Assembly: GCF_000006405.1 (NCBI RefSeq)
Contig: NW_003202288.1
Span: 203,141-267,140, forward strand
Length of the DNA stretch: 64,000 bases
Direction of reading: 5' to 3'
Source: Perkinsus marinus ATCC 50983
Lineage: Eukaryota > Perkinsozoa > Perkinsida > Perkinsidae
Below, one piece after another: positions 1 to 64,000 of this stretch (positions are counted from its first letter, which is position 1; every line of letters starts with the position of its first letter). The notes below the pieces were generated by a model. That model was not told where the DNA came from. It made no database searches and worked only from the letters and a program-made list of their open reading frames with translations. Made by a program: the position numbers and the translations under genes.

Positions 1-378
1 CTCTTATTACACTGTTGTTAATAATAATAGGTTTATGCTACTACTCTTATTACACTGTTGTTAATAATAATAGGTTTATGCTACTACTCTTATTACACTG
101 TTGTTAATAATAATAGGTTTATGCTACTACTCTTATTACACTGTTGTTAATAATAATAGGTTTATGCTACTACTCTTATTACACTGTTGTTAATGATAAT
201 AGGTTTATGCTACTACTCTTATTACACTGTTGTTAATAATAATAGGTTTATGCTACTACTCTTATTACACTGTTGTTAATAATAATAGGTTTATGCTACT
301 ACTCTTATTACACTGTTGTTAATGATAATAGGTTTATGCTACTACTCTTATTACACTGTTGTTAATAATAATAGGTTT
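1..378. repeat. 43-bp tandem repeat array
   Basis: A unit beginning CTCTTATTACACTG and ending GGTTTATGCTACTA is repeated every 43 bases, nearly nine times, from the window edge. Copies are almost identical; a few read TAATGATAATAG in place of TAATAATAATAG. The last copy runs into TTTTCCTTTCAG, a good 3' splice site at 387, so the array probably lies in an intron. It continues beyond the left edge. Confidence 0.95.
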
Positions 379-387
379 TCCTTTCAG

Positions 388-507
388 TACGCCTCCTCCC
401 CCTCCTGCCTCCCCTCCGGTTCATCAACTACCAAAGACACAGCCCACCCATCTAGTCAGCCAGGAGCTGCTGCTGGTGGCGCCGTCATCGTCGTCGTCTT
501 GAACTAG
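388..507 (+). CDS. Possible terminal exon, proline- and serine-rich, unidentified
   Basis: This stretch follows a pyrimidine-rich 3' splice site ending at 387. One frame reads a proline-rich start (TPPPPPASPPVHQLP) and ends in a run of serines at a TGA at 500-502; a second frame stays open to a TAG at 505-507. I recognise no domain and cannot choose the frame with certainty. It may be the last exon of a gene that begins left of the window. Confidence 0.25.
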   Translation, partial: YASSPSCLPSGSSTTKDTAHPSSQPGAAAGGAVIVVVLN

Positions 508-679
508 ATGCCTCACCCTTGTATAGGTTGTTTCCTCTTAACGACTATCAATTTTGTAGTATTTGCCCTCCTCCCCGGATTCATTGTTGGGTTTGTCAAT
601 GAGGTTGTAGGGCCCCTGGGGTATACCATCTTTTTGATAACTCAGGAGGCGAGCATTGACTGGGTGGTCCAGATTTGTC

Positions 680-2969
680 ACTAAATCTGTATAGTAGTAG
701 TTGGTGTTGTTGTAAGATGATTGGGGTCTCGCAGAAGAGGACGGACACCTCCTATGGGAACTCGTTGGTCGCTCGGAGGGAGTTTACTCGGCAGCAGCAG
801 AAGCATAGGGAAACGATAAGGAAGATTCGCTCTAGCATAGGTCAGTCCGGACCTATTTTGTATCTTACCAGCAGCAACCTAAGATACTCGGCCTCCTGCT
901 GATCAAAGACACCTCACGCTGTATGGTCGGGACTATTATGCTAGGAAGCGTAGGAAGGGGCGAGGGAGGGGGAGGGAGGCGTATTAGAGGTGGCTGTAGG
1001 TCAAATTAGGGAGTATGCTAACAACGATTTGAAGATGATAAGGAGTATTGCGCGAACTATGCGGCGAACACCAGAGTTGTTGGTGGGTGTGATTTGAAAA
1101 TGGAGTGGTACGATAATCATCTCTACAGGGGTCCTCGCGGGGGTCGGGGCCTGTGAGCTTGAATAGGGATAGTAGGAAGAGGGAGCTGTCGAGAATTACA
1201 GCGGTAGGGATGAGTAGGCCCTCTGGGGGGAAGGCTGGTATCGTTTTAGGATAACCATGCTATGTTGGACCGCTTGGAGAGGCTGAAACCCTCTTACAGT
1301 GTGGCTCATTTGGAGCAAGACTACTTTAGGCAGATGCGGTAGTACGGTGGTGAAAGTGGCGTTTAGATTTGTGGAGAAGGTGTGGTATCAGCTGAATGAA
1401 ATTAAGGATTTATTATTTGGTGGTTGTATATTTTTGGTGATGATATGAAGTTCACATAGAGAGAATCGACCGTTTTTACTCGGGAAAAAACGTCCGGAAA
1501 TGCACTAGTGGGAGGTGGTGGAAATGTATATGGCAGGTATATGGTCCAGTCTTGCTCCCATGCGTATAACAGAGGAGGTCGACAGCATCCGCTAATTGCT
1601 AGATTGCGAGCTCGAGAAGAAGCAGCTAAGTGAGGCATGGCTCTTGACGCTTACCCGGGTGGTTCGAGTAGGACGTTTATAGGCAGCTTTCGCCGCTATT
1701 CGATGTTGTAATTGAAATAGATCTCCTCTACTAAGGAGTGGGGCTCGCGTGTTGGCTTAGCATTGATATGAACTGGAAACGTTGGTAGGCAGAAATGAGG
1801 AGAAATATGACGATTCGTATCGACTTGAAAGCTCTGGTAGCTAGCATGCTGAAGGAATCATTCATCAACAGTTATATACGTCTTGATTGAGCGTTGTGCA
1901 GGGCGTCAGAGCTAGCCCGACGTCATCGTTTTGAGGAGGAGGCGGAGAGGTATCTCAATGGGAGTAAGTCGACACCGAACTTGAGGAAGGGGAGTCTCGA
2001 GGTGGGTCTTTGGGAGGATGGGGTGTTTTCAAGGGAGCTACAGTGAGAAGTACAGGACGTGTAGGGGGCCGTAGCGAATCGGAATGTATTGGGAAGGATG
2101 AAGATGTGATGAAATGTTGTTGGTCATGCGAAACTCAGCCGGGTGTGAAATGATCTGGGAGGTCAAAGCGTTCCCCTGTGATGGGGAGAGTGCTGCTCTG
2201 TGCCGTGTTTTAGGTACCGCCGTCGGCAGCGTCATCGTATGTCTCCTACTCTGAGCCAATACCATGCACTATCGAGGACGTAGCAAGAGTAGTGGTCGAA
2301 GATGTATTGCATGCTGTTCTGCCGACTGAAGGGATGGTTGAAAGCAGGTGGAGGTATGCGCTGTCATCATCGCTATTGGGGAGCTGTGGCTTTGCCTCAG
2401 GTATTCCGGACAGGAGGAGGACTCAGAAGAACAGCAGTGGGAATTCCCTTATCGGGTAGGTTCGTGGCAATAGCGTCTAGGGTGGTCCTTCTTAATCTAT
2501 CAAGCTTGTGAATGCGTTCTTATGAACTATTGATCGTTTCACACTTGATAAGATGCTAGTAGTAGTTCTTTGAGGAAAAGCGGGTATGGCAGTGATAGTA
2601 GGAGGGGGAAGGGGACTATTGAGATTCGCCCAAAAGTACAAATCAAGGCCTTTGAGTACTTTCTAATCTAACACATAGCAGTTATCGGAGATATAGCGGG
2701 GGGTCTGTCTAAGTCCATGTGTCAGGCTACATCCTCGATAGCCGCTTCCTCGGTGGACGACAGCAGCGCCATAACGGATGAGCCGCATGTGGAAGAGCAT
2801 ACAGCCAGCAGGACGGTTGAAGACCTCATCGATGCCGCTGCGGATCTTTTCACGGATATGGATGGTACGTCTATCGATCTCTTCCCTGTGTTGTAATCTT
2901 CATTCGACAGATGATGATTATTCTGTGGACTTTGAGGTGGAGGAAGAAGAAGAAGAGTCTGTGGGGTAG
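680..2969 (+). CDS. Unidentified multi-exon gene with acidic C-terminus
   Basis: I do not recognise this gene. Scattered coding-like exons on the plus strand are basic at first (around 740-840, with REFTRQQQKHRETIRKIR) and mixed later (around 1905-2035, with HRFEEEAERYLNGSK). The end is clear. An exon from about 2729 to 2874 reads through DEPHVEEHTASRTVEDLID, a 36-nt GT-AG intron fills 2875-2910, and the final exon reads DDDYSVDFEVEEEEEESVG with a TAG at 2967-2969. The intron at 841-908 belongs to a shared intron family described separately. Internal exon borders and the start are not resolved, so the span is approximate, and the first part could be a different gene. Neighbour downstream on the same strand: the DDX60-like helicase. 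Confidence 0.4.
841..908 (+). repeat. Intron with hairpin-rich sequence shared with another intron (copy 1)
   Basis: The intron starts GTCAGTCCGGACC and ends CAAAG. It contains GTATCTTA followed by TAAGATAC, an inverted pair, and GGTC...GGACC at its 5' end. The same arrangement with largely the same bases occurs in the helicase intron at 8710-8779. Two introns of unrelated genes with alignable sequence are unusual and point to a mobile origin. Confidence 0.6.
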
Positions 2970-3618
2970 CCGATTGTGACATCTGCCATGTCAAGTTGAA
3001 CCTTTGTTGTTCATGATTATCCATGCTTTGTGTGCTGAGTACTGTTAATGGTAGTTCGTTATCACTAGAACCCGACAGTAGTGATAATTGTATTTCCACC
3101 CTTTGCGTCAGAGGCCGAGCCTTCTGCATGCTGACAGTTCAATGAGGAGCTACTTGAGGGCTATGGAGCGTGGCTGAGCTGAGTTGGCTCCTCGCCTTCA
3201 GTGCACGCTTGGCTCACTTGTGATTCCCCAAAGTTTTGGATTGTTTTAGAGCGACCACCCTTTCACGGTTCAAGAGCATCGACCCAAATGGACAGGAGAG
3301 ACATATAATATAATAGTCAAGCATGTCTAAGTAGAGCCCGAAACCGCGTGACGTTCACGGTACCTACGCCACCGTCTGCTTGATTCGAAAAGAGGTCAAA
3401 ACACCCTTACTCAGAGACATTTGAATCTCTACCGAGAGACCTCGTCCTGTCACTCACTACATTCTCCCTAGATCGAGTAAAGGACGGTTCATTTCCAATA
3501 ATCCCCCTCATCATCATCATCATCGTCCCGTGGTAGTTGTCTCGCCCCTTGGGGATATTTGGGGACCATCTGCCCCCCCACCTTCCAGCTGGGAGGGAGG
3601 GGCTTTAATGTTCATCTT

Positions 3619-3878
3619 ATCATGTACATGGTCTTGAAAAGGTATATTTCGTAGGTCTTGGGAGGGGCGGCTATGCCACAGGTAGGCTAAGATATGCCTC
3701 CGTACATATGAGCAGATGAGTAAAGGTCTGTCGTAACGGTATGATACTGTTATTGTTCGGCCTCGCTGTCTATTTATTTTGAAGGCATATTTCTTAGCTC
3801 TTAGTGAGATCAATTCTGTGGGGAAGGGGCGGCTATGCCACAGGTACGCCAAGATATGCCTCAGCGAAGTCAAATTCG
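3619..3878 (-). repeat. 260-bp dispersed repeat with internal duplication (copy 1)
   Basis: The sequence matches 42814-43073 in inverted orientation over 260 bases at high identity. Inside each copy a motif of about 38 bases, beginning GAGGCATATCTT and including GTGGCATAGCCGCCCC, occurs twice about 150 bases apart. An open frame (RHILAYLWHSRP twice) crosses both copies, but this follows from the repeat and need not be a gene. Confidence 0.85.
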
Positions 3879-4339
3879 TAGGAGCACGCCTAGTTGTGGC
3901 GAATTGCGGGATATTTTTCGAGACTCTATTTCGGGTTTTCGTCAGGACTCTTGAAGAGCTTATCTACCGAAGCCTTAAGAATCGCCAATATTAACAGCAC
4001 GCTCATCCGTCATCATCCACTTGATGTTAGTCGAGACTTTCCATAGAAGTGATTCATTAGTCGTCATCAAACCCTCCAGGACGGCCTGTTGCCTCCGTTT
4101 CAATGTATTTCTCTGCAACTGTAGCCTTCCTATGCTTATGCCGATGATCCACACAGTATCCCGTCGGTTGGAAACTGCCTTATTATTTAAGCTTCCCTTT
4201 GAGACCACTCCGGTTGTGTTCAGCTAAGTGGTGTGATTGCATGAGGAAGGTAACGATGATGAAACAACCATCTTTCAATACTCCCCATAGGCCTATATGT
4301 TAACAAAAGTTATTATGCTCCGGATGGTTTCAGTGCGAG

Positions 4340-4380
4340 GTGTTGTAGCCCCAGGTTCGATCCCCAGGGATGTCATTTTT
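4340..4380 (+). repeat. tRNA T-arm/B-box-like fragment
   Basis: CCCCAGGTTCGATCCCCAGG has the form of a tRNA T-arm with the B-box GGTTCGATCC at 4354-4363, and is followed by ATTTTT, a Pol III-type terminator. No complete cloverleaf is visible upstream. It lies about 100 bases before the helicase ATG. Confidence 0.6.
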
Positions 4381-4475
4381 CTTCTCATTATTCAAGGAGA
4401 TCGCTATCACAGTGTCTACCGAGATCATGTCAGATCATAAGCTTCGATAGGTTTCTCTCTTTGCAACCTTTCCCA

Positions 4476-7400
4476 ATGTCCGATTTTGACGTAGCCTCGT
4501 ACAATGGTGGTGACGATGACTTGTATGATGACTTCGACGCTGTCGAAGGTACCGAGACCGCTGGTGCCGAGTCTGGCGAGGAGAGGGAGCTCGCACTGGA
4601 CCAAGGGGCGCGTGGTCGAACCTATTGGGGCTTCACATTGACTGATGACGCCTCGGCCGCTGAGGCTCTGAGGAATTGGGTCTCGTACCTTCCTGCTACT
4701 CAGATTGATCTGGTATCTGATATCGGTGACAGTAGAGGCATCTATGTGGTGCATATGGAGAGCCTCCTCATCAACGTATTACAAACTGAAATGCCCAATT
4801 TCGATAAGCAGCCGATCTTTGCTAAGGCCTTATTCTCTATAGAGCGATGCCTTTCCATCTTAGAGGAGCTTCGAGGGACTGCTGGTATGCGATTGGTGTT
4901 CTTTGATTGCTTCGAGGTGTTGTATCGGACCAAGGCGAGTGTCTACTGGACACTACGAGAGGCTCTTCGTCTGCACCTTCTCGCGACTAAGCCCGCTTTG
5001 GTCAGGGTCTTCAAGGACTGGGTCAACGACTCTGCTTGGACCGCCTTTGTGGAGGAGCAGGGCGTGGCGTTTATGGTTTGCGGCGATAATGATGTGCCCT
5101 TCGTTGCCCCAGAGGATGATGAAGGGCAACCTATGATGCCCAGCGATATGGTAGAGCTAGCCCCAGGGCTCCTACAGTGCCTAGCTCTTGATATGGTTAC
5201 GAAGCATCAAATTCGTGTGGCGATAGTGAGCACGATGGAGAGGCGCGTGCATAGGCTTATGTCGGTGACCATCGGCCCAGAGCGAGGCCACCCTGAAGTC
5301 CTTGCTAGGGTCACCCCCGTAGTAGAAAGTCTATTCAGCACTCTGAAGGATGATGATGATGATGAAGACGAGGACGAGGAGGATCCTCAAGCGTTCGTAG
5401 AACAGATAGAAGGGGCGGTTGAGGACTATACTAAGCAGTTCGGTCCTGATGGGGGAGTTCGGGGCTTCATCACTCGAATCGGTCTGGAGCAAACCCTGCA
5501 GGAGTGCATATCTCTAGTGGAGGAAGAGGAGGATGAGGAGATTGCGAATGGTCCGATTGAACTGTGTTTGGTTTTTGCCAAGGTCGTGGCGGCTTGTGAA
5601 GTGTTGCTGGAGGAGATGCCTCTTCATGCTCGGTCGCATTGTACATTTTCGGACGAGGCATTCACGTTGGTCTCCTCTGGGGACATCTCTAGTGCGCTGG
5701 ACGATTTCTTCGTGAACTGCCGACTTGTCCTCACGCCTATGGCGGACTACATGAGGACTAACCCCGAGTATATGGCAGGAGTTGGTCTGAAGAATGATAT
5801 TTCCGATATGTTCGATTCGAGGCTCTTCCGAACGGTCCTGTACTTGGTCCTTGCTGCTCCCGAGAAGGACGGTGTCACATTTGACCTCGGGAGGATCTTT
5901 GGTTTCCAGGGAAGGTCCTTAACCACCTATGAGAGGTATTGGAAGTCTATAGTCGGCGATATTGAGTTCCCCGACTCACTGGCTGCGCACGCGGAAGATT
6001 CCTCAAAGGCGGTGCTTTCGATCAAAATGGAAGTGCCATGTGCAGGTGAGGGCTTGAGGGCTTTTATAAGGGGGCAAAGCTCTTCTGTCGTAGATGAGCT
6101 CCCGAAGGAGCCGGCTGAGGCCCCAAGTCCCGTGCTAGTCCAAACGACAGTGCCGTTGGTTGATATGATAGTGAAAACGGCGAAGGACCCTAAGGGTGAG
6201 TTTGGGGTGGGTGTTGGTTGTATTTATTTTGTTGGTTTTAGTGGGCCAAGCTTTGACTAAGCTGGAGAGAGATGAAGTGGAGGTTCTGGGGGAGGAGTTG
6301 GAGGATGTAATAGTAAACGTACAAGGGCTCAGGGGGGATTGTGAGTTGACTTTTAGTATCCGCAATCGCAGCCGTTCGACTCGGTAGATGCCCTGTTGAA
6401 GAAACACGAGAAGGGAAAGTAAGAGGGTTGTTGAGGAGGATGGGTCGGCATAGTGGGGAGGGCTTCAGGTATACGATGGATAGCAAGTGGTTGGAAAAGC
6501 TCCCTCCTCATAAGAGAGAGGCTGCGAGGAAGAAGTTTGAGTTGAGGATGAAACAGAGGGGGATGTATTCAACTCATATGTATTCGAAGTCGCTGGTTGG
6601 TAGGCTGCTTGGTGGGCCCTAGAGGGTGTTGAGGGCTTTGCTAGGTGCGGACAAGTTGCATCACCCCATTGTTATGACGGAGGAGGAGCAGAAGGCTATG
6701 AAGGCAGCGAGTGATAAGAGTACGCAGAAGTTCAGTGCGAAGGCTCAGCTGATCAAAGAGAAGAATGAAAAGCAGGCGGTAGGGAAGTTGGGGGGAAGAG
6801 TCATGGAGAAATATATGTCTGCTCTTCTCGAAGTTTTGTGAAAATCCACAGAAAACTCTGAGAAATTTACGAAAATTTCTCAGAATTTTCATATTGTCAC
6901 CAACACATGTAGTTGACAAAGTGTATACGTTCCTCGGAAGGGGGGGGGGGGGGTGATGGTGGGAAGATGGTGGTTGTCAGTTGGAGAAGCAGAACGCGAG
7001 AGATAAGGAGCAGATGGAGCCGCTGTTGGTGAAGGCTGAGAGGCTTGGGGACATGGGTGACAGGCCTCCGCGCGAAATTGAGAATTTCCTGCTGGACCTT
7101 GTTGCGGGGTAGGGGGGGGGGTATCTTTAGGCTCTTGCTGATTGGATTCATATTAGGTTCGGAAGGATCCTCGATAGCTTTGACGGCTTTAATGGTATTT
7201 CACAGTCGGTGAAGCTCCGCGAGAATCAGATGGTGGTGTTGTTCGCGGTAATCGACAATTTGAGAACAGCGTTGAAGACGGTCGGGAGGGCTCTGGAGAT
7301 TGATTCCTCTGAGGCGTAAGGCACCGTTCTGGCCGCCTTTGGTCTTTGGTATTTCCTTATAGGTATTTGTTGGAAACACGACGACTCGTTGCACGGTGCA

Positions 7401-10400
7401 TCAAACTTGTTTGTGATGTTGTAAAGGCATTTGGTAATATCTTGGCGAGTTGGGGAGGCCCTTGGGGAGCTTGGGGAGTTTAGGTGGCGATATGGGCCCT
7501 CATCACATCAAGAAAGTGCAGCAACTGCTCCAGACGGTGGGGGCCAAGAGGGTTAATAAGAACGTGTTTATGTTCTGGAAACAGCATAGGGTGGGTTGGG
7601 GTAGGTCTTGTGTGTTGGAGGAGAGGAATTGTGCAGATACCCGTGTTGGAAGAGAAGATAGCGGAGCTTGAAGTGGAAGCGGAGGCGGCGGCTAAGCATG
7701 AGAAGAAGAGTAAGAAGAAGGCGAAGGAGAGCGGTGATGCTAAGAAGGGCAAAAAGGTGGGCTGGTGGTGACGGGGAAAAATGGAAAAATTTTGTTTTCC
7801 TCGAGAAATTTACGATCGAGTTCGGGTAGGAGTGTGTAGAAACTGGGGGGAATTTTCTATTAGGAATATCGTAGTCACTAACATGCGTATTTATTTTCAT
7901 ATTGATGGTCAGGGTAAGAAGGGTGTACCGGAGACCCCAGAGGAGAAGTTGGGGGCGGCGAAGGAGGAGTTGGAGGATATTGATGAGAACTATAGTGAAG
8001 TCCGCAGTAAAAAGGTGGCAGTTGATGTTATTGGAAAGGATGAGTATTTGTTTATGCTGTATCATATGGGCCAGGTGAGGGCAAGAGTTGGGCCTGTTTT
8101 GAATCTTACGTGGTTGAACCTAGGATATGGATCGTCCGGTTGGTAAGAAGGCGGATGATCGTGTGTTGTTCAAGCCCGATGAGTGGCAGAGGCAACTACT
8201 AGATGTGGTTGATAAGAAGGAGTCGGCTTTGGTGAGTTGTTCATGCGGCCGTACAGGACGACGCTTGTCGTCTTATCGTAGGTGTGCGCCCCTACCAGTA
8301 GTGGTAAGACGTTTATCTGCTATTATGCAATGGAGAAGGTTTTGAGGCAAAGTCACGACGGTGTTGCTGTTTATGTGGCTCCGACAAAGGCTCTGTTAAA
8401 TCAGGTTAGCCTAGGGGGGTGAGGATGATGAGGATGTTGAGGAAGTGCTCAGGTCTCAGCTGAGATATATTCGCGATTCTCCTCCAAGACTTACCCTAGT
8501 ACGGTTAGGATTGAGCTTGCTGGAACCTTCGCGAAGGAGTTCTCGGAGTACCCGATGAGTTGCCAGGTGCCGTTGCTGGGAATCGAACCGGCGACCTCCA
8601 TGGTGTCTTGCAGGTCCTCGTGACTATCCCGGAGGTGTTTGAGCAAATCATGTTGGCGCCGTCTCAAGCGGAGTGGGTGAAGAGGCTGAGATATGTCATC
8701 TTCGATGAGGTAGGTCATCTTCGGACCTAATCTGTATCTTATTCGGTGCGACCTAAGATACCCGATAAATATCTTTCAGGTCCATTGCATTGGTGAGGCG
8801 GAGAATTCAGCGGCTTGGGAGCATCTAATGCAACTAACACATAGCCCGTAAGGAGTCTCTACTATCACTAATACTACCACTATTGGTGACAGTTTCCTGG
8901 CCCTGTCTGCTACAGTCGGCAACCCCAAGGGCTTCTGCAACTGGCTCAACAGTGTAGCAGCTTCGAATCACGGCCAGAGGGTTCATTTGGTGGAGTATAA
9001 GGAACGTTTCAATGACTTAAAGAAGGTGAGAGGCCTTTTTCGACGTTGATGTGGAGGAAGTGCGGTATGGTTGTCTTGGTCGTCAGTGGGTGTACATATC
9101 GGGCTCGGGGCTGTTCGAACTGCACCCGATAGCGTGCTTGACGTACCTTGATGTGAATGACGGTTCCCTACCATCTGATTTGGTGATGACCCCTGAGGAG
9201 GCAGCTGAGTGCTATGTCGCTCTCAAGGCTGTCATGCTGGATCAAAAGAAGGACACTAGGAGATCGGATAAGGATAGGGTGAGTATGAGAGGTGTTTATG
9301 TGGGGGGAGAGGTTTTTTTAGGAGCTCATACGTTCCCTGTTGGAGCCCTTGGAACCTAAAATTTTCTTCAAGTTTGTGCGTGGGTGTATCAGCAAGAGAC
9401 AATTCAGGTGAGAATTATGGTGATGGTGAAATTGGGAAGATGTTGAAATCAGATGGTATGAGAAGCAGTTGAGAGCAGCACTGTCGACGATGTTGAGGGA
9501 AGGTGTATGTGATTATGAAGACTTCAGCGATGTCGTGGGTATTCTGCGTAACCCTAGTGCTCGGGGGAATCCAGTCGAGGAAAATAAGAAGTGGAGAAAG
9601 GTTGCTGGTAATAGTGATTGTTACGGTTGTTATGATCGTGGGAGGCGTAGTCGTGGGATGATCTAGAGTGTGGAAAGGCAGTTGACTGTCTGAGATGATG
9701 ACCATGCCCGTAGTGTGTATGGGAGGCTCTAGTGTATCGTACTTGCTAGAACCTGAGATATCCCTTCCTCGCAGCTGAGTTTCCTCACTAATCATAGGAG
9801 TCTATGTACGTGTAGGAGTGTTCAGAAACCAGCAAGAAATTCTTATCAATAACGCATGTGGTTGACCGTATGCATATTTTCACATATGTATTATCTCTCC
9901 TGCCACATGGGGTGTTTTAGGTGAGGAGGATATTTTGTCGACTGATGCCTCCTCTTGTGGTGATGAGGAGACAGGGGTTGATAATGATGGAGTTGATCAT
10001 TTGGCGCCGCAGTAATACCGTCGGGGGGATTTGAACCGGGGTCGTTGAGGTGGGAGTCTTGTGTCTTATCCAGTTTATCTGAACTTGGTCGAGAAGCGAC
10101 CTATCTTCGTCCGGCACGTACTATCCAGCTCATACGGGATCTGCAGGAGCTACACCTCCTACCTACGCTTATCTTCAACTTTGACCGACACGACATTATG
10201 GTGGGTGGAAATTTGATTTTCGAGCGGCCGTGTTTATTAATTTTCCTCTAGGCGATGGTGAAGAGATGCACTCAGTACCTCGCTAAGCAACAGTATGCCA
10301 AGTATCACGGTAGCGAGGAGAGGGACCATCGAACTAAGATGGAGAACAAACGCCGAATGGAGGTCTACAAGAAGAAGGTCGAACAGGTGAAAGTGATGGA

Positions 10401-13341
10401 AAGGATGGTGAGCATGGGGGGGAGGCCTTGGATGATGTGCCCGAGGGGTGGTATGGAGAGAATTTATTCTTTTGTTTTGTGCAGAAAGCGAACGATGAGG
10501 ATTTCGATCAAACGGTGTTGGACGAGTTGGTGCCGAAGCCTATCCCCGTTGAGGAAGAGTAAGATAGCAAGATTTGGCAAGATGTTGGTTTGTAACATCA
10601 TTGTAGGTATGATCCTGAGTTTTACTTCTGCGGTGTGAAGGCTATGAGCGATCCTGATGTTGAGGAACTTATAAAAAAATTGGAGAGAAAGTAGGAGAGC
10701 AAAAATGCAGGGACGACCTCATTCTCCTTGTAGGTCCTCTTTCCCGAAGGTGTACATCGATGCGTTGAGGAGAGGTATTGGTATGCATCATGAGGGGTTG
10801 CCGGCTAGCTTTAGGAAAACTGTAAGGGGAGTGAGGCAGGACGTTGGGAGGATGAGGGTGTTGTTGTCAGGTTGAGATCCTCTTCCGTAAGGGCTTCTTG
10901 CAAGTGGTTGTTGCTACTGGTAGATCATCGTTGAGGTGTGTTCGGGGCTGTGAGGGGCTGTAATGTTAGGTACGCTAGCGTTGGGGATTAACATGCCCTG
11001 CAAGGCGACAGTCTTCGCGGGCTCATCGGTGGAGTTGAATGCTCTTATGTACAGACAGATGGCCGGTCGAGCTGGAAGAAGAGGATTTGATTTGGTAAGG
11101 CATGCTCGCATGCTGTTGGGACACATGACGTTGTGTCAGTTGGGAAACGTCATTTTCTTCGACCTACCATTCAGCGATATAAGGCAACTCCAAGGGAGCC
11201 ACGTGCCGTTTTTGAGGGGAGACTTCTCTTTAACGCCGACTCTGGTAAGGAGGGGGTTGTTGACGAAAGTGGAAGGCATATCCTCGACTGTGTGTGCGCA
11301 GCTATACAAAAATATGGCTCAAGCATGCTTTTTTTCTATGGAGGGTAAACCTTTTTAACGGAAAAATGGCGGTTCCTGGAATTGAACCCGGGGTCTCTGT
11401 GAATCAGTTGAGTCTGCGGCGAAATAGGTTAGCATAGGATTAGTCGCTTGTCGCCCATTGAGTTGCTTCGTCTAGCCGTGGCTGGGAAAGTAGGTGAGGA
11501 GAGGTTTGCATTATTATGCAAAGACATTATTCGACGATTTGCTTTCCACTGCTGAAGCTTCGCTATTACTGATGTTTTACTGTCTGGCCTTATGACTTAG
11601 AAATGCCAGCCTTTATCAGCTGTAGCGTTGCTGTCGTTGATTAGTGCTCATTGCTTTAGGATTGTATCACAGTTGAAGGCTTGTAGATCGGGTGCTCTCG
11701 CATCGAGGAGAGGGGCGATCGGTGGTGTTAGGTCCTCCGAGCAATCCAGTTGAGGCAGCGTTTGAAGGCAGAGGGTCGGCTCACAGTAGAGGCTGATAGG
11801 GCTATTATGACGATGATGACGAGGGCCTTGTACAGTAGCGAGATGAATCTGGCTAATGAGGTTTGTTATGTTAAAGTTGGCATGCATGGGAGAAATGTGT
11901 CCTCAGACGGTCGTGCTCTTCCGTTACACTGTGGACTTCCTCTTGAGGGAGCATCTTATTCGGCCTAATGGTGACCTCATCGGCTTGGCCCCGGTGGTGA
12001 CGGCACTGTTCGAGAGGGAGCCTGATAATCTGGTGAGGAACTGCAAGGATGGGGTTGGTGTTGTTGTTGGAGGGTCGGGGCTTAGGTGCTGCATAGGCTG
12101 TTGACGATGCCGGGCTTGGAGGAGATATTAAAGCGATGGAAAAAGGAGGAAAGGAAGGCTGATGAGACTACTCATGCTACGTAAATGCTCGAAGCGGTTG
12201 GTCCTGTGTGAAGGGCGATGGTGTAGGTATAAGCTACTACAAGTACTCTCTTGCTTTGTATTGCCATGGCCACAGCTACGACACGCTAAGGATCGGGTGA
12301 GAAGGAGGGGCGTGAGAAGTGGTGGTGATGGTAGTGGTAGGTTATTGAGAAAAGGAGGAGGCATCAGCCGACAGCAAGTTGCCCGGTGCTCTATATGAAA
12401 GATCTCGAGCCTGAGTTCCGAGAGCTAGTTCCAAAGTATAACGCTGCTGTTAAGGATGAGCTACTTCGAATGGTAGGGGGGAAGGGGTTGTGGTCAGCGA
12501 AGGAGGAGGAGTGTTTATCCATAGGCTGTGCTGAACTTCAAGATGAAGGGGAAGGTTGCCAACGATGAGCGCTCGTTTGAGTTGCCATTTACTCGTACTG
12601 AGTTCCGTCGGTCTTTTGGTGAAGACATCTGGGCTGATGATTCCGCTGTGATGGGAGCTCTTATTAAGTCTAGGGTGAAGTGTACGGTACGTAGCCCCTT
12701 CAGGTGAGGTTGTTTATCGGTGGTTTATAGTGACATATGTGGTTATCTTTAGTGCTCTCGATGGATCTGGTGATGCATTCGAGACAGTTCAAGAGTTGAT
12801 TCGTAACTGCCGACCGGGTTTCTCGATGGACCTGGGCAAGGTGCCTTACGCCCCCTTTGGTGATGGCTACCTGTCGAGTTACATCACTGACTTCTTTGTC
12901 CATGGACGGTTGGAATTCCTGCAAAAGGACAATCTGCTGGGGGCATCCGAGAGCTGGAGGGTTGTGCATGATTGGGTGGAGACCCTCGAGGTGAGTTGTT
13001 GGCCTATGGAATGTCATTGTCGGGCTTTCCATGTGTTCGTCGGGGAGTGGTATGGGGTTTTCAGCATACAGGATTGGGGGTAGTTTCCATGACTGTGTCG
13101 GTATGTTCGTGAATTTTTAGTAATCCTAGTTCTTATGAATGAGCGTCGTGTGGGATTCCAAATGAAATTGTCATGGTTAGAGTGGTAGAGTTGGATTAGG
13201 GAGTTTATCTTATCCTCCCCTCAGTGGCTGGATACGGTGTTGGAATCGATGACACGATTCGAAGCCCCGACGTTAAAGGCGGTAGTGAAAGAGTTGCACA
13301 GCACACTTGACAGGAAACTGTACGACGAGAGCACTAAGTAG
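4476..13341 (+). CDS. DDX60-like Ski2-family DExH RNA helicase
   Basis: The product is a superfamily 2 helicase of the DDX60 type, a family of cytoplasmic RNA helicases that in animals take part in antiviral RNA sensing and decay. The ATG at 4476 follows a non-ATG frame extension. The first exon (to about 6195) encodes an acidic N-terminal region of about 573 residues. Many short introns follow. Helicase signatures are in order: the [12 protein letters not shown] pre-motif near 8180, Walker A APTSSGKT (about 8287-8310, after an intron), [12 protein letters not shown] split by the intron 8710-8779, ALSAT (about 8897), and TLALGIN with [12 protein letters not shown] (10975-11090). The C-terminal DDX60 region reads [19 protein letters not shown] and ends at TAG 13339-13341. 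Introns at 8567-8613, about 10003-10077 and near 11380 carry tRNA-like pieces. Individual exon borders are only partly resolved. Ski2/Mtr4 is less likely because the [13 protein letters not shown] and C-terminal blocks follow DDX60. Confidence 0.9.
6841..6935. repeat. Dispersed repeat B, copy 1 (intronic)
   Basis: This AT-rich stretch contains CACATGTAGTTGAC next to TTTTCATATTGTCACCA, the shared signature of a family of about 130 bp found at least eight times in this window. It lies in a helicase intron, just before a run of about 12 G. Confidence 0.55.
7785..7910. repeat. Probable degraded copy of dispersed repeat B (intronic)
   Basis: Elements of repeat B can be picked out: GAGTTCGGGTAGGAGTGTG, AACTGG, AATTTTC and TAACATGCGTATTTATTTTC. 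The copy is diverged and lies in an intron of the helicase gene between the lysine-rich exon and the [18 protein letters not shown] exon. Confidence 0.35.
8567..8613 (-). repeat. 47-nt intron made largely of an antisense tRNA-like 3' half
   Basis: The helicase exon ends SCQ and resumes [10 protein letters not shown]. The intron between them reads, on the minus strand, CATGGAGGTCGCCGG followed by TTCGATTCCCAGC. That is a variable-loop-like AGGTC, then a T-arm with the B-box at 8579-8589. Splicing across it restores the DDX60-family alignment, so the intron borders are well supported. Confidence 0.75.
8710..8779 (+). repeat. Intron with hairpin-rich sequence shared with another intron (copy 2)
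   Basis: This intron splits the helicase DEVH box (FDE | VHCIGE). It contains TTCGGACCTAATCTGTATC and GACCTAAGATACCCG, matching the intron at 841-908 in order and spacing, including the GTATCTTA...TAAGATAC inverted pair. Confidence 0.65.
9768..9898. repeat. Dispersed repeat B, copy 2 (intronic)
   Basis: It contains CAGCTGAGTTTCCTCACTAA, AACCAGCAAGAAATTCTTAT and GTGGTTGACCGTATGCATAT in the order seen in the best copy at 32217-32365. It lies in a helicase intron. Confidence 0.65.
10003..10060 (-). repeat. Antisense tRNA-like 3' fragment in intron
   Basis: On the minus strand it reads CGACCCCGGTTCAAATCCCC, a T-arm with the B-box GGTTCAAATCC at 10027-10037. It is placed before the pyrimidine-rich TTATCCAG acceptor of a helicase exon. 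Confidence 0.6.
11368..11400 (-). repeat. Antisense tRNA-like 3' fragment in intron
   Basis: On the minus strand it reads AGACCCCGGGTTCAATTCCA followed by GGAACCGCCA. That is a T-arm with the B-box GGTTCAATTCC at 11378-11388 and a CCA-like end. It lies between helicase exons. Confidence 0.55.
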
Positions 13342-14454
13342 GAGGACTGATGATAATCATTGTTGTTGACGACAACAACAACGCTTTACAAGTTTCGTAG
13401 TGGTACAGTTGTTGTGTTATGGAGTTGGTGAAGGAGTGGTATGAACGACAACTACACAAGTGGTATTGTTGCAAATTGTATGCGTCAGGCGTATACTCGA
13501 ATCGACAACACCTTTCCTCTATGAGATGGGCATTCATGTGACTCCTTTCCGGTTTTCCGTGAGGTTTTCTCAACTTAATAACGCAACAGCGAATATGACT
13601 CACGTGAATGGAATAATATCACTTATGGCATGAACTTCATAAATAGGCTTTGAATATCTGACTGGGATGGAAAATCGATGGTACCTAATTGGACTCAAAT
13701 TCGCAGTAGTGAATCAGACCAACCTACTGTAGGGCAACTTGTGGTATCATCGTCCACTGGAATCTTCCTTTTAAACTTCTTCTGTGAATCCGGAATGGAG
13801 GCTTCTGAGCTGCTCACTATTGGAAAGCGTGACGCTAATCCTGACAGAGCTTCCATCAGCTCACGAGGTCACACACAATGAGTAATAAACATACATCCAC
13901 CATACGATGTGGATAAACAGAAATGTGTCATTTAAAAACTACTAACTTCGTTATCTAACAAGCTTGAGGGAATGCCACAAGCCTCACACTGTCACTCCCG
14001 CTCGAGAAAAATCTGATCTGTGATTAGCCGACGATTCGCGACAGACGAGCACTTTCTCAAGAGCAGTTGAAGACTCTAGACACTCGAAGTTCAATTCTTC
14101 GACGTGGAATTTTCGCTTCATGTGTAAGATGTTTTCCTAATAGCCCTCAGAGGATTTGAAGTAGACTTGAAAATTGATCCCACCTGTATTTCCATAATTA
14201 TTCCCCCCGGAAAAATATTTGTATCGTGGCCAGGCGTATCCAGAAAACTGCGCTTGAGTCCCGGTAGCAACGGCGCGTTGTCTTCCGGAATCATATGCTT
14301 CTACAGCCTAACGTTTAAGAGCGTGTTAAAACAACCCACAAATGACCGAGCAAGGCGTATTCGCGAAAAACGGATCTACTTCATGAATTACTATTGATAA
14401 ATAACTCCTAGTTCTTTGCGGTCACCCCTATCGGAATCACTGCTATAACGTTGG

Positions 14455-14625
14455 AAAATACGCACTTGGTTGACCACATGTGTTGCTGTTATTATGAAAA
14501 TTCCGGGAAATTTTTAGAAGATTCTTTTTGGTTCTTGTACACTCCTACCCGAATTGTATGTAAACTTGCATGAGGAAACTCCTGAGCTCAGCTGAGGAAA
14601 GCGATCATATTTCCCAGAGCTGTGC
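14455..14625. repeat. Dispersed repeat B, copy 3
   Basis: It shows CTTGGTTGACCACATGTG, TATGAAAATTCCGGG, GAGGAAACTCCTGAGCTCAG and CTGAGGAAAGCGATCATAT. It is the opposite orientation of the copy at 32217-32365. Confidence 0.65.
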
Positions 14626-14872
14626 ATCACTATTAAAATCAGTGCGGTTTACAGGATTCCGATGTCTCGTTAGGGGCGGACAAAACCATTACTAATTCAT
14701 TCATAACATTGCATACACCCTTCCACGAGAATCTCACTATTTATCATGATGAAAATATCGTCACGATATTGCATATGGACGATGTTTTCCGAGAGAGTGC
14801 AATACCGGTTGCCTCCAGGCAGTCTTGGGACGCACGTTTGCTTTCCTCAGCTGATTATAAGAGTTTCCACAG

Positions 14873-14958
14873 CAATTCGAAATAGGAGTGTGCAAAAACC
14901 AACAAGAATTTCGCAAAATTTCCTCAGAATTTCACATCGTCATCATGTGCATTTTTGA
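14873..14958. repeat. Dispersed repeat B, copy 4 (partial)
   Basis: It carries the AGGAGTGTGCAAAAACCAAC and TCACATCGTCATCATGTGCA blocks of repeat B. It lies next to a splice donor (CATTCTAAGAAGG|GTAAGG on the minus strand) of the neighbouring gene. Confidence 0.5.
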
Positions 14959-14969
14959 AAAGTTGCCTT

Positions 14970-15454
14970 ACCCTTCTTAGAATGTTGTCATAGCTGAGCT
15001 CTCGAGCCATCTTCTGCACAAATCCGGCCTTTTGAGCGTGGAGTTCTTTAGATGTGGGAAGTATCGGATCAGGCTTGTTCCGCAGCTAACATCGTTGAGA
15101 GTAGAGGCTACTAGAGTTGTTGCCCACATTGAATAAGTTGTTCATTCGGTAGCCATTGAAATGCTCGCATTTATGCTCGGTCACGTTGTACGGGCGTGAG
15201 AAGAAACGGTATGTCTCTTCGAAATCACTGGGGAAGTATAGTAGACGTTTTATCGTCCGTTTGTGGTGAACTTACTCTTTTTCTCTTCGGGCATTTGCTT
15301 CTTCCTCTGTGAAGCCGTCGTATTTCGATGGGCGAATGAACTTGAGTCGTTTCTGAATAGCAATACCAGGTTCCCCATGCTTACTGTTATCGGGGCTTAC
15401 TAGTTTAGTTTGATCAACGTGTTTCGGTACGACAACAGAACGAGCGGGGACCAT
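14970..15454 (-). CDS. Small unidentified minus-strand gene (first exons)
   Basis: I do not recognise this protein. An ATG at 15454 (minus) opens MVPARSVVVPKHVDQTK and runs through LKFIRPSKYDGFTEEEANAR to a GTAAGT donor near 15272. A second coding block (about 15000-15235, minus) reads DFEETYRFFSRPYNVTEHK, EHFNGYRMNNLFN and, in a shifted frame, NKPDPILPTSKELHAQKAG with RELSYDNILRR before a GTAAGG donor at about 14975. The shift suggests a further small intron. The charged, Tyr/Asn-rich character without membrane segments suggests a soluble protein. The gene probably continues towards 14745. Confidence 0.4.
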
Positions 15455-16417
15455 TGCTGTGTAACTCGCGTATCTGATTCACTACAGTCCTCACTAGAAC
15501 CCGTCTTGTCACGTATCGAGTGAGTGAGACAATACACCAATAATGTTATGATCATAACGCTGCATTTTTCTCTCATCGGACTCGTCGGAGGAATAACTGT
15601 CTATGGTTTCACATGATGTGATCTTGAACGATGTCTTTATACGCGAATATCCATCGTTTCACGCGGAGATGGTATTGCGAGGTCGCTAAGGTTTGAATCA
15701 ATGGATGAGACCAATTTAAACAACCGAAAAAAACGTCAACAATGCATCACTTGACAACATCAAGATCTTCCGCGTGTCCAAGCTGGGCTCGTTGTAGGGG
15801 TTCGATGCACATCCCAGAGATCTGATATGGTTACTCAGAATTAGGTTGCAACCAACTAGCTTGTTCGCTCACTGGAGTTCTCAGTTTCTCGAGATGTGTT
15901 CGCTCTTTCTCTACAATGGCCTTCCACAACGTTTGAGCCTCGTTGGCGTTGAATTTCCTGAAGGTTTATAGCCATTTGTTTCACAGGACAGCATAGAGTG
16001 ATCTCACTTGCTAATCCCAGGGAGGGAGCTTCTGCTACTGGCCTCCCCTGGACATCTCGTTGTATCATCTTGTTTCGTCATAATGATACTAGCAATTAGG
16101 CTCGAACTTGAACGATGGTGAAAGTATTGCAAGTGATGGTTAAGTTCGTTCACTCATTACTACGTTATACTATCAGTGATTTTAATGGTCTCACTGGTTA
16201 GGGAGTACCAAATGTACGCGACGGTAATTGCGCAGAGCTACTTTCGATTCGTTGAGATCTCGCTCGCCCAGGTGATCGATTTTGTTTTGTGGGGGTCCGT
16301 GGGTCGATCCCCGCGCGTGGCGTTTTTTGTGTATTTTTGTCGACAACCTCGATTGTTCGATTACTACTATGGCTAGTACTTGTTGTTGCAGCTCTGTCAT
16401 CTCCCCCGCCCGCTAAC
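15455..16417. other. Divergent intergenic region
   Basis: This lies between the minus-strand gene and the plus-strand KH gene. Short open frames exist but none resembles a protein I know. A tRNA-like T-arm sequence and T runs lie at 16290-16328, about 100 bases before the KH start codon. Confidence 0.4.
16290..16328 (+). repeat. tRNA T-arm/B-box-like fragment
   Basis: GGTCCGTGGGTCGATCCCCG is a T-arm-like hairpin with a near B-box (one T short) at 16301-16310. It is followed by GTGGCGTTTTTT, a Pol III-like terminator. It lies in the leader of the KH gene. Confidence 0.5.
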
Positions 16418-19400
16418 ATGCCATCTTCCTCTGTATCGCGCTCACGATCTGGTTCGGGGTACTCTTCTAGAGATGGTGGCAATAAGACTAAGCCCGATGA
16501 TGGAGGGGCAAGGAGCATGTCCCGCTCCTCGTATTCGGGGAGCCGATCACGCTCGCGTCGGGGGGATAGTCGTGGTAGAAGTAGATCAGGAGGGCGTAGG
16601 GGAAGATCTAGGTACGATATAGATAATGCATATCTATTTGACTACTGCTGTTTTTATTGAGGTCACGCTCGTACCGAGGCCATAAGCGTTCGAGTGACCC
16701 TCGTCGTAATGAGGACGAAATTGTAAGGCTACGTGATGGCAGTATTGGACGCACCCCGTCGCCCTCGGTTGAGAAGAAGGGTGAAGATGGGTATGATTAT
16801 GAACAGATGGAGGTAAGTCTAGGGGAAGTCTGGGGTCATTTCCTATGGTGCTAATGTAGGTGTCTAATGCTGATGCTGCATTCGTGTTGGGTCGGCAGGG
16901 CCGTACTAAACTGAAGTTGGCTAGAGTGAGCCAAGCTGATATCGAGCTGAGGGAGAAGGTGCAGGGGGATAAGGCGGCAGGGGATATCATTGAGATTGGG
17001 GGGACGCCTGAAGTTAGAAGAAGAGCAATCAAGTATATAAAATGTGTTATCGCACAGAGGACAGGGCCTGTCATGGTGGACGAGGAGGTAAGCCTTAGGG
17101 GGAAGGGGAGGGTTATTGTTCATTGTTCAGGCTGATGATGATGACGATTTGACGGTGTTGAAGGTCCCTCGTGAAGCTGCTGGGTTCGTCACTGGTGCTG
17201 GTGGCTCCTTCTTGAGAGCTGTGGAGGAGGAGTGGAGTACGATTATGTTCTTCGCTGACTTCAATGCTACTAACAAGGACAAGACGGTGAGTAGCTCTCA
17301 TCATCCGTGGTCGCATGGGAGTGCTTCTACAGAGGGAATTTGAAACCCTGGCGATATTCGGTGCGAAGAGATCGCGACAAGGCGCAATGTTGAAGGTAGC
17401 AGGTCGACCCAGTGGTGAGAGTAGAATGTTATGGTGTTAGGTTATGTCAGCGGTTGAGACTAAGATCCCTGGTCATTTTACTAACGATATCGAGCTCACT
17501 GAGTGCCACGATGAAGGGGAAGGCATGGATGTTATGAGGCTAGAGGTGACACTAGGTCTGTTATGGTTTGGAAAATGTCTTTATACGGCGTATAGGGATT
17601 ATGGGCTTCTTAGTGAATGCTTACTATTGTAGAGGAAGGGGGGATTGTATTTGGACATGTGTGTTTTGAGAAAAGTAGAGGCAATAAATTCTAGGAAAAG
17701 TGTCGGTGCTGGGGATCGAACCTGGGAGATGTGTAATATACAACAAAATTGAAACTAGGTACTCATGTATGAATTTGTTCATGAGTAGTATCGTGTATGT
17801 AATTATTCCGATTTCGGAATTTTTCACCCACTTAGGATGATGAGATTTCGTATGCTTTGGGTAAGAAGGGTGGTACTCGTAAGAAGATCGCGGCTTCTAG
17901 CGGAGCGGTGGTGGAATATGTTGGCAACTATGTTCATATTTATGGCACTTTGGTCCAACGGCAGAAGGCCAAGGAGTACATCGATTGGCTGTTCGCCCAG
18001 TTGAAGGGACCAGTATGTGTCGATGCTACGGGAAGGGACGACTGCACTATTGTGGATGTCCCGAGGGAATGTGTTGGATATATTACTGGGTAAAAATGCA
18101 GGGTGTGGGATTTGAACTTGGGTGATCAACTATAGTAGAATAATAGGTATATAGTAGTGTTGATGATGATGATCTGTTATTTCCCCAGACTAGTCGTCTA
18201 AGACCATTCACTCTCATCACTAAGCATCTTCGTGATCGTCGTCGTGGTCATCGTCGTTGGCGTCTCGGGCACATTCGAGCGAACTTGAGAATCTACGCCT
18301 TCTCCTCCTCTTCCTCCAACTGTTGAGGGCCACGACGTCTTGGATTTCATCTACTGCATGATTGCGAACTAGTTCTACCAACGCGACGACTTATGGTGAC
18401 CAGCAAAAGCAAAATCGGGCATCAGCATTATCATCGAGTAGAAATGACCCTGCTGGGGATCGAACCATAGACCTTTCGGCCGCGCTATCCTGAGCCCTTA
18501 GAAGGTGGCGGTGAATGTCATGCAGTTGGTCGTCGTCGACGCAGGTATAGGCGAGAGACCCTTGGACGTATTGAAGAGGAATGGGGATGCCTCATGTTCT
18601 TTATGGATAAGGCTAAGGACAAGAGAGACAAGGCTGCTATGAAGGATGCAACAGGTGGTTAACAATCGGAAGGTCCCTGGTTCGATTCCCGGTACGTGCT
18701 TTTTTACAGGTACCGAGAAACTCACCATATTCGGAGCTCAACGAAGCCGTCGTGGAGCCCTACTGAAGGTGTGTCTACTACTGACCATTCCTTTCCCACT
18801 TCGTTACCGCCCCTAGGTGATGTCGTCGGTTGAAACTAAGAACCCTGGATGGTTCACAGATGGCTGCACGGAGAAGCGCCATAAGGACGTGAAGGGCTTC
18901 GCTACTGACAGGTGGGCTTTTGGGCTCGATATTGGGAATAGGTAGAGATGATGATCAGGCTGTATCTCTCATCGGATGATCTCTCCTATGCTTTGGGTAA
19001 GCGAGGAACTACTAGGAAGAAGTTGGCCGCTGCTTCTGGGTGTATATTGGAGTATGTGGGCCAGTGGTGCTTCATGGCTGGCACTGAGGCGCAGAGGGAG
19101 AGGTGCCGTAAGTACTTGAAGTGGTTGACGGCACAAAGGCATGGACCTGTTAGTCTTGGTAGTAGAGACTTGAGGTAGGAGGACGATGTGGGGGAGGTGT
19201 GGTATGGTTGGCTTTTATTGTAGGGGAAGAGATGACTGGGATAGAGTTGAAGTGAAGAGGGAGCTACGCTCGCAGTTGGCTGGTAATCGTGGTCAAGAAC
19301 TGAGGCGTGTCGAAGAGGACACCAGCACGTTCTGTTTCATGGCATATAATGAGGATAAGAGCGATGAAAGGCTGTTGGTGTTTGGGTATAGTCAGGCCAA

Positions 19401-19779
19401 TAGGGAGAGGGCTATACGCCAGGTGGGTTATTGGCTTTATGTGTGAGCTGAACAACAACGTGTTTTATGGCAGATTGAAGAGCTTCTACGACAATTTGAG
19501 TACGGTAGAGGAGGGTATGATGATGATTACTCGTATGGAGGCTCGCGAGGGGGGTACAATGACAGGGGTGGCGGCTCGTCGTACTATGGTGGTGGTCGTG
19601 GTGGTGACAGTTATTATGGGAGGGGTGACAGTTATTATGGTGGCCGTAGAGGAGGTGACTGGTGGGGTAGCGGTTCGAGAGATCGTAGGGATAGTGGTTA
19701 TAATAGAGGGGGTAACAGGAGGTCTCGATCGGCTTCCTATGGTGATTATAGGGAGAGCAGGAAGAGAGACTACTATTAA
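16418..19779 (+). CDS. RS-rich protein with three pairs of KH-like RNA-binding modules
   Basis: The ATG at 16418 opens an Arg/Ser-rich region (SSSVSRSRSGSGYSSRDGG, then RSRSRRGDSRGRSRSGGRR) typical of SR-type splicing or mRNP proteins. After introns come three repeats, each of two KH-like halves with GxxG loops. First pair: GRQGRTKLK (about 16890) and GAGGSFLRAVEEEW (about 17200). Second: GKKGGTRKK (about 17860) and GYRRETLGRIEEEWG, joined across the long intron 18091 to about 18542. Third: GKRGTTRKK (about 18998) and GNRGQELRRVEED (about 19282). Each second half ends with an IFGAxRSRxGA or VFGYSQANRERA helix. The tail is Gly/Tyr/Arg-rich (GGRGGDSYYGRGDSYYGG) and stops at TAA 19777-19779. Four introns hold tRNA-like pieces. 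The protein probably binds RNA in the nucleus; the target is unknown. Confidence 0.85.
17695..17735 (-). repeat. Antisense tRNA-like 3' fragment in KH-gene intron
   Basis: On the minus strand it reads CATCTCCCAGGTTCGATCCC then CAGCACCGACACTTTTCC. That is a T-arm with the B-box at 17713-17722, an acceptor-like end and a TTTT terminator. The intron runs from about 17545 to 17834. Confidence 0.7.
18091..18135 (-). repeat. Antisense tRNA-like 3' fragment at an intron 5' end
   Basis: The intron starts GTAAAAATGCAGGGTGTGGG. On the minus strand this is CCCAAGTTCAAATCCCACAC then CCTGCATTTTTAC, i.e. a T-arm (B-box 18108-18118), an acceptor-like strand and a T-run terminator. The terminator complement forms the splice donor. 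Confidence 0.65.
18430..18485 (-). repeat. Antisense tRNA-like fragment in KH-gene intron
   Basis: On the minus strand it reads GGATAGCGCGGCCGAAAGGT, then CTATGGTTCGATCCCCAGCA, then GGGTCATTTCT. It has an anticodon-arm-like part, an AGGTC variable loop, a T-arm (B-box 18457-18466) and T-rich end. This is the longest tRNA-like piece in the window. Confidence 0.7.
18655..18709 (+). repeat. 55-nt intron made largely of a sense tRNA-like 3' half
   Basis: The intron lies between exons reading KDAT and GTEKLTIFGAQRSR. It reads GTGGTTAACAATCGGAAGGT, then CCCTGGTTCGATTCCCGG, then TACGTGCTTTTTTACAG. T-arm with B-box at 18679-18689, then a six-T terminator that doubles as the polypyrimidine tract of the 3' splice site. 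Confidence 0.8.
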
Positions 19780-19945
19780 AATGGAGCACTCTGTTATAGG
19801 GCATTAACGTTGTTGGGTAGATGATCTTAGAAGTAGTATCGGTGAGGAAACCATTTCTTGATATAAGTGTTGTTGTAGTGTTGGAAGTGTTAATAGAAGG
19901 ATTCACATTGTTGTTATTATATATAAACCTGAAGCTAGTGTTTGT

Positions 19946-20076
19946 TGGAGTTTCACCCATTTTACGTGAAGTGGCGTCGTAAAACTCTGTGAAAAGCGCG
20001 ATATTCGCGGTGATATGCAGTAGTCGCGAAATATATTTTCCACCAGTGTTTTTCATATCACTAGGGTGAAACTCCA
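19946..20076 (+). mobile_element. MITE-like element, copy 1 (131 bp)
   Basis: Both ends are the inverted repeat TGGAGTTTCACCC / GGGTGAAACTCCA (13 bp). The interior matches the element at 37781-37907 in the opposite orientation, with TTTTACGTGAAGTGGCG and TAGTGATATGA blocks next to the ends. No target-site duplication is obvious. It lies just beyond the KH gene stop codon, probably in its 3' UTR. Confidence 0.8.
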
Positions 20077-20770
20077 TTTTATCAGATCTGCCTTATATAT
20101 GTCAACAGTTGTATAAATATGAAATGATGAAAACATGTATATATTCCTAGGATCAGAGCGTATAGAATTATATTTTATATACGTTGATAATCTCTCAATG
20201 GGAAGCCAGGAAGTGGACACGATTTCTCAGAAACTGTAATCTCGGGGAATACACATTGTGGGTAATGCGATGAGGAGGACGGCGCCGATATTGGCTAACG
20301 CGAGGCAGAGGAGAAGTAGGGAAACTTGAGCTGGATGGCTACAGTTAGTGACAAACTATAGCTTCCTCGAAGTAATCATGCTCTAAGTCCCGCTATGTGG
20401 TGGCTGCATACTACTAGAGAGGGCGCACGCCCTAAACCCTTACAACATTGTGGGTAGTGCGAGGGGTTGGAGTATGTGAAGCCTAGGCTGATTAGGCATG
20501 CCTTTCTGTTGGAGGATATGATATGGTATAGGATACTATAGGGAGCTGATGAGACTGTGGCGTTGTAGTTCATGGAGTGGTAGGGATAGATTGTCTCTAA
20601 TTGTGCTGATGGGTACGACTCCTCCCCACATAATTTCGTGGCGCGTGACGGTTTTGGGGACACAGGGTGTGTCTCCTTGGTGGCTAGAATAGAGGTCTAC
20701 GGTACGTTGATTCTCCCGTTCTGTTTCGTGATGGAAGTTATTGAAGCTTCTATATAGATCGATCTTTAAA
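20077..20770. other. Intergenic stretch
   Basis: No protein was recognised here. Short open frames are present near 20340-20700 without a match I know. The downstream gene starts at 20771. Confidence 0.4.
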
Positions 20771-21401
20771 ATGGCAACTGCTGCTGCTGGTGCTGGTCGG
20801 CGTGGTGTTCTACCAACAGTGTTAAATCTTGTGGCTCGTCACACCCCGGCCGTCCGTCTCATCGGAGTCGCTCCTAACTACATGCGACATTTCTCTACGA
20901 GTGAAGCGAAGGGTCCGAAACCGTGGGGGGATGCTGGCAACGAATGGGTGAGCACAACATTAAAAATGAAGTTGAATTTTTGTATAGGTGTTGGCTGATG
21001 TTTGTATAGTTCCCATGGGAGTTGGCACCAGTGTTTCCAAGTACGTCAGTGAAGTTGAAAAAGTTCTAAGGTAGGCTCATCGGTATCACACTGTGGTGGT
21101 TGTATAGGCCCTCAGGGGCCATCCGGGGGTAACTACTACACTACATGGCTATGGCACTAATATCGAAGGGCAGTGGTCGGATGTTATGGCGGCTGTTAAG
21201 GCAGCTCATGAAGTGCTGCATGGGATGGGTGAGGCGTTACTAATGGTTTTTGCATCTACTGGTGCTTTAGGTTGCCCTAGAGTGAGCTCTAGTATGAGAT
21301 TTGGTACTCGAATAGACAAACACCAGACTATGCAAGATAAGGTGGATAAAGTTGAGAAAATCATTGCTGCTGAGTCTGCTGGATCTCAAGGGGAGAAGTG
21401 A
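20771..21401 (+). CDS. Mitochondrial thiamine-binding protein (MTH1187/YqgV, ECM15-type)
   Basis: This is a small protein of the MTH1187/YqgV family, which bind thiamine through a ferredoxin-like fold. The ATG at 20771 opens an Arg- and Ala-rich leader (MATAAAGAGRRGVLPTVLNL to about residue 45) that looks like a mitochondrial presequence. Three introns, all GT-AG: about 20946-20987, 21072-21107, and 21231-21271. The spliced product has the family marks in order: LADVCIVPMGVGTSVSKYV, HGYGTNIEGQWSDVMAAVK, EVLHGMG and PRVSSSMRFGTRIDKHQT, then DKVDKVEKII near the end. Stop TGA at 21399-21401. Length (about 140 residues with leader) fits a family domain of about 100. Element 1 begins about 100 bases downstream. 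Confidence 0.9.
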
Positions 21402-21497
21402 ATAATAGTTGTTATCAACAATATCGACTTTCTTCTGTACGGCTAGTGTTGGGTTCATTGTGGAGTAGCGCGCGCCCTGGTGATCGATTATGGCCAA

Positions 21498-21771
21498 TGT
21501 TGTAGCTCTGTGGTGATCCTGATCCGTTTGATGAACCCGAAGCCATAATGAGTGAATGATAACAGATTAATAACCACGATAGTCGTAGTGTGTGGGGTGC
21601 AGTATGCCGTGAAACGCATCTATCCGTTTCACTTGGGCGAGTGAGAGATATACAGGATATAAAGAATGCAAGAATCATCATAGTGAGTGTATGAGAACTG
21701 AGTGGTATTGAATGATAGTGAACCACTACGAGAGAGAGCAAGATAGCAAGAGAGTTATCTTGGTTCTCACA
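21498..21771 (-). repeat. 3' LTR of element 1
   Basis: 274 bp, identical by eye to 27373-27646. On the minus strand it begins TGTGAGAACCAAG and ends GAGCTACAACA. It contains the complement of the gag start region because gag begins inside the LTR. Confidence 0.97.
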
Positions 21772-21784
21772 TATCTCCCCCCCT
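21772..21784 (-). promoter_or_regulatory. Polypurine tract of element 1
   Basis: On the minus strand AGGGGGGGAGATA stands directly before the 3' LTR, the expected place for plus-strand DNA priming during reverse transcription. Confidence 0.85.
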
Positions 21785-21826
21785 AAATATACGTAGTGAA
21801 GTGGAGAATATTAATATTAGTTGACT

Positions 21827-24800
21827 TCATTGATGGTATAGACAGAGGTTTCGGTCGGCTTGGACAGAGTCATCGCTGAGACGATAAGTCGCAGTACCGA
21901 GAACGTCCTTGATAGTAAGAGGGCCTGTCCAGTTAGGTTGAAGCACACCATTGGACTTGTTGTCGGTCCACTTGAGTACTTTCTGCCCAACAGCAAAAGT
22001 GCGGCGACGCGACTGGCGATCACCAAACTTCAGCATAACCTTAGCCTCAGCTTCTTCCATAGCATCATGAACCTCCTTGATCATAGCCTCACGGCGAGAG
22101 AATCGACGCTTAGCTTCGAACTTGACTGTATCAGCAGTGATAGTATCGGAGATGTCCTCGAACCGTCGACCGAGCGAACTGGCATCGGAAGAACCCATAA
22201 AGAGTTGTTGAGGAGTATACTCACAACCATCATCGAGGAGGCGATTGTTGCAGCGCTTTTGAGCAAGAGGAAGAAAGGAAGGCCAACGATCAGTATTGCC
22301 CTTGCACATGGCTTTTAGAACTTGCTTCAGTACCCCGTGTTGCCTCTCCAAAGCTCCATTGCGATTGGGCGAGTAGACTGGAACATACCTCACTTGGATA
22401 CCCCAAGACGCAGCCCAACCACGAAAGTGCACTGATTGAAAGGATGCACCATTATCGGCAACGAAGCATCGTGGTGATCCTATCAAGCTGAACACCTGAT
22501 TGTCGATAGTATCAGTGATGGCCTTTGAAGTGATCGATGAGACCGCTAGGAACATGACATATCTACTGGCCGCATCCATAATAGAGAGCACATACTTCGA
22601 GTTATGTAGGGTGCTTGGGGGAAGAGGTCCCACGGTATCAATGTACCACACATCGCTGACCCCAATAGAGTCGCGTAATGATGAGATGATAGGTAGTAGA
22701 GGACCACGTCGAGCACGTACATACTGACAGTAGCATTTACCAACAACCCGTTGCACCGTATGAGCGATGCGGAGGCAGAAGAAGTCACGACAGATGATCT
22801 TAAGAGTCTGCTTGACGCCACAGTGACCATAAGAGTGGTGGACGTGTAGGGCAAGGGACTGACCATATCGCCTGGGAAGCACATATTTATCCCGAATCCT
22901 CAGCAAACCGTTATCGTCAATGCGGAATTTCGAGAGACCTCTGCCAATCAGGGTTCGTAGCTTCTCGCAGTGTGCATCAGAGTCCTGGGCTGCCTTGAGC
23001 CAGGTACGAGCGAGTTCTGGTTCGAGAGGGATAGAGCATTGCAGAGGAAAGTCAGTACCAGTCTTCCAAGCTGTGAAGCAACGGTGCAGTAGAGAAGGAA
23101 CAGGTAGAGACGACAGAGGATCCGTGACTGTGGCTGCAAAGGTAGTACAGCAGTGACAGCTAGCAGGATCTTGTGCAACATCGTCATGAAAGTGGTCAAA
23201 GTAGTTGGTAGCAGAGTGGCCTTGATGTGTGGGTATAATGGTCGGATGCTTGAAATGTTGGCCGTCCTCGATACATCGCGCCATGGTATCGCAGAGACTT
23301 GGCAGAGGATGATCTCTCGACACCCACAGCACACCATCGACGTAGGACTGGAAGATCATATACCTAGAATGCCACGAACCATAGTTGAGTTGGTCGAAGT
23401 TACACCACTCTTTAGTACAGTTGGCATTGTCGGTAATAGAATAGACCGGTGGTAGTAGTAGTGTCTTAGCAGCCTCTAGTAGCAATAAAAGGGCCATCCT
23501 TTCACGTGTTGTGCTGGACAGAGTCGACTCCAACTTTGAGAAACGACCACCGAAGATCTTCACCGGTAGCACTGAGAGAGGTCTTTCGCATCCCAGTAGC
23601 TCACTCAGAGACGGAGAACCCAGTAGGAGTGGATGGTCGTCAACGTTATGACTCGGATCCTGTGCAACTACTCGCAGGACGATACCACTCCATGAATGTT
23701 GGTTACCATCGGAGATGAGAATAGTGGCGATATGGTTGGCGTCACTCTCACTATACAGACTCATACAGGGTACTCCCGACATGTAGAATCCCATGACCTC
23801 GCGAAAGGCGTTCGGCACCCGTTCGATGTGCTCGACCAAACGAGGGTCATCGGTGTCGATGTTGTGGTCGCCGAAATCTTTTAGAGCATGTTGGAGTACG
23901 TCAGTAGCAGTGAGTATCCGAGGAGTGAGCCATCCTCTCATGTAGTTAGCCACACCAGTCCAACTTCGCAGCCAAGCCGTACGGTACTCTCGCACAGGAA
24001 GCTTACGACGCTTAGACTTCTTGTTCTTGGGATGGAACGGCAACCCCTTGATGAACACTTGTAGAGCGTTGTCGATGGCAGCGTCACTGAGTACCGTGCG
24101 TGATGGCGATGGTGTTACCCCGTGCGATGAGAGGCGTAGACCACAGAAGTCGATGATAGAGACTGGGCCTTCTTGCTTCTTATCGTTGATGTGGAAGTTG
24201 AGGTTGGTTAGTATCTCCTTGGCGATGGTCATAGCTTTGACTATATCGGCATCACTACTACCACAGAATAAGAGGTCATCTTGGTAGCAGACTACTGTAA
24301 CGTCAATGCCACCCTTGTCAAGAGCTGGTTGAATGAACTCAGTGACGATCTTGAGAGTACCAAGGCCGAAGAGTAGACTGCTGAACTTCCATCCTTGGAC
24401 CAAAGTGGTGAAGCGGTAATGCTGAACTCGATGAGATGACGGATCCTTGGCGGCAACAGCGAAGAATCTTGAGAGCTTCTCACTTAGATGGAGACTATAG
24501 AATGCGTGTTGAAGATCTAATCGACCGAAGGATACCGTACGTTGCTTGGGGATGTCTTGGATTTGTAGCAGAGCCGTGGTTAGGAACTGCTTGGCCAATT
24601 TAGATCTCTCAACCTCCTTGATGCCATCGCATGGAGTAGCCGTATAGATGAATCGTTGCTGCGAGTCGTAGACAAGTCGAAGTCTGTTAATGGGTCTGCA
24701 GTCAACTGTGACACGGAAGCGCTGATGAACATCAGGAGAGCTGGCACTTCTCGGAGCCGTAACAACACCGTCAGCTTTGTCCACAAGGCAGATCTCGCAG

Positions 24801-27421
24801 ATGATGGGACAGTCCTCGGGCCGAACTTTCTCAACCTGTCCCCTCTTGGCCATGTCCTCAAGACGAAGGAAGATGATGGCATTGTCCACCGGAGCCCGTC
24901 CTCTCGGAGCTTCACGGAAAGGTTCCACGACGGCATGTTCCAGAGCTTCAAAGTGGACCTTGATGATCTTCTTCCCTGGGGAGCTAGGGTCCTGGACAAC
25001 GTCGATAAGAGGAGTGCATTCCTCAGGATAGTGATCTCTGATGGCAGAGCTGCGAGCACAGTGACCAGCACGATCGACCATGGAGTTCGTCATACTCTCA
25101 GCACCATTGGATGACGGAGTAGATAGACCATTGATCTGAATGCCATGATCGCTCACCATACGGATTCCCAGATCTGAGAAGAGATTTCTTCCCAGGATGC
25201 AAGGGGGCTGACAGCCCGATACCACCAGAAACTGTAGAGGGAGACGGGAGAGCTGAGCGTCGTTGAAAGAGCAGTGAAGTGTGACAAGAGTGCTGCTCGA
25301 AAGGAGCTTCCCGTCGCCAAACTTGATAGAGATTGGGCTTGGGAGTACAATAGAGCTGCTCGGCTCGATGAGGCCATTGCGACTGAGGAAACTTATTGTG
25401 GATGAGTTGATCAGAGATATATTGGCTCCGCTGTCGACCAAGCCGACCAGTGGGCAATATCTCTTAGCAGTACCGACACGGATCTCGATAGTAGGATCCT
25501 GGGGCAGGGAGTTGACGAAACGTGTGGTGGCACTCAAACATGATGCCTGTGGGTCCTTTGAGATGACTGCCTTGGCCGTGTGGGTCTCTACCACGTGCAG
25601 ACCAGAACTGTCGTCCTCACAGTCGTCACCCAGGGATACCAGTGAACACGTTGTCTCTGCGCTACCATTACCCTTCCTTGAAGTATTGGATGGCTTGCCA
25701 CCAGATAGACCTCGTCGGCATACGCCGGATAGGTGTCCAGCCTTCTTGCAACGAGAGCATTGTAGTTGAGAACGGTTGCACCTATGGTTTTTACCAGCAT
25801 CACCGACCGTGAGTTTACCACAGCGACCACAACGTTCATGTTGGCGATGGATACTACCAGTAGTGCAGGAACTGGCATGATGACCTTTCAGACCACATCG
25901 AATGCAAGCATTGCTATCGAGACCAAGCTCTACAGCAGCAGCGGAGTGGACTTTGGCGTTCATGGTCTTCTGATTGGCATCAGGACGAGTGACAAGACCT
26001 CCTTGAAGTTGTGGTTGATGTTGTTGAGACTGTCGTTGGATGCTCGAGGGAATGAGCTGGTTGTGACCGTTCTTGGATTCCAGGAAGCTCAACATTGACT
26101 GTTTGAACTCCTCGTATGGCAGTCGGAGTAGGGGATCCACCACACTCTTAGCCATAATGGAGTCTGCATCAGTGAGACCATCGGCCAGTCGTTCACTCAT
26201 CTCGGCATTGCTGATGGGGATACCAGTAAGGGTCTCCTTGATATGGGCCACGTCCTCAACACGCTCAGCGAAAGCAGGGATAGCTTCCTGAGGGCGTTGC
26301 TGAAGAGTACGCCACTGTTGGTCAATGGCTCGCATCTCCAAACGGGTCATATTAGAGACATCCAAAACTTTGATAATAGCTACATGACCTTCTTCTCTAG
26401 CCACACTGATAGGAACCTTCTTCCTGACCCGAGACCTTAGTGGTTCGCGTAGACAGCGAAGAACAATAACAGCAGAGACTTGTCGGCTGCATTCGAAGTG
26501 GTCGATGGCAGAGCATATGGTAGCTCGCCATCTGGCATAAGAACCCACGTTAGTGATGTTGAGGATGAACTCATCAGGAAGTGGTTTTCCAAGGAGAGAA
26601 GAAGCTTGTTTGTGTGCATAGTCAGCAGAAACGACAGAACAATCATCCTTGACATAGAGAGGTCGCAAACCGATGGTCGAAGCATTCGATGAGGACAGCA
26701 CAGTTGGTGATCCCGTTTGTAGATGAGGGACATGCAAACCCGTGCACGATCTTGAAGATGCTCTTCCACTCGGAACTTGTTGTTCCATTCGGGGAGGTAG
26801 AACTGATGTCGAGATACCAGCAGCAACCGATGTCGTCCGTGAACCCACCAGTTGAATGGGCGGCGGAGCAGATAGAGGCGTCCGAGAGGTTGCAATGAGT
26901 TTTTTCAGATCAGCACGAGAAGGTAGACCATCATCGTCTCTCGACAGAGTGGGCAAACCTAGTTTATCGACAATGATATCCATCAGGCAGCGAACAATCC
27001 ACTGAGCGCATGGTTTCACCCATGGTGGAAGGTCACACGACAGAAGGTGGTCATCAGCAATGGTCACGCAACAGTCAACGCAGGCGTCGAAGGATGCTCG
27101 AAGGGAAGTGTGACTCGCTGAGGAGACTGCTTCAGTAGCTTGGCTTTGCTGACCACTGTCAGTGGCTGGGCCCTGACCGTCAGTGCCAGATGTTGTTCCC
27201 TCGACCGAAGCCTGTGTAGGGTCGGTTGTTGGATTTACATCAACGGCAATGGTCGCTACACAGTCTCTCAAGACGAGCCTGTAATCTCCTTCTCCGCATT
27301 CAATATGAACCAAGGCATCACCAATAGAGCCATGATGTCGCAGTAGTGCTTCTCGGCAGACAGACCCCAATATGTTGTAGCTCTGTGGTGATCCTGATCC
27401 GTTTGATGAACCCGAAGCCAT
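21827..27421 (-). CDS. Gag-Pol polyprotein of element 1
   Basis: One uninterrupted frame of 1864 codons from an ATG at 27421 that lies inside the 5' LTR (MASGSSNGSGSPQSYN). The frame is open for 65 more codons upstream. Gag has zinc knuckles (CIRCGLKGHHASSC near residue 501, then CGRCG and CSRCKKAGHLSGVC to about 562). The aspartic protease site is DSGANISLI (about 661). Reverse transcriptase has VTVDCRPIN, FGRLDLQHAFYSL and YQDDLLFCG (about 1044). RNase H marks are TTRERMALLLLLEA and ITDNANC (about 1300-1330). Integrase has HHSYGHCG (about 1524), WYIDTVGPL (about 1592), VADNGASF (about 1650) and SPNRNGALERQHG. The zinc finger's second half is CYC where CxxC is usual, a visible oddity. No frameshift or stop separates gag from pol, so processing must come from the protease. 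Confidence 0.95.
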   Translation of the reverse strand: MASGSSNGSGSPQSYNILGSVCREALLRHHGSIGDALVHIECGEGDYRLVLRDCVATIAVDVNPTTDPTQASVEGTTSGTDGQGPATDSGQQSQATEAVSSASHTSLRASFDACVDCCVTIADDHLLSCDLPPWVKPCAQWIVRCLMDIIVDKLGLPTLSRDDDGLPSRADLKKLIATSRTPLSAPPPIQLVGSRTTSVAAGISTSVLPPRMEQQVPSGRASSRSCTGLHVPHLQTGSPTVLSSSNASTIGLRPLYVKDDCSVVSADYAHKQASSLLGKPLPDEFILNITNVGSYARWRATICSAIDHFECSRQVSAVIVLRCLREPLRSRVRKKVPISVAREEGHVAIIKVLDVSNMTRLEMRAIDQQWRTLQQRPQEAIPAFAERVEDVAHIKETLTGIPISNAEMSERLADGLTDADSIMAKSVVDPLLRLPYEEFKQSMLSFLESKNGHNQLIPSSIQRQSQQHQPQLQGGLVTRPDANQKTMNAKVHSAAAVELGLDSNACIRCGLKGHHASSCTTGSIHRQHERCGRCGKLTVGDAGKNHRCNRSQLQCSRCKKAGHLSGVCRRGLSGGKPSNTSRKGNGSAETTCSLVSLGDDCEDDSSGLHVVETHTAKAVISKDPQASCLSATTRFVNSLPQDPTIEIRVGTAKRYCPLVGLVDSGANISLINSSTISFLSRNGLIEPSSSIVLPSPISIKFGDGKLLSSSTLVTLHCSFNDAQLSRLPLQFLVVSGCQPPCILGRNLFSDLGIRMVSDHGIQINGLSTPSSNGAESMTNSMVDRAGHCARSSAIRDHYPEECTPLIDVVQDPSSPGKKIIKVHFEALEHAVVEPFREAPRGRAPVDNAIIFLRLEDMAKRGQVEKVRPEDCPIICEICLVDKADGVVTAPRSASSPDVHQRFRVTVDCRPINRLRLVYDSQQRFIYTATPCDGIKEVERSKLAKQFLTTALLQIQDIPKQRTVSFGRLDLQHAFYSLHLSEKLSRFFAVAAKDPSSHRVQHYRFTTLVQGWKFSSLLFGLGTLKIVTEFIQPALDKGGIDVTVVCYQDDLLFCGSSDADIVKAMTIAKEILTNLNFHINDKKQEGPVSIIDFCGLRLSSHGVTPSPSRTVLSDAAIDNALQVFIKGLPFHPKNKKSKRRKLPVREYRTAWLRSWTGVANYMRGWLTPRILTATDVLQHALKDFGDHNIDTDDPRLVEHIERVPNAFREVMGFYMSGVPCMSLYSESDANHIATILISDGNQHSWSGIVLRVVAQDPSHNVDDHPLLLGSPSLSELLGCERPLSVLPVKIFGGRFSKLESTLSSTTRERMALLLLLEAAKTLLLPPVYSITDNANCTKEWCNFDQLNYGSWHSRYMIFQSYVDGVLWVSRDHPLPSLCDTMARCIEDGQHFKHPTIIPTHQGHSATNYFDHFHDDVAQDPASCHCCTTFAATVTDPLSSLPVPSLLHRCFTAWKTGTDFPLQCSIPLEPELARTWLKAAQDSDAHCEKLRTLIGRGLSKFRIDDNGLLRIRDKYVLPRRYGQSLALHVHHSYGHCGVKQTLKIICRDFFCLRIAHTVQRVVGKCYCQYVRARRGPLLPIISSLRDSIGVSDVWYIDTVGPLPPSTLHNSKYVLSIMDAASRYVMFLAVSSITSKAITDTIDNQVFSLIGSPRCFVADNGASFQSVHFRGWAASWGIQVRYVPVYSPNRNGALERQHGVLKQVLKAMCKGNTDRWPSFLPLAQKRCNNRLLDDGCEYTPQQLFMGSSDASSLGRRFEDISDTITADTVKFEAKRRFSRREAMIKEVHDAMEEAEAKVMLKFGDRQSRRRTFAVGQKVLKWTDNKSNGVLQPNWTGPLTIKDVLGTATYRLSDDSVQADRNLCLYHQ
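27355..27369 (-). promoter_or_regulatory. Candidate primer-binding site of element 1
   Basis: On the minus strand TGGGGTCTGTCTGCC begins three bases after the 5' LTR end, at the usual place for a tRNA primer site, and begins TGG as complements of tRNA CCA ends do. The tRNA cannot be named from sequence alone. The site lies within the gag coding frame. Confidence 0.4.
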
Positions 27422-27646
27422 AATGAGTGAATGATAACAGATTAATAACCACGATAGTCGTAGTGTGTGGGGTGCAGTATGCCGTGAAACGCATCTATCC
27501 GTTTCACTTGGGCGAGTGAGAGATATACAGGATATAAAGAATGCAAGAATCATCATAGTGAGTGTATGAGAACTGAGTGGTATTGAATGATAGTGAACCA
27601 CTACGAGAGAGAGCAAGATAGCAAGAGAGTTATCTTGGTTCTCACA
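27373..27646 (-). repeat. 5' LTR of element 1
   Basis: 274 bp, identical by eye to 21498-21771, followed by CCAA (27647-27650), the right copy of the target duplication. It carries the presumed promoter and the gag ATG at 27421. Confidence 0.97.
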
Positions 27647-27706
27647 CCAAGTTCTGTCTACAGTCTTCGTCGCTAATTTTGGTTGTTTGTCACCAGCTTA
27701 TTGAGC

Positions 27707-30700
27707 ATGTCGTCGTCATTATCTAGGACTAGAGCAGCGTCATTCAGTAGCGTACCAACACCTGAGGACTTCGTAAGGAAGTGTATAACTAGATCGCCCT
27801 TCTTGGTAGCGTTGAGAGAGGCTAACACTCCCCGGAGGCTGAGGCCACTCACTGTAGAGGAGGTAGGTACTGTTGGCTTTGGGGTAGATGATGATGATGT
27901 TGGTCGTCGTCTGTGGTCAGATAGAAGGATTGGAGGCGTCTGGGTGTAGTTCTGAAGACTGGCAGGAGGTCATGGTTATAGGGGAAGAGCCATTGGCTGT
28001 GAAGATGATAAGGAACTGTGCATTTCAAGGACGAGTTGAGATTGGTGTGGTAGAAGGTTCTAAGGTGGGTAGTGGTCTTCGGGGGGTTAGGCTCTGAGGC
28101 TCTACGTGTAGGTTACTCTCAGTGACTATAATCGTCATCAGCTACCGTGTGGCGTCACCAATAGCGTACTACAGGATGTAGTAGTAGAGGCTGGTACTCT
28201 GATAAAGGACTGCGGCCTTGTTGCTAGTACTGTTGTCCGGAAAGGTAGTACTACTACTACCACTCCAACCATCATTAGTGTCACTCCTCACCTCAGGAGC
28301 GGCCCTTATACGTTGTGGGGTCATTGAAGGGCCCTCACAATCCGACTGCTGTAGGTATGGTAATGGCCATACCTTGCCTCTGGCAGAGGAGACTGGTAGT
28401 AGGGAGACACGCCAATTTGCTGAGCTCTCGATCGAGATAGCGGCTAAGGTGTGTTGGAGGAGGATGATGACCTTGTTGTGGGTATGTACTCTATAGGTGG
28501 CCTCTGATAGAAAACTAGCGCATGGTTATCATAAGGCAGTGAACGATTATGTTGCTGCGGTCGAGGCTTGTGGAAAGGGTCGGACGATTGTGGACGAGAA
28601 TGCAGTGGTAGGGATGAGCCTAGTTGGGTAGTTGTGTACTATGTGGTTGCCAGGTGTTATCGTGCTGTTCTATAAAGGGTAGTTATATAGGTCGCAAGGC
28701 GCGAGCAGTGAATTCTAAGATCCAAGACAGTGCTTTACTCGAGGAGAATAATGTTGAAAACTGCAGCCTTAGTACTGCTATTCTCCAGAAGGGTAGTGGT
28801 GGGCATAGGGCGAAATTGGGCCTACTTTGAATCTTTTAGCTGCGAGCGTGGTATCTTTTGGTATGGTCGAGGGCTCAGTACTGTGCCCTACGGTACATGT
28901 TGAACGACACGGAAAGGTTTTTGATTCTATCATAGGACCATGTTCAGGAGTGGCCGAGGTGTGGTATGGGATTTTGGGGTTATTATTTTTAACGTATTTT
29001 TTTCTCAGGGAGAGGTGACTGCATCGCTAATAGGACCTTTCGTTGGCTTCCATCACCAAGCCTTGCTGATTGCATGCTTCTGGCCAGCCGGTAGAGGAAA
29101 TGTGGGGTATGGCGCCAACGTGGGGTCTAATCATACGGGCAAGGCCCCGGACCAGGAGAATTGGCCTGGGGAAGGGACATTCTTCGGATTGGCGTCGAAT
29201 ATAAAGTACCCTTTTAACCTGGTGGATGCGCCTTATTCTCTTATTGCTACTGGAGTCAGCTGTTTGCCGCAAGCGATAGGGGTAGGTGGATGTAGGATGT
29301 GGAGGAAATGTGGTATGATTGGGTTTAGTTACCATTTAGTCTGGTGAACGAGTCAACGGAGCACATCTCCGGTCTTTCTCCTGCTATCAATGAGGTTACA
29401 CCAGGATGGATGCTCAGCGACAATATGTATTCGCTGTTCCGAAATGAAGCCAAGTTCGAATCCCGGCAGGGGAATCTTCCTAAAGATGGGGTTATGTAAG
29501 GAATTACCTTGATGTTAGTGGTTGTGCATGGGGATTTCATTCAGGTATCAATATTCAGTGTTCCGACCAGAGATAATGGATAGAGTCGTCAAGGCTCGTG
29601 ATGCTTTGAAGGCTGTGGATCCTAAGGATGCCCGTCTGAGGGACGCGAGGGGCCGAGCAGTTTATACTGGTGGGAAAATATAAAGCACATGGTCATGTAC
29701 ATGGTGACGAGGTGAAACCTCTGAGAGAAAATTGTTATTGGTTTTTGTTAATTTTCATCAGAATTTGTATGTGAAATTCTATAATTAGTGAGGAAACTCC
29801 TGGGCTCAGCTGAAGAAAGCGAACATATATTCCTACTCCAACACTGTCTAGGTTAGACGGGATCGCTTAGAAGGGATAGTTATGGAATTTCATGGTTTTT
29901 CATTGGTATTTCGTATGGATGGCCATGGTGGTACTTGTTGGAATGATGGGAGAGTTCAGGGAGTTGTGGTATCGGAGATATTTGTCGTTCAGATAAACAG
30001 ATCGCCATCTTGGGCAAGAACTGGATGAATGACTCGGCTCGACTCACAGCCATCAAAACCTATTCAACATTCCTTCAATGGTAATATAATTCTCGACTGT
30101 CATTACTAACCCAGCGGCGGGCGCGCGCTTTTGCCAGTGGGCTCTTCTGTTTAGGTATGCAATTAGAGGTTTATGGAGGAGGTTGGCGTTACATGCTGAT
30201 GATGATGAGCTGCTGAGGACGCCTGGAAATGCAGCTAAGGCGGTAGAGTTTCCTTCTCTCTCTAGTTGTTGAGAGTAACTACCTAGGATAGGTTTCGAGT
30301 ATATTGGCATACCTGAAGTCCCCTCCTGTAGTGGACCTAAGTCCTCTATATGAAGACCTTACTGCATGCGCCTTTCGAGATGAAGTCTCGCAGGCTGAGT
30401 TAAAGGACCTGCAGTGGGCACATGAATGCAAGGTAATGTGGCTGTAGTATTACTTCGCACAATTAACGATGTAGTTATGCCGACATAATCGTGCGTTAAA
30501 AATTCACGGATATCGTCGATATTACCCCATGGTCTTGTCTCTTCATCGTCTCCTATATAGGATCGCGGAACTGTCTTCCGCTATCATGTAGTTTACATGC
30601 ATTTCGTGCATTTAGGTCATTTCTGCAATGTCGTGTCCGAGTTTTTTCTATATAACTCAGTGATTTCGGTATACTCTTCCGAGGAAAGTTCTTTCGTTCA

Positions 30701-31166
30701 ATCCTGACTGTCTCCAGAGCAGCGTAGCTATGGCCGTCTTGTCTCTCGAAAGATGTCGGGCGAGCGAGATTGTCAAATGAGGTTAGTGTATTATTGTCAG
30801 ATTCTTCTGGCTGAGTGCCATGACCCTCTGAATATACCAGCACTGTTGCGGTGGTATGCGGAGACGAATCAAGCGATCGCTAGGGTGAGTTGAAGTCGTC
30901 GTGTTGCTGACAAGTTCTAAATTGCTATCCTCTTAGTCGTGTGAAACGGCCAAGTCCCGGGACGATGCTAGGGGGGCGCGTATTATTGGGAGTAGCTATA
31001 CTGAGGCTCATGAGGCGGCTCACGATAACAAAGTGGGTGGAAAAATTGTGGTCGTGAAAGTTGCATAAAGCTCAAAACGACTTTTCAGGTTTGTAAAAAG
31101 GCTATGGCGGAAGCGAAAAGTGTTAAGGACGATATTGAAAATTTTCTCGCTACTTCGAAGCTGTGA
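27707..31166 (+). CDS. DUF4954-type left-handed beta-helix protein
   Basis: The protein matches the DUF4954 family, known from Bacteroidetes, spirochaetes and some protists, with hexapeptide beta-helix folds like sugar-nucleotide transferases; its function is unknown. The ATG is at 27707 (MSSSLSRTRAASF). Spliced blocks in order: RRLRPLTVEEV then LEASGCSSEDWQEV (about 27840-27965), IRNCAFQGRVEIG, VTLSDYNRHQLPCGV (about 28107), AALIRCGVIEG with YGNGHTLPLAEETGSRET (28300-28410), IIGPCSGVAE, ASLIGPFVGFHHQALLIA (29022-29075), GNVGYGANVGSNHTGKAPDQ (29098-29157), DAPYSLIATGVSCLPQ, NEAKYQYSVFRPEIMDRVV (around the intron 29454-29544), AILGKNWMNDSARL (about 30006), AIRGLWRRL, DDARGARIIGSSYTEAHEA (about 30960). 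It ends at TGA 31164-31166. Exon borders are partly inferred. Element 1 sits 60 bp upstream of the start. Confidence 0.85.
29445..29475 (+). repeat. tRNA T-arm-like sequence that supplies a splice donor
   Basis: CAAGTTCGAATCCCGGCAGG is a T-arm-like sequence with the B-box AGTTCGAATCC at 29453-29463. The intron 29454-29544 begins at the GT of GTTCGAATCC. Splicing there gives NEAKYQYSVFRPE, a sensible DUF4954 continuation. Confidence 0.65.
29705..29835. repeat. Dispersed repeat B, copy 5 (intronic)
   Basis: It shows ATTGTTATTGGTTTTTGTTA, AATTTTCATCAGAATTTG, TAATTAGTGAGGAAACTCCT and GGGCTCAGCTGAAGAAAGCG, in the orientation of the copy at 14455. Confidence 0.65.
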
Positions 31167-31324
31167 ACTTCTCTCTGTGTAATTATTTTACTCTGTATTC
31201 TCCTGGAAAATTCCTAAATTCCTTTTTTTCCTGTAGTATGCTATCACTGTTGGTAGGGTCCCTCAGGCTGGGGTTTCTGCGCTGGTGTCAGCTTTGATGG
31301 GAGTGCTTTGGTTTGTTTTCTGTT

Positions 31325-31365
31325 GTTGTCCTTGGGGGGATTCGAACCTGGGAGGATCGTTTGCT
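31325..31365 (-). repeat. Antisense tRNA-like 3' fragment upstream of NHP2 copy 1
   Basis: On the minus strand CGATCCTCCCAGGTTCGAAT then CCCCCCAAGGACAAC: a T-arm with the B-box GGTTCGAATCC at 31339-31349. It lies about 40 bases before the start codon, possibly in a 5' UTR intron. Confidence 0.6.
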
Positions 31366-31389
31366 GCAGTACATTGATCTCGTGGTGTT

Positions 31390-32191
31390 ATGTCCGACAC
31401 AGAGGCCCCCACTGCTACTACTACCCTTTACGTATCGCCAATTGCTGACCCTCTTATGGGAGGCAAGTTGAATGCTCGTGCTATGAAGCTTGTGAAGAAG
31501 GGTAGTAAATACTACTACTAGGGAATTGTTGTTGTATATGTCCTCTTTAGCTGCTACGACTAAGTCTTTACGGAGGGGCGTACCGGAGGTCCTGAAGGCC
31601 ATAAGGAAGGGTAGTTGGGGGATTGATGGTATTAGTATTATGATGATGATGATCAGGTCAGAAGGGTATGATACTATTGGCTGCTGATGTTTACCCTGTG
31701 GATGTTATTGCTCATGTGCCGGCCTATTGTGAGAAGAATGGTATCCCTTATGCATACGTACCATCAAGACAAGCGTTGGGTAATCCAAAGGTCGTGGGTT
31801 CGATCCCTGGATGGGGTATTTAGGTACTGCCTGCCAGACTAAGAGGGCGGCCTCCGTAGTATTGGTGATACAGCCTAAGGATGACTCTACTTATACCAAG
31901 ACTTACGAACAGGTATTCCTCCATTTTACCGCGCGCCACGAAATTCCCCCGTCAGGTCCACAAGGGGATCCTGGCCATCAATCCCTACCTGTAGAGATTC
32001 GGAACCGCTACCGACCAACGTTTTACCCCCGAGATATTACCAACGATTATACCCACCGCCAAAACGTTGCTTTCTATCACTTCTGGTATGGTCGTGTTTA
32101 TACTAGGCTTGTGGGGCTTTCCTCGAGACATGTTGGAAATCGAGTCGGACGTATTTTCAGCTGCTTATGGGGGTTTGTTATGAGGCTTTGA
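31390..32191 (+). CDS. NHP2: NHP2 (H/ACA snoRNP L7Ae-family) copy 1, altered C-terminus
   Basis: NHP2 is the L7Ae-type kink-turn-binding subunit of H/ACA snoRNPs, which guide pseudouridylation of rRNA in the nucleolus. ATG at 31390 (MSDTEAPTATTTLYVSPIAD). Four exons joined by three introns (48, about 46 and 44 nt; the last is 31780-31823). Spliced exons read MGGKLNARAMKLVKK, TKSLRRGVPEVLKAIRKG, MILLAADVYPVDVIAHVPAY, GIPYAYVPSRQALG and TACQTKRAASVVLVIQPKDD, matching NHP2 end to end. After YTKTYEQ (31912) the match to copy 2 stops and the frame runs into about 92 unrelated residues to TGA 32189-32191. The tail may be spurious or the result of the duplication breakpoint. Copy 2 has a short normal-looking end. 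Confidence 0.85.
31780..31823 (+). repeat. 44-nt intron that is almost wholly a tRNA-like 3' half
   Basis: The intron reads GTAATCCAAAGGTCGTGGGT then TCGATCCCTGGATGGGGTAT then TTAG. This corresponds to the 3' side of an anticodon arm, an AGGTC variable loop, a T-arm (B-box 31797-31806) and an acceptor-like strand. The exon join ALG/TACQTK is the NHP2 sequence. Confidence 0.85.
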
Positions 32192-32216
32192 AAAGTGTTG
32201 GAGTAGTAATGTATGT

Positions 32217-32365
32217 TCGCTTCCCTCCTCAGCTGAGCTCGGAAGTTTCCCCACTAATTATAGAAGTAGATGAGTTCCGGTAGAAGTCTTCACAGGAACC
32301 AACAAGAAATTTTCATATCATCACCATCACATGTAGTTGACCATGTGCATATTTTTCCACACCGA
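32217..32365. repeat. Dispersed repeat B, copy 6 (best copy)
   Basis: Blocks in order: CCTCAGCTGAGCTCGGAAGT, TTCCCCACTAATTATAGAAG, AGGAACCAACAAGAAATTTT, CATCACATGTAGTTGACCAT, GTGCATATTTTTCC. It lies between the two NHP2 copies. Confidence 0.7.
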
Positions 32366-32460
32366 CTGTGGAATCTTCGCACTGCGAAGATTTTGGGGGA
32401 TATTCATCTGGGAAAATTCGGTTGATGAAGAGCTGTGGTTGTTGTAGTGTTCTGGTAGTA

Positions 32461-33001
32461 ATGTCCGACACGGAGGCCCCCACTGCTACTACTACCCTTT
32501 ACGTATCACCAATTGCTGACCCTCTTATGGGAGGCAAGTTGAATGCTCGTGCTATGAAGCTTGTGAAGAAGGGTAGTAAATACTACTACTAGGGGATTGT
32601 TGTTGTATATGTCCTCTTTAGCTGCTACGACTAAGTGTTTACGGAGAGGCGTACCGGAGGTCCTGAAGGCCATAAGGAAGGGTAGTTGGGGGATTGATGG
32701 TATTAGCATGATGATGATCAGGTCAGAAGGGTATGATACTATTGGCTGCTGATGTTTACCCTGTGGATGTTATTGCTCATGTGCCGGCTTATTGTGAGAA
32801 GAATGGTATCCCTTATGCATACGTACCCTCAAGACAAGCGTTGGGTAATCCAAAGGTCGTGGGTTCGATCCCTGGATGGGGTATTTAGGTACTGCCTGCC
32901 AGACTAAGAGGGCCGCCTCCGTAGTCTTGGTGATACAGCCTAAGGATGACTCTACTTATACCAAGACTTACGAACAGGTACTCCTCCTCAAAAACAAATA
33001 A
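32461..33001 (+). CDS. NHP2: NHP2 (H/ACA snoRNP L7Ae-family) copy 2
   Basis: Second copy of the same gene, near identical to 31390-31912 through all exons and introns, with ATG at 32461. Differences seen include KSLRR to KCLRR in exon 2, a few silent changes and a short deletion in the second intron. All splice sites remain intact; the last intron is 32845-32888. The reading frame continues after YTKTYEQ as VLLLKNK and stops at TAA 32999-33001, giving a protein close to the usual NHP2 length. It is the better candidate for the functional copy. The PDK1-like kinase starts 160 bp downstream. Confidence 0.88.
32845..32888 (+). repeat. 44-nt tRNA-like intron in NHP2 copy 2
   Basis: Same sequence as the intron at 31780-31823, with the B-box at 32862-32871; it was duplicated with the gene. 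Confidence 0.85.
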
Positions 33002-33161
33002 ATACCATCGAGTGCATGTTCAGGTTAAAAAAGGTATTATTGCGATCAACCCATATCTCTAACTTACCGTAAAAAACGATATTCCTACCGTTTCCTCTGT
33101 CGGCTCTTCTACTTGTGTTAATTCCCCTGATTACCCCTGTTGTTGAAGGCGTGTATGTTAT

Positions 33162-34588
33162 ATGAGGCATTATAGTCGTTCTGACTTCGAGTTCGGCTCG
33201 CTCCTCGGTGTTGGAGCCTTCGCCCAAGTGGTGCATGTACGGGATAAGCTCACAGGAGACGAATATGCATTGAAGATACTTGATAAGAAGACCTTGGAAA
33301 GGGTGGGTAATGCTATGTTCGTGATGGGGTATTGGTGTTTGCTTTAGTTGAATAAAACAGCACAAGTACTGAATGAAAGAGACACTCTCACTAAGTTGAG
33401 AGATTGTGATAACATAGTAAAGTTGTTTTTCACGTTCCAGGTGGGTGGTGGTAGGAGGAGGCACAGGTTCGATCCCGGCATGTTGCATTTTCTGTCAGGA
33501 TCGAACTTGGCTCTATTTTGCGCTTGAGTATTGTGAAGGAGGGGATCTTGCTGAGGAGATTGGCAGATGGGGACGCGTCCCCGACGACCTGGCGCGGTTT
33601 TATACAGCGGAAATTGTAAACATGCTTGTACAGTTGCGATCAAAGGGTTTGGCACATCGCGATTTGAAGCCCGATAATATTCTCATTAGTAAAGGGCATT
33701 TGAAACTAGTGGATTTCGATGTTGCTAAAGTACTGCTATAGTCGTTAGTGATGTTGGTCATTAAGTGGCTCTCAGGCTACGTCACCAAGTTTGGCTCTAC
33801 AGTGTGAGAGGAGTGCCTCTAGTGGTGACACGAAGTCAGTCTCGTCGACTACGCATAGTGATGATGATATGCAGCTGAGACGTATGAACACCTTCGTGGG
33901 GACAGCCCAATACGTGTCACCAGAGATGCTCAGCGACTCAGCCGTAGCAGGGTTCGCCTCGGACCTATGGGCTTTGGGGTGTATCGTCTATCAAATGGTT
34001 GTGGGGTATTCGCCCTTTCAGTCGGGTTCAGAGGATCAGACCTTCCAAATGATCCTCGCGACTCAGTATGATATGCCTGAGGATGTCTCTGAGGAGGCAC
34101 GGGATCTCATCAGCAAGTTACTGGTATCAGATCCGGCCGAGCGATTGGGCTTTAGGAATCTGGGCGAGTTAAAGGCTCATCCCTTCTTTCGCGGTATTGA
34201 CTTCGCGACTTTACCCTTTACTCCGGCTCCTCAGCGAATTCATCATGATAGGAGTCAATCGCTGAGTTACGGGAGCGTCGAGGACGATATGGGTGCTGAA
34301 TTCGGTATGGCTTCCCATACTATGAGGATATCGATAGATGACAACTATGATCCGGATGATGACGATGATGATGAGAGAACCCCTATGGTAGGGCAGGTCT
34401 TTGGAGGCCACCATGCTCAGCGTATTATGCCGTTTAATTTTATTGAGGCGGCCAGTAGGACGGCGAGATCCCCGAGAAGCACTGAGAGTCAGCAGCAGTC
34501 TAGTAAGATTCAACAGGGAAGGGCCTCTGTTGAAGATGCAACGTTGACTTTGAAAGGTGCCACTGAGGATGGGGCTGATGAGCATTGA
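33162..34588 (+). CDS. PDK1-like AGC serine/threonine kinase with DFD motif
   Basis: The closest family is PDK1, the kinase that activates other AGC kinases. ATG at 33162 (MRHYSRSDFEFGSLLGVGAF). Introns: 33303-33347, 33441-33498 and 33730-33775. Kinase marks in order: glycine loop GVGAFAQV, ATP lysine in YALKILDKK, alpha-C LNERDTLTKL, VKLFFTFQ, LEYCEGGDLAEEIG, catalytic HRDLKPDNIL, then VDFDVAKVL, where the usual DFG is DFD (33716-33724, GAT for a glycine codon). The activation segment RMNTFVGTAQYVSPEMLSD and SDLWALGCIVYQMVVGYSPF are PDK1-like, followed by LKAHPFFRGIDF. After about residue 330 comes an acidic, Ser-rich tail (DDNYDPDDDDDDERTP). No PH domain is seen. Glycine loss in DFG can lower activity or alter metal binding; other catalytic residues are intact. 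Confidence 0.9.
33441..33498 (+). repeat. 58-nt kinase intron containing a tRNA T-arm-like sequence
   Basis: The intron between LFFTFQ and DRTWLYF contains GGCACAGGTTCGATCCCGGC, with the B-box GGTTCGATCC at 33466-33475. Confidence 0.7.
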
Positions 34589-35014
34589 ATTGTTGTTACG
34601 TCATATTCAGTCGTATGAAAGAGTATGTTCATTATCGGCTCCTTTTATTCATTTTTTAATATCTCTATTGTGTTATACGAGTAGCGGGCACATCATTGAT
34701 GAACACACGAGGGGCTACTTAGGAAAGTCCATGTGCTTGAGCCTCCATACTATTTCTCGTATCAAGAATGACAAACGTATGCAAGTATATGTGATCTCCC
34801 ACTAAACATTCGAGCAAAGCCGCGTGTGGAAAGTTGAGTTTGGGAATCTTGTGTGGAATTCTACTCGGCACTATGGTAACACAAGCAGAAAATAAGGTAG
34901 TGACAAAACATGAGACATGACGATAGACTCATGATGACGCTCTCTCCACTTCTTTCCTCTTCGATAGCGACTCTACCTGGGACGGAACAGGCCCGATCAC
35001 CACTGTTGAACGAA
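34589..35014. other. Convergent intergenic region
   Basis: Short AT-rich stretch between the stop codons of the kinase (plus) and the CFAP57-like gene (minus). I see no gene in it. Confidence 0.5.
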
Positions 35015-38000
35015 CTATTCGAGGTTCATGGAAGGTAACTTCCATGACCAGCGAGCGTCATCTGTTACCTTTTCCTGCAACATCTTCACTTCCAACCTTT
35101 GCATGCGGATGAAGTCTGTCTGCTGTTCAACCATGTGTCGTAGTTTATCTTTCTCCTCATTTTCCTGTCGGCTCCTCAAACTATGGACCCGCCGGTCCTT
35201 TTTACTACTCGAAAGATCTGCTGAGGATATAGATCTCCCTCCCTCTCAGAGGATTCACCCACGACACCACTTACCTTTCTTCTCACCTAAGGAAGTTTCC
35301 GTATTAGTTTTCTCTCTATTCCTTCCCTGAGCCTGTTGATACTTCCCACGAAGATCCCGCAATTCCAATTCGAGCAGTTTAACCTGATGGGGACTATAGG
35401 ACGGCCCACAAAAAGCTCATCGAGGCGGCCTCACTTTATCCTCGAGATTCTTATTCCGAACACGATTGCCGTTGATTTCATTCAGTAGGGTTGCGTTCTC
35501 AGTAGCTCGACGACTAAGGTCCCGTCTGCTGGCTGCATTAGCGCGTGAAGACTGTCTAGTGAGGCTGTGCAACTGACTCACACATCGCAATCCTGTATAT
35601 CAATGTACGACACAGGAGACAATCGTGATAACGATTTCATCAAGTGGTATTTATATAAAACAATCTACACGAGGGTCGTCAAGATACAGAACAAGTCCGA
35701 AACCATCCCATGTGCTCACCCTCTTATCCAACGCCTTCATTTGGCGTTGAGCTTCCTCTGAGCCAAGATTCTCCCGAGGGTCAGATGTGGACTGTGCCGA
35801 CTTCATCATATTCGTCTGCCGAACGCCAATCAGGTGATAGAAGTGTCCCCCCACTGTCACCACTCACTTGTCGAGTTGTGATACTGCGCTTTACTGGGGT
35901 CTCCTCTGAAGTGTTCGAAATGATGATCTATCCTAGTCTGAGGACCTTCCCTACCGTCGCCGACAACATGCTGGTGATAGATCCTCTTCAAGAGCTTAGG
36001 CCACTCCTTCATATCCGTATGATGCACTACTGCCGAAAGCTCTCTCTTCAGCTCCAACAGCGTATCTTAGGTTCACGCGTGGTAGATACAGATGATGCCC
36101 AAATATACTCTTCCCCTCCACTATCGCCTCATTCAGCATCACCACTTCTTGTCGATGGTGAACAGCAAGATGAGCCTTCTGCTCGACATCATCCTCGAGC
36201 TTCCTCAACAGCCTTGCCTGACTATACACTGCTCCCAGCTCCATAATGAGCGTCTCTCATTAGAGAGAATACTATTGCACGTGAATGATACGAATTATCA
36301 TTAATCACGAGTCGTCAATCACTATCAACAACCACGTATAGCCCTAGCATACACTACTAGAGAAGTTCTAGAAACCTCCAGAGGTGATGAAAGTCGTTTT
36401 CCACACGATAGTCTTCGAGAACTTCTAAGCGTGGACCCATGGTTTAATTTAATCATCTGCTACAACGTACCCGCTGAGCTGCTGACCTTACGTCGCTACC
36501 CCAAGATGGTATAATCGTATCGGCGTACGAGGACATGACTCCGCCACACACACAAAGAGAGGAGACATTTCCCTACAATACTCGACATCCCCTCCCCCAC
36601 CTGTCCCTCTAGTTCTTGTTGCGTCTCAACCAGCCTCTTCCGGAGCTGTTTGATCTCCTGGTCCTTGGGGGCCACCGACTCGCTAATCTGCCATACCTCC
36701 TGCCGGCTCCTCAAGAGGCGTCTTGACTCACCTCACGCAGTCGGTACTCGACAACTGTCCTTGCTTTAGTCACCGACTCCACCTTCTCACGTAAGGCCCG
36801 AACCTCTTCCTCCATCTGTCGCCGACCTCGGACGTGCTCACCACTCTGCTGCTGCAAAGCTTCTATTCTGAACGGCAAGGTTTTTAGTCCCTATCCGACC
36901 CCCCCCCTGAAGAACAAGCCCAATGTGAAAATATATGTTTGGTTTTCTTCAACTGAGCTCTCACGATATTATGAAAATCCATGGGTAGAAGTATGAAAAA
37001 TTCAACCATAATTTCTCAAAATGTAGTGTTGACACATGTAGTTGACCATGTGCATATATTCCCCCCACACTGGACAAGTCACCTCCTCGATTGCTCCTCC
37101 AACTTGATCTTATAAGCATCCATAACGCTGGAGGCCTCGGCCGACTCGTTTGCCAACCTCAGCTTCTCTTGCTGCATCGCCTGTATACCCTTAGCTAGGT
37201 CCTCCTTCTCTTTAAGGCGTTGCTCAGCTATAAGAACCACTACTCAGCGGGGATGTCGACTTCACTCACCGTCTTGGGTGAGCTTTCTGATTTCCTCGTC
37301 CTTCTCGCAGATGATTCTATTAACTTCAATTTCTCTCTCATTCGTCTCCATTTCCAACATAGTTTCATATCTCACCATATCATAGTGTATCAAAATTCGC
37401 ATTATTTTTTACTTACTTTTTCCTGAGATCTTCGGCCAACTCCTGGCTGGCCTCATGGGCCTCTGTGGCTCGCCTGAGACGAGCTTGAAACTGCTCTCGA
37501 AGAATTTTCTTCTCTCGCTTCGACCGATCGCGCTGCTCAGCCTAGTGATAATTTAATCAACTACTGTTATCAAAAAAATCATGTCAATGAATGGGGAAAA
37601 AAATGAAAAAATTTCAGTTTTTGTGAAAAAGAAGAAATGAAAAATCGGTCATTATGAATATAAAAAGTAAGATCTCACTCATCGTGGTATGATGAACCTT
37701 CATCAGGAAAGGAGTAGGATGTACTCGAGGAATGGTATCACACCAACTACGTGCCATCAGAGAATCCAAAGCGAATATGATGGAGTTTCACCACCCTAGT
37801 GATATGAGAAACACTAGTGGAAAACATATTAACAACTATTACGAGGCGCAAATATCGCGTTCTTCACGGAGTTTTACGCCACTTCACGTAAAACGGGTGA
37901 AACTCCAATAATAAAAATCATCATCACAACTCGCCTTACTTCTTGTATTTGGCTTTCCTCAATATCCCTGCGTCGACGTCTCTCGAGCTCCTCTATCCGA

Positions 38001-38724
38001 GCCTCTCCCACCGCTAGCTTCCTCTCATAACGAGCTGACAAGAATTCAACAACCACGTCGTGCTTGTTACTAGTGAGGAATGAGTCTAGGACATCTTGTA
38101 GCGACAGTAGCAGTGTCGAACAGGATCAAACTAGACACTCGCCATCATCATCATTTATCAGGTTATAGTTTCACCACGACGTGTTCACAATAATTCCCTT
38201 TGGCCACCTTCCAGCTGCTCAGTCGTCTCTACTTGACTCGTCTGCATAGCCCTCATCCTCTTCAGTGCATCCTTCTCCTGCCAGACACACTCCCTCAGAG
38301 GGCACCATCATCTCCTCCCCCACCTTGGCATCAGCAGCTGCCTCCAGTGCTGCATACCGTCCTCGGAGTTCCTCTATCTCTGCCCGATCGCTGTCCCTAG
38401 CCTTCGACACCTCCTCCTCCATCTGAGTAGTCATGGCAGCGATGGTCTGTGAAAGCTCCTTCCTGCGGAGCGGCAGAGTCCTCGTCGTTGTGGACAACAG
38501 ACAGGACTCACTCGAGTTGGGCTATCATCTTGTTGGCTTTTGTTATATCATCTCCTCCCGCCTACCACTCCTCGAGTAAATCACCAACCACTCAGTGACC
38601 ACCTCCTTACTGTGAGGCGGTCTCGACTGATGGTGAGAGTGTCCTTTGGGAAACGAATCGATCGGTTGTGTTGTAAGGCTGAGATTAGAATAGAAGATGA
38701 TACAATAAGAACAACAGCAGGGCG

Positions 38725-38784
<60 letters not shown>

Positions 38785-40531
38785 GGAAGAATTCGCATAT
38801 GGTCAACTACGTGTATTGGTGATAATGTGGAAAATTCCGAGGAAGTCTTGGGAAATTCTTGTTCGTTTCTGTCTCCGAATTCGTATACAAACATCTACAG
38901 TGAGGAAACTCCCGAACTGAGGATCTATTCCTCTAATAGTGCTCGCTACTGGCGAGACCTACCACTGCTACTCTCCCCAACTCTGAAGAATAATACAGCT
39001 CTATCATCGCCAATGGTAACCACTCCGACGCCAGGACTAAGAAGGCAATGCGAAGATGAGCTGAGAGGATACCGACATCGTATTTAGCGCTTTGACTGGG
39101 CCAATGTGAGCGTTGTAAGAATCGATACAACTCGAGTGGGGTCCACTGATAACGTCGATAGTGCCCTGGGAGGTGCCCACTAGCAGGGGAGGTGACCCCT
39201 CAGGGCTGCCGTCTGAACAGATGTGATAGCGAGGGGCGCGGCAGATTGATTTACCCCAATGTGCTAGGGCGGTCGGATAGAAGGCGCCGGGCAGGTCCAC
39301 AGTCGAGGCCCATGGGGTGACTTCGTAAACGATCTGCCACGAGGAGGTTCTTGGCACAGACCGCCGTCACTGATGGATACTTCCCCCTTGAGAAGACGTC
39401 TGAGGACTCCCTGGTATCGATAGGATCGACCTGATGATGCAGAGGCAACTCAACGGGAGCTCGGGATGCTCACCTTGGCCTGGCGTGGTGATCAGACCAC
39501 CTACGACTATCTCCGACCTACACGAAGGGGTAACTCCGAAGCAGGAGGGAGCCTCCTCACCGGCTGTAGGTCATGGAAGTGTAGACACAGCCGTTAGTGG
39601 AAACGTGCTCCCATTTACGCGACCAAGATGCGCATTCCCATTCGGTGACCTGTCGAGAGGCATCGATGGGAGAGGTCCAGAGTGTCCCTACATAGCTCGA
39701 GGAGACAGCATCGGTGAAGGCAACAGCCAGGTGGCGATCTTCTGAGTCGAAGGAGAGGCCACATACTCCTGGATTGCCTTGGGAAAGGCAGCTTATTCGG
39801 CCTGAGGGGTGAGGTGGTGGTGGTGAGAGTAGAGTGGGGGTATTGAGGATCCAGAGGTGGTTGTTGAGGAAATAGAAGTCACGGAAGGAGTGGTATGTAT
39901 TTAAAGTAGTAAAAGTTACGGAAGGAGTGGTATGAATTCAAAGCAGTAGAAGTTACGGAAGGAGTGGTATGTATTTAAAGTAGTAAAAGTTACGGAAGGA
40001 GTGGTATGAATTTAAAGCGGTAGAAGTTACGGAAGGAGTGGTATGTATTTAAACGGTAGAAGTTACGGAAGGAGTGGTATGTATTTAAAGCGGTAGAAGT
40101 TACGGAAGGAGTGGTATGTATTTAAAGCGGTAGAAGTTACGGAAGGAGTGGTATGTATTTAAAGCGGTAGAAGTTACGGAAGGAGTGGTATGTATTTAAA
40201 GCGGTAGAAGTTATGGAAGGAGTGGTATGTATTTAAAGCAGTAGAAGTTACGGAAGGAGTGGTATGTATTTAAAGCGGTAGAAGTTACGGAAGGAGTGGT
40301 ATGTATTTAAAGCCGTAGAAGTTATGGAAGGAGCGGTATGGATTAAAAGTAGCATGATAATTAAAGTACCAAGAGCGAGTGATATAGAGGAATGTGGAGG
40401 GGCTCAACGTGGACAATCTACCCCTGCCTTCCGAAGGTCCAACTCTGAGGGTAGCAATCTTGGCCAAGCCGCGATGCATGCCAAAGACTACCACCTGAGG
40501 TGAGTGTGGTATGGGGAGATGTTCGAAGAGC

Positions 40532-40576
<45 letters not shown>

Positions 40577-42665
40577 CCTGTTTGGTGTCTCCTCCGACAT
40601 CCCCAACAGCCAAGTACTGCCCACCAGCACTCCACACCAGTGGCGCTGCTTCGGTAATCAAAACTTCCTTCAGGACGACGAGGTCCTCGTCTACCACCTG
40701 AGTCGAGGTGTCCAGAGACCTCCATAGGCGAACAGGAGAGGTACCATTAGGATTCTGACTTTCTCTGTGAAAGCCACTGCCATGATAAGACCACCGACCG
40801 GATGGATCGCAACGTCAATAGGCTCCTCAGTGAGGAAAGCCCGGCTGAAGACCATGTAGGGTGAGGGGAGGCCTGGCAGGGGGGTCGCCATGTACGTGGA
40901 CAGCGGCAGCACTCACGCCAGATCCTAAGAGTCCTGTCTTCTCTCGATACCGTTACCATCACCTCTCGTAGAAGGCATACGGACAGGCCTATGATGGGCT
41001 TGGAGTGGTCTCGGGCCTCGAGATTGAATTCTCACCGGTAACCGCTTCCGAATGGAAACCTCCAGAAACGACTATCGCCTCCACGGGCTTGGGGGGAGGA
41101 CCGTCTTGGTGCCAATGTGGTACTGCATATACTGCGGTAGAGGGGAGGGCTGGAGGGCTAGTACAAGGTCAGCAGGATGCTTGGGGGGGCTCACTCAGGA
41201 TCTCCCGGCTGTGAGTAACGAATACCATCCATTCGCCACTTCGGCATAGGTCTACGGACTCCAGGACGACTTGAGGTCGGTCTAGTGAGACTCGGCGTAT
41301 GAGCCTAGACAGAGTTATGGTGATTTTGGAGGAGCGTACTGGGTACTTATAGGGAGGCTCTTGTTCCCGGTGGTGACCACCTTCCTCCCATACAGTAATC
41401 GTCCCTCCACTGCCGACCACGATGAAGCCTTCGGTGAGGGAGCAGACGGCTCGAGGGCAGAAGTTTGGCAGAGGACAGGGGAGTTGGAAGGTGAGAGTGG
41501 GCGAGGCTAGTAACAACCTGAGCTGTGATCCATGCAGTGAACGCTGGAAGTCTCCTCCCCACCTCCCTCCTTCAGAGACGGCGATGATGTGAGGACCATT
41601 GCATACCGCAGAGGACGACAGCCAAGCATGGTCAATGATGCGCGCATCCCCCTCTGTTTCTGAGGTCTGATCACGGAAAATTTCCCCAGCCCTATGCCGA
41701 CACCATCTACAGGAGGAATCTCCTTCAGAACGCCCTCAGAGTCGCTCTGAACGAATCTATACCCATCCCGACCAGCGACGCAGAACAAGGAGGAATCGTC
41801 GGGACAAAGGGTGACCTGTTAAAGACTGTTATCGCTCTTTTTGCGTTGGTGGCGAGGTACGTCGCTGAATTCACCACTGACATTGAGCTGTTTGCTATTC
41901 TTGGTATCGATGGAGATCTTTCGAGGAGCGGCGGAACTCTACAGGGACGGGAGCAATGGAACATCCCAGCTCTCCAGTGCCAACCTTCTGAGTTTTGCCT
42001 TTCTTGCTGTCCCATTCAGTAACGTGGAAGAGGTCTCCGGCATTTGTGAGGACGACCAGACTACCACCATTGCTGGACAAACCGATCGAAACGATTTTCC
42101 CTCCCTCTTTCTCCTAAGGGAAGACTAAAGGGAAGTCCATCCAGAGGCAGTATGAGCTCGCCTTGGTAGACTCAGGGAGGAGTAAGACAGCTCGGGGGTG
42201 GTTGCCAGGGACAGTCGGATCGTAGAGCCCTACAGCCATCTGAATTGCTGTACTATGAAAGTCCTCTATGAGTTGAGGTCTTCACCTGGCCGTTCGTGAG
42301 CAGCTGACCGACGGCAAGTATACCACAGTCGAGGCTCTTAGCTACAGCAGTGATCGCTCTATGGGAAACCTCGATAGGAGGGGAGAGGATGTTCACAGTA
42401 TTGGAATCGACGTGACGGAGGCATACGTGTCTTCCGCATATGTGAACCTTGCAAGCGGAAGTATATTCCGTCGAATAAGGGTTGATGTTCGAAGCAGACT
42501 CACCACGAACTGTCCGGTCTCGTCAAGGAAAAATACTGGGCCTGGCCTCAATGGTTTCGCGTCGTCAGTACTAGTGGTCACACCAAGGGCGTGCATTAGC
42601 TTCAACCTCGTGATAGCACGTTCCTCGCCGCCCTTCTGCGGTATGCGATTGTCAGGCATCGACAT
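35015..42665 (-). CDS. CFAP57/WDR65-like axonemal WD40 and coiled-coil protein
   Basis: CFAP57 is an axonemal protein with an N-terminal WD40 part and a long coiled coil, involved in assembling inner dynein arms. The minus-strand ATG is at 42665 (MSMPDNRIPQKGG). WD40-type blocks, in order downwards: GPVFFLDETGQFVV, ITAVAKSLDCGILAVGQLL, IVSIGLSSNGGSLVVLTNAG (about 42080), CSLTEGFIVVGSGGTITVWE (about 41430), VMVTVSREDRTLRIW (about 40950), PIDVAIHPVGGLIMAVAFTE (about 40820), APLVWSAGGQYLAVGDVGGD, GTSQGTIDVIS and YNAHIGPVKALN (about 39110-39200). Coiled-coil exons follow: IEELRGRYAALEAAADAK (38370), ARIEELERRRRRDIEES (37990), KKILREQFQARLRRATEAHE (37490), LKEKEDLAKGIQAMQQEKL (37200), then KLLELELRDLRGKYQQA (35370) and MQRLEVKMLQEK (35085). 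Probable stop at 35015-35017. Introns are short, one perhaps GC-AG near 42120-42165. Exon borders are incomplete; the family call rests on the order of blocks. Confidence 0.8.
36925..37070. repeat. Dispersed repeat B, copy 7 (intronic)
   Basis: It contains TTCAACTGAGCTCTCACG and CACATGTAGTTGACCATGTG then CATATATTCC. It lies in a coiled-coil-part intron of the CFAP57-like gene. Confidence 0.65.
37781..37907 (-). mobile_element. MITE-like element, copy 2 (127 bp)
   Basis: Ends are TGGAGTTTCACC and GGGTGAAACTCCA. The sequence is the inverted counterpart of 19946-20076, with CACTTCACGTAAAACGGGTG at the right end. It lies in an intron of the CFAP57-like gene. Confidence 0.8.
38725..38784. repeat. 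(TAC)n microsatellite, about 20 units
   Basis: Uninterrupted CTA/TAC repeat of about 60 bases in a CFAP57-like intron. Confidence 0.97.
38796..38930. repeat. Dispersed repeat B, copy 8 (intronic)
   Basis: It starts GCATATGGTCAACTACGTGT and ends AGTGAGGAAACTCCCGAACT; same orientation as copies 3 and 5. Confidence 0.65.
39877..40350. repeat. 37-bp minisatellite, about 13 copies
   Basis: The unit is GTAGAAGTTACGGAAGGAGT followed by GGTATGTATTTAAAGCG. About 13 copies, with small variants (GGTATGAATTCAAAGC, TTATGGAAGG). It lies between coding blocks of the CFAP57-like gene, so it is most likely intronic. Confidence 0.95.
40495..40577 (-). repeat. 83-nt intron built mainly of a (CAT)n microsatellite
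   Basis: On the minus strand the CFAP57-like exon ends GGDTKQ and the intron starts GTCATCATCATC, with about 15 CAT units, ending CTCACCTCAG before VVVFGMHRGLAKIATL. The first repeat unit provides the splice donor. Confidence 0.75.
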
Positions 42666-44505
42666 CGTGGGCGAACTGATGCACGCTCAAAAGTTGATAT
42701 CCTCAATTCAATTCATAAATAGTTACGGGTGGACTCTCGAGTGGAATCGGTCTTACTAACGGCGAAGATGATTCCCACACATCGGAATTGGAGTCACTTC
42801 GGTCGTACTCCGGCGAATTTGATTCAACTGAGGCATATCTTGGCATACCTGTGGCATAGCCGCCCCTTCCCGACAGAATTGATCTCACTAAGAGCTAAGA
42901 AATATGCCTTCAAAATAAATAGACGGCGAGGCCAACAAAGAACAGCATCATACCGTTACGACAGACCTCTACTCATCTGCTCATATGTACGGAGGCATAT
43001 CTTAGCATACCTGTGGCATAGCCGCCCCTCCCAAGACCTACGAAATATACCTTATCAAGACCATGTACATGATTCGATATCCCCTCCATCAGGCGAGTGC
43101 CCCGACCAGCTCCCTCCAGCCAAGTACACCCCTTCAAAAGCATCCCTGTCTGATAGGTTATCTGATGATGGGGAGGTGGTTAGGACAGGTTGCAGCGAGG
43201 CCACTCGAGGGAGGGGAGAGCCCATTCCTTCCGAAATGTTTCATAGGCTCTTGTTGGTCATCCAACAAGTCGGCGATCTTCAGCTTGATCTAACAACAGC
43301 TGTTAGATCAAGCAAAGCGAGCCACACTTGTGCCGCAGTGACGGACACCAAGTTGACATTAGGACGTTTGGCTAATGGTGACATTCACCACAAAAGCTGA
43401 GGAACTCATGTGGGTACTGAACACCGATCATGGCGTAGAGGGAACTAAGCTCTCCGTTGAGAACGCTTCTTCTCCCACTGGGCTGGTGTGAGCCTTTAAG
43501 AGATATCATCATGACGATTTACAGAAGGTGTGGTACCATGAATTGTTTCGCAGTGGACTAGGAAGCTCAATCAGACCCTCACCTGGAGACCGAGAGCATG
43601 TAGCTCTCCCGAACCCAAAAGATCCCTCACAAAGTCCTACACCTGAAAAGATATGGATGAGGTTGGGCCGAGGACAACCCGCCTTACCTCACGATGATGC
43701 TTGATCGTTGACATCCCCTCGAAAATCGGATCGACCATCAACACAACCAACTAACAAAATGGTCACCTTCAGAGGCTTCAGTGGAACACAGGACAACACG
43801 ATGCCACCGGTCTAGACGAACCTGAGCGAACAAGCATGTCGCCGAGAGAGTGAACGAGAATGGTCCTCACAACGTAAGGCAAATGCTTTCTGAATTATCC
43901 TCACCCACAGGTTTCCGCTGAAGTAGTCGCAAGGCCCTTCACTGGACACTCCATAGACTAAACCTTGACAGCAACGCTGTTTCGAATCATAATATTCATC
44001 TGATATTAATGAGATTGAGCATTAACACTCTGCGAGAAACTCAGGAACTATGCAATTAACATTCTGTGAAAATCAACATGAATTCGGAGCTTACCAACAC
44101 TCTTCCTCATGTCGTTATTAGCCTCACCTTAGCTGTTGCGTTCGTGTAGTGATCTTTGGTCCTTCTCTCAACTTAATTTTGAATAGACATTTCCAATCCA
44201 TATGTTCGTAGACATCCTCTCACTAATATGAACACAAGTCGACATTGCTTACGAAAAGATTCTTCGGCGAAACCTGCTACAGCTGGTAGTACTTTCTACG
44301 ACTGATAATGATTATGGGGAATAAAATTATACCACTACGGGGTAGCAATGAAAAATAAGATAGATCCGGACCAGCATACACCCCTGGACCTTCCCACAGG
44401 GTGCAAAGTCCCTCAGAGTAAATATTACATACGTTGCGTCGAGTGAATCGCGACTTAGGCGATACTAACGAGATATATTATTGCGAAGATACTTCAACTG
44501 GACTC
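42666..44505. other. Intergenic stretch with a dispersed repeat
   Basis: It holds the second 260-bp repeat (42814-43073) and an inverted repeat at 43283-43313 (arms GCTTGATCTAACA / TGTTAGATCAAGC, 5-base loop). I see no gene that I can support between the CFAP57-like start and the AP2-like stop. Confidence 0.4.
42814..43073 (+). repeat. 260-bp dispersed repeat with internal duplication (copy 2)
   Basis: Inverted counterpart of 3619-3878. The internal motif GAGGCATATCTTGGCATACC and GTGGCATAGCCGCCCCT appears near both ends. Confidence 0.85.
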
Positions 44506-45873
44506 TCAACTGATAGGTAAGATAGGCCCTTGGGCATCCGAATGCAGCACAGGCATAAAACTTTGAGTGTGGTTTAACTGACTGGAGGAGGACGACGATA
44601 CTTGTTCATTAGATGAAGCTTGACAGACATCCTCATGGTGTGGATAGACACGCTCTTTAAGGGTCTTAACGAATGCCCTCATGCCGGGGGCGTCAACTAC
44701 GTGACGATACTTCATCATCTCAGCTCTATCACAAGAAGCGTCAGCAACATCCTGTCGTAGTGGGCCGTATACCTCTCTACCTCTAACTCGTACGCTAGCT
44801 CTGTAACCCTTGTGCATACGTCTAACCCCTATAGGAGCAGCATAATCCAGTTTCTTGGGCTTCTTGATTAACAGCGTAGAGGGATGTCGATCGGTAACAT
44901 GCTTCATCTGCTCAAGGAGCTGCATCACCTCAGTGTTCGTCATACCCCTCTCCGCTCGTAGTCGATGAACCTCCTTCTGGTCCTCAACACATTGATGAAC
45001 AGTCTCACGGTACGGCCCAGTGGCCTGTCGCCCTCCGTTCCTAAGAATAGTCACCCAACCATGAACTCTACGAACCACCCTCACCGGACCATTGGCATCA
45101 TCATTCGGGAAGTTCTGTGCACCAGCGAACTTGCCCGTAGCATTGTTCGCCTGAGACCTCCCCGTAGATCGCCCTATAGTAGGAGTAGTTACCGCAGCAG
45201 CTAATGGTGTAGGACCAGATGACTGTGAGACGACCGCAGAGAAGAGTTCAGGGCCGAGGATAAGGGCAGGCCCACTGTGTTGTTGCCCCTGGAATGGACG
45301 CTTTGGGGGGCGATGACTGAGGGATGAAGAGTCTGCAGAAGCCTTCGAGGTGTCTGATGGTCCCAAAGTAGATTTTCTACTGTCACTTGTTGCTAAACCG
45401 ACCAAGGCCGAGTAGAGGGCTTGACTGTGATCAAGGCCTTCTGAGGGGAGATCCCTGTCAACATCAGTTGAGGTGAGCAACTTGATAAGCAGAGCAGAGT
45501 TGTCATTAGACCCGATCACAGAGGTGTCAGGAACGGCGTCACTCGGACCGAGATCGTCACCAATAGAAGGGCCACAAGGGAACTCTTCGGTGCTGCTCAT
45601 CTTAGCCATCTTTCTCGCTCTCTCAAAGGGGGCCTCATCATCGAGTCCTTCGAGAGTGGGGAAGAAGTCAGAGCCGTTGAGATTGTTTCCCGGCAGATAG
45701 AGAGTCTCAGACATCCCCGAGGTCAGGTCACCGGGATCCCCACCCTCACATCCAGCCGGTGGTATGAAGCCAGATTGGTCCGAGTGCTTATCAATGGGAA
45801 CATTATCACCACCCGCCGCGTTGCGTTCAATGTCGTAATTCGAGTCGATAGGCGTGGACATGCGTATGTACAT
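44506..45873 (-). CDS. Protein with two AP2-like DNA-binding modules (tentative)
   Basis: A single exon of 455 codons from ATG 45873 to TGA 44506-44508 (minus). Residues 1-250 are acidic and Ser/Pro-rich without a recognised domain. Two similar modules follow. The first (about 255-310) has VRRVHGWVTILRNGGRQATG then PYRETVHQCVEDQKEVHRL. The second (about 345-395) has IGVRRMHKGYRASVRVRGRE then VYGPLRQDVADASCDRAEM. A three-strand-like W/Y-rich stretch followed by GPyR and an alpha-helix with Asp is the pattern of AP2/ERF domains, which alveolates use in ApiAP2 transcription factors. The call is by pattern only. The tail is Ser-rich. Confidence 0.45.
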   Translation of the reverse strand: MYIRMSTPIDSNYDIERNAAGGDNVPIDKHSDQSGFIPPAGCEGGDPGDLTSGMSETLYLPGNNLNGSDFFPTLEGLDDEAPFERARKMAKMSSTEEFPCGPSIGDDLGPSDAVPDTSVIGSNDNSALLIKLLTSTDVDRDLPSEGLDHSQALYSALVGLATSDSRKSTLGPSDTSKASADSSSLSHRPPKRPFQGQQHSGPALILGPELFSAVVSQSSGPTPLAAAVTTPTIGRSTGRSQANNATGKFAGAQNFPNDDANGPVRVVRRVHGWVTILRNGGRQATGPYRETVHQCVEDQKEVHRLRAERGMTNTEVMQLLEQMKHVTDRHPSTLLIKKPKKLDYAAPIGVRRMHKGYRASVRVRGREVYGPLRQDVADASCDRAEMMKYRHVVDAPGMRAFVKTLKERVYPHHEDVCQASSNEQVSSSSSSQLNHTQSFMPVLHSDAQGPILPIS

Positions 45874-46199
45874 ACGTCAGAACACAGATTTTGCACGCAA
45901 GCGCTAATCCAATGTCGTTAGAGGAAACGCAAGATTTTCAAGATGTGACGTGACGCCTCTATGCTGGGATGCCCAGACCTCTCAAGTTGAGAGTCTCAAC
46001 TAAATTCATATGATAACCTTTTTCACCCACCATTTTAAGACTTTGTCACGTTATGAATGTTGAGGTCGTTGAATGAGGGTTAGTATCAAGCAGTTTGGTT
46101 GTGATCGGTCAGTGTGCGGAGATGACAGGCGAGCGCTTTTGTTTCGCATTGCCAATATTAAATAAATTTTGGTAATCTCAACGCTAGCATACCCTCACG

Positions 46200-46275
46200 A
46201 TGGGAACTGAAACTCTCTGGGACCGCCTCCTCTGCAAGAAACCGTGGATTCTGATAGTGGGTCTTGACGCTGCGG
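46200..46275 (+). CDS. ARF/ARL-family small GTPase, first exon (partial)
   Basis: The ATG at 46200 opens MGTETLWDRLLCKKPWILIV then GLDAAG. Gly-2 would be the N-myristoylation site, and GLDAAG is the P-loop start of ARF/ARL GTPases (normally continuing KTT). The frame after 46275 no longer matches, and a GT at 46276 can be the donor. The rest of the gene is not found before the 100-N gap at 46473, so it is either in the gap or lost. Confidence 0.7.
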
Positions 46276-46472
46276 GTCTACTACAGGTGACGGCCTTTAC
46301 GAAGGCCTCGACTGACTCAGCAGAGTCTTATGTGCGGGCCCCGCACTGCGGGGAAGTAGCATGTTAGCAACGAATGGTTACTAACCATGGTCAGTAAAGA
46401 CGTGGGCCAATCACCACTCACGACCGTTGCACTGCATCGTCGTACGGATTATCGCATAAAAAGTTATGAGTT

Positions 46473-46572
46473 NNNNNNNNNNNNNNNNNNNNNNNNNNNN
46501 NNNNNNNNNNNNNNNNNNNNNNNNNNNNNNNNNNNNNNNNNNNNNNNNNNNNNNNNNNNNNNNNNNNNNNNN
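46473..46572. other. Assembly gap (100 N)
   Basis: Exactly 100 unknown bases, the usual placeholder for a scaffold gap of unknown size. Confidence 0.99.
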
Positions 46573-46574
46573 AT

Positions 46575-46919
46575 CAATCTCACCTTTCGGATGCTGTCGT
46601 TCGGTTTATCAACAATCTCAACTTCCTCCCAACCGGTGTTGAGTTTACCATAAGGACTTGGAGTTGGCCTCCAACGGAAGGCACGAGGGCTCTTAACGAG
46701 AACCCTACCCGCAGGCATTGCCTCTTTGTCCGCGATACAAGCCTCTCACGAGTCTCTCGTCTACGAATCCAACTCATAAAGCTTATACACCCCTCTGCGT
46801 TGTCTTGTATACTACGTGATCGCTACACATTCCTTCGCGCAGTTCCTCACTTCGTTACAACACCCAATGGTCCTGCGGCGAAATGTGGGTCTAATACGCG
46901 GTATTTGCTACGCCGGTAG
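46575..46919 (+). CDS. Open frame truncated by the gap, unidentified
   Basis: From the right edge of the gap one frame is open for 114 codons to TAG 46917-46919, with no start codon, so it may be the end of a gene that enters from the gap. It reads SDAVVRFINNLNFLPTGVEF, TIRTWSWPPTEGTRALNENP, RRHCLFVRDTSLSRVSRLRI and so on. I recognise no domain; it does not continue the ARF sequence. Confidence 0.3.
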   Translation, partial: QSHLSDAVVRFINNLNFLPTGVEFTIRTWSWPPTEGTRALNENPTRRHCLFVRDTSLSRVSRLRIQLIKLIHPSALSCILRDRYTFLRAVPHFVTTPNGPAAKCGSNTRYLLRR

Positions 46920-47967
46920 TCAACATGAGGTAAGTTAGAGATAAGAACGGGGGCTGGAGGTGTCGGGCGAGTAAGCAGGATTGACAAGGACGAATACCTC
47001 TCAGAAATCTACTTCGCGATTAAGGCCTCCAATTCAGCGAGTGAGACAATCACATTCGCGGATAGAGCGCGAAGGCCGAAATGTTAGCGGTAGCCGTCAA
47101 AAAGGGGAATCACTTTCGCGAATAAGGACATCAATTCCATAGTGAAGGGAAGCAATTTTACGACCGAAGACATCAATTTCGGGTTGCAGTTTCGATGACG
47201 CAGCTTTAGGAGATGGGGTTTACACTGTGCAGCCCGACAACTCATCTCTGAAGGTTAACGCAATCTCACAGTGTGAAATTTATACGCCGTGTTGAACTCG
47301 GAATCCATAAACCACATTAGATTGTGTGATCTGCAGAAAATCATCTGCTACTTCGTTGAGTAATCCCATTCTAACTCTAGTTCTACTTGAGTTATCCGGT
47401 TCACGCTAGTATCACATTGTAATCACTATTGCCTCATCTAATCGTGTTACAAGCTACACGGGATGTTACTCAGATCTGGAACGAAATTATCTACTTTTGA
47501 TCGCTGTGTTTTCTCTCAAGATCCAACAGGTTTAACTCCCTCTACACCTCCGTTTAACGACGCGATTGTACCACTTGGAACCACATCTACTCTAACGACC
47601 ACTACTGGTTTCTTCTAGTTCTCCCTTAAGTCGTCCCGTACATCAAAGAACCTCGAGAAGTGACGCTGGGAGTGAGCGCTCAGTCACCGCTTCCAAGCCC
47701 CTTCAAATTTAGTATTCTGCAAATTAACTGTATTGAGGGAGATTTGCTTGCGAGCATTCTAATTTATCGACTCCCCGGCGACAAATTGTTACGGGAACAA
47801 CGAACTCTGTTGAACCTAGTACAAGGGCCAACTTGGGCCGACCTAGAACCGAGAAACAAGAAACTACTGCTTTGCCAAGAAAGACTGGAAAGTTTGTTCT
47901 CAACAACTAATCTTTCGAGCTTAAAATCTTGCGACCTTGGTTGTAGAGGTGGGCACCCGGCGATTTT
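46920..47967. other. Intergenic stretch
   Basis: No recognisable gene. One open frame (47660-48013) overlaps the fold-back element and has no support. Confidence 0.4.
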
Positions 47968-49000
47968 CTACACCTTTTCAATCTCAAATTCAACAATTGA
48001 AAGAACAAATTAGGTGAATGAAATTTGATTTTCGACAAGTGAAAGGTGTTTTTCGTGAAATGAAAGTTCAAATTCGAAATGAAAGTTCGATTTTCGTAGA
48101 CCGGTTGAAAATGAAAGTTCAAATTCGTAAATGAAATTTATGAATTCGGAAACGCAAGTTCAAATTCGTCGAACACAAGACCAATTTCGACCAATGAAAG
48201 CTCACTTTCATTCGATGGAAGGAAATTCTCGTCAGCGTCGTGCCACGGATTGTGACTTGCGACTAGCAAATTTCGAGTGCTGATGGTGCTCTACGGACTG
48301 CGCTGTAATGCTGAACAGTTAAGTGCAATCCACAAATTTGCAATGTAGGACTTTCAGAGATTCAAACCTGGACATTGTTCGGGTTTGATTCTCCAATGGA
48401 GAATCTCCATTGCCCTTCCGATGACATCGGAAGGATAATGGGGTCGGCACATGTTCGGTTGGGTTTCCGAACCGACCAACCAGAGTCCGGTTGGGCGGTT
48501 CGGGAGTCCGATTACCGGACTATCCGAACCGAACTTTGATCGACCGACCGAATACCGATTCGGTATTCGGTTTCCCCGGTGACCCAACATTGAACGTTCC
48601 AGAGAACATTACTCGTGAATCTCACTCTGTGCAATAACTGTTCGCATTTGAGAAGTACTTCGAGCAGTCCTCGCACATTGTGCGAGTCGTCAACTCGTGG
48701 AGTGTGAATAGCGCATATCGAGATGTGGTGAAAGTGAGCTTTCATTGGCCGAAATTGGTCTTGTGTTCGACGAATTTGAACTTGCGTTTCCGAATTCATA
48801 AATTTCATTTACGAATTTGGACTTTCATTTTCAACCGGTCTACGAAAATCGAACTTTCATTCCGAATTTGAACTTTCATTTCACGAAAAACACCTTCCAC
48901 TTGTCGAAAATCAAACTTCATTGAATTGAACTTCGGTGAATGAAGTTCATTCACCTAATTTGTTCTTTCAATTGTTGAATTTGAGATTGAAAAGGTGTAG
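47968..49000. mobile_element. Fold-back element with terminal inverted repeats of about 250-290 bp
   Basis: The left end starts CTACACCTTTTCAATCTCAA and the right end finishes TTGAGATTGAAAAGGTGTAG, exact complements. The arms match through landmarks such as GAAAGGTGTTTTTCGTGAAA / TTTCACGAAAAACACCTT and AGACCGGTTGAAAATG / CATTTTCAACCGGTCT. The spacer (about 48220-48710) has further hairpins: TTCTCCAATGGAGAA, CCTTCCGATGACATCGGAAGG-like arms, and AGTCCGATTACCGGACT. No coding sequence; no target duplication recognised. Confidence 0.85.
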
Positions 49001-49002
49001 TC

Positions 49003-49515
49003 GCCCGGCCCGGCCCGGCCCGGCAGCCTTTGACCCCGCTTCCCCGGCCCGGCCCCGGTGACCCGGCAGTCTTTTCTTACCCATGTTCTGGGTTTAGCGG
49101 GCCCGCCGGGTTGGCCGGGTAACCCGGCCCGGATTGCCAGACAGGAAGGCTTTCGGACATGATCGACGATAAGAACTTCTTATCAAGAAGAACCAGTATC
49201 AGGGCTGCATGGATCAAACAATATTCCAATGTGCCAAGTCACGCGATTGGAACGCGAAGTGCGAGTTAATTTCCAGCAATCGCGGCGATTCCTGGAAGCT
49301 AACGCGTAATTCCGCGCTACGTACAATTGAAAGCACTATTAATGGCTTGAAATATCTGCGCTGCGGGGCTTCCGGGTGACCCGCAGACAGTTGCGGGTCA
49401 TTTTTCGCCCGCTCACCCGCATGAACCCGACAACACCGGCGGGGAAGCCGGGTTTGTGACTTTGACCCGGCCCGGCCCGGCTCGTTCCGGGTCGCCGGGA
49501 CCGGGCAAGGGTGCC
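49003..49515. repeat. GC-rich region with repeated CCCGG motifs
   Basis: Runs of CCCGGCCCGGCCCGGC (49003-49025), ACCCGGCAG, GGGTAACCCGGCCCGG (to 49130) and GACCCGGCCCGGCCCGGC near 49465. The density of CCCGG is very unlike the neighbouring AT-rich fold-back. The two parts are separated by about 230 bases of ordinary composition. Confidence 0.75.
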
Positions 49516-49655
49516 CATGTCTACTTGGTTGAGATTTAGCATGCTCATGGTTTCGACATGGATCAGTCAGTCTCAAGCTCGGATACGGAGCTTGAGATGA
49601 ATCCGATCTATGTGGGATGAAACGAAAAGCTGCACGAACTGTGAAACGCACTCAT

Positions 49656-50019
49656 TGATAGTACTAAAGACAACTGTGATACTACTCTTCCGAGCTTAGT
49701 TGGTATGCGTCTCAGTGTACTATATGATGTAATCATTCCCGGTCGTAAACGACCGCAAAAGCGTTATTATAGGGGTACGGTTGTTGCTGTTCGTGCCTCC
49801 GGTGATGTTGATATCGAGTGGGATGATATCCATAGTGAAATTTCTACTCTTGACTTATCCTCGGCTACTTATCACATCGTGCGCTGATCAGGGGCGCCCG
49901 CTTGTTCTTGATCGATACGCGAGCCCCTACGCGATGTGCGTACGTGCGTAGTTAACCAGATCCTTTGTTGGATAACTCCGTAGCCATCTTGGCTCAAGTT
50001 TCGTTTGTTAATCCTATTA
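49656..50019 (+). repeat. 5' LTR of element 2
   Basis: 364 bp. It includes the same 60-codon frame (MRLSVLYDVIIPGRKR...) that in the 3' LTR forms the end of pol, then a spliced-leader copy at 49977-49998. The last base is the A of the gag ATG. Confidence 0.95.
49977..49998 (+). promoter_or_regulatory. Spliced-leader sequence in the 5' LTR
   Basis: Twenty-two bases, TCCGTAGCCATCTTGGCTC followed by AAG. The dinoflagellate spliced leader has CATTTTGG in the middle; this one has CATCTTGG, the variant I associate with Perkinsus. It ends exactly at AAG, with no GT donor after it, so it is a mature (already spliced) leader joined to a 20-nt untranslated leader and the gag ATG at 50019, not an SL RNA gene. 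Confidence 0.9.
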
Positions 50020-51551
50020 TGGCGACACCTGGGAGATCTCCCCCTCCCCCCGCTACCACCGTCATATCTACTGATCATCAATCTGATCTACAAAGGCTTC
50101 GTCGTGAGCTTGCCAGGGCTCGCCGCTGCCTAGCCCAAGTTCGTGAAGACCTTAATAATGTGATCGACGACGGTTCGGACGACAACTCGCAGGTTCTGGA
50201 CGACTTACAAGGGCGCGAATCTGCCGCCCTGGCCCGTATCCCTGAGATCGAGACTAGCATGGCTGAGGCTCAGGCTACCATCGACGCTGAGCTCAGTGAT
50301 CTGGCCCGTCAAGCAGGATTGTCACGTGCAATCCAAGCTCGTTTGAGCATCGAGGATCAGAATACGACTTCTTCACCTCCAAACGATCGTGAGGGAGTCC
50401 TTGAGTCCCCCCAATATGTGAGCTTCACCCCGAGCCGGGCCGGTAACGTGATCGATTCGGTCCCTAGAGTGGATGAACGCCCACCTACAACGTTGGCTGA
50501 CCTGAACCGATTGCCCGTACCTGAAGTGCAGTCTGGTCCTCACGTAGCTTCTCATGTTTCCCTTGTAGAAAATCTGTTCGTGGAGACTGGTGCTGGACAG
50601 TTCAGCGGCTCCGGTTCGTTCGTCCCGCACGCGAAGTTTAAGCTTACCTGCTTTACAAAGTTAGCGACGAGTCTGAAGCCATGCCCTGCAGCATTGGCTG
50701 TCGCTCATGAGGTGGCAAGGACAACGAGGTATGATTGGGCTTCTATTCGTCATGAACTCTGGCAGCAGTTCTCTCGTAAGGACCAGCTGAGGGACGAGTA
50801 CCGTTCGGCTCTCCAGTCCTTGAAGTTCGGGGGCTTGGAGCACGCGGATGACTTCCTTCGGAAATGCTCGGCACTCTACCATCTTTATCAAGACGTTTAT
50901 AAGGATGAGGCCTCCGAGAGAAGGGTTATGGTTCGCGCGGTTGTCAATAAGTTGCCTGAGAATCTACGCTTGGATGTGATCGAGTCCGTCCACCACTCCA
51001 TCGGTGTGTCGCGTGACACCGAATGTACCACCTCTGAGGATCTGGAGTGGGAGCTCCTTTTGCCCTTCGATGGCGTTCGTGTGGGACCGACTGTAGTGAG
51101 GTGCATAAGGAAGAGCTGTCGTGTCTTCCGTGATGCTTCGATTAAGCTTACTCCACAGTCAAGTTCTTCAAAGGCGTCTGAGAAGGAGGCTGCACGCACA
51201 ACTTTGCACACGCGTGCCGCCATTGACACTCTCTCCCAATTACACGACGGGAACCCCAAGCATAAGAGAGAGAATCTGTCAAAGTGGGCTTCTAAGTTTG
51301 CGGCTGTCTATGTGATCGGTGGGCCTGGGGTACAAGGCCCCTCTGATAAAGTGGTTCGCTCGGATGAGTCTAAGACAATCTCACTTCGTTCGGGAAAAGG
51401 ACAGCTGTGGTTCGTGGCCTACAACAACAAGACTGAAGGTCTCAATGCTGTTAAAGAGATTGAAAGTGATCAGTTTCGAATCAGACCCTTCCAATTCCGA
51501 GGGCGCCAAGTCGCTGCCGGAGCTAATGCTTCCTCGGAGACGGGAAACTAG
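50019..51551 (+). CDS. Gag protein of element 2
   Basis: 510 codons from the ATG at 50019, whose A is the last base of the LTR, to TAG 51549-51551. The frame is open upstream into the LTR, but the ATG directly after the spliced leader is the natural start. Residues about 20-90 (RLRRELARARRCLAQVRED and on) look like a coiled coil. Residues about 230-330 (WASIRHELWQQFSRKDQLRD, LKFGGLEHADDFLRKCSALY, VVNKLPENLRLDVI) resemble the helical capsid core of retrotransposon Gag proteins. No CCHC zinc knuckle is seen, unlike element 1. Translation of pol depends on slippage near the last codons. Confidence 0.9.
   Translation: MATPGRSPPPPATTVISTDHQSDLQRLRRELARARRCLAQVREDLNNVIDDGSDDNSQVLDDLQGRESAALARIPEIETSMAEAQATIDAELSDLARQAGLSRAIQARLSIEDQNTTSSPPNDREGVLESPQYVSFTPSRAGNVIDSVPRVDERPPTTLADLNRLPVPEVQSGPHVASHVSLVENLFVETGAGQFSGSGSFVPHAKFKLTCFTKLATSLKPCPAALAVAHEVARTTRYDWASIRHELWQQFSRKDQLRDEYRSALQSLKFGGLEHADDFLRKCSALYHLYQDVYKDEASERRVMVRAVVNKLPENLRLDVIESVHHSIGVSRDTECTTSEDLEWELLLPFDGVRVGPTVVRCIRKSCRVFRDASIKLTPQSSSSKASEKEAARTTLHTRAAIDTLSQLHDGNPKHKRENLSKWASKFAAVYVIGGPGVQGPSDKVVRSDESKTISLRSGKGQLWFVAYNNKTEGLNAVKEIESDQFRIRPFQFRGRQVAAGANASSETGN
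50020..50034 (+). promoter_or_regulatory. Candidate primer-binding site of element 2
   Basis: TGGCGACACCTGGGA begins at the first base after the LTR, as expected of a tRNA primer site, and starts with TGG. It overlaps the gag start codon, so the primer site encodes the first residues of Gag. Confidence 0.5.
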
Positions 51552-54500
51552 ACCGGTCGGCCGAAGATATTTGTGAGACTATTCTTCGAGTCGACCATTC
51601 CGATGATTATGCTGGTGTCTCACATGAACTCGATCTTGTCGAGGATGTACCCTTGTCTACTTTTGATTCTCTGCTCTTTTTAAAGTCTAAGCGCCATCCG
51701 CCTGAAGTTATTATACGCGGGAAGGTCACTTCCCCCTCGGATGTGCGTTCTACCCTGCCCACACCGGTCTTTATTGATTCGGGGGCCGGTCTTAGCTATC
51801 TTTTGTTGTCGGACTCGTCAGATCTGTGCTGCGTCCCTGGCTCTCCGTTCGAGAAGTGTGAAGCAGATTTGAGCTCTGTTCGCCTTGCTGATGGTTCTAG
51901 GCGTGAAGTGTCCGCCGTCGTGGAAACCATCCTTGGATTGTTCCCGCATGATTGTGCTGATCCTCTTGTCCTGGGCGGGGTTCGTATCCGACTCCGTGTT
52001 TTGGTTGTGAAATCTTTCTGGAGAGGTTCTTCTACTTGGTGTGTACTTGCGGGTCGAAATCTACTGTCCTACTGGCAACTCGAGATTCGTGGTTCGTCTT
52101 ATGCTGCCGTTCGTGGGGTCTGCGTATATCAGAACGCTGTGAGAGATCCTTCCTACCCGTCGAGTGACGACCTGAGTATCTTGCAAGTGCTTCCTGAAGG
52201 CAGTGAACCTCCTGATTTGAACCTACCTGGTGTTCGTGTACAGCCCTCTTGTGACGATTCTGTTGATCTTGGCTTCCCTATCCCGTTGGGTACCAAGACT
52301 ATTAGCCGTGTGATGGACGTTCTGAATGCCCTTTGTGACGAGGGATGGGCTCCTCTGTTGAAATGTCCTGGCGATCGTCTCTCCGTTCGATTACGTGAGC
52401 TGTTACCAGTTGAGGTTCGTGACACTCTCCAACAATGTTACACATTTGAAATCAAGTTTGCTGGTTTTGAAAGTGGTTCCGTGCGCGAAACGCGGAACTA
52501 TGCTGGTGCTCTGTACGATCGTTTATCCGCTGAAAATCGAAAAGCGTACTTTGATCTTATCGAGGACTACGTGAAACGTTCTTGGTGGGTTCGAGCTCCG
52601 TCGGTAGTACCGACTATTTCTTCCATGTCTCCAGTCATACCTGTGTTCATAGTCGGTCCTTCGATGAACAGGAAGCCACGGTTGGTGTTGGACTGCCGAG
52701 AACTGAATCGCGGTCTCCCTAAGGCCAGTAGTGAGGCGCCTGATGCCTTTGTAGTTATAGGCTGTCTGCGGTGGCAGTCCCCACCAGTGATGGCGACTGT
52801 CGATGCTAAGCAAGCCTTCTATCGGGTTCGGTTGGAGAATTTAATTCTACAGCTAGGTGCTGCTACTTCCACGTATTGGAGTTCGCGTATGTGTTTTGGT
52901 CTGGTCTTTGGTCCCTGTGGTCTCTTGAGCTCGTTCGGCAAGCTGGTTGCAGCCATATCTTGTCTTTTCATGGTATGTCTCTGGAGCTTGTTTGTCGACG
53001 ACTTCGTCATCGGCGGTAGTTCTGATGCTGTTATTAATAATGTGAAGGTTTTGCTCTTCGCCATGTTTACGTGTGGCTTTGGCGTCCAGCTTGCAAAGCT
53101 CCGGTTCATTTGTTGTGCTTCTGTGCGTGACGCCGTGACTTGGCTCCTGTCTTCTCTCGGTGTTCCTATCTCTGAGAAGCTTCCCGTGCTCGGAGTTAAC
53201 TTCTATTATATTGATGATAACTTGGTTCTGTCGTGTGATAGATCGTCTCGACTCCAATCGGTGCGTGACTTTGTGGTTTCTGATACCTCGTTCGAGACTT
53301 CCAAGTCTGAGATTTACTCCATCTGTGGAAAAATCGGTTTTGATCCCGCAAAGTGTCACCCTGATTGCCGAGCAGCTGCTGATGCTATGCGTGCTTTGAT
53401 TGGTAAAGCTTTCAACAAAGAGCCCTGGTCTGAGAGAATTAACCTTGTTACCTCAATGACTACAGCTCAGTTCGCGGTTTTCACTGCTCTTCTGACGTGG
53501 ATGCGTGAACTCACTGATAATTGTGATTGTTCTCATACTTCTCCCTGTTCGTCGTCATCTGAGCCGATCTCTGCTCTAACATTGGCGTGCGATGCTTCCC
53601 GATCGGGCGGAGGATTTTTGATTGTGTCTTCCACCGAGGGGGGCGGAGATAAGAGCGATGATTTCGATATATCTTCTAGCCCTGTGATCTGTAGTGAAGC
53701 GTTTCGTTGGTCTAAACGCCAGCGTCTGTACCACTCAAATAGGAGAGAATTGATGACTCTTCTGTTGGGTCTGCGAACTTTGAGTAAACTCCTGGCTCAC
53801 CACGTTGAGCACTGTGTCTGTCGTGAGCCTTTATCGATTTCGGTTCGCTCGGACAATCGTGCTTGTATAGCTTGGTCAGCACAAGACGCCTCTAGTTTGT
53901 TCATGCGGAGTAAGGCCGTTGAGAAGCGCGCTATTGGCCGTCTTATCCTCGCTATTGCGGATGAGATCAAGTTTTTGAGGCGCCATGCTTCAGTTTCCGT
54001 TCTGCATGTTGAGGGTTCGCTGAATCTTGAGGCGGATCGCCTGTCACGTTTGTTCGATCGTCCAATTGGCAATGGTCTATCACTGGCGGACGCGCTAGCA
54101 GGCGACGTTGAGTCTGAAGAGATTTTCTGGCCTACGGATGATGATGAAGAAACCAAGGACTTGTTATGCATTTTGATCGACGACTTCAGCGATGACTCTG
54201 CAAGGTCGGCTTTGGACCGTTCGCGGTTGTTCTCTGAGTTGGAGCTCGAGAATGTGGCCTCTGATCTCGGTGCTGACTTGATCGCTCTTTTTCCTTCTGA
54301 AGTATCTTCTTCATCTTTCGCTGACCAGATATCTCATCAGTGCTATGACTTGTCCCAAGTATTTCATACCGTTAAGGCTCTTAGATTTATCTTGAGAGTA
54401 CTGAAGGCCAACTGTAAAGGACGTGAGGCTTTGGAGGAACTCGAGTATCCAAGTCTTCCTAATGACCGTGATATTCGCGCTTTGGTTCATTCCGCACAAC

Positions 54501-56179
54501 AGTCCGATGACATCTGTTCGAGACTAATTCGAGAGAGCCCCACTCCTTCTGGTCCCTATGTTCAGGACAACAATCTGGTAGTCTTCCGGTCTGGTACTCC
54601 GTTTGGATTCGAGCTGCGACAGTTCGTGATACCTAAGTCTTCTGTCGCTCTTCGTGAGAAAATTTTGCTCGAAGCTCATCGTCGTTGTGGACATCAAGGT
54701 CTGCGACCATCTCTGTCTTACGTTGAGGACTTCCATTTGCCTTCGGGCACGAGTCAGATGAGAGATCTTCTTCGCTTATGCGTTGTCTGTCGAACGTTGA
54801 GAGCTCGTCGTTATTGGAATGCTCTTCCTTCCGTTCGTACCGACGTTGTAGAATTGAACACGAAGTGTCCGTATTATAAGGTCGCTATTGATTATTATGC
54901 TGTCGGCGACAAGATTAAATTGTTGTCTGCTATGTGTTGCTTCTCGAAGCACATCTCCTTCTTTCGAGTGGAATCGGAGACTTCGGAAGAAGCTCTAAGA
55001 GTGTTGAAGATTCTCCAACTCCGCACAGGGGGTGTTCGTATCATTCGTAGCGATCGAGCGTCGTATTTCCGTTCTGTGTCGAACTTCATCGATCGCGCTG
55101 CTACTTTGTTGAATGCATCCGTGGAGCTTACATCTAGTCGTTCGCCATGGGAGCTCGGTTCTGAAAAGCTGCATGATATCGCAGGAGATCGCTTGAGAGT
55201 TCTCTTGTGGAGTTCTGCTGGCCGATGGCCTGATGATTCCGTTCGTGAGCAACAACTTCTCGAGGAGCTCATGCTTCTGATGAATACGAGACCATTGGGT
55301 ACTTATTATGTGAGCGAGAACGGCTCGGACGTGATCACCCCTGATGCTTTATGTTATGGTCGTACTCGTCGACTCGGTTGTCTGTATTCCGGTTCGACTA
55401 TGGACGATGCTGAGTTTGCTACTAACTTCGCGCCATACCGCGTCAAAGCGTTCCGCAACGCCTTTGTGTCTTGGCTCTGGAGTGAGTTAAAGAAGCACTC
55501 GTGCTCTTCGGTTCGCGCTAAGTCCCACGGTGTCACCCCCGCTGAGTTCGCTCCTGGCGATGCCGTACTAGTCTACATGTGTGGTAGAAAACTTGGTATG
55601 TCCTTTCGTCTTGGTCATGTTATCGAACTGGTATCTGGCCGTCGAGTCCGAGTTCGATTCCCTTCCGGTTTGATCACCCTGGAGAATCTGTATAACATCG
55701 TTCTTTTGCGAGCGCACTCTCACATTAGCCCCGAGCAGTCTAATGTTAGTCGAGTTGGTATGCCTATTGTGCTGGGCTCTGGTTCGTGTGAGCGTGAAGC
55801 CGAGATTTGCTTTGATCCCTGTAACTATTCAGGTGAGGTTTGGGTCAAGCTCACGAACGGTGATGCGCCTGAGATTGTTGACCTGTCCTCTGCTGTGTGG
55901 CGACCCGGGTCGCTCTCATCGACCGACTCGGATCACCAAGGGGGGCGTGATAGTACTAAAGACAACTGTGATACTACTCTTCCGAGCTTAGTTGGTATGC
56001 GTCTCAGTGTACTATATGATGTAATCATTCCCGGTCGTAAACGACCGCAAAAGCGTTATTATAGGGGTACGGTTGTTGCTGTTCGTGCCTCCGGTGATGT
56101 TGATATCGAGTGGGATGATATCCATAGTGAAATTTCTACTCTTGACTTATCCTCGGCTACTTATCACATCGTGCGCTGA
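51527..56179 (+). CDS. Pol polyprotein of element 2 (protease, RT, RNase H, integrase)
   Basis: The frame is -1 relative to gag, open from 51527 and overlapping gag by 25 bases; it has no ATG of its own near the start. Domains: aspartic protease FIDSGAGLSYLLL (about 51770); RT LVLDCRELNRGLPK (52682), TVDAKQAFYRVRL and FVDDFVIGG (52988); RNase H LACDASRSGGGF (53583), NRRELMTLLLGL, VRSDNRACIAW and EADRLSR (54030); integrase zinc finger HRRCGHQG...CVVC (54678-54790), core IDYY (54887), IIRSDRASYF (55042) and ELGSEK (55152), then MNTRPLGTYYV and GDAVLVYMCGR as in BEL/Pao elements. The last 77 codons lie in the 3' LTR and encode a small beta-rich segment (KRYYRGTVVAVRASGDVDIE) resembling SH3/Tudor-like barrels. 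Stop TGA at 56177-56179. Confidence 0.93.
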   Translation, partial: CFLGDGKLDRSAEDICETILRVDHSDDYAGVSHELDLVEDVPLSTFDSLLFLKSKRHPPEVIIRGKVTSPSDVRSTLPTPVFIDSGAGLSYLLLSDSSDLCCVPGSPFEKCEADLSSVRLADGSRREVSAVVETILGLFPHDCADPLVLGGVRIRLRVLVVKSFWRGSSTWCVLAGRNLLSYWQLEIRGSSYAAVRGVCVYQNAVRDPSYPSSDDLSILQVLPEGSEPPDLNLPGVRVQPSCDDSVDLGFPIPLGTKTISRVMDVLNALCDEGWAPLLKCPGDRLSVRLRELLPVEVRDTLQQCYTFEIKFAGFESGSVRETRNYAGALYDRLSAENRKAYFDLIEDYVKRSWWVRAPSVVPTISSMSPVIPVFIVGPSMNRKPRLVLDCRELNRGLPKASSEAPDAFVVIGCLRWQSPPVMATVDAKQAFYRVRLENLILQLGAATSTYWSSRMCFGLVFGPCGLLSSFGKLVAAISCLFMVCLWSLFVDDFVIGGSSDAVINNVKVLLFAMFTCGFGVQLAKLRFICCASVRDAVTWLLSSLGVPISEKLPVLGVNFYYIDDNLVLSCDRSSRLQSVRDFVVSDTSFETSKSEIYSICGKIGFDPAKCHPDCRAAADAMRALIGKAFNKEPWSERINLVTSMTTAQFAVFTALLTWMRELTDNCDCSHTSPCSSSSEPISALTLACDASRSGGGFLIVSSTEGGGDKSDDFDISSSPVICSEAFRWSKRQRLYHSNRRELMTLLLGLRTLSKLLAHHVEHCVCREPLSISVRSDNRACIAWSAQDASSLFMRSKAVEKRAIGRLILAIADEIKFLRRHASVSVLHVEGSLNLEADRLSRLFDRPIGNGLSLADALAGDVESEEIFWPTDDDEETKDLLCILIDDFSDDSARSALDRSRLFSELELENVASDLGADLIALFPSEVSSSSFADQISHQCYDLSQVFHTVKALRFILRVLKANCKGREALEELEYPSLPNDRDIRALVHSAQQSDDICSRLIRESPTPSGPYVQDNNLVVFRSGTPFGFELRQFVIPKSSVALREKILLEAHRRCGHQGLRPSLSYVEDFHLPSGTSQMRDLLRLCVVCRTLRARRYWNALPSVRTDVVELNTKCPYYKVAIDYYAVGDKIKLLSAMCCFSKHISFFRVESETSEEALRVLKILQLRTGGVRIIRSDRASYFRSVSNFIDRAATLLNASVELTSSRSPWELGSEKLHDIAGDRLRVLLWSSAGRWPDDSVREQQLLEELMLLMNTRPLGTYYVSENGSDVITPDALCYGRTRRLGCLYSGSTMDDAEFATNFAPYRVKAFRNAFVSWLWSELKKHSCSSVRAKSHGVTPAEFAPGDAVLVYMCGRKLGMSFRLGHVIELVSGRRVRVRFPSGLITLENLYNIVLLRAHSHISPEQSNVSRVGMPIVLGSGSCEREAEICFDPCNYSGEVWVKLTNGDAPEIVDLSSAVWRPGSLSSTDSDHQGGRDSTKDNCDTTLPSLVGMRLSVLYDVIIPGRKRPQKRYYRGTVVAVRASGDVDIEWDDIHSEISTLDLSSATYHIVR
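51542..51596 (+). promoter_or_regulatory. -1 ribosomal frameshift signal between gag and pol
   Basis: The heptamer GGGAAAC (51542-51548) has the X XXY YYZ form in the gag frame (G GGA AAC) and stands directly before the gag TAG. Six bases later a stem-loop begins: GGTCG (51555-51559) pairs with CGACC (51592-51596), and CGAAGA (51562-51567) pairs with TCTTCG (51583-51588), an 11-bp stem with a small internal loop. Slippage by -1 enters the pol frame, which is open from 51527. Confidence 0.85.
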
Positions 56180-56311
56180 TCAGGGGCGCCCGCTTGTTCT
56201 TGATCGATACGCGAGCCCCTGCGCGATGTGCGTACGTGCGTAGTTAACCAGATCCTTTGTTGGATAACTCCGTAGCCATCTTGGCTCAAGTTTCGTTTGT
56301 TAATCCTATTA
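55948..56311 (+). repeat. 3' LTR of element 2
   Basis: 364 bp, one visible mismatch to the 5' LTR. Its first 232 bases are the end of the pol gene. The spliced leader is at 56269-56290. Confidence 0.95.
56269..56290 (+). promoter_or_regulatory. Spliced-leader sequence in the 3' LTR
   Basis: Same 22 bases as at 49977-49998. Twenty-one bases remain between it and the LTR end. Confidence 0.9.
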
Positions 56312-56313
56312 CA

Positions 56314-56643
56314 TCAAACGCCATAGTGAGCATATACTAATTTCCGATACCGCTCCTTTTCCTCATCGTCAGCCCAACAATGGTCGAAGGCGATCGTAAC
56401 CATACTTCCAACTTTGTGGGCATCAAAATGGAGACGATCCACCAAGATGGACAGTTCTCTCGTGAGATCGGTGGAGAAGACCGGACCGCCATCAGTGCTG
56501 ATGCTGACACTAAGACCATCCTCAATGAACCTCTTGATGGGATGCTTGTTCCAGTCTAAACTGTCCAGGGTTGGCTTCTCTGGATGCACTTGGGGTAGAC
56601 AGACGGCCTCCGTGTCCAATAGGCGGTATTGGGTATGCGGCAT
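56314..56643 (-). pseudogene. Adenosine-deaminase-like C-terminal exon or fragment
   Basis: The minus-strand frame ends at TGA 56314-56316. It reads DSLDWNKHPIKRFIEDGLSV then SISTDGGPVFSTDLTRELSI and ends DDEEKERYRKLVYAHYGV. This follows the C-terminus of adenosine deaminases, where HPI..F, the STDDP zinc/substrate loop and a closing helix occur in this order. Here the loop reads STDGGP: the first Asp (zinc ligand in the family) is kept and the second (substrate contact) is Gly. The N-terminal zinc histidine motif (HxH) was not found upstream, where two palindromes interrupt the region. It is either a last exon of a longer gene or a fragment. Element 2 ends two bases after the stop. Confidence 0.55.
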
Positions 56644-56656
56644 AAGTTATGCCGCA
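56636..56656. repeat. Perfect palindrome, 10-bp arms
   Basis: TGCGGCATAA, centre G, TTATGCCGCA. It lies at the upstream border of the adenosine-deaminase-like fragment. Confidence 0.9.
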
Positions 56657-56672
56657 GAGCCTGGTGAACCTC

Positions 56673-56701
56673 GACTACAGGCATAGCCTATGCCTGTAGT
56701 C
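56673..56701. repeat. Perfect palindrome, 14-bp arms
   Basis: GACTACAGGCATAG, centre C, CTATGCCTGTAGTC. Confidence 0.95.
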
Positions 56702-57101
56702 AACGTGAGAGAAGTCAGGGCCTCGAACACACTTAGAGATATAGTTAAGCCACGTTGGCTTCAATCGCGAAAATGATTTCTGAAAGGTGTACCAGTCACT
56801 ATGTTGCCCCCTTTTGACCGGAAAGTTGGTCTGAGTGCAAGTGAGATGTGAGGGGTCAGTGAGTGTACCCAACTGCCTCTCGACGTCGTGGAGAAACAAG
56901 CGCTTTGCACAGCGCATGAACACATGTTTGCACGACATGCTCGTTGGGAGACCGCCCTCAATGGCAACTAGGATGATGTTGGCAGCGCCGTGAAAGGCGG
57001 TTGAGTCGTCCGGCCGAGGATGCTCTGATCCAACAGGTTTTTGACTACAGTAATGATGACCCACCAAGTGATGTAATGTCTACCAAGTTGGAATTTTCGC
57101 T

Positions 57102-57310
57102 CTCCCGACTGAACAGAACTCGATGCCATGAATATCCTATCTCAAGCTACTAATCGCTACGAAATCAACTATCCATAACGATGTATGTATGAACAAGCGA
57201 AGGAAAGGCAACGCTTCACAGACCATATGCACGCTTGAGGACTATGGAGCGTCCTCAATCTCATCAGAGATTCTGTCACAATTTGTTCGAAGAATCATCA
57301 TCAGGGCACG
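57102..57310. repeat. Partial copy of the sequence downstream of the aspartic protease gene
   Basis: Blocks such as AACTCGATGCCATGA, GGACTATGGAGCGTCCTCAA and TCTGTCACAAT recur in order at 58755-58915, next to the protease stop codon. A diverged segmental duplication or a shared 3' UTR element explains this. Confidence 0.6.
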
Positions 57311-57322
57311 CTTCACCCGGTG

Positions 57323-57373
57323 CAAATAACTAATGCGATGCGGTGAAGTTCACCGCATCGCATTAGTTATTTG
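57323..57373. repeat. Perfect palindrome, 25-bp arms
   Basis: The left arm starts CAAATAACTAATGCGATGCG, and the arms meet at GGTGAA-G-TTCACC with a single centre base at 57348. No mismatch in 25 bp. Confidence 0.97.
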
Positions 57374-57621
57374 GGAGTGTTGGGTGAGACTGAGTGTTAG
57401 CCAACTAGGCAGCAGAGGGCGGTGATGATACCGAACCTCACAACACGCCGTGCATTGGCTCAACACCACAGTCACATTGCCTAGCACGCAGGCACATAGG
57501 CAATGTCCCCCAAACAACTAGTAAAGGTAAAAGAAAAATTCCAGGGTAGAACCGGCTCGAGATGCTCCTGGACAACCAGATTGCTGTCACTTCAGTCTCG
57601 ACCGGTTGCACCACTTTCTGG

Positions 57622-57895
57622 TGTGAGAACCAAGATAACTCTCTTGCTATCTTGCTCTCTCTCGTAGTGGTTCACTATCATTCAATACCACTCAGTTCTC
57701 ATACACTCACTATGATGATTCTTGCATTCTTTATATCCTGTATATCTCTCACTCGCCCCAGTGAAACGAATAGATGCGTTTCACGGCATACTGCACCCCA
57801 CACACTACGACTATCGTGGTTATTAATCTGTTATCATTCACTCATCATGGCTTCGGGTTCATCAAACGGATCAGGGTCACCACAGAGCCACAACA
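57622..57895 (+). repeat. Solo LTR of the element 1 family
   Basis: 274 bp starting TGTGAGAACCAAGATAAC and ending CAGAGCCACAACA, with a few changes from the LTRs of element 1 and in the opposite orientation. The flanks are CTGG on both sides (57618-57621 and 57896-57899), a 4-bp target duplication. It was left after recombination between two LTRs. Confidence 0.95.
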
Positions 57896-57899
57896 CTGG

Positions 57900-58754
57900 T
57901 TCTGAAGTCGATCACAATGGCGTGCGCTACGCACGTACGAGCGATACTTGTTATGCTTGCTTGAATTTGCCCCATGCAAGCCTGGACCTTCACAAAATCC
58001 AGCTGCCGCGGCTAAGCTCCGACAATGGGAAGGCGAGCTGTGAAGCAGGGAGCCGCTCGGCCGGTTCGACTGCACGAAGCCGCAGAACTAGCCGAGATTG
58101 CTGCGCAATATTGTTCTCGTTCGAAGGCTAGTCGAACGATTCGCGAACGTGTTCCTCGTGTTGTGTGTTTCTGCAGCTACTGGGTGGGAGACGTTTGTGA
58201 AACCGCGACCAGTAGCTCAGATGCCCGACCATGCTCAAACCACAGGCACTGACGGCTCGGAGGTATCAGTGGTGGTGTTTCTGAGGGTCAAAAGTTACCG
58301 TCGACAATTTGGAAAATTTTGTACTCTCATTTTTGGTTTGAGCTGACCCTCGGCTTCTCACAGGTTGAGGTTGAACCTTCCCACGGTGGTTGAAGCTGAG
58401 TCAGGTCGAAAAGTCTCCGGTTTGGGGTCTTCCCTAGGTGGTTTGGGAGGGAAAAAAACCGTGAAGAGCAAGCCCTTGCTTGTCTCTTGAGCCAAGCTGA
58501 CAGATACGAGTTTCTGTCAGCTTGCTCAACATACATTTGATTATGTTGCACCCGCTGCAATGGTTGATCGATTTCAAGCTATGCACGAAAAAACAATTGT
58601 GTTCTGGAGCGGCGCACTTCTGCTCTCCGCCCGGAGTCGGAGCTTGCTCGGCGTGGATTTTGACCGGTCAAACCTGTTTCACCACCAGTCCTTTTGTGAC
58701 TGGAGGTTCCATGATTGACCTTGCACACAATAGTGTTGGAATTTGTAGAACTGC
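57900..58754. other. Intergenic stretch
   Basis: Open frames exist (for example 58025-58252, reading MGRRAVKQGAARPVRLHEAA) but I recognise none. A hairpin lies at 58493-58524 (arms CAAGCTGACAGA / TCTGTCAGCTTG). Confidence 0.35.
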
Positions 58755-58941
58755 AAAACTCGATGCCATGATGGTCTCAATGAACTCTGACTAAAGAAGA
58801 AAAATATACAATTCACGGGTTATGTGCGCGCGTGCGGACTATGGAGCATCCTCAATCTCTCCCAAATAGTATCGTCACAATACTGGTCGAAACTATTCTG
58901 AATAATAACTTTAACGATCTTAACCGAAGAAAAGAAATTGC

Positions 58942-60054
58942 TCAAGCAGATGATGATGCTAACTTGCTGAGTCCGACTCTATCCGGCTCAAACTGAAAAT
59001 AGTTCCCAATGAGCATACGATCGGGGAATGTGATGATATTTTCCGCGTTTCCTCTCTCAACGACGAGGTAACACGTACCGTAGTAATTCTCGGCGTAGTT
59101 CATGTAAGTTATCGTGAAGTGGACCGGTGCCCCTTTAGATCCCAGCCCAAATCTTAAAGGTGGTAATTTGGCCAAGTACTCACAAGGCATCAGCCAAATG
59201 TCTCCATCGGGCTCGAAGTGAACATCCACGCCTGCGGCATTGCTAGTGTGAGCTTTGATTTCCTTCATTAATCGGTCGTAGTGAGCTTCTGGGATAGAGA
59301 AATAGTTGGCTCCAGTGTCAAGGCGGACGTCCATATTAACTTCGATAGTACTGGAAGCATCACCAACTTGTAGATCAACAGCATTCACATAATAGTGACT
59401 TTCCGAAGTGAGCTTGACATACTGTAGTGGATGCTGATATAACGCAGGATCACCCCCACCCAGAAGTAGAGCGCCTTCAGTTGAGGGGTCTTCGTGATCG
59501 GCGGGTGGAAACAAGTAGATAGCAAAGATGTTGTTATTTATAGTTTGTGATGATTGCAACTGCTTCATCAAAGATGGGAAGTTCACATCTCCCTTATCTT
59601 TATGAAAACCCATCACACTGATCGCAGCTTCTTCAGCGACGGGAGGTTCCTGGTCAAAAGTCAGTCCGAAAATGAAGGCTTGCGACACCGGGCCGAGGGT
59701 TAGTGTCGCCTTATGCTGAAAATACTTTACCATTTGATCGTCCTCGAAGATAACAGTTTTCGTCACTGCACCCGGAGAACAAGGCTCCAAGCATTTGTAA
59801 CATCCCATGGGCCAATTGAGGCAGGGGACTTCACTCACTCGATCGAACCAGTCCTTCCAGTTGAGGAAGAAGGAATCTGACCCAGTGTCAACGAGAGCAT
59901 AAATCTTCTGACCTCCTTCGGCGAGCAGAATATGGAACAAGCCATTACCGTAAGGAGGCATCAATGTAGAGCGCACGTCGAGCTTGAGAACCGCTCCTCG
60001 AACAACTTCTAATTTGGCGAATATATTAATGAGAGTGAGTAGTTGGATCAGCAT
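58942..60054 (-). CDS. Pepsin-family (A1) aspartic protease, secreted or vacuolar
   Basis: Eukaryotic A1 aspartic endopeptidase. The frame is open further upstream to 60147, but the Met at 60054 starts a hydrophobic segment (MLIQLLTLINIFA) that looks like a signal peptide, so I place the start there (370 residues). First catalytic Asp in ALVDTGSDSFFLNW (D56), second in VRLDTGANYFSIP (about D245), the paired arrangement of full-length pepsins. A cysteine-rich insert CLNWPMGCYKCLEPC follows the first lobe motif. GALLLGGGDPALYQHPLQYV is the usual inter-lobe strand region, and MLIGNYFQFEPD near the end matches the LG..F/fD block. Single exon, stop at 58942-58944. A propeptide is not clear. Perkinsids and apicomplexans have many such proteases. 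Confidence 0.9.
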   Translation of the reverse strand: MLIQLLTLINIFAKLEVVRGAVLKLDVRSTLMPPYGNGLFHILLAEGGQKIYALVDTGSDSFFLNWKDWFDRVSEVPCLNWPMGCYKCLEPCSPGAVTKTVIFEDDQMVKYFQHKATLTLGPVSQAFIFGLTFDQEPPVAEEAAISVMGFHKDKGDVNFPSLMKQLQSSQTINNNIFAIYLFPPADHEDPSTEGALLLGGGDPALYQHPLQYVKLTSESHYYVNAVDLQVGDASSTIEVNMDVRLDTGANYFSIPEAHYDRLMKEIKAHTSNAAGVDVHFEPDGDIWLMPCEYLAKLPPLRFGLGSKGAPVHFTITYMNYAENYYGTCYLVVERGNAENIITFPDRMLIGNYFQFEPDRVGLSKLASSSA

Positions 60055-61442
60055 ACGGGAAGCGGCTTGTGCAACTGTAAGGGATAATCTATACTGTGGC
60101 GACCTTGAAGTCAAATGTAGTCCTTCCCGGTCACAGCTTTCGCCCATCAGAAGAACTGGAGTTATCTAGTACGAGATAAGATCGCGGAGCGAGTGACGCG
60201 AGCGGAACGTATATTGCAACAGATGTTACTCACGTTTCACGTGTGAGTAATGAAAGCTATCTGTGGAGGGAGGGAAGCCATTTCCCTGGTTAGAACCAGA
60301 GTCAGTCCCCATTAAGTCATTGGTACCCGTATCCTCACCCGGCTTCATCCATGCCCCCGATGCCCAACTGAAGAGACTTGACGCTTGTCAAGATCGTTTC
60401 ATCGAGCTTACTGGATGTACGCTACCTAGCCTGGCGTGGCGCCAATTTGTGGGGATGATGTCCTGGCTCTATAAAGTAGTAGTCCTCAGAGATGGCCCTC
60501 CATATCTAGTGTCGCGTTTTATACTAGTAGACAATCATTCCTGCGTTACTCGTAGCCCCATGTAGTCGTCTTTCCTCAGTTCTGACTTCGGAACGCGACA
60601 TAGGGAGTCGGTAGGCCGAGTAAAGAGGGGCCTCGCGTTAGCTGACGTGAATGAAGGCCGTTAGCTATATTGGAGGAATCGGATCCGTTGCCGGCCATAT
60701 AGGGAACGCAAGGGTAGCCGATGGATCAAACTCGAACTATCTTGAATACGGATAAGTCTAGACTAGAGAAATGAAATGATAAGACCGATAGTCTAGTTCA
60801 CTTGACTACAATGAATGCCATGCACGCATGCTCATGTTCCTTACTGGAACAAGGCGATGCACAATGCGTGGCGCACAACTGCTTGTCTACGAATAGACAG
60901 TCAGGGAAAATCAGGAGCCCTCATCATCGACTCCTACAACACTATATGGGTGAATCGATCAACTTTGTCTACTGCGCACAATCATGCTGTCTCGAATTCA
61001 ATGGTTCCACCACACGCCCCCCTCGCAGGAGTTAGAAACCTGCGGGCATGGGTGGCTTAAGACGAGAATCGAGCTTTTCTAAGGCAGTAGACGAAATGTA
61101 TTTCAGATATTTCAAATGTACAATACGCTTCCGTAAATCAGGCATTAATATACGATAAAATTTATCGGATAAATGAGGGGTGATAACTGATTAAGAATGC
61201 GAACGACAAGATATGGCCGTTCGTGCCTCCTGCCTCTTGGCATCTTCCGCATCAACCACAAATCACCTTTGGTGGGTAGGGAGCGGTTGGGAGAGGCTGG
61301 GGGCTCAGTCGGAGATCTTGCTCCAGGCCTAAATCGTGACGAGAGTCTTGGAAAAATCCAAGGCTCATACGTGAATATAGTTTCATGTGGGGACTATGTT
61401 GTCGACCGCTTATCGCAGTGTTAAACAGCTGAGTGGCGCGGA
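60055..61442. other. Stretch without a supported gene
   Basis: A frame at 60263-60565 reads FIHAPDAQLKRLDACQDRFI then ELTGCTLPSLAWRQFVGMMS, which has some look of a retroelement connection region, but I cannot support it. The rest shows nothing clear. Confidence 0.3.
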
Positions 61443-62386
61443 CTACAAGCTGTTTGAATGTAGGGAATGATAACTCGGTCGGATCGCGCGACAACGAATT
61501 CTTTCGTTGATGATGCGAAACATACGTTCGCATTTGCCGTTGCACCAAGAACTGGAGACTGGGGAACAAACGTGCCGACAGGACACACGCTTCATCGCAT
61601 CTGCGAACGCAGTAGAAATGAATTGCGATCCATTATCGGTATGAATGCCCTCAGGTGAAGTGTTGAATGTTGCATCCACTACCCTGAACAGTGCTAAACA
61701 GTCCTCGGTCGATGGCGTATACAAGACTGTCCGAGTTATCGTGTAAGAGCTCCAATTGTCCACTAGGGCAATCACTTACATTGTCTCCATGGCTTTATGA
61801 AATGGACCACTGATATCCATGTGAATTATCTGCTATGGACGTTGAGCTCTCAGTTCGCATTGGCCGAACGCTAAGCCAAGCTGGGCTGGGGCGGATCGAG
61901 TGACCTTGCCCGTAGCACAGACATCGCAACTCGCTACAAACTCGTTGCAGTGTTGCTTGAGGGATGGGCAACGAACAATGCGTCGCATACGCTCATACAG
62001 ACTCTGTATTACAGAGACTTCGCTCTCTCATGTTCATGCAACATGGTTGCTACATACTTCAGTTCTGATCGCCACGACATGATCAGTCTACCATGTTCGT
62101 CTCGTTCGTCTGATGAAGTAGTGGACGAACTGGACTGAATCAGTGCTGCTATAGTTTCATCATAAGTCTCATCTTCACTGTGGGAAGATGGAGGGATACA
62201 ATACTGCGGTATCCGACTTAACTGGTCTGCCAGATTGCTCTCGCTAGGGATAAGCTCTACTGTGAGGGTAACTCTCAATGCGGTGCAAGTATCCTGGAAG
62301 GTCTCAAGACGACTTTCCACCAGGCTTGCATTGAGACCGTGAACGGCTCTCCAGTGGCGTTCTTGGTGGCGTGTAATCCAAACCAC
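61443..62386 (-). pseudogene. Broken retrotransposon fragment (RNase H end and integrase)
   Basis: Three minus-strand pieces belong together but are separated by stops and a frameshift. First (62386-62009): the end of RNase H, LTVELIPSESNLADQLSRIP. Then, in another frame (about 61990-61870), ERMRRIVRCPSLKQHCNEFV with ASCDVCATGK, the integrase zinc-finger end, and IIHMDISGPFHKAMETM with stops on both sides. Last (61775-61443): ALVDNWSSYTITRTVLY, GIHTDNGSQFISTAFADAMK and SSWCNGKCERMFRIIN, the integrase catalytic core in Ty3/gypsy style. No LTRs were recognised. It differs from elements 1 and 2, so a third family was present. Confidence 0.85.
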
Positions 62387-62585
62387 AACAGAAGGGTCCT
62401 ACTTACTCAACGAACGTTGGATTTTCACGATTGGATGAACAGTACTGAAATTATCAACGATGGGTTGAAGTAGTGAGTGTTTGTCCAACGGTAAGGCCCT
62501 ACTTTTTCAACACCTTGGCTTTCCTTTCGGGCTTTATCCACAGGCACATTTCAAGAGCAATTCGTTGAGCGTGTTGTTTCAGACT

Positions 62586-62630
62586 TGATTCAGATGAGTA
62601 CTATGCAGTGCATAGTACTCATCTGAATCA
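62586..62630. repeat. Perfect palindrome, 22-bp arms
   Basis: TGATTCAGATGAGTACTATG plus CA, centre G at 62608, then the exact complement ending ACTCATCTGAATCA. Confidence 0.97.
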
Positions 62631-62650
62631 GCGTTGGACAATCAGTGTTA

Positions 62651-62677
62651 AAAGTCGTGCATGGTATGCACGACTTT
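62651..62677. repeat. Inverted repeat, 12-bp arms, 3-base loop
   Basis: AAAGTCGTGCAT, GGT, ATGCACGACTTT. Confidence 0.95.
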
Positions 62678-63049
62678 GAACGCTTGTGCAATACTTCGAA
62701 TAAAATGTGAATCCAACAAATCATATCCAAGGCTGTTTTTAAAGCAGTGCTTCAAACTAAAGCCTTTAATGCTACTAACTATATGATTCACGGAATTTGA
62801 GACCTCATGTTCATATATCACCACGACAATATCCCGTTGGGACTTTGAGACGCAACATCTATAGTATTAAGAAACTCTTGCTGATATCATAAACTTAAAT
62901 CACGTCACACCGATCGTCACAGCTTGCGACTCACACTGTGAGTCTCACAGTATCGAGAGCAGTCCTCTGACTTTAATTACTACCTGAACGACGAGTAGAA
63001 ATGAGGCTCACCGCCAAAAAACATAAGTTTGCTCACCCACTCGAGACGG

Positions 63050-63959
63050 TCATCGTTCTCTATTCCGTTTCGGCATCACTGCAACTGAATCTGTGGCGTT
63101 TCTCTTCAACCCTGGGCACCACGAAGACGGTCGCCCGGTCTTTCTGCTAGAGCCATCTGATATCAGAGTGCTTCTATTTGCAGCCGATTTTCTTCTAAGC
63201 CCTGGAGGTAATCCGCGACGAATATCGATGCTGGGGCTCGACAGTGAGGACGCTGCGCTCTCCTGTGTTCCTGCCGATTCCTGGGATGGTGCCGCTCGCG
63301 AAGATTGAGGGGATGTTGTGTGCGGAAGTGATAGTATAGACGATGTCGCTTGTGAAAACCCCTCCTCACTTGGTGCTTGAGAAGATGTGGCTTCCAGAAC
63401 TGCATATCTCAAGGGTGATACCTGAGGCGATGATATTTCAAGACATAACGCTGGGGTAGCGATTGCGCTCTAATATTACTTGAGAAACCACGGAGCTTGT
63501 GTTACTGTCATCACTAGGAATTCCCCCACACACATTTTCCACCATCACGGTATGATAACATGCACCGAACTGCAAGTAGAGTGGACACGTACACGTGAGA
63601 ATGAATTCGGGCGGGTCACCGGAGAACCCCGGAATTGCCCATCTCTTGATCTCGTAGATAGATAAGACTTTAGACACCCAGTCACGAAGGGACCAACTAC
63701 ATGAGTTAGGTCTCTTGACCCATTCATCAATATCAGCTGCAGTCAACTGCCGCTGATCCCGGTTTGAGCTGCTTACGAAGTAGTGCCCATCAGCATACAT
63801 GTAAACTTCAGCCGGTGAACTTCTCGCAGCTGCTGCAGCTGCAGCCGATGGAAACGAACTTATTCTTGGCATGCTACTGTCGAGAAAGACTCCACGAGTT
63901 TTGGCACAATCAAGACTCCGACAAATGTCTTCGAAGAACCTCTTCACCTGAAGCAGCAA
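63050..63959 (-). CDS. C-terminal part of a MULE-like transposase with SWIM zinc finger (partial)
   Basis: The minus-strand frame enters from beyond the right edge, probably after a splice acceptor CTTCAG near 63951. It contains YMYADGHYFVSSSN, IDEWVKRPNSCSWSLRDWV and then FILTCTCPLYLQFGACYHTV, a CxCxnCxH SWIM finger. SWIM fingers of this spacing close the transposases of Mutator-like elements, usually followed by a basic GRP-rich tail. After YPSVMS a stop falls at 63438; a GT-AG intron (about 63444-63395) would lead into the second block ending GLPPGLRRKSAANRSTL and NATDSVAVMPKRNRER, a basic tail. The DDE core would lie outside the window. SWIM fingers also occur in other proteins, so the call is moderate. 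Confidence 0.55.
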
Positions 63960-64000
63960 TTATACAACCGACATAGTAGAGAAAAGGCCACCTCCGCGCC

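What the first reader, a model, noticed from the sequence alone, without database searches (positions are those of the whole stretch)
49977..49998. A retrotransposon LTR carries the host's trans-splicing leader
Seen: 22 bases identical to the mature spliced leader (SL) except the known T/C site (CATCTTGG) occur in both LTRs of element 2 (also 56269-56290), 20 nt before the gag ATG, ending exactly at AAG. Known: dinoflagellates and Perkinsus add this leader to mRNAs by trans-splicing, and single-exon genes with SL relics show that trans-spliced mRNAs are reverse-transcribed. Inferred: either the genomic RNA of this element is trans-spliced and the SL is part of its R region, copied at each replication round, or the LTR has captured the SL so that its transcript always begins with one. 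In that case R/U5 would be only 43 nt. An LTR element whose own terminal repeat encodes the host SL would tie retrotransposition to trans-splicing; I do not know of a described case.
Basis: partly seen in the sequence, partly recalled or inferred. Interest (0 to 1): 0.92.

Follow-up and report, generated by a model that had tools for sequence, protein, structure and literature searches.

The report
Jumping genes carrying the host's leader
In what appears to be an oyster parasite's genome, many distantly related copy-and-paste jumping genes carry, inside their end repeats, the short leader that the cell splices onto its own messages, which suggests that they borrow the host's leader afresh when they copy themselves.

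Summary
In detail: the 22-nt leader (SL) is in both 364-bp LTRs of the element at 49656-56311, 20 nt before the gag ATG. It is not a one-off relic. In the 54.5-Mb genome (Perkinsus marinus by one protein match) 34 exact L-type SL cores exist: 3 are SL RNA genes, the other 31 fall into eight LTR families. Further families carry near-exact copies or the second host leader (S-type). LTR flanks mostly do not align between families and pol identity is as low as 22%.

Signs of trans-splicing, with the SL as start of R: (1) tandem SL plus SL-suffix copies, as when a new SL is joined to an RNA holding a relic; (2) one family F copy has the S-type SL with flanks identical to an L-type copy; (3) SL position 3 is the fastest-changing LTR column, or ties with one, in four families; (4) families share U3 up to the SL and nothing after it, or the reverse.

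Against: family C never varies at position 3; within families the SL decays as fast as its flanks; element 1 of this window lacks it; no RNA was examined. No described case was found in the papers searched; Zhang et al. 2011 report >100 unplaced SL-like genomic copies.

The parts
49656..50019 (+). 5' LTR of element A (U3 49656-49976; SL; leader to LTR end 49999-50019)
   Evidence: 364 bp, one mismatch to the 3' LTR
49977..49998 (+). Spliced-leader copy in the 5' LTR, exact PmaSL1 except first base T
   Evidence: PmaSL1 from PMC3101222
50019..51551 (+). gag-like ORF; its ATG is at the last base of the LTR
   Evidence: open frame; no Pfam match; 85% identical to the C39 copy L013 over 491 residues
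50020..50033 (+). Candidate tRNA primer-binding site TGGCGACACCTGGG, inside the gag ORF
   Evidence: follows the LTR directly; other families have TGG... stretches within a few bases of the LTR end. The tRNA was not identified
51653..56179 (+). pol ORF: RT then integrase, in another frame than gag, running into the 3' LTR
   Evidence: RVT_1, Integrase_H2C2 and rve matches, all below Pfam curated cut-offs; 100% to Perkinsus marinus Pmar_PMAR024545, 29% to a P. chesapeaki and 32% (of a third) to a P. olseni protein
55940..55947 (+). Polypurine-like tract GGGGGGCG before the 3' LTR
   Evidence: G-rich tracts precede the 3' LTR in other families
55948..56311 (+). 3' LTR
56269..56290 (+). Spliced-leader copy in the 3' LTR
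20324..20444 (-). Old family E LTR piece: U3 (20345-20444), then an SL one base shorter than L-type, with further changes
   Evidence: U3 search hit C281:223485-223584, alignments; lower bound approximate
21497..27646 (-). Comparison element 1, an LTR retrotransposon whose LTRs hold no SL
   Evidence: LTRs 21497-21771 and 27372-27646; RVT_1 and rve above cut-off; best local SL matches only 11-13 nt

Best explanation
The element is an ordinary LTR retrotransposon in body, but its full-length RNA gets its 5' end from the host: the pre-RNA is SL trans-spliced just upstream of the short gag leader, so R begins with the SL. Reverse transcriptase copies this SL into minus-strand strong-stop DNA and the strand transfer puts it into both new LTRs. 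The LTR copy is thus renewed from host SL RNA at copying; between cycles it serves as the 3' R homology, and its own terminal AAG can serve as the next splice acceptor. Many distantly related families in this genome do the same with one or other of the two host leaders. Shown: position, exactness in recent copies, spread over families, both leader types, tandem relics, position-3 variability in four families, mosaics at the SL. Inferred: trans-splicing of the genomic RNA, strand transfer through the SL, the modified cap as cause of position-3 changes.
For: Families: all 31 exact L-type cores outside SL RNA genes (34 in all) fall by their flanks into families A-H; G is one copy, called an LTR only by pol similarity beside it. 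LTR pairs were confirmed in nine families: A, B, C, D, E, I, C50, H, F. Pol identity between SL families is as low as 22% (A vs I). Both host leaders: S-type has 28 exact hits; contexts seen for 9: 1 SL RNA gene, 8 without the SL RNA intron. Leader type inside a family: F copy L139 (C108) has the S-type SL with 30/30 and 26/26 flank identity to the L-type copy L056. Tandems: C176 SL+15-nt suffix, C235 SL+20-nt+7-nt, C37 SL+17-nt, C343 SL+7-nt, C122 SL+6-nt; four of the five have a sister or partner LTR with a single SL. The 15-nt form equals the dinoflagellate relic (first seven bases lost) and the short ones resemble the truncated relic described in PMC12014239 (passages). Position 3: 29 of 42 single-mismatch hits. 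Fitch steps at position 3: E 5 with 20 copies chosen by U3 alone, above all 167 flank columns (max 4); B 3, H 2, F 2, where no flank column (H) or one (B, F) does as much. 14 of 14 LTR pairs agree at position 3. Mosaics: D and H share 156 nt of U3 (78%, E 1e-32) and nothing after the SL; I and the C281 array share 64 nt after the SL (94%) and no U3; C50 and C343 likewise, weaker (82% of 55 nt).
Against: No RNA was seen. Family C shows no position-3 change (24 of 24 C), nor do 4 family I copies. Within families the SL is not more conserved than its flanks: mean steps at positions 4-22 are 0.79 against 0.93 in E, 1.16 against 0.77 in C. Families other than A were found by their SL, so exactness is partly a choice of the search, and families without an SL were not counted; element 1 has none. 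The searches ask for copies that end in GGCTCAAG, so that the repeated pieces end at the SL 3' end is partly built in; family E copy L104 has a 2-nt repeat inside the SL that splicing does not explain. Tandems are few: five loci with context. In C176 only the 3' LTR has the tandem, followed by an inverted piece of the leader/gag start: an aberrant product. Two family B copies (C234) share an 8-nt loss that removes the SL 3' end, so a damaged SL can be passed on or duplicated. The one-base difference between S- and L-type could be a deletion. Most LTR pairs are nearly identical throughout, so their agreement at position 3 is weak evidence on when the changes arose.
Confidence: 0.75

Rival explanations
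1. LTR-encoded leader: families captured an SL copy, transcription starts at it, and the RNA begins with an encoded SL that mimics host mRNA; trans-splicing is not part of the cycle. The SL would be kept by selection for promoter, translation or strand transfer.
For: Nearly all LTR copies seen have a single SL; position-3 variability would also mark a transcription start there. A promoter role for retroposed DinoSL has been proposed in dinoflagellates (PMC6050394, passages). Two B copies with a truncated SL exist. Family C keeps position 3.
Against: Tandem SL+suffix copies are most simply made by splicing onto an RNA that starts upstream. The leader type differs inside family F while flanks do not. 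No shared motif was evident by eye in the U3s before the SL (no motif search was run). Exact identity of the core in families with pol identity down to 22% would need strong constraint.
Confidence: 0.15
2. One ancient capture in a common ancestor, inherited vertically, with no present role for trans-splicing; copies are exact because the active copies are under constraint or converted.
For: The SL sits at a similar place in all families; families found by their SL are a chosen set.
Against: Most family LTR flanks do not align and pol is distant; both leader types occur; element 1, which matches D at protein level, lacks it.
Confidence: 0.07
3. Chance, assembly artefact or SL RNA gene fragments.
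For: Perkinsus has multicopy SL RNA genes.
Against: No chance match in shuffles of the window; reversed-pattern controls 0 and 1 against 112 for the 3-mismatch search; copies on many contigs; copies outside SL RNA genes lack the SL RNA intron in every context seen.
Confidence: 0.02

Closest known systems
SL-tagged retrogenes of dinoflagellates (DinoSL relics; Slamovits and Keeling 2008, known here only as cited in PMC6050394 and PMC12014239)
   Same: Reverse-transcribed trans-spliced RNA leaves an SL in DNA; re-splicing gives SL + CCATTTTGGCTCAAG relics, and truncated CTCAAG relics are described (PMC12014239 passages; PMC6050394 passages)
   Different: Those are host genes; here the SL is in both LTRs of elements with their own RT, and seems to be renewed at copying
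C. elegans Cer1 (Ty3/gypsy)
   Same: An LTR retrotransposon whose RNA receives an SL
   Different: Only the 2.4-kb spliced mRNA was found with SL1; the 8-kb gag-pol RNA did not appear trans-spliced at that site (PMC3315495 passages)
dinoRNAV viral RNA with 5' dinoSL
   Same: A parasite's RNA bears the host leader, speculated to be mimicry (PMC10235124 passages)
   Different: An RNA virus assembly, no LTRs
SL-like genomic sequences of P. marinus (Zhang et al. 2011, PMC3101222, section 16 read whole)
   Same: Probably the same copies: more than 100 SL-like sequences without an intron, most starting with T, in tandem repeats, with variable downstream regions, both leader types
   Different: They were judged not to be functional SL RNA genes; that section does not link them to LTRs
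Echinococcus ta-TRIM solo LTRs
   Same: LTRs meeting SL trans-splicing
   Different: There an LTR-initiated transcript seems to compete with the SL for a host acceptor site (PMC4558846 passages); the passages tell of no SL in the LTR

Membership tests
LTR retrotransposon | Long direct terminal repeats around the coding region | tested here: met
   364 bp, one mismatch
LTR retrotransposon | RT and integrase, RT first (Ty3/gypsy or BEL order, recalled) | tested here: met
   RVT_1 at 377-516, H2C2 at 999-1049, rve at 1078-1143, E 1e-4 to 1.2e-3 but below Pfam curated cut-offs
LTR retrotransposon | Primer-binding site and polypurine tract | tested here: met
   TGG... stretch and G-rich tract in A and other families, by position only; tRNA not identified
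LTR retrotransposon | Target-site duplication | tested here: inconclusive
   4-5 nt readable by eye in copies of B, C, E and I, unclear for the window element and for C132
SL RNA gene | SL followed by a GT-starting intron GTARATATCAGG | tested here: not met
   Seen after C34 x2 and C190:469 and C272 only, among the contexts seen; 19 of 28 exact S-type contexts were not seen
SL-tagged retrogene | Host gene with an SL relic and no LTRs | tested here: not met
   SL lies within both LTRs
[quoted passage not shown]
   No RNA reads available here; DNA signs only

The most novel reading that the evidence does not exclude
The start of the R region of these elements is not inherited but supplied in trans by host SL RNA at each cycle. 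This frees the element from defining its own RNA 5' end, makes the SL a common R through which unrelated families exchange U3 regions, and leaves at SL position 3 a copying-error record of modified cap nucleotides.
Probability: 0.38. Interest if true: 0.93.

Novelty: new variant of a known kind. Interest (0 to 1): 0.86.

Why it matters
It would join two processes usually treated apart, SL trans-splicing and LTR retrotransposition, and would point to a likely enzyme source for SL-tagged retrogenes: an RT that works on SL-capped RNA. It offers a home for the SL-like genomic copies that Zhang et al. left unplaced. It would make the cap structure of Perkinsus SL testable from genome sequence, and the CTG/CAG/CGG copies give a ready way to tell encoded from added leaders in existing RNA data.

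Tried and rejected
Chance match: rejected. SL RNA gene or fragment: rejected where the context was seen, no intron downstream. CpG decay as sole cause of position-3 changes: not enough, as A and G states occur besides T. Host SL RNA variants as the source of position-3 states: no CTG/CAG/CGG copy is followed by the SL RNA intron; the review quoted mentions variability at positions 1 and 2 among reported P. marinus SLs, so this is not wholly closed. 'The SL is protected within families': rejected. Viral contigs: one contig (L131) with two T-type leaders, of which 1.1 kb was read and no LTR was looked for. A tRNA search of the window found none. One search (family F flanks with a free gap) gave 15 hits against 17 in the reversed control, letters shown for 6; two of these are known F copies, so it added little.

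Rows dropped: one search used 17 of 22 family E hits, 15 family C copies (one search had 33 U3 hits), 10 B copies (L112, L113 and spurious matches left out), 6 H, 5 F (the S-type copy L139 came later and was not added), 4 I (three C281 array copies and a minus-strand C231 copy left out). Most copies came from the 15-mer search, which fixes SL positions 8-22; only its comparison of position 3 with flanks and positions 4-7 is fair. One search mends this for E (20 of 22 U3 hits; L105, L108 have no SL region left) and C (24 copies; the rest had lost the SL region or end before it, or were not fetched). Position-3 counts include both LTRs of a pair and inherited states. One search listed 100 of its 112 hits.

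Full report
What is there. The window element (family A) has two 364-bp LTRs (49656-50019, 55948-56311; one mismatch), a candidate primer-binding site right after the 5' LTR, a G-rich tract before the 3' LTR, a gag-like ORF starting at the last LTR base and a pol ORF with RT before integrase. Its Pfam matches are weak, below the curated cut-offs. Its pol is 100% identical over 97% to a Perkinsus marinus ATCC 50983 protein; relatives are in P. chesapeaki and P. olseni. The species call rests on this one match. The 22-nt leader lies in both LTRs, 20 nt before the gag ATG. Chance is excluded for the window.

Which leader. P. marinus has two leaders: PmaSL1 (22 nt, CATCTTGG, here L-type) and PmaSL2 (21 nt, CATCTGG, here S-type) (PMC3101222 passages). 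This genome has SL RNA genes for both: L-type at C34 (two) and C190, S-type at C272; arrays at C77 and C102 are inferred from spacing only. The window copy is PmaSL1 with T in place of the first A.

Spread. The exact 21-nt L-type core occurs 34 times, 0 in the reversed control. Three are SL RNA genes. The other 31 fall into eight families by their flanks: A 4, B 5, C 9, D 4, E 5, F 1, G 1, H 2; G is a single copy beside pol-like sequence. The 15-nt part CCATCTTGGCTCAAG occurs 73 times, control 0; its further copies extend B, E, F, H and add I (C22, C70, C251), C50 and C343/C199. Single copies at C164, C293, C142, C122:587 and two at C304 were not tested for LTRs. LTR pairs were confirmed in nine families: A, B, C, D, E, I, C50, H, F. 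S-type leaders are in further contexts (C190/C122, C197/C137, C224/C235, C15, C37); C190 and C197 have paired hits 6.4-6.5 kb apart. In families A-E, H and I the SL ends 19-36 nt before the first ATG. Element 1 of the same window has no SL. Since all families but A were found by their SL, families without it were not counted.

Exact between families, not protected within them. Families A and I share 22% identity in pol over 619 residues, I and B about 30% over 541 in the gag-side part, and most LTR flanks do not align between families, yet recent copies hold the exact SL core apart from position 3. Copies found by U3 alone (22 E, 12 B, 33 C hits) include old ones in which the SL decays as the flanks do: mean Fitch steps at positions 4-22 are 0.79 against 0.93 in the flanks for 20 E copies, 1.16 against 0.77 for 24 C copies. 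So the SL is not protected after insertion. My reading: it is exact in recent copies because copying renews it; constraint on the few active copies is the rival.

Leader type inside a family. Family F has five LTR copies with the L-type leader and one, C108 (L139), with the S-type. L139 has 30 of 30 upstream and 26 of 26 downstream bases identical to L056, while its SL differs from L056 at position 3 and by the S-type shortening. Five older copies also have an SL one base shorter at about that place: L117, L126, L127 in C, L106 and the window piece at 20345 in E; for these, and strictly for L139 too, a deletion cannot be ruled out.

Tandem relics. The genome has three tandems of the form SL then 0-9 nt then CCATCT..CTCAAG (control 0): C176 (SL + 15-nt suffix, joined where a relic would read GTAG|CC), C235 (SL + 20-nt copy + GCTCAAG; its sister C224 has a single SL preceded by AG), and C37 (SL + 17-nt suffix; no sister seen). 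Short suffix repeats are at C343 (GCTCAAG; sister C199 without), C235 and C293 (context not seen), and C122 (CTCAAG; sister C190 without). The intervening bases, up to nine free, are SL bases or none in all three. Two cautions: the patterns ask for a second copy ending in GGCTCAAG, so the common end is partly built in, and L104 has a 2-nt repeat inside the SL. C164 may be another, decayed tandem. The 15-nt form is the DinoRL relic (first seven bases spliced out), and a truncated CTCAAG relic with a proposed TG acceptor is described in dinoflagellate retrogenes (PMC12014239 passages). In family A, L041 and L043 read SL|TGCGAG|TTTCG and the window copy SL|TTTCG: use of the AG six bases downstream explains this, though a small deletion would too.

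Position 3. Of 42 hits with one mismatch to the core, 29 differ at SL position 3 (21 T, 7 A, 1 G), 4 at position 2 and 9 elsewhere. On LTR trees made without the SL, position 3 needs 5 steps in E with 20 copies, more than any of 167 flank columns (max 4); 3 in B, 2 in H and 2 in F, where one, no and one flank column reaches that. In family C it never changes (24 of 24), nor in 4 I copies. In 14 of 14 LTR pairs both LTRs agree, but most pairs are nearly identical anyway. E copies with zero flank differences still differ at position 3. This fits changes made at copying, at what would be the 5' end of the RNA. A proposed, unpublished dinoflagellate cap has 2'-O-methyl C at positions 2 and 3 (quoted in PMC3388326, passages). 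My inference: RT stops or misreads at position 3 and takes positions 1-2 from the old U3/R, which would also explain the T or A at position 1 that is largely family-specific (family A has both).

Mosaics. D and H have homologous U3s (156 nt, 78%, E 1e-32) that end at the SL, and no similarity in the 300 nt after it; H has an A-like pol end (L050) whereas the D reading frames match element 1 and gave no match to A. I and the C281 array share 64 nt after the SL (94%) but not U3. C50 and C343 share 55 nt after the SL (82%, E 3e-9), mostly gag start, but not U3. Breaks at the SL are what strand transfer through a common R would give.

Literature. Searches on spliced leader with LTR, long terminal repeat, retrotransposon or retroelement, and on Perkinsus with retrotransposon or LTR listed no paper whose title or abstract start describes an SL inside an LTR. 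Most listed papers were not opened; listings were partial (40 of 50; 20 of 38; 15 of 20); subscription journals are mostly not held. Of PMC9399869 I read section 7 and the first part of section 6; of the other papers cited, passages only, save section 16 of PMC3101222. Zhang et al. 2011 describe there more than 100 SL-like genomic copies, most starting with T, without placing them. Cer1 is the useful contrast: its full-length RNA did not appear trans-spliced at the SL1 site.

Verdict. The DNA evidence favours trans-splicing of the genomic RNA with the SL as the start of R (about 0.75). Direct RNA evidence is missing.

Noticed in passing
L131 (IMGVR_UViG_3300045993_001077) 2746-2766 and 2893-2913, minus: A viral-collection contig with two dinoflagellate-type leaders (CATTTTGG) 147 nt apart, in AT-rich sequence that passes into GC-richer, coding-like sequence; possibly a retroposed transcript or a chimera.
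   Followed up: no
window 50019-50033 and families C, E, H, I: The first ATG lies inside the LTR or at its edge and the candidate primer-binding site follows it; in A and I the reading frame is open across that site, in C, E and H this was not tested.
   Followed up: partly
L027 / L078 (C176:50404-50439, minus): The 3' LTR with the tandem SL runs into an inverted copy of the leader and gag start, as from snap-back reverse transcription.
   Followed up: no
L100 (C281:22900-24600): Three LTR-like copies about 565 nt apart in tandem, with family I sequence after the SL but another U3.
   Followed up: partly
L110, L111 (C234:72450-72705 and 93180-93430): Two family B LTRs share an 8-nt loss of the SL 3' end; whether one nested element or two insertions is open.
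   Followed up: no
window 1-430 and 39799-40422: Minisatellite arrays with 43-nt and 37-nt periods.
   Followed up: no
window 31387-32987: Direct repeats of 288 and 261 nt about 1.07 kb apart.
   Followed up: no
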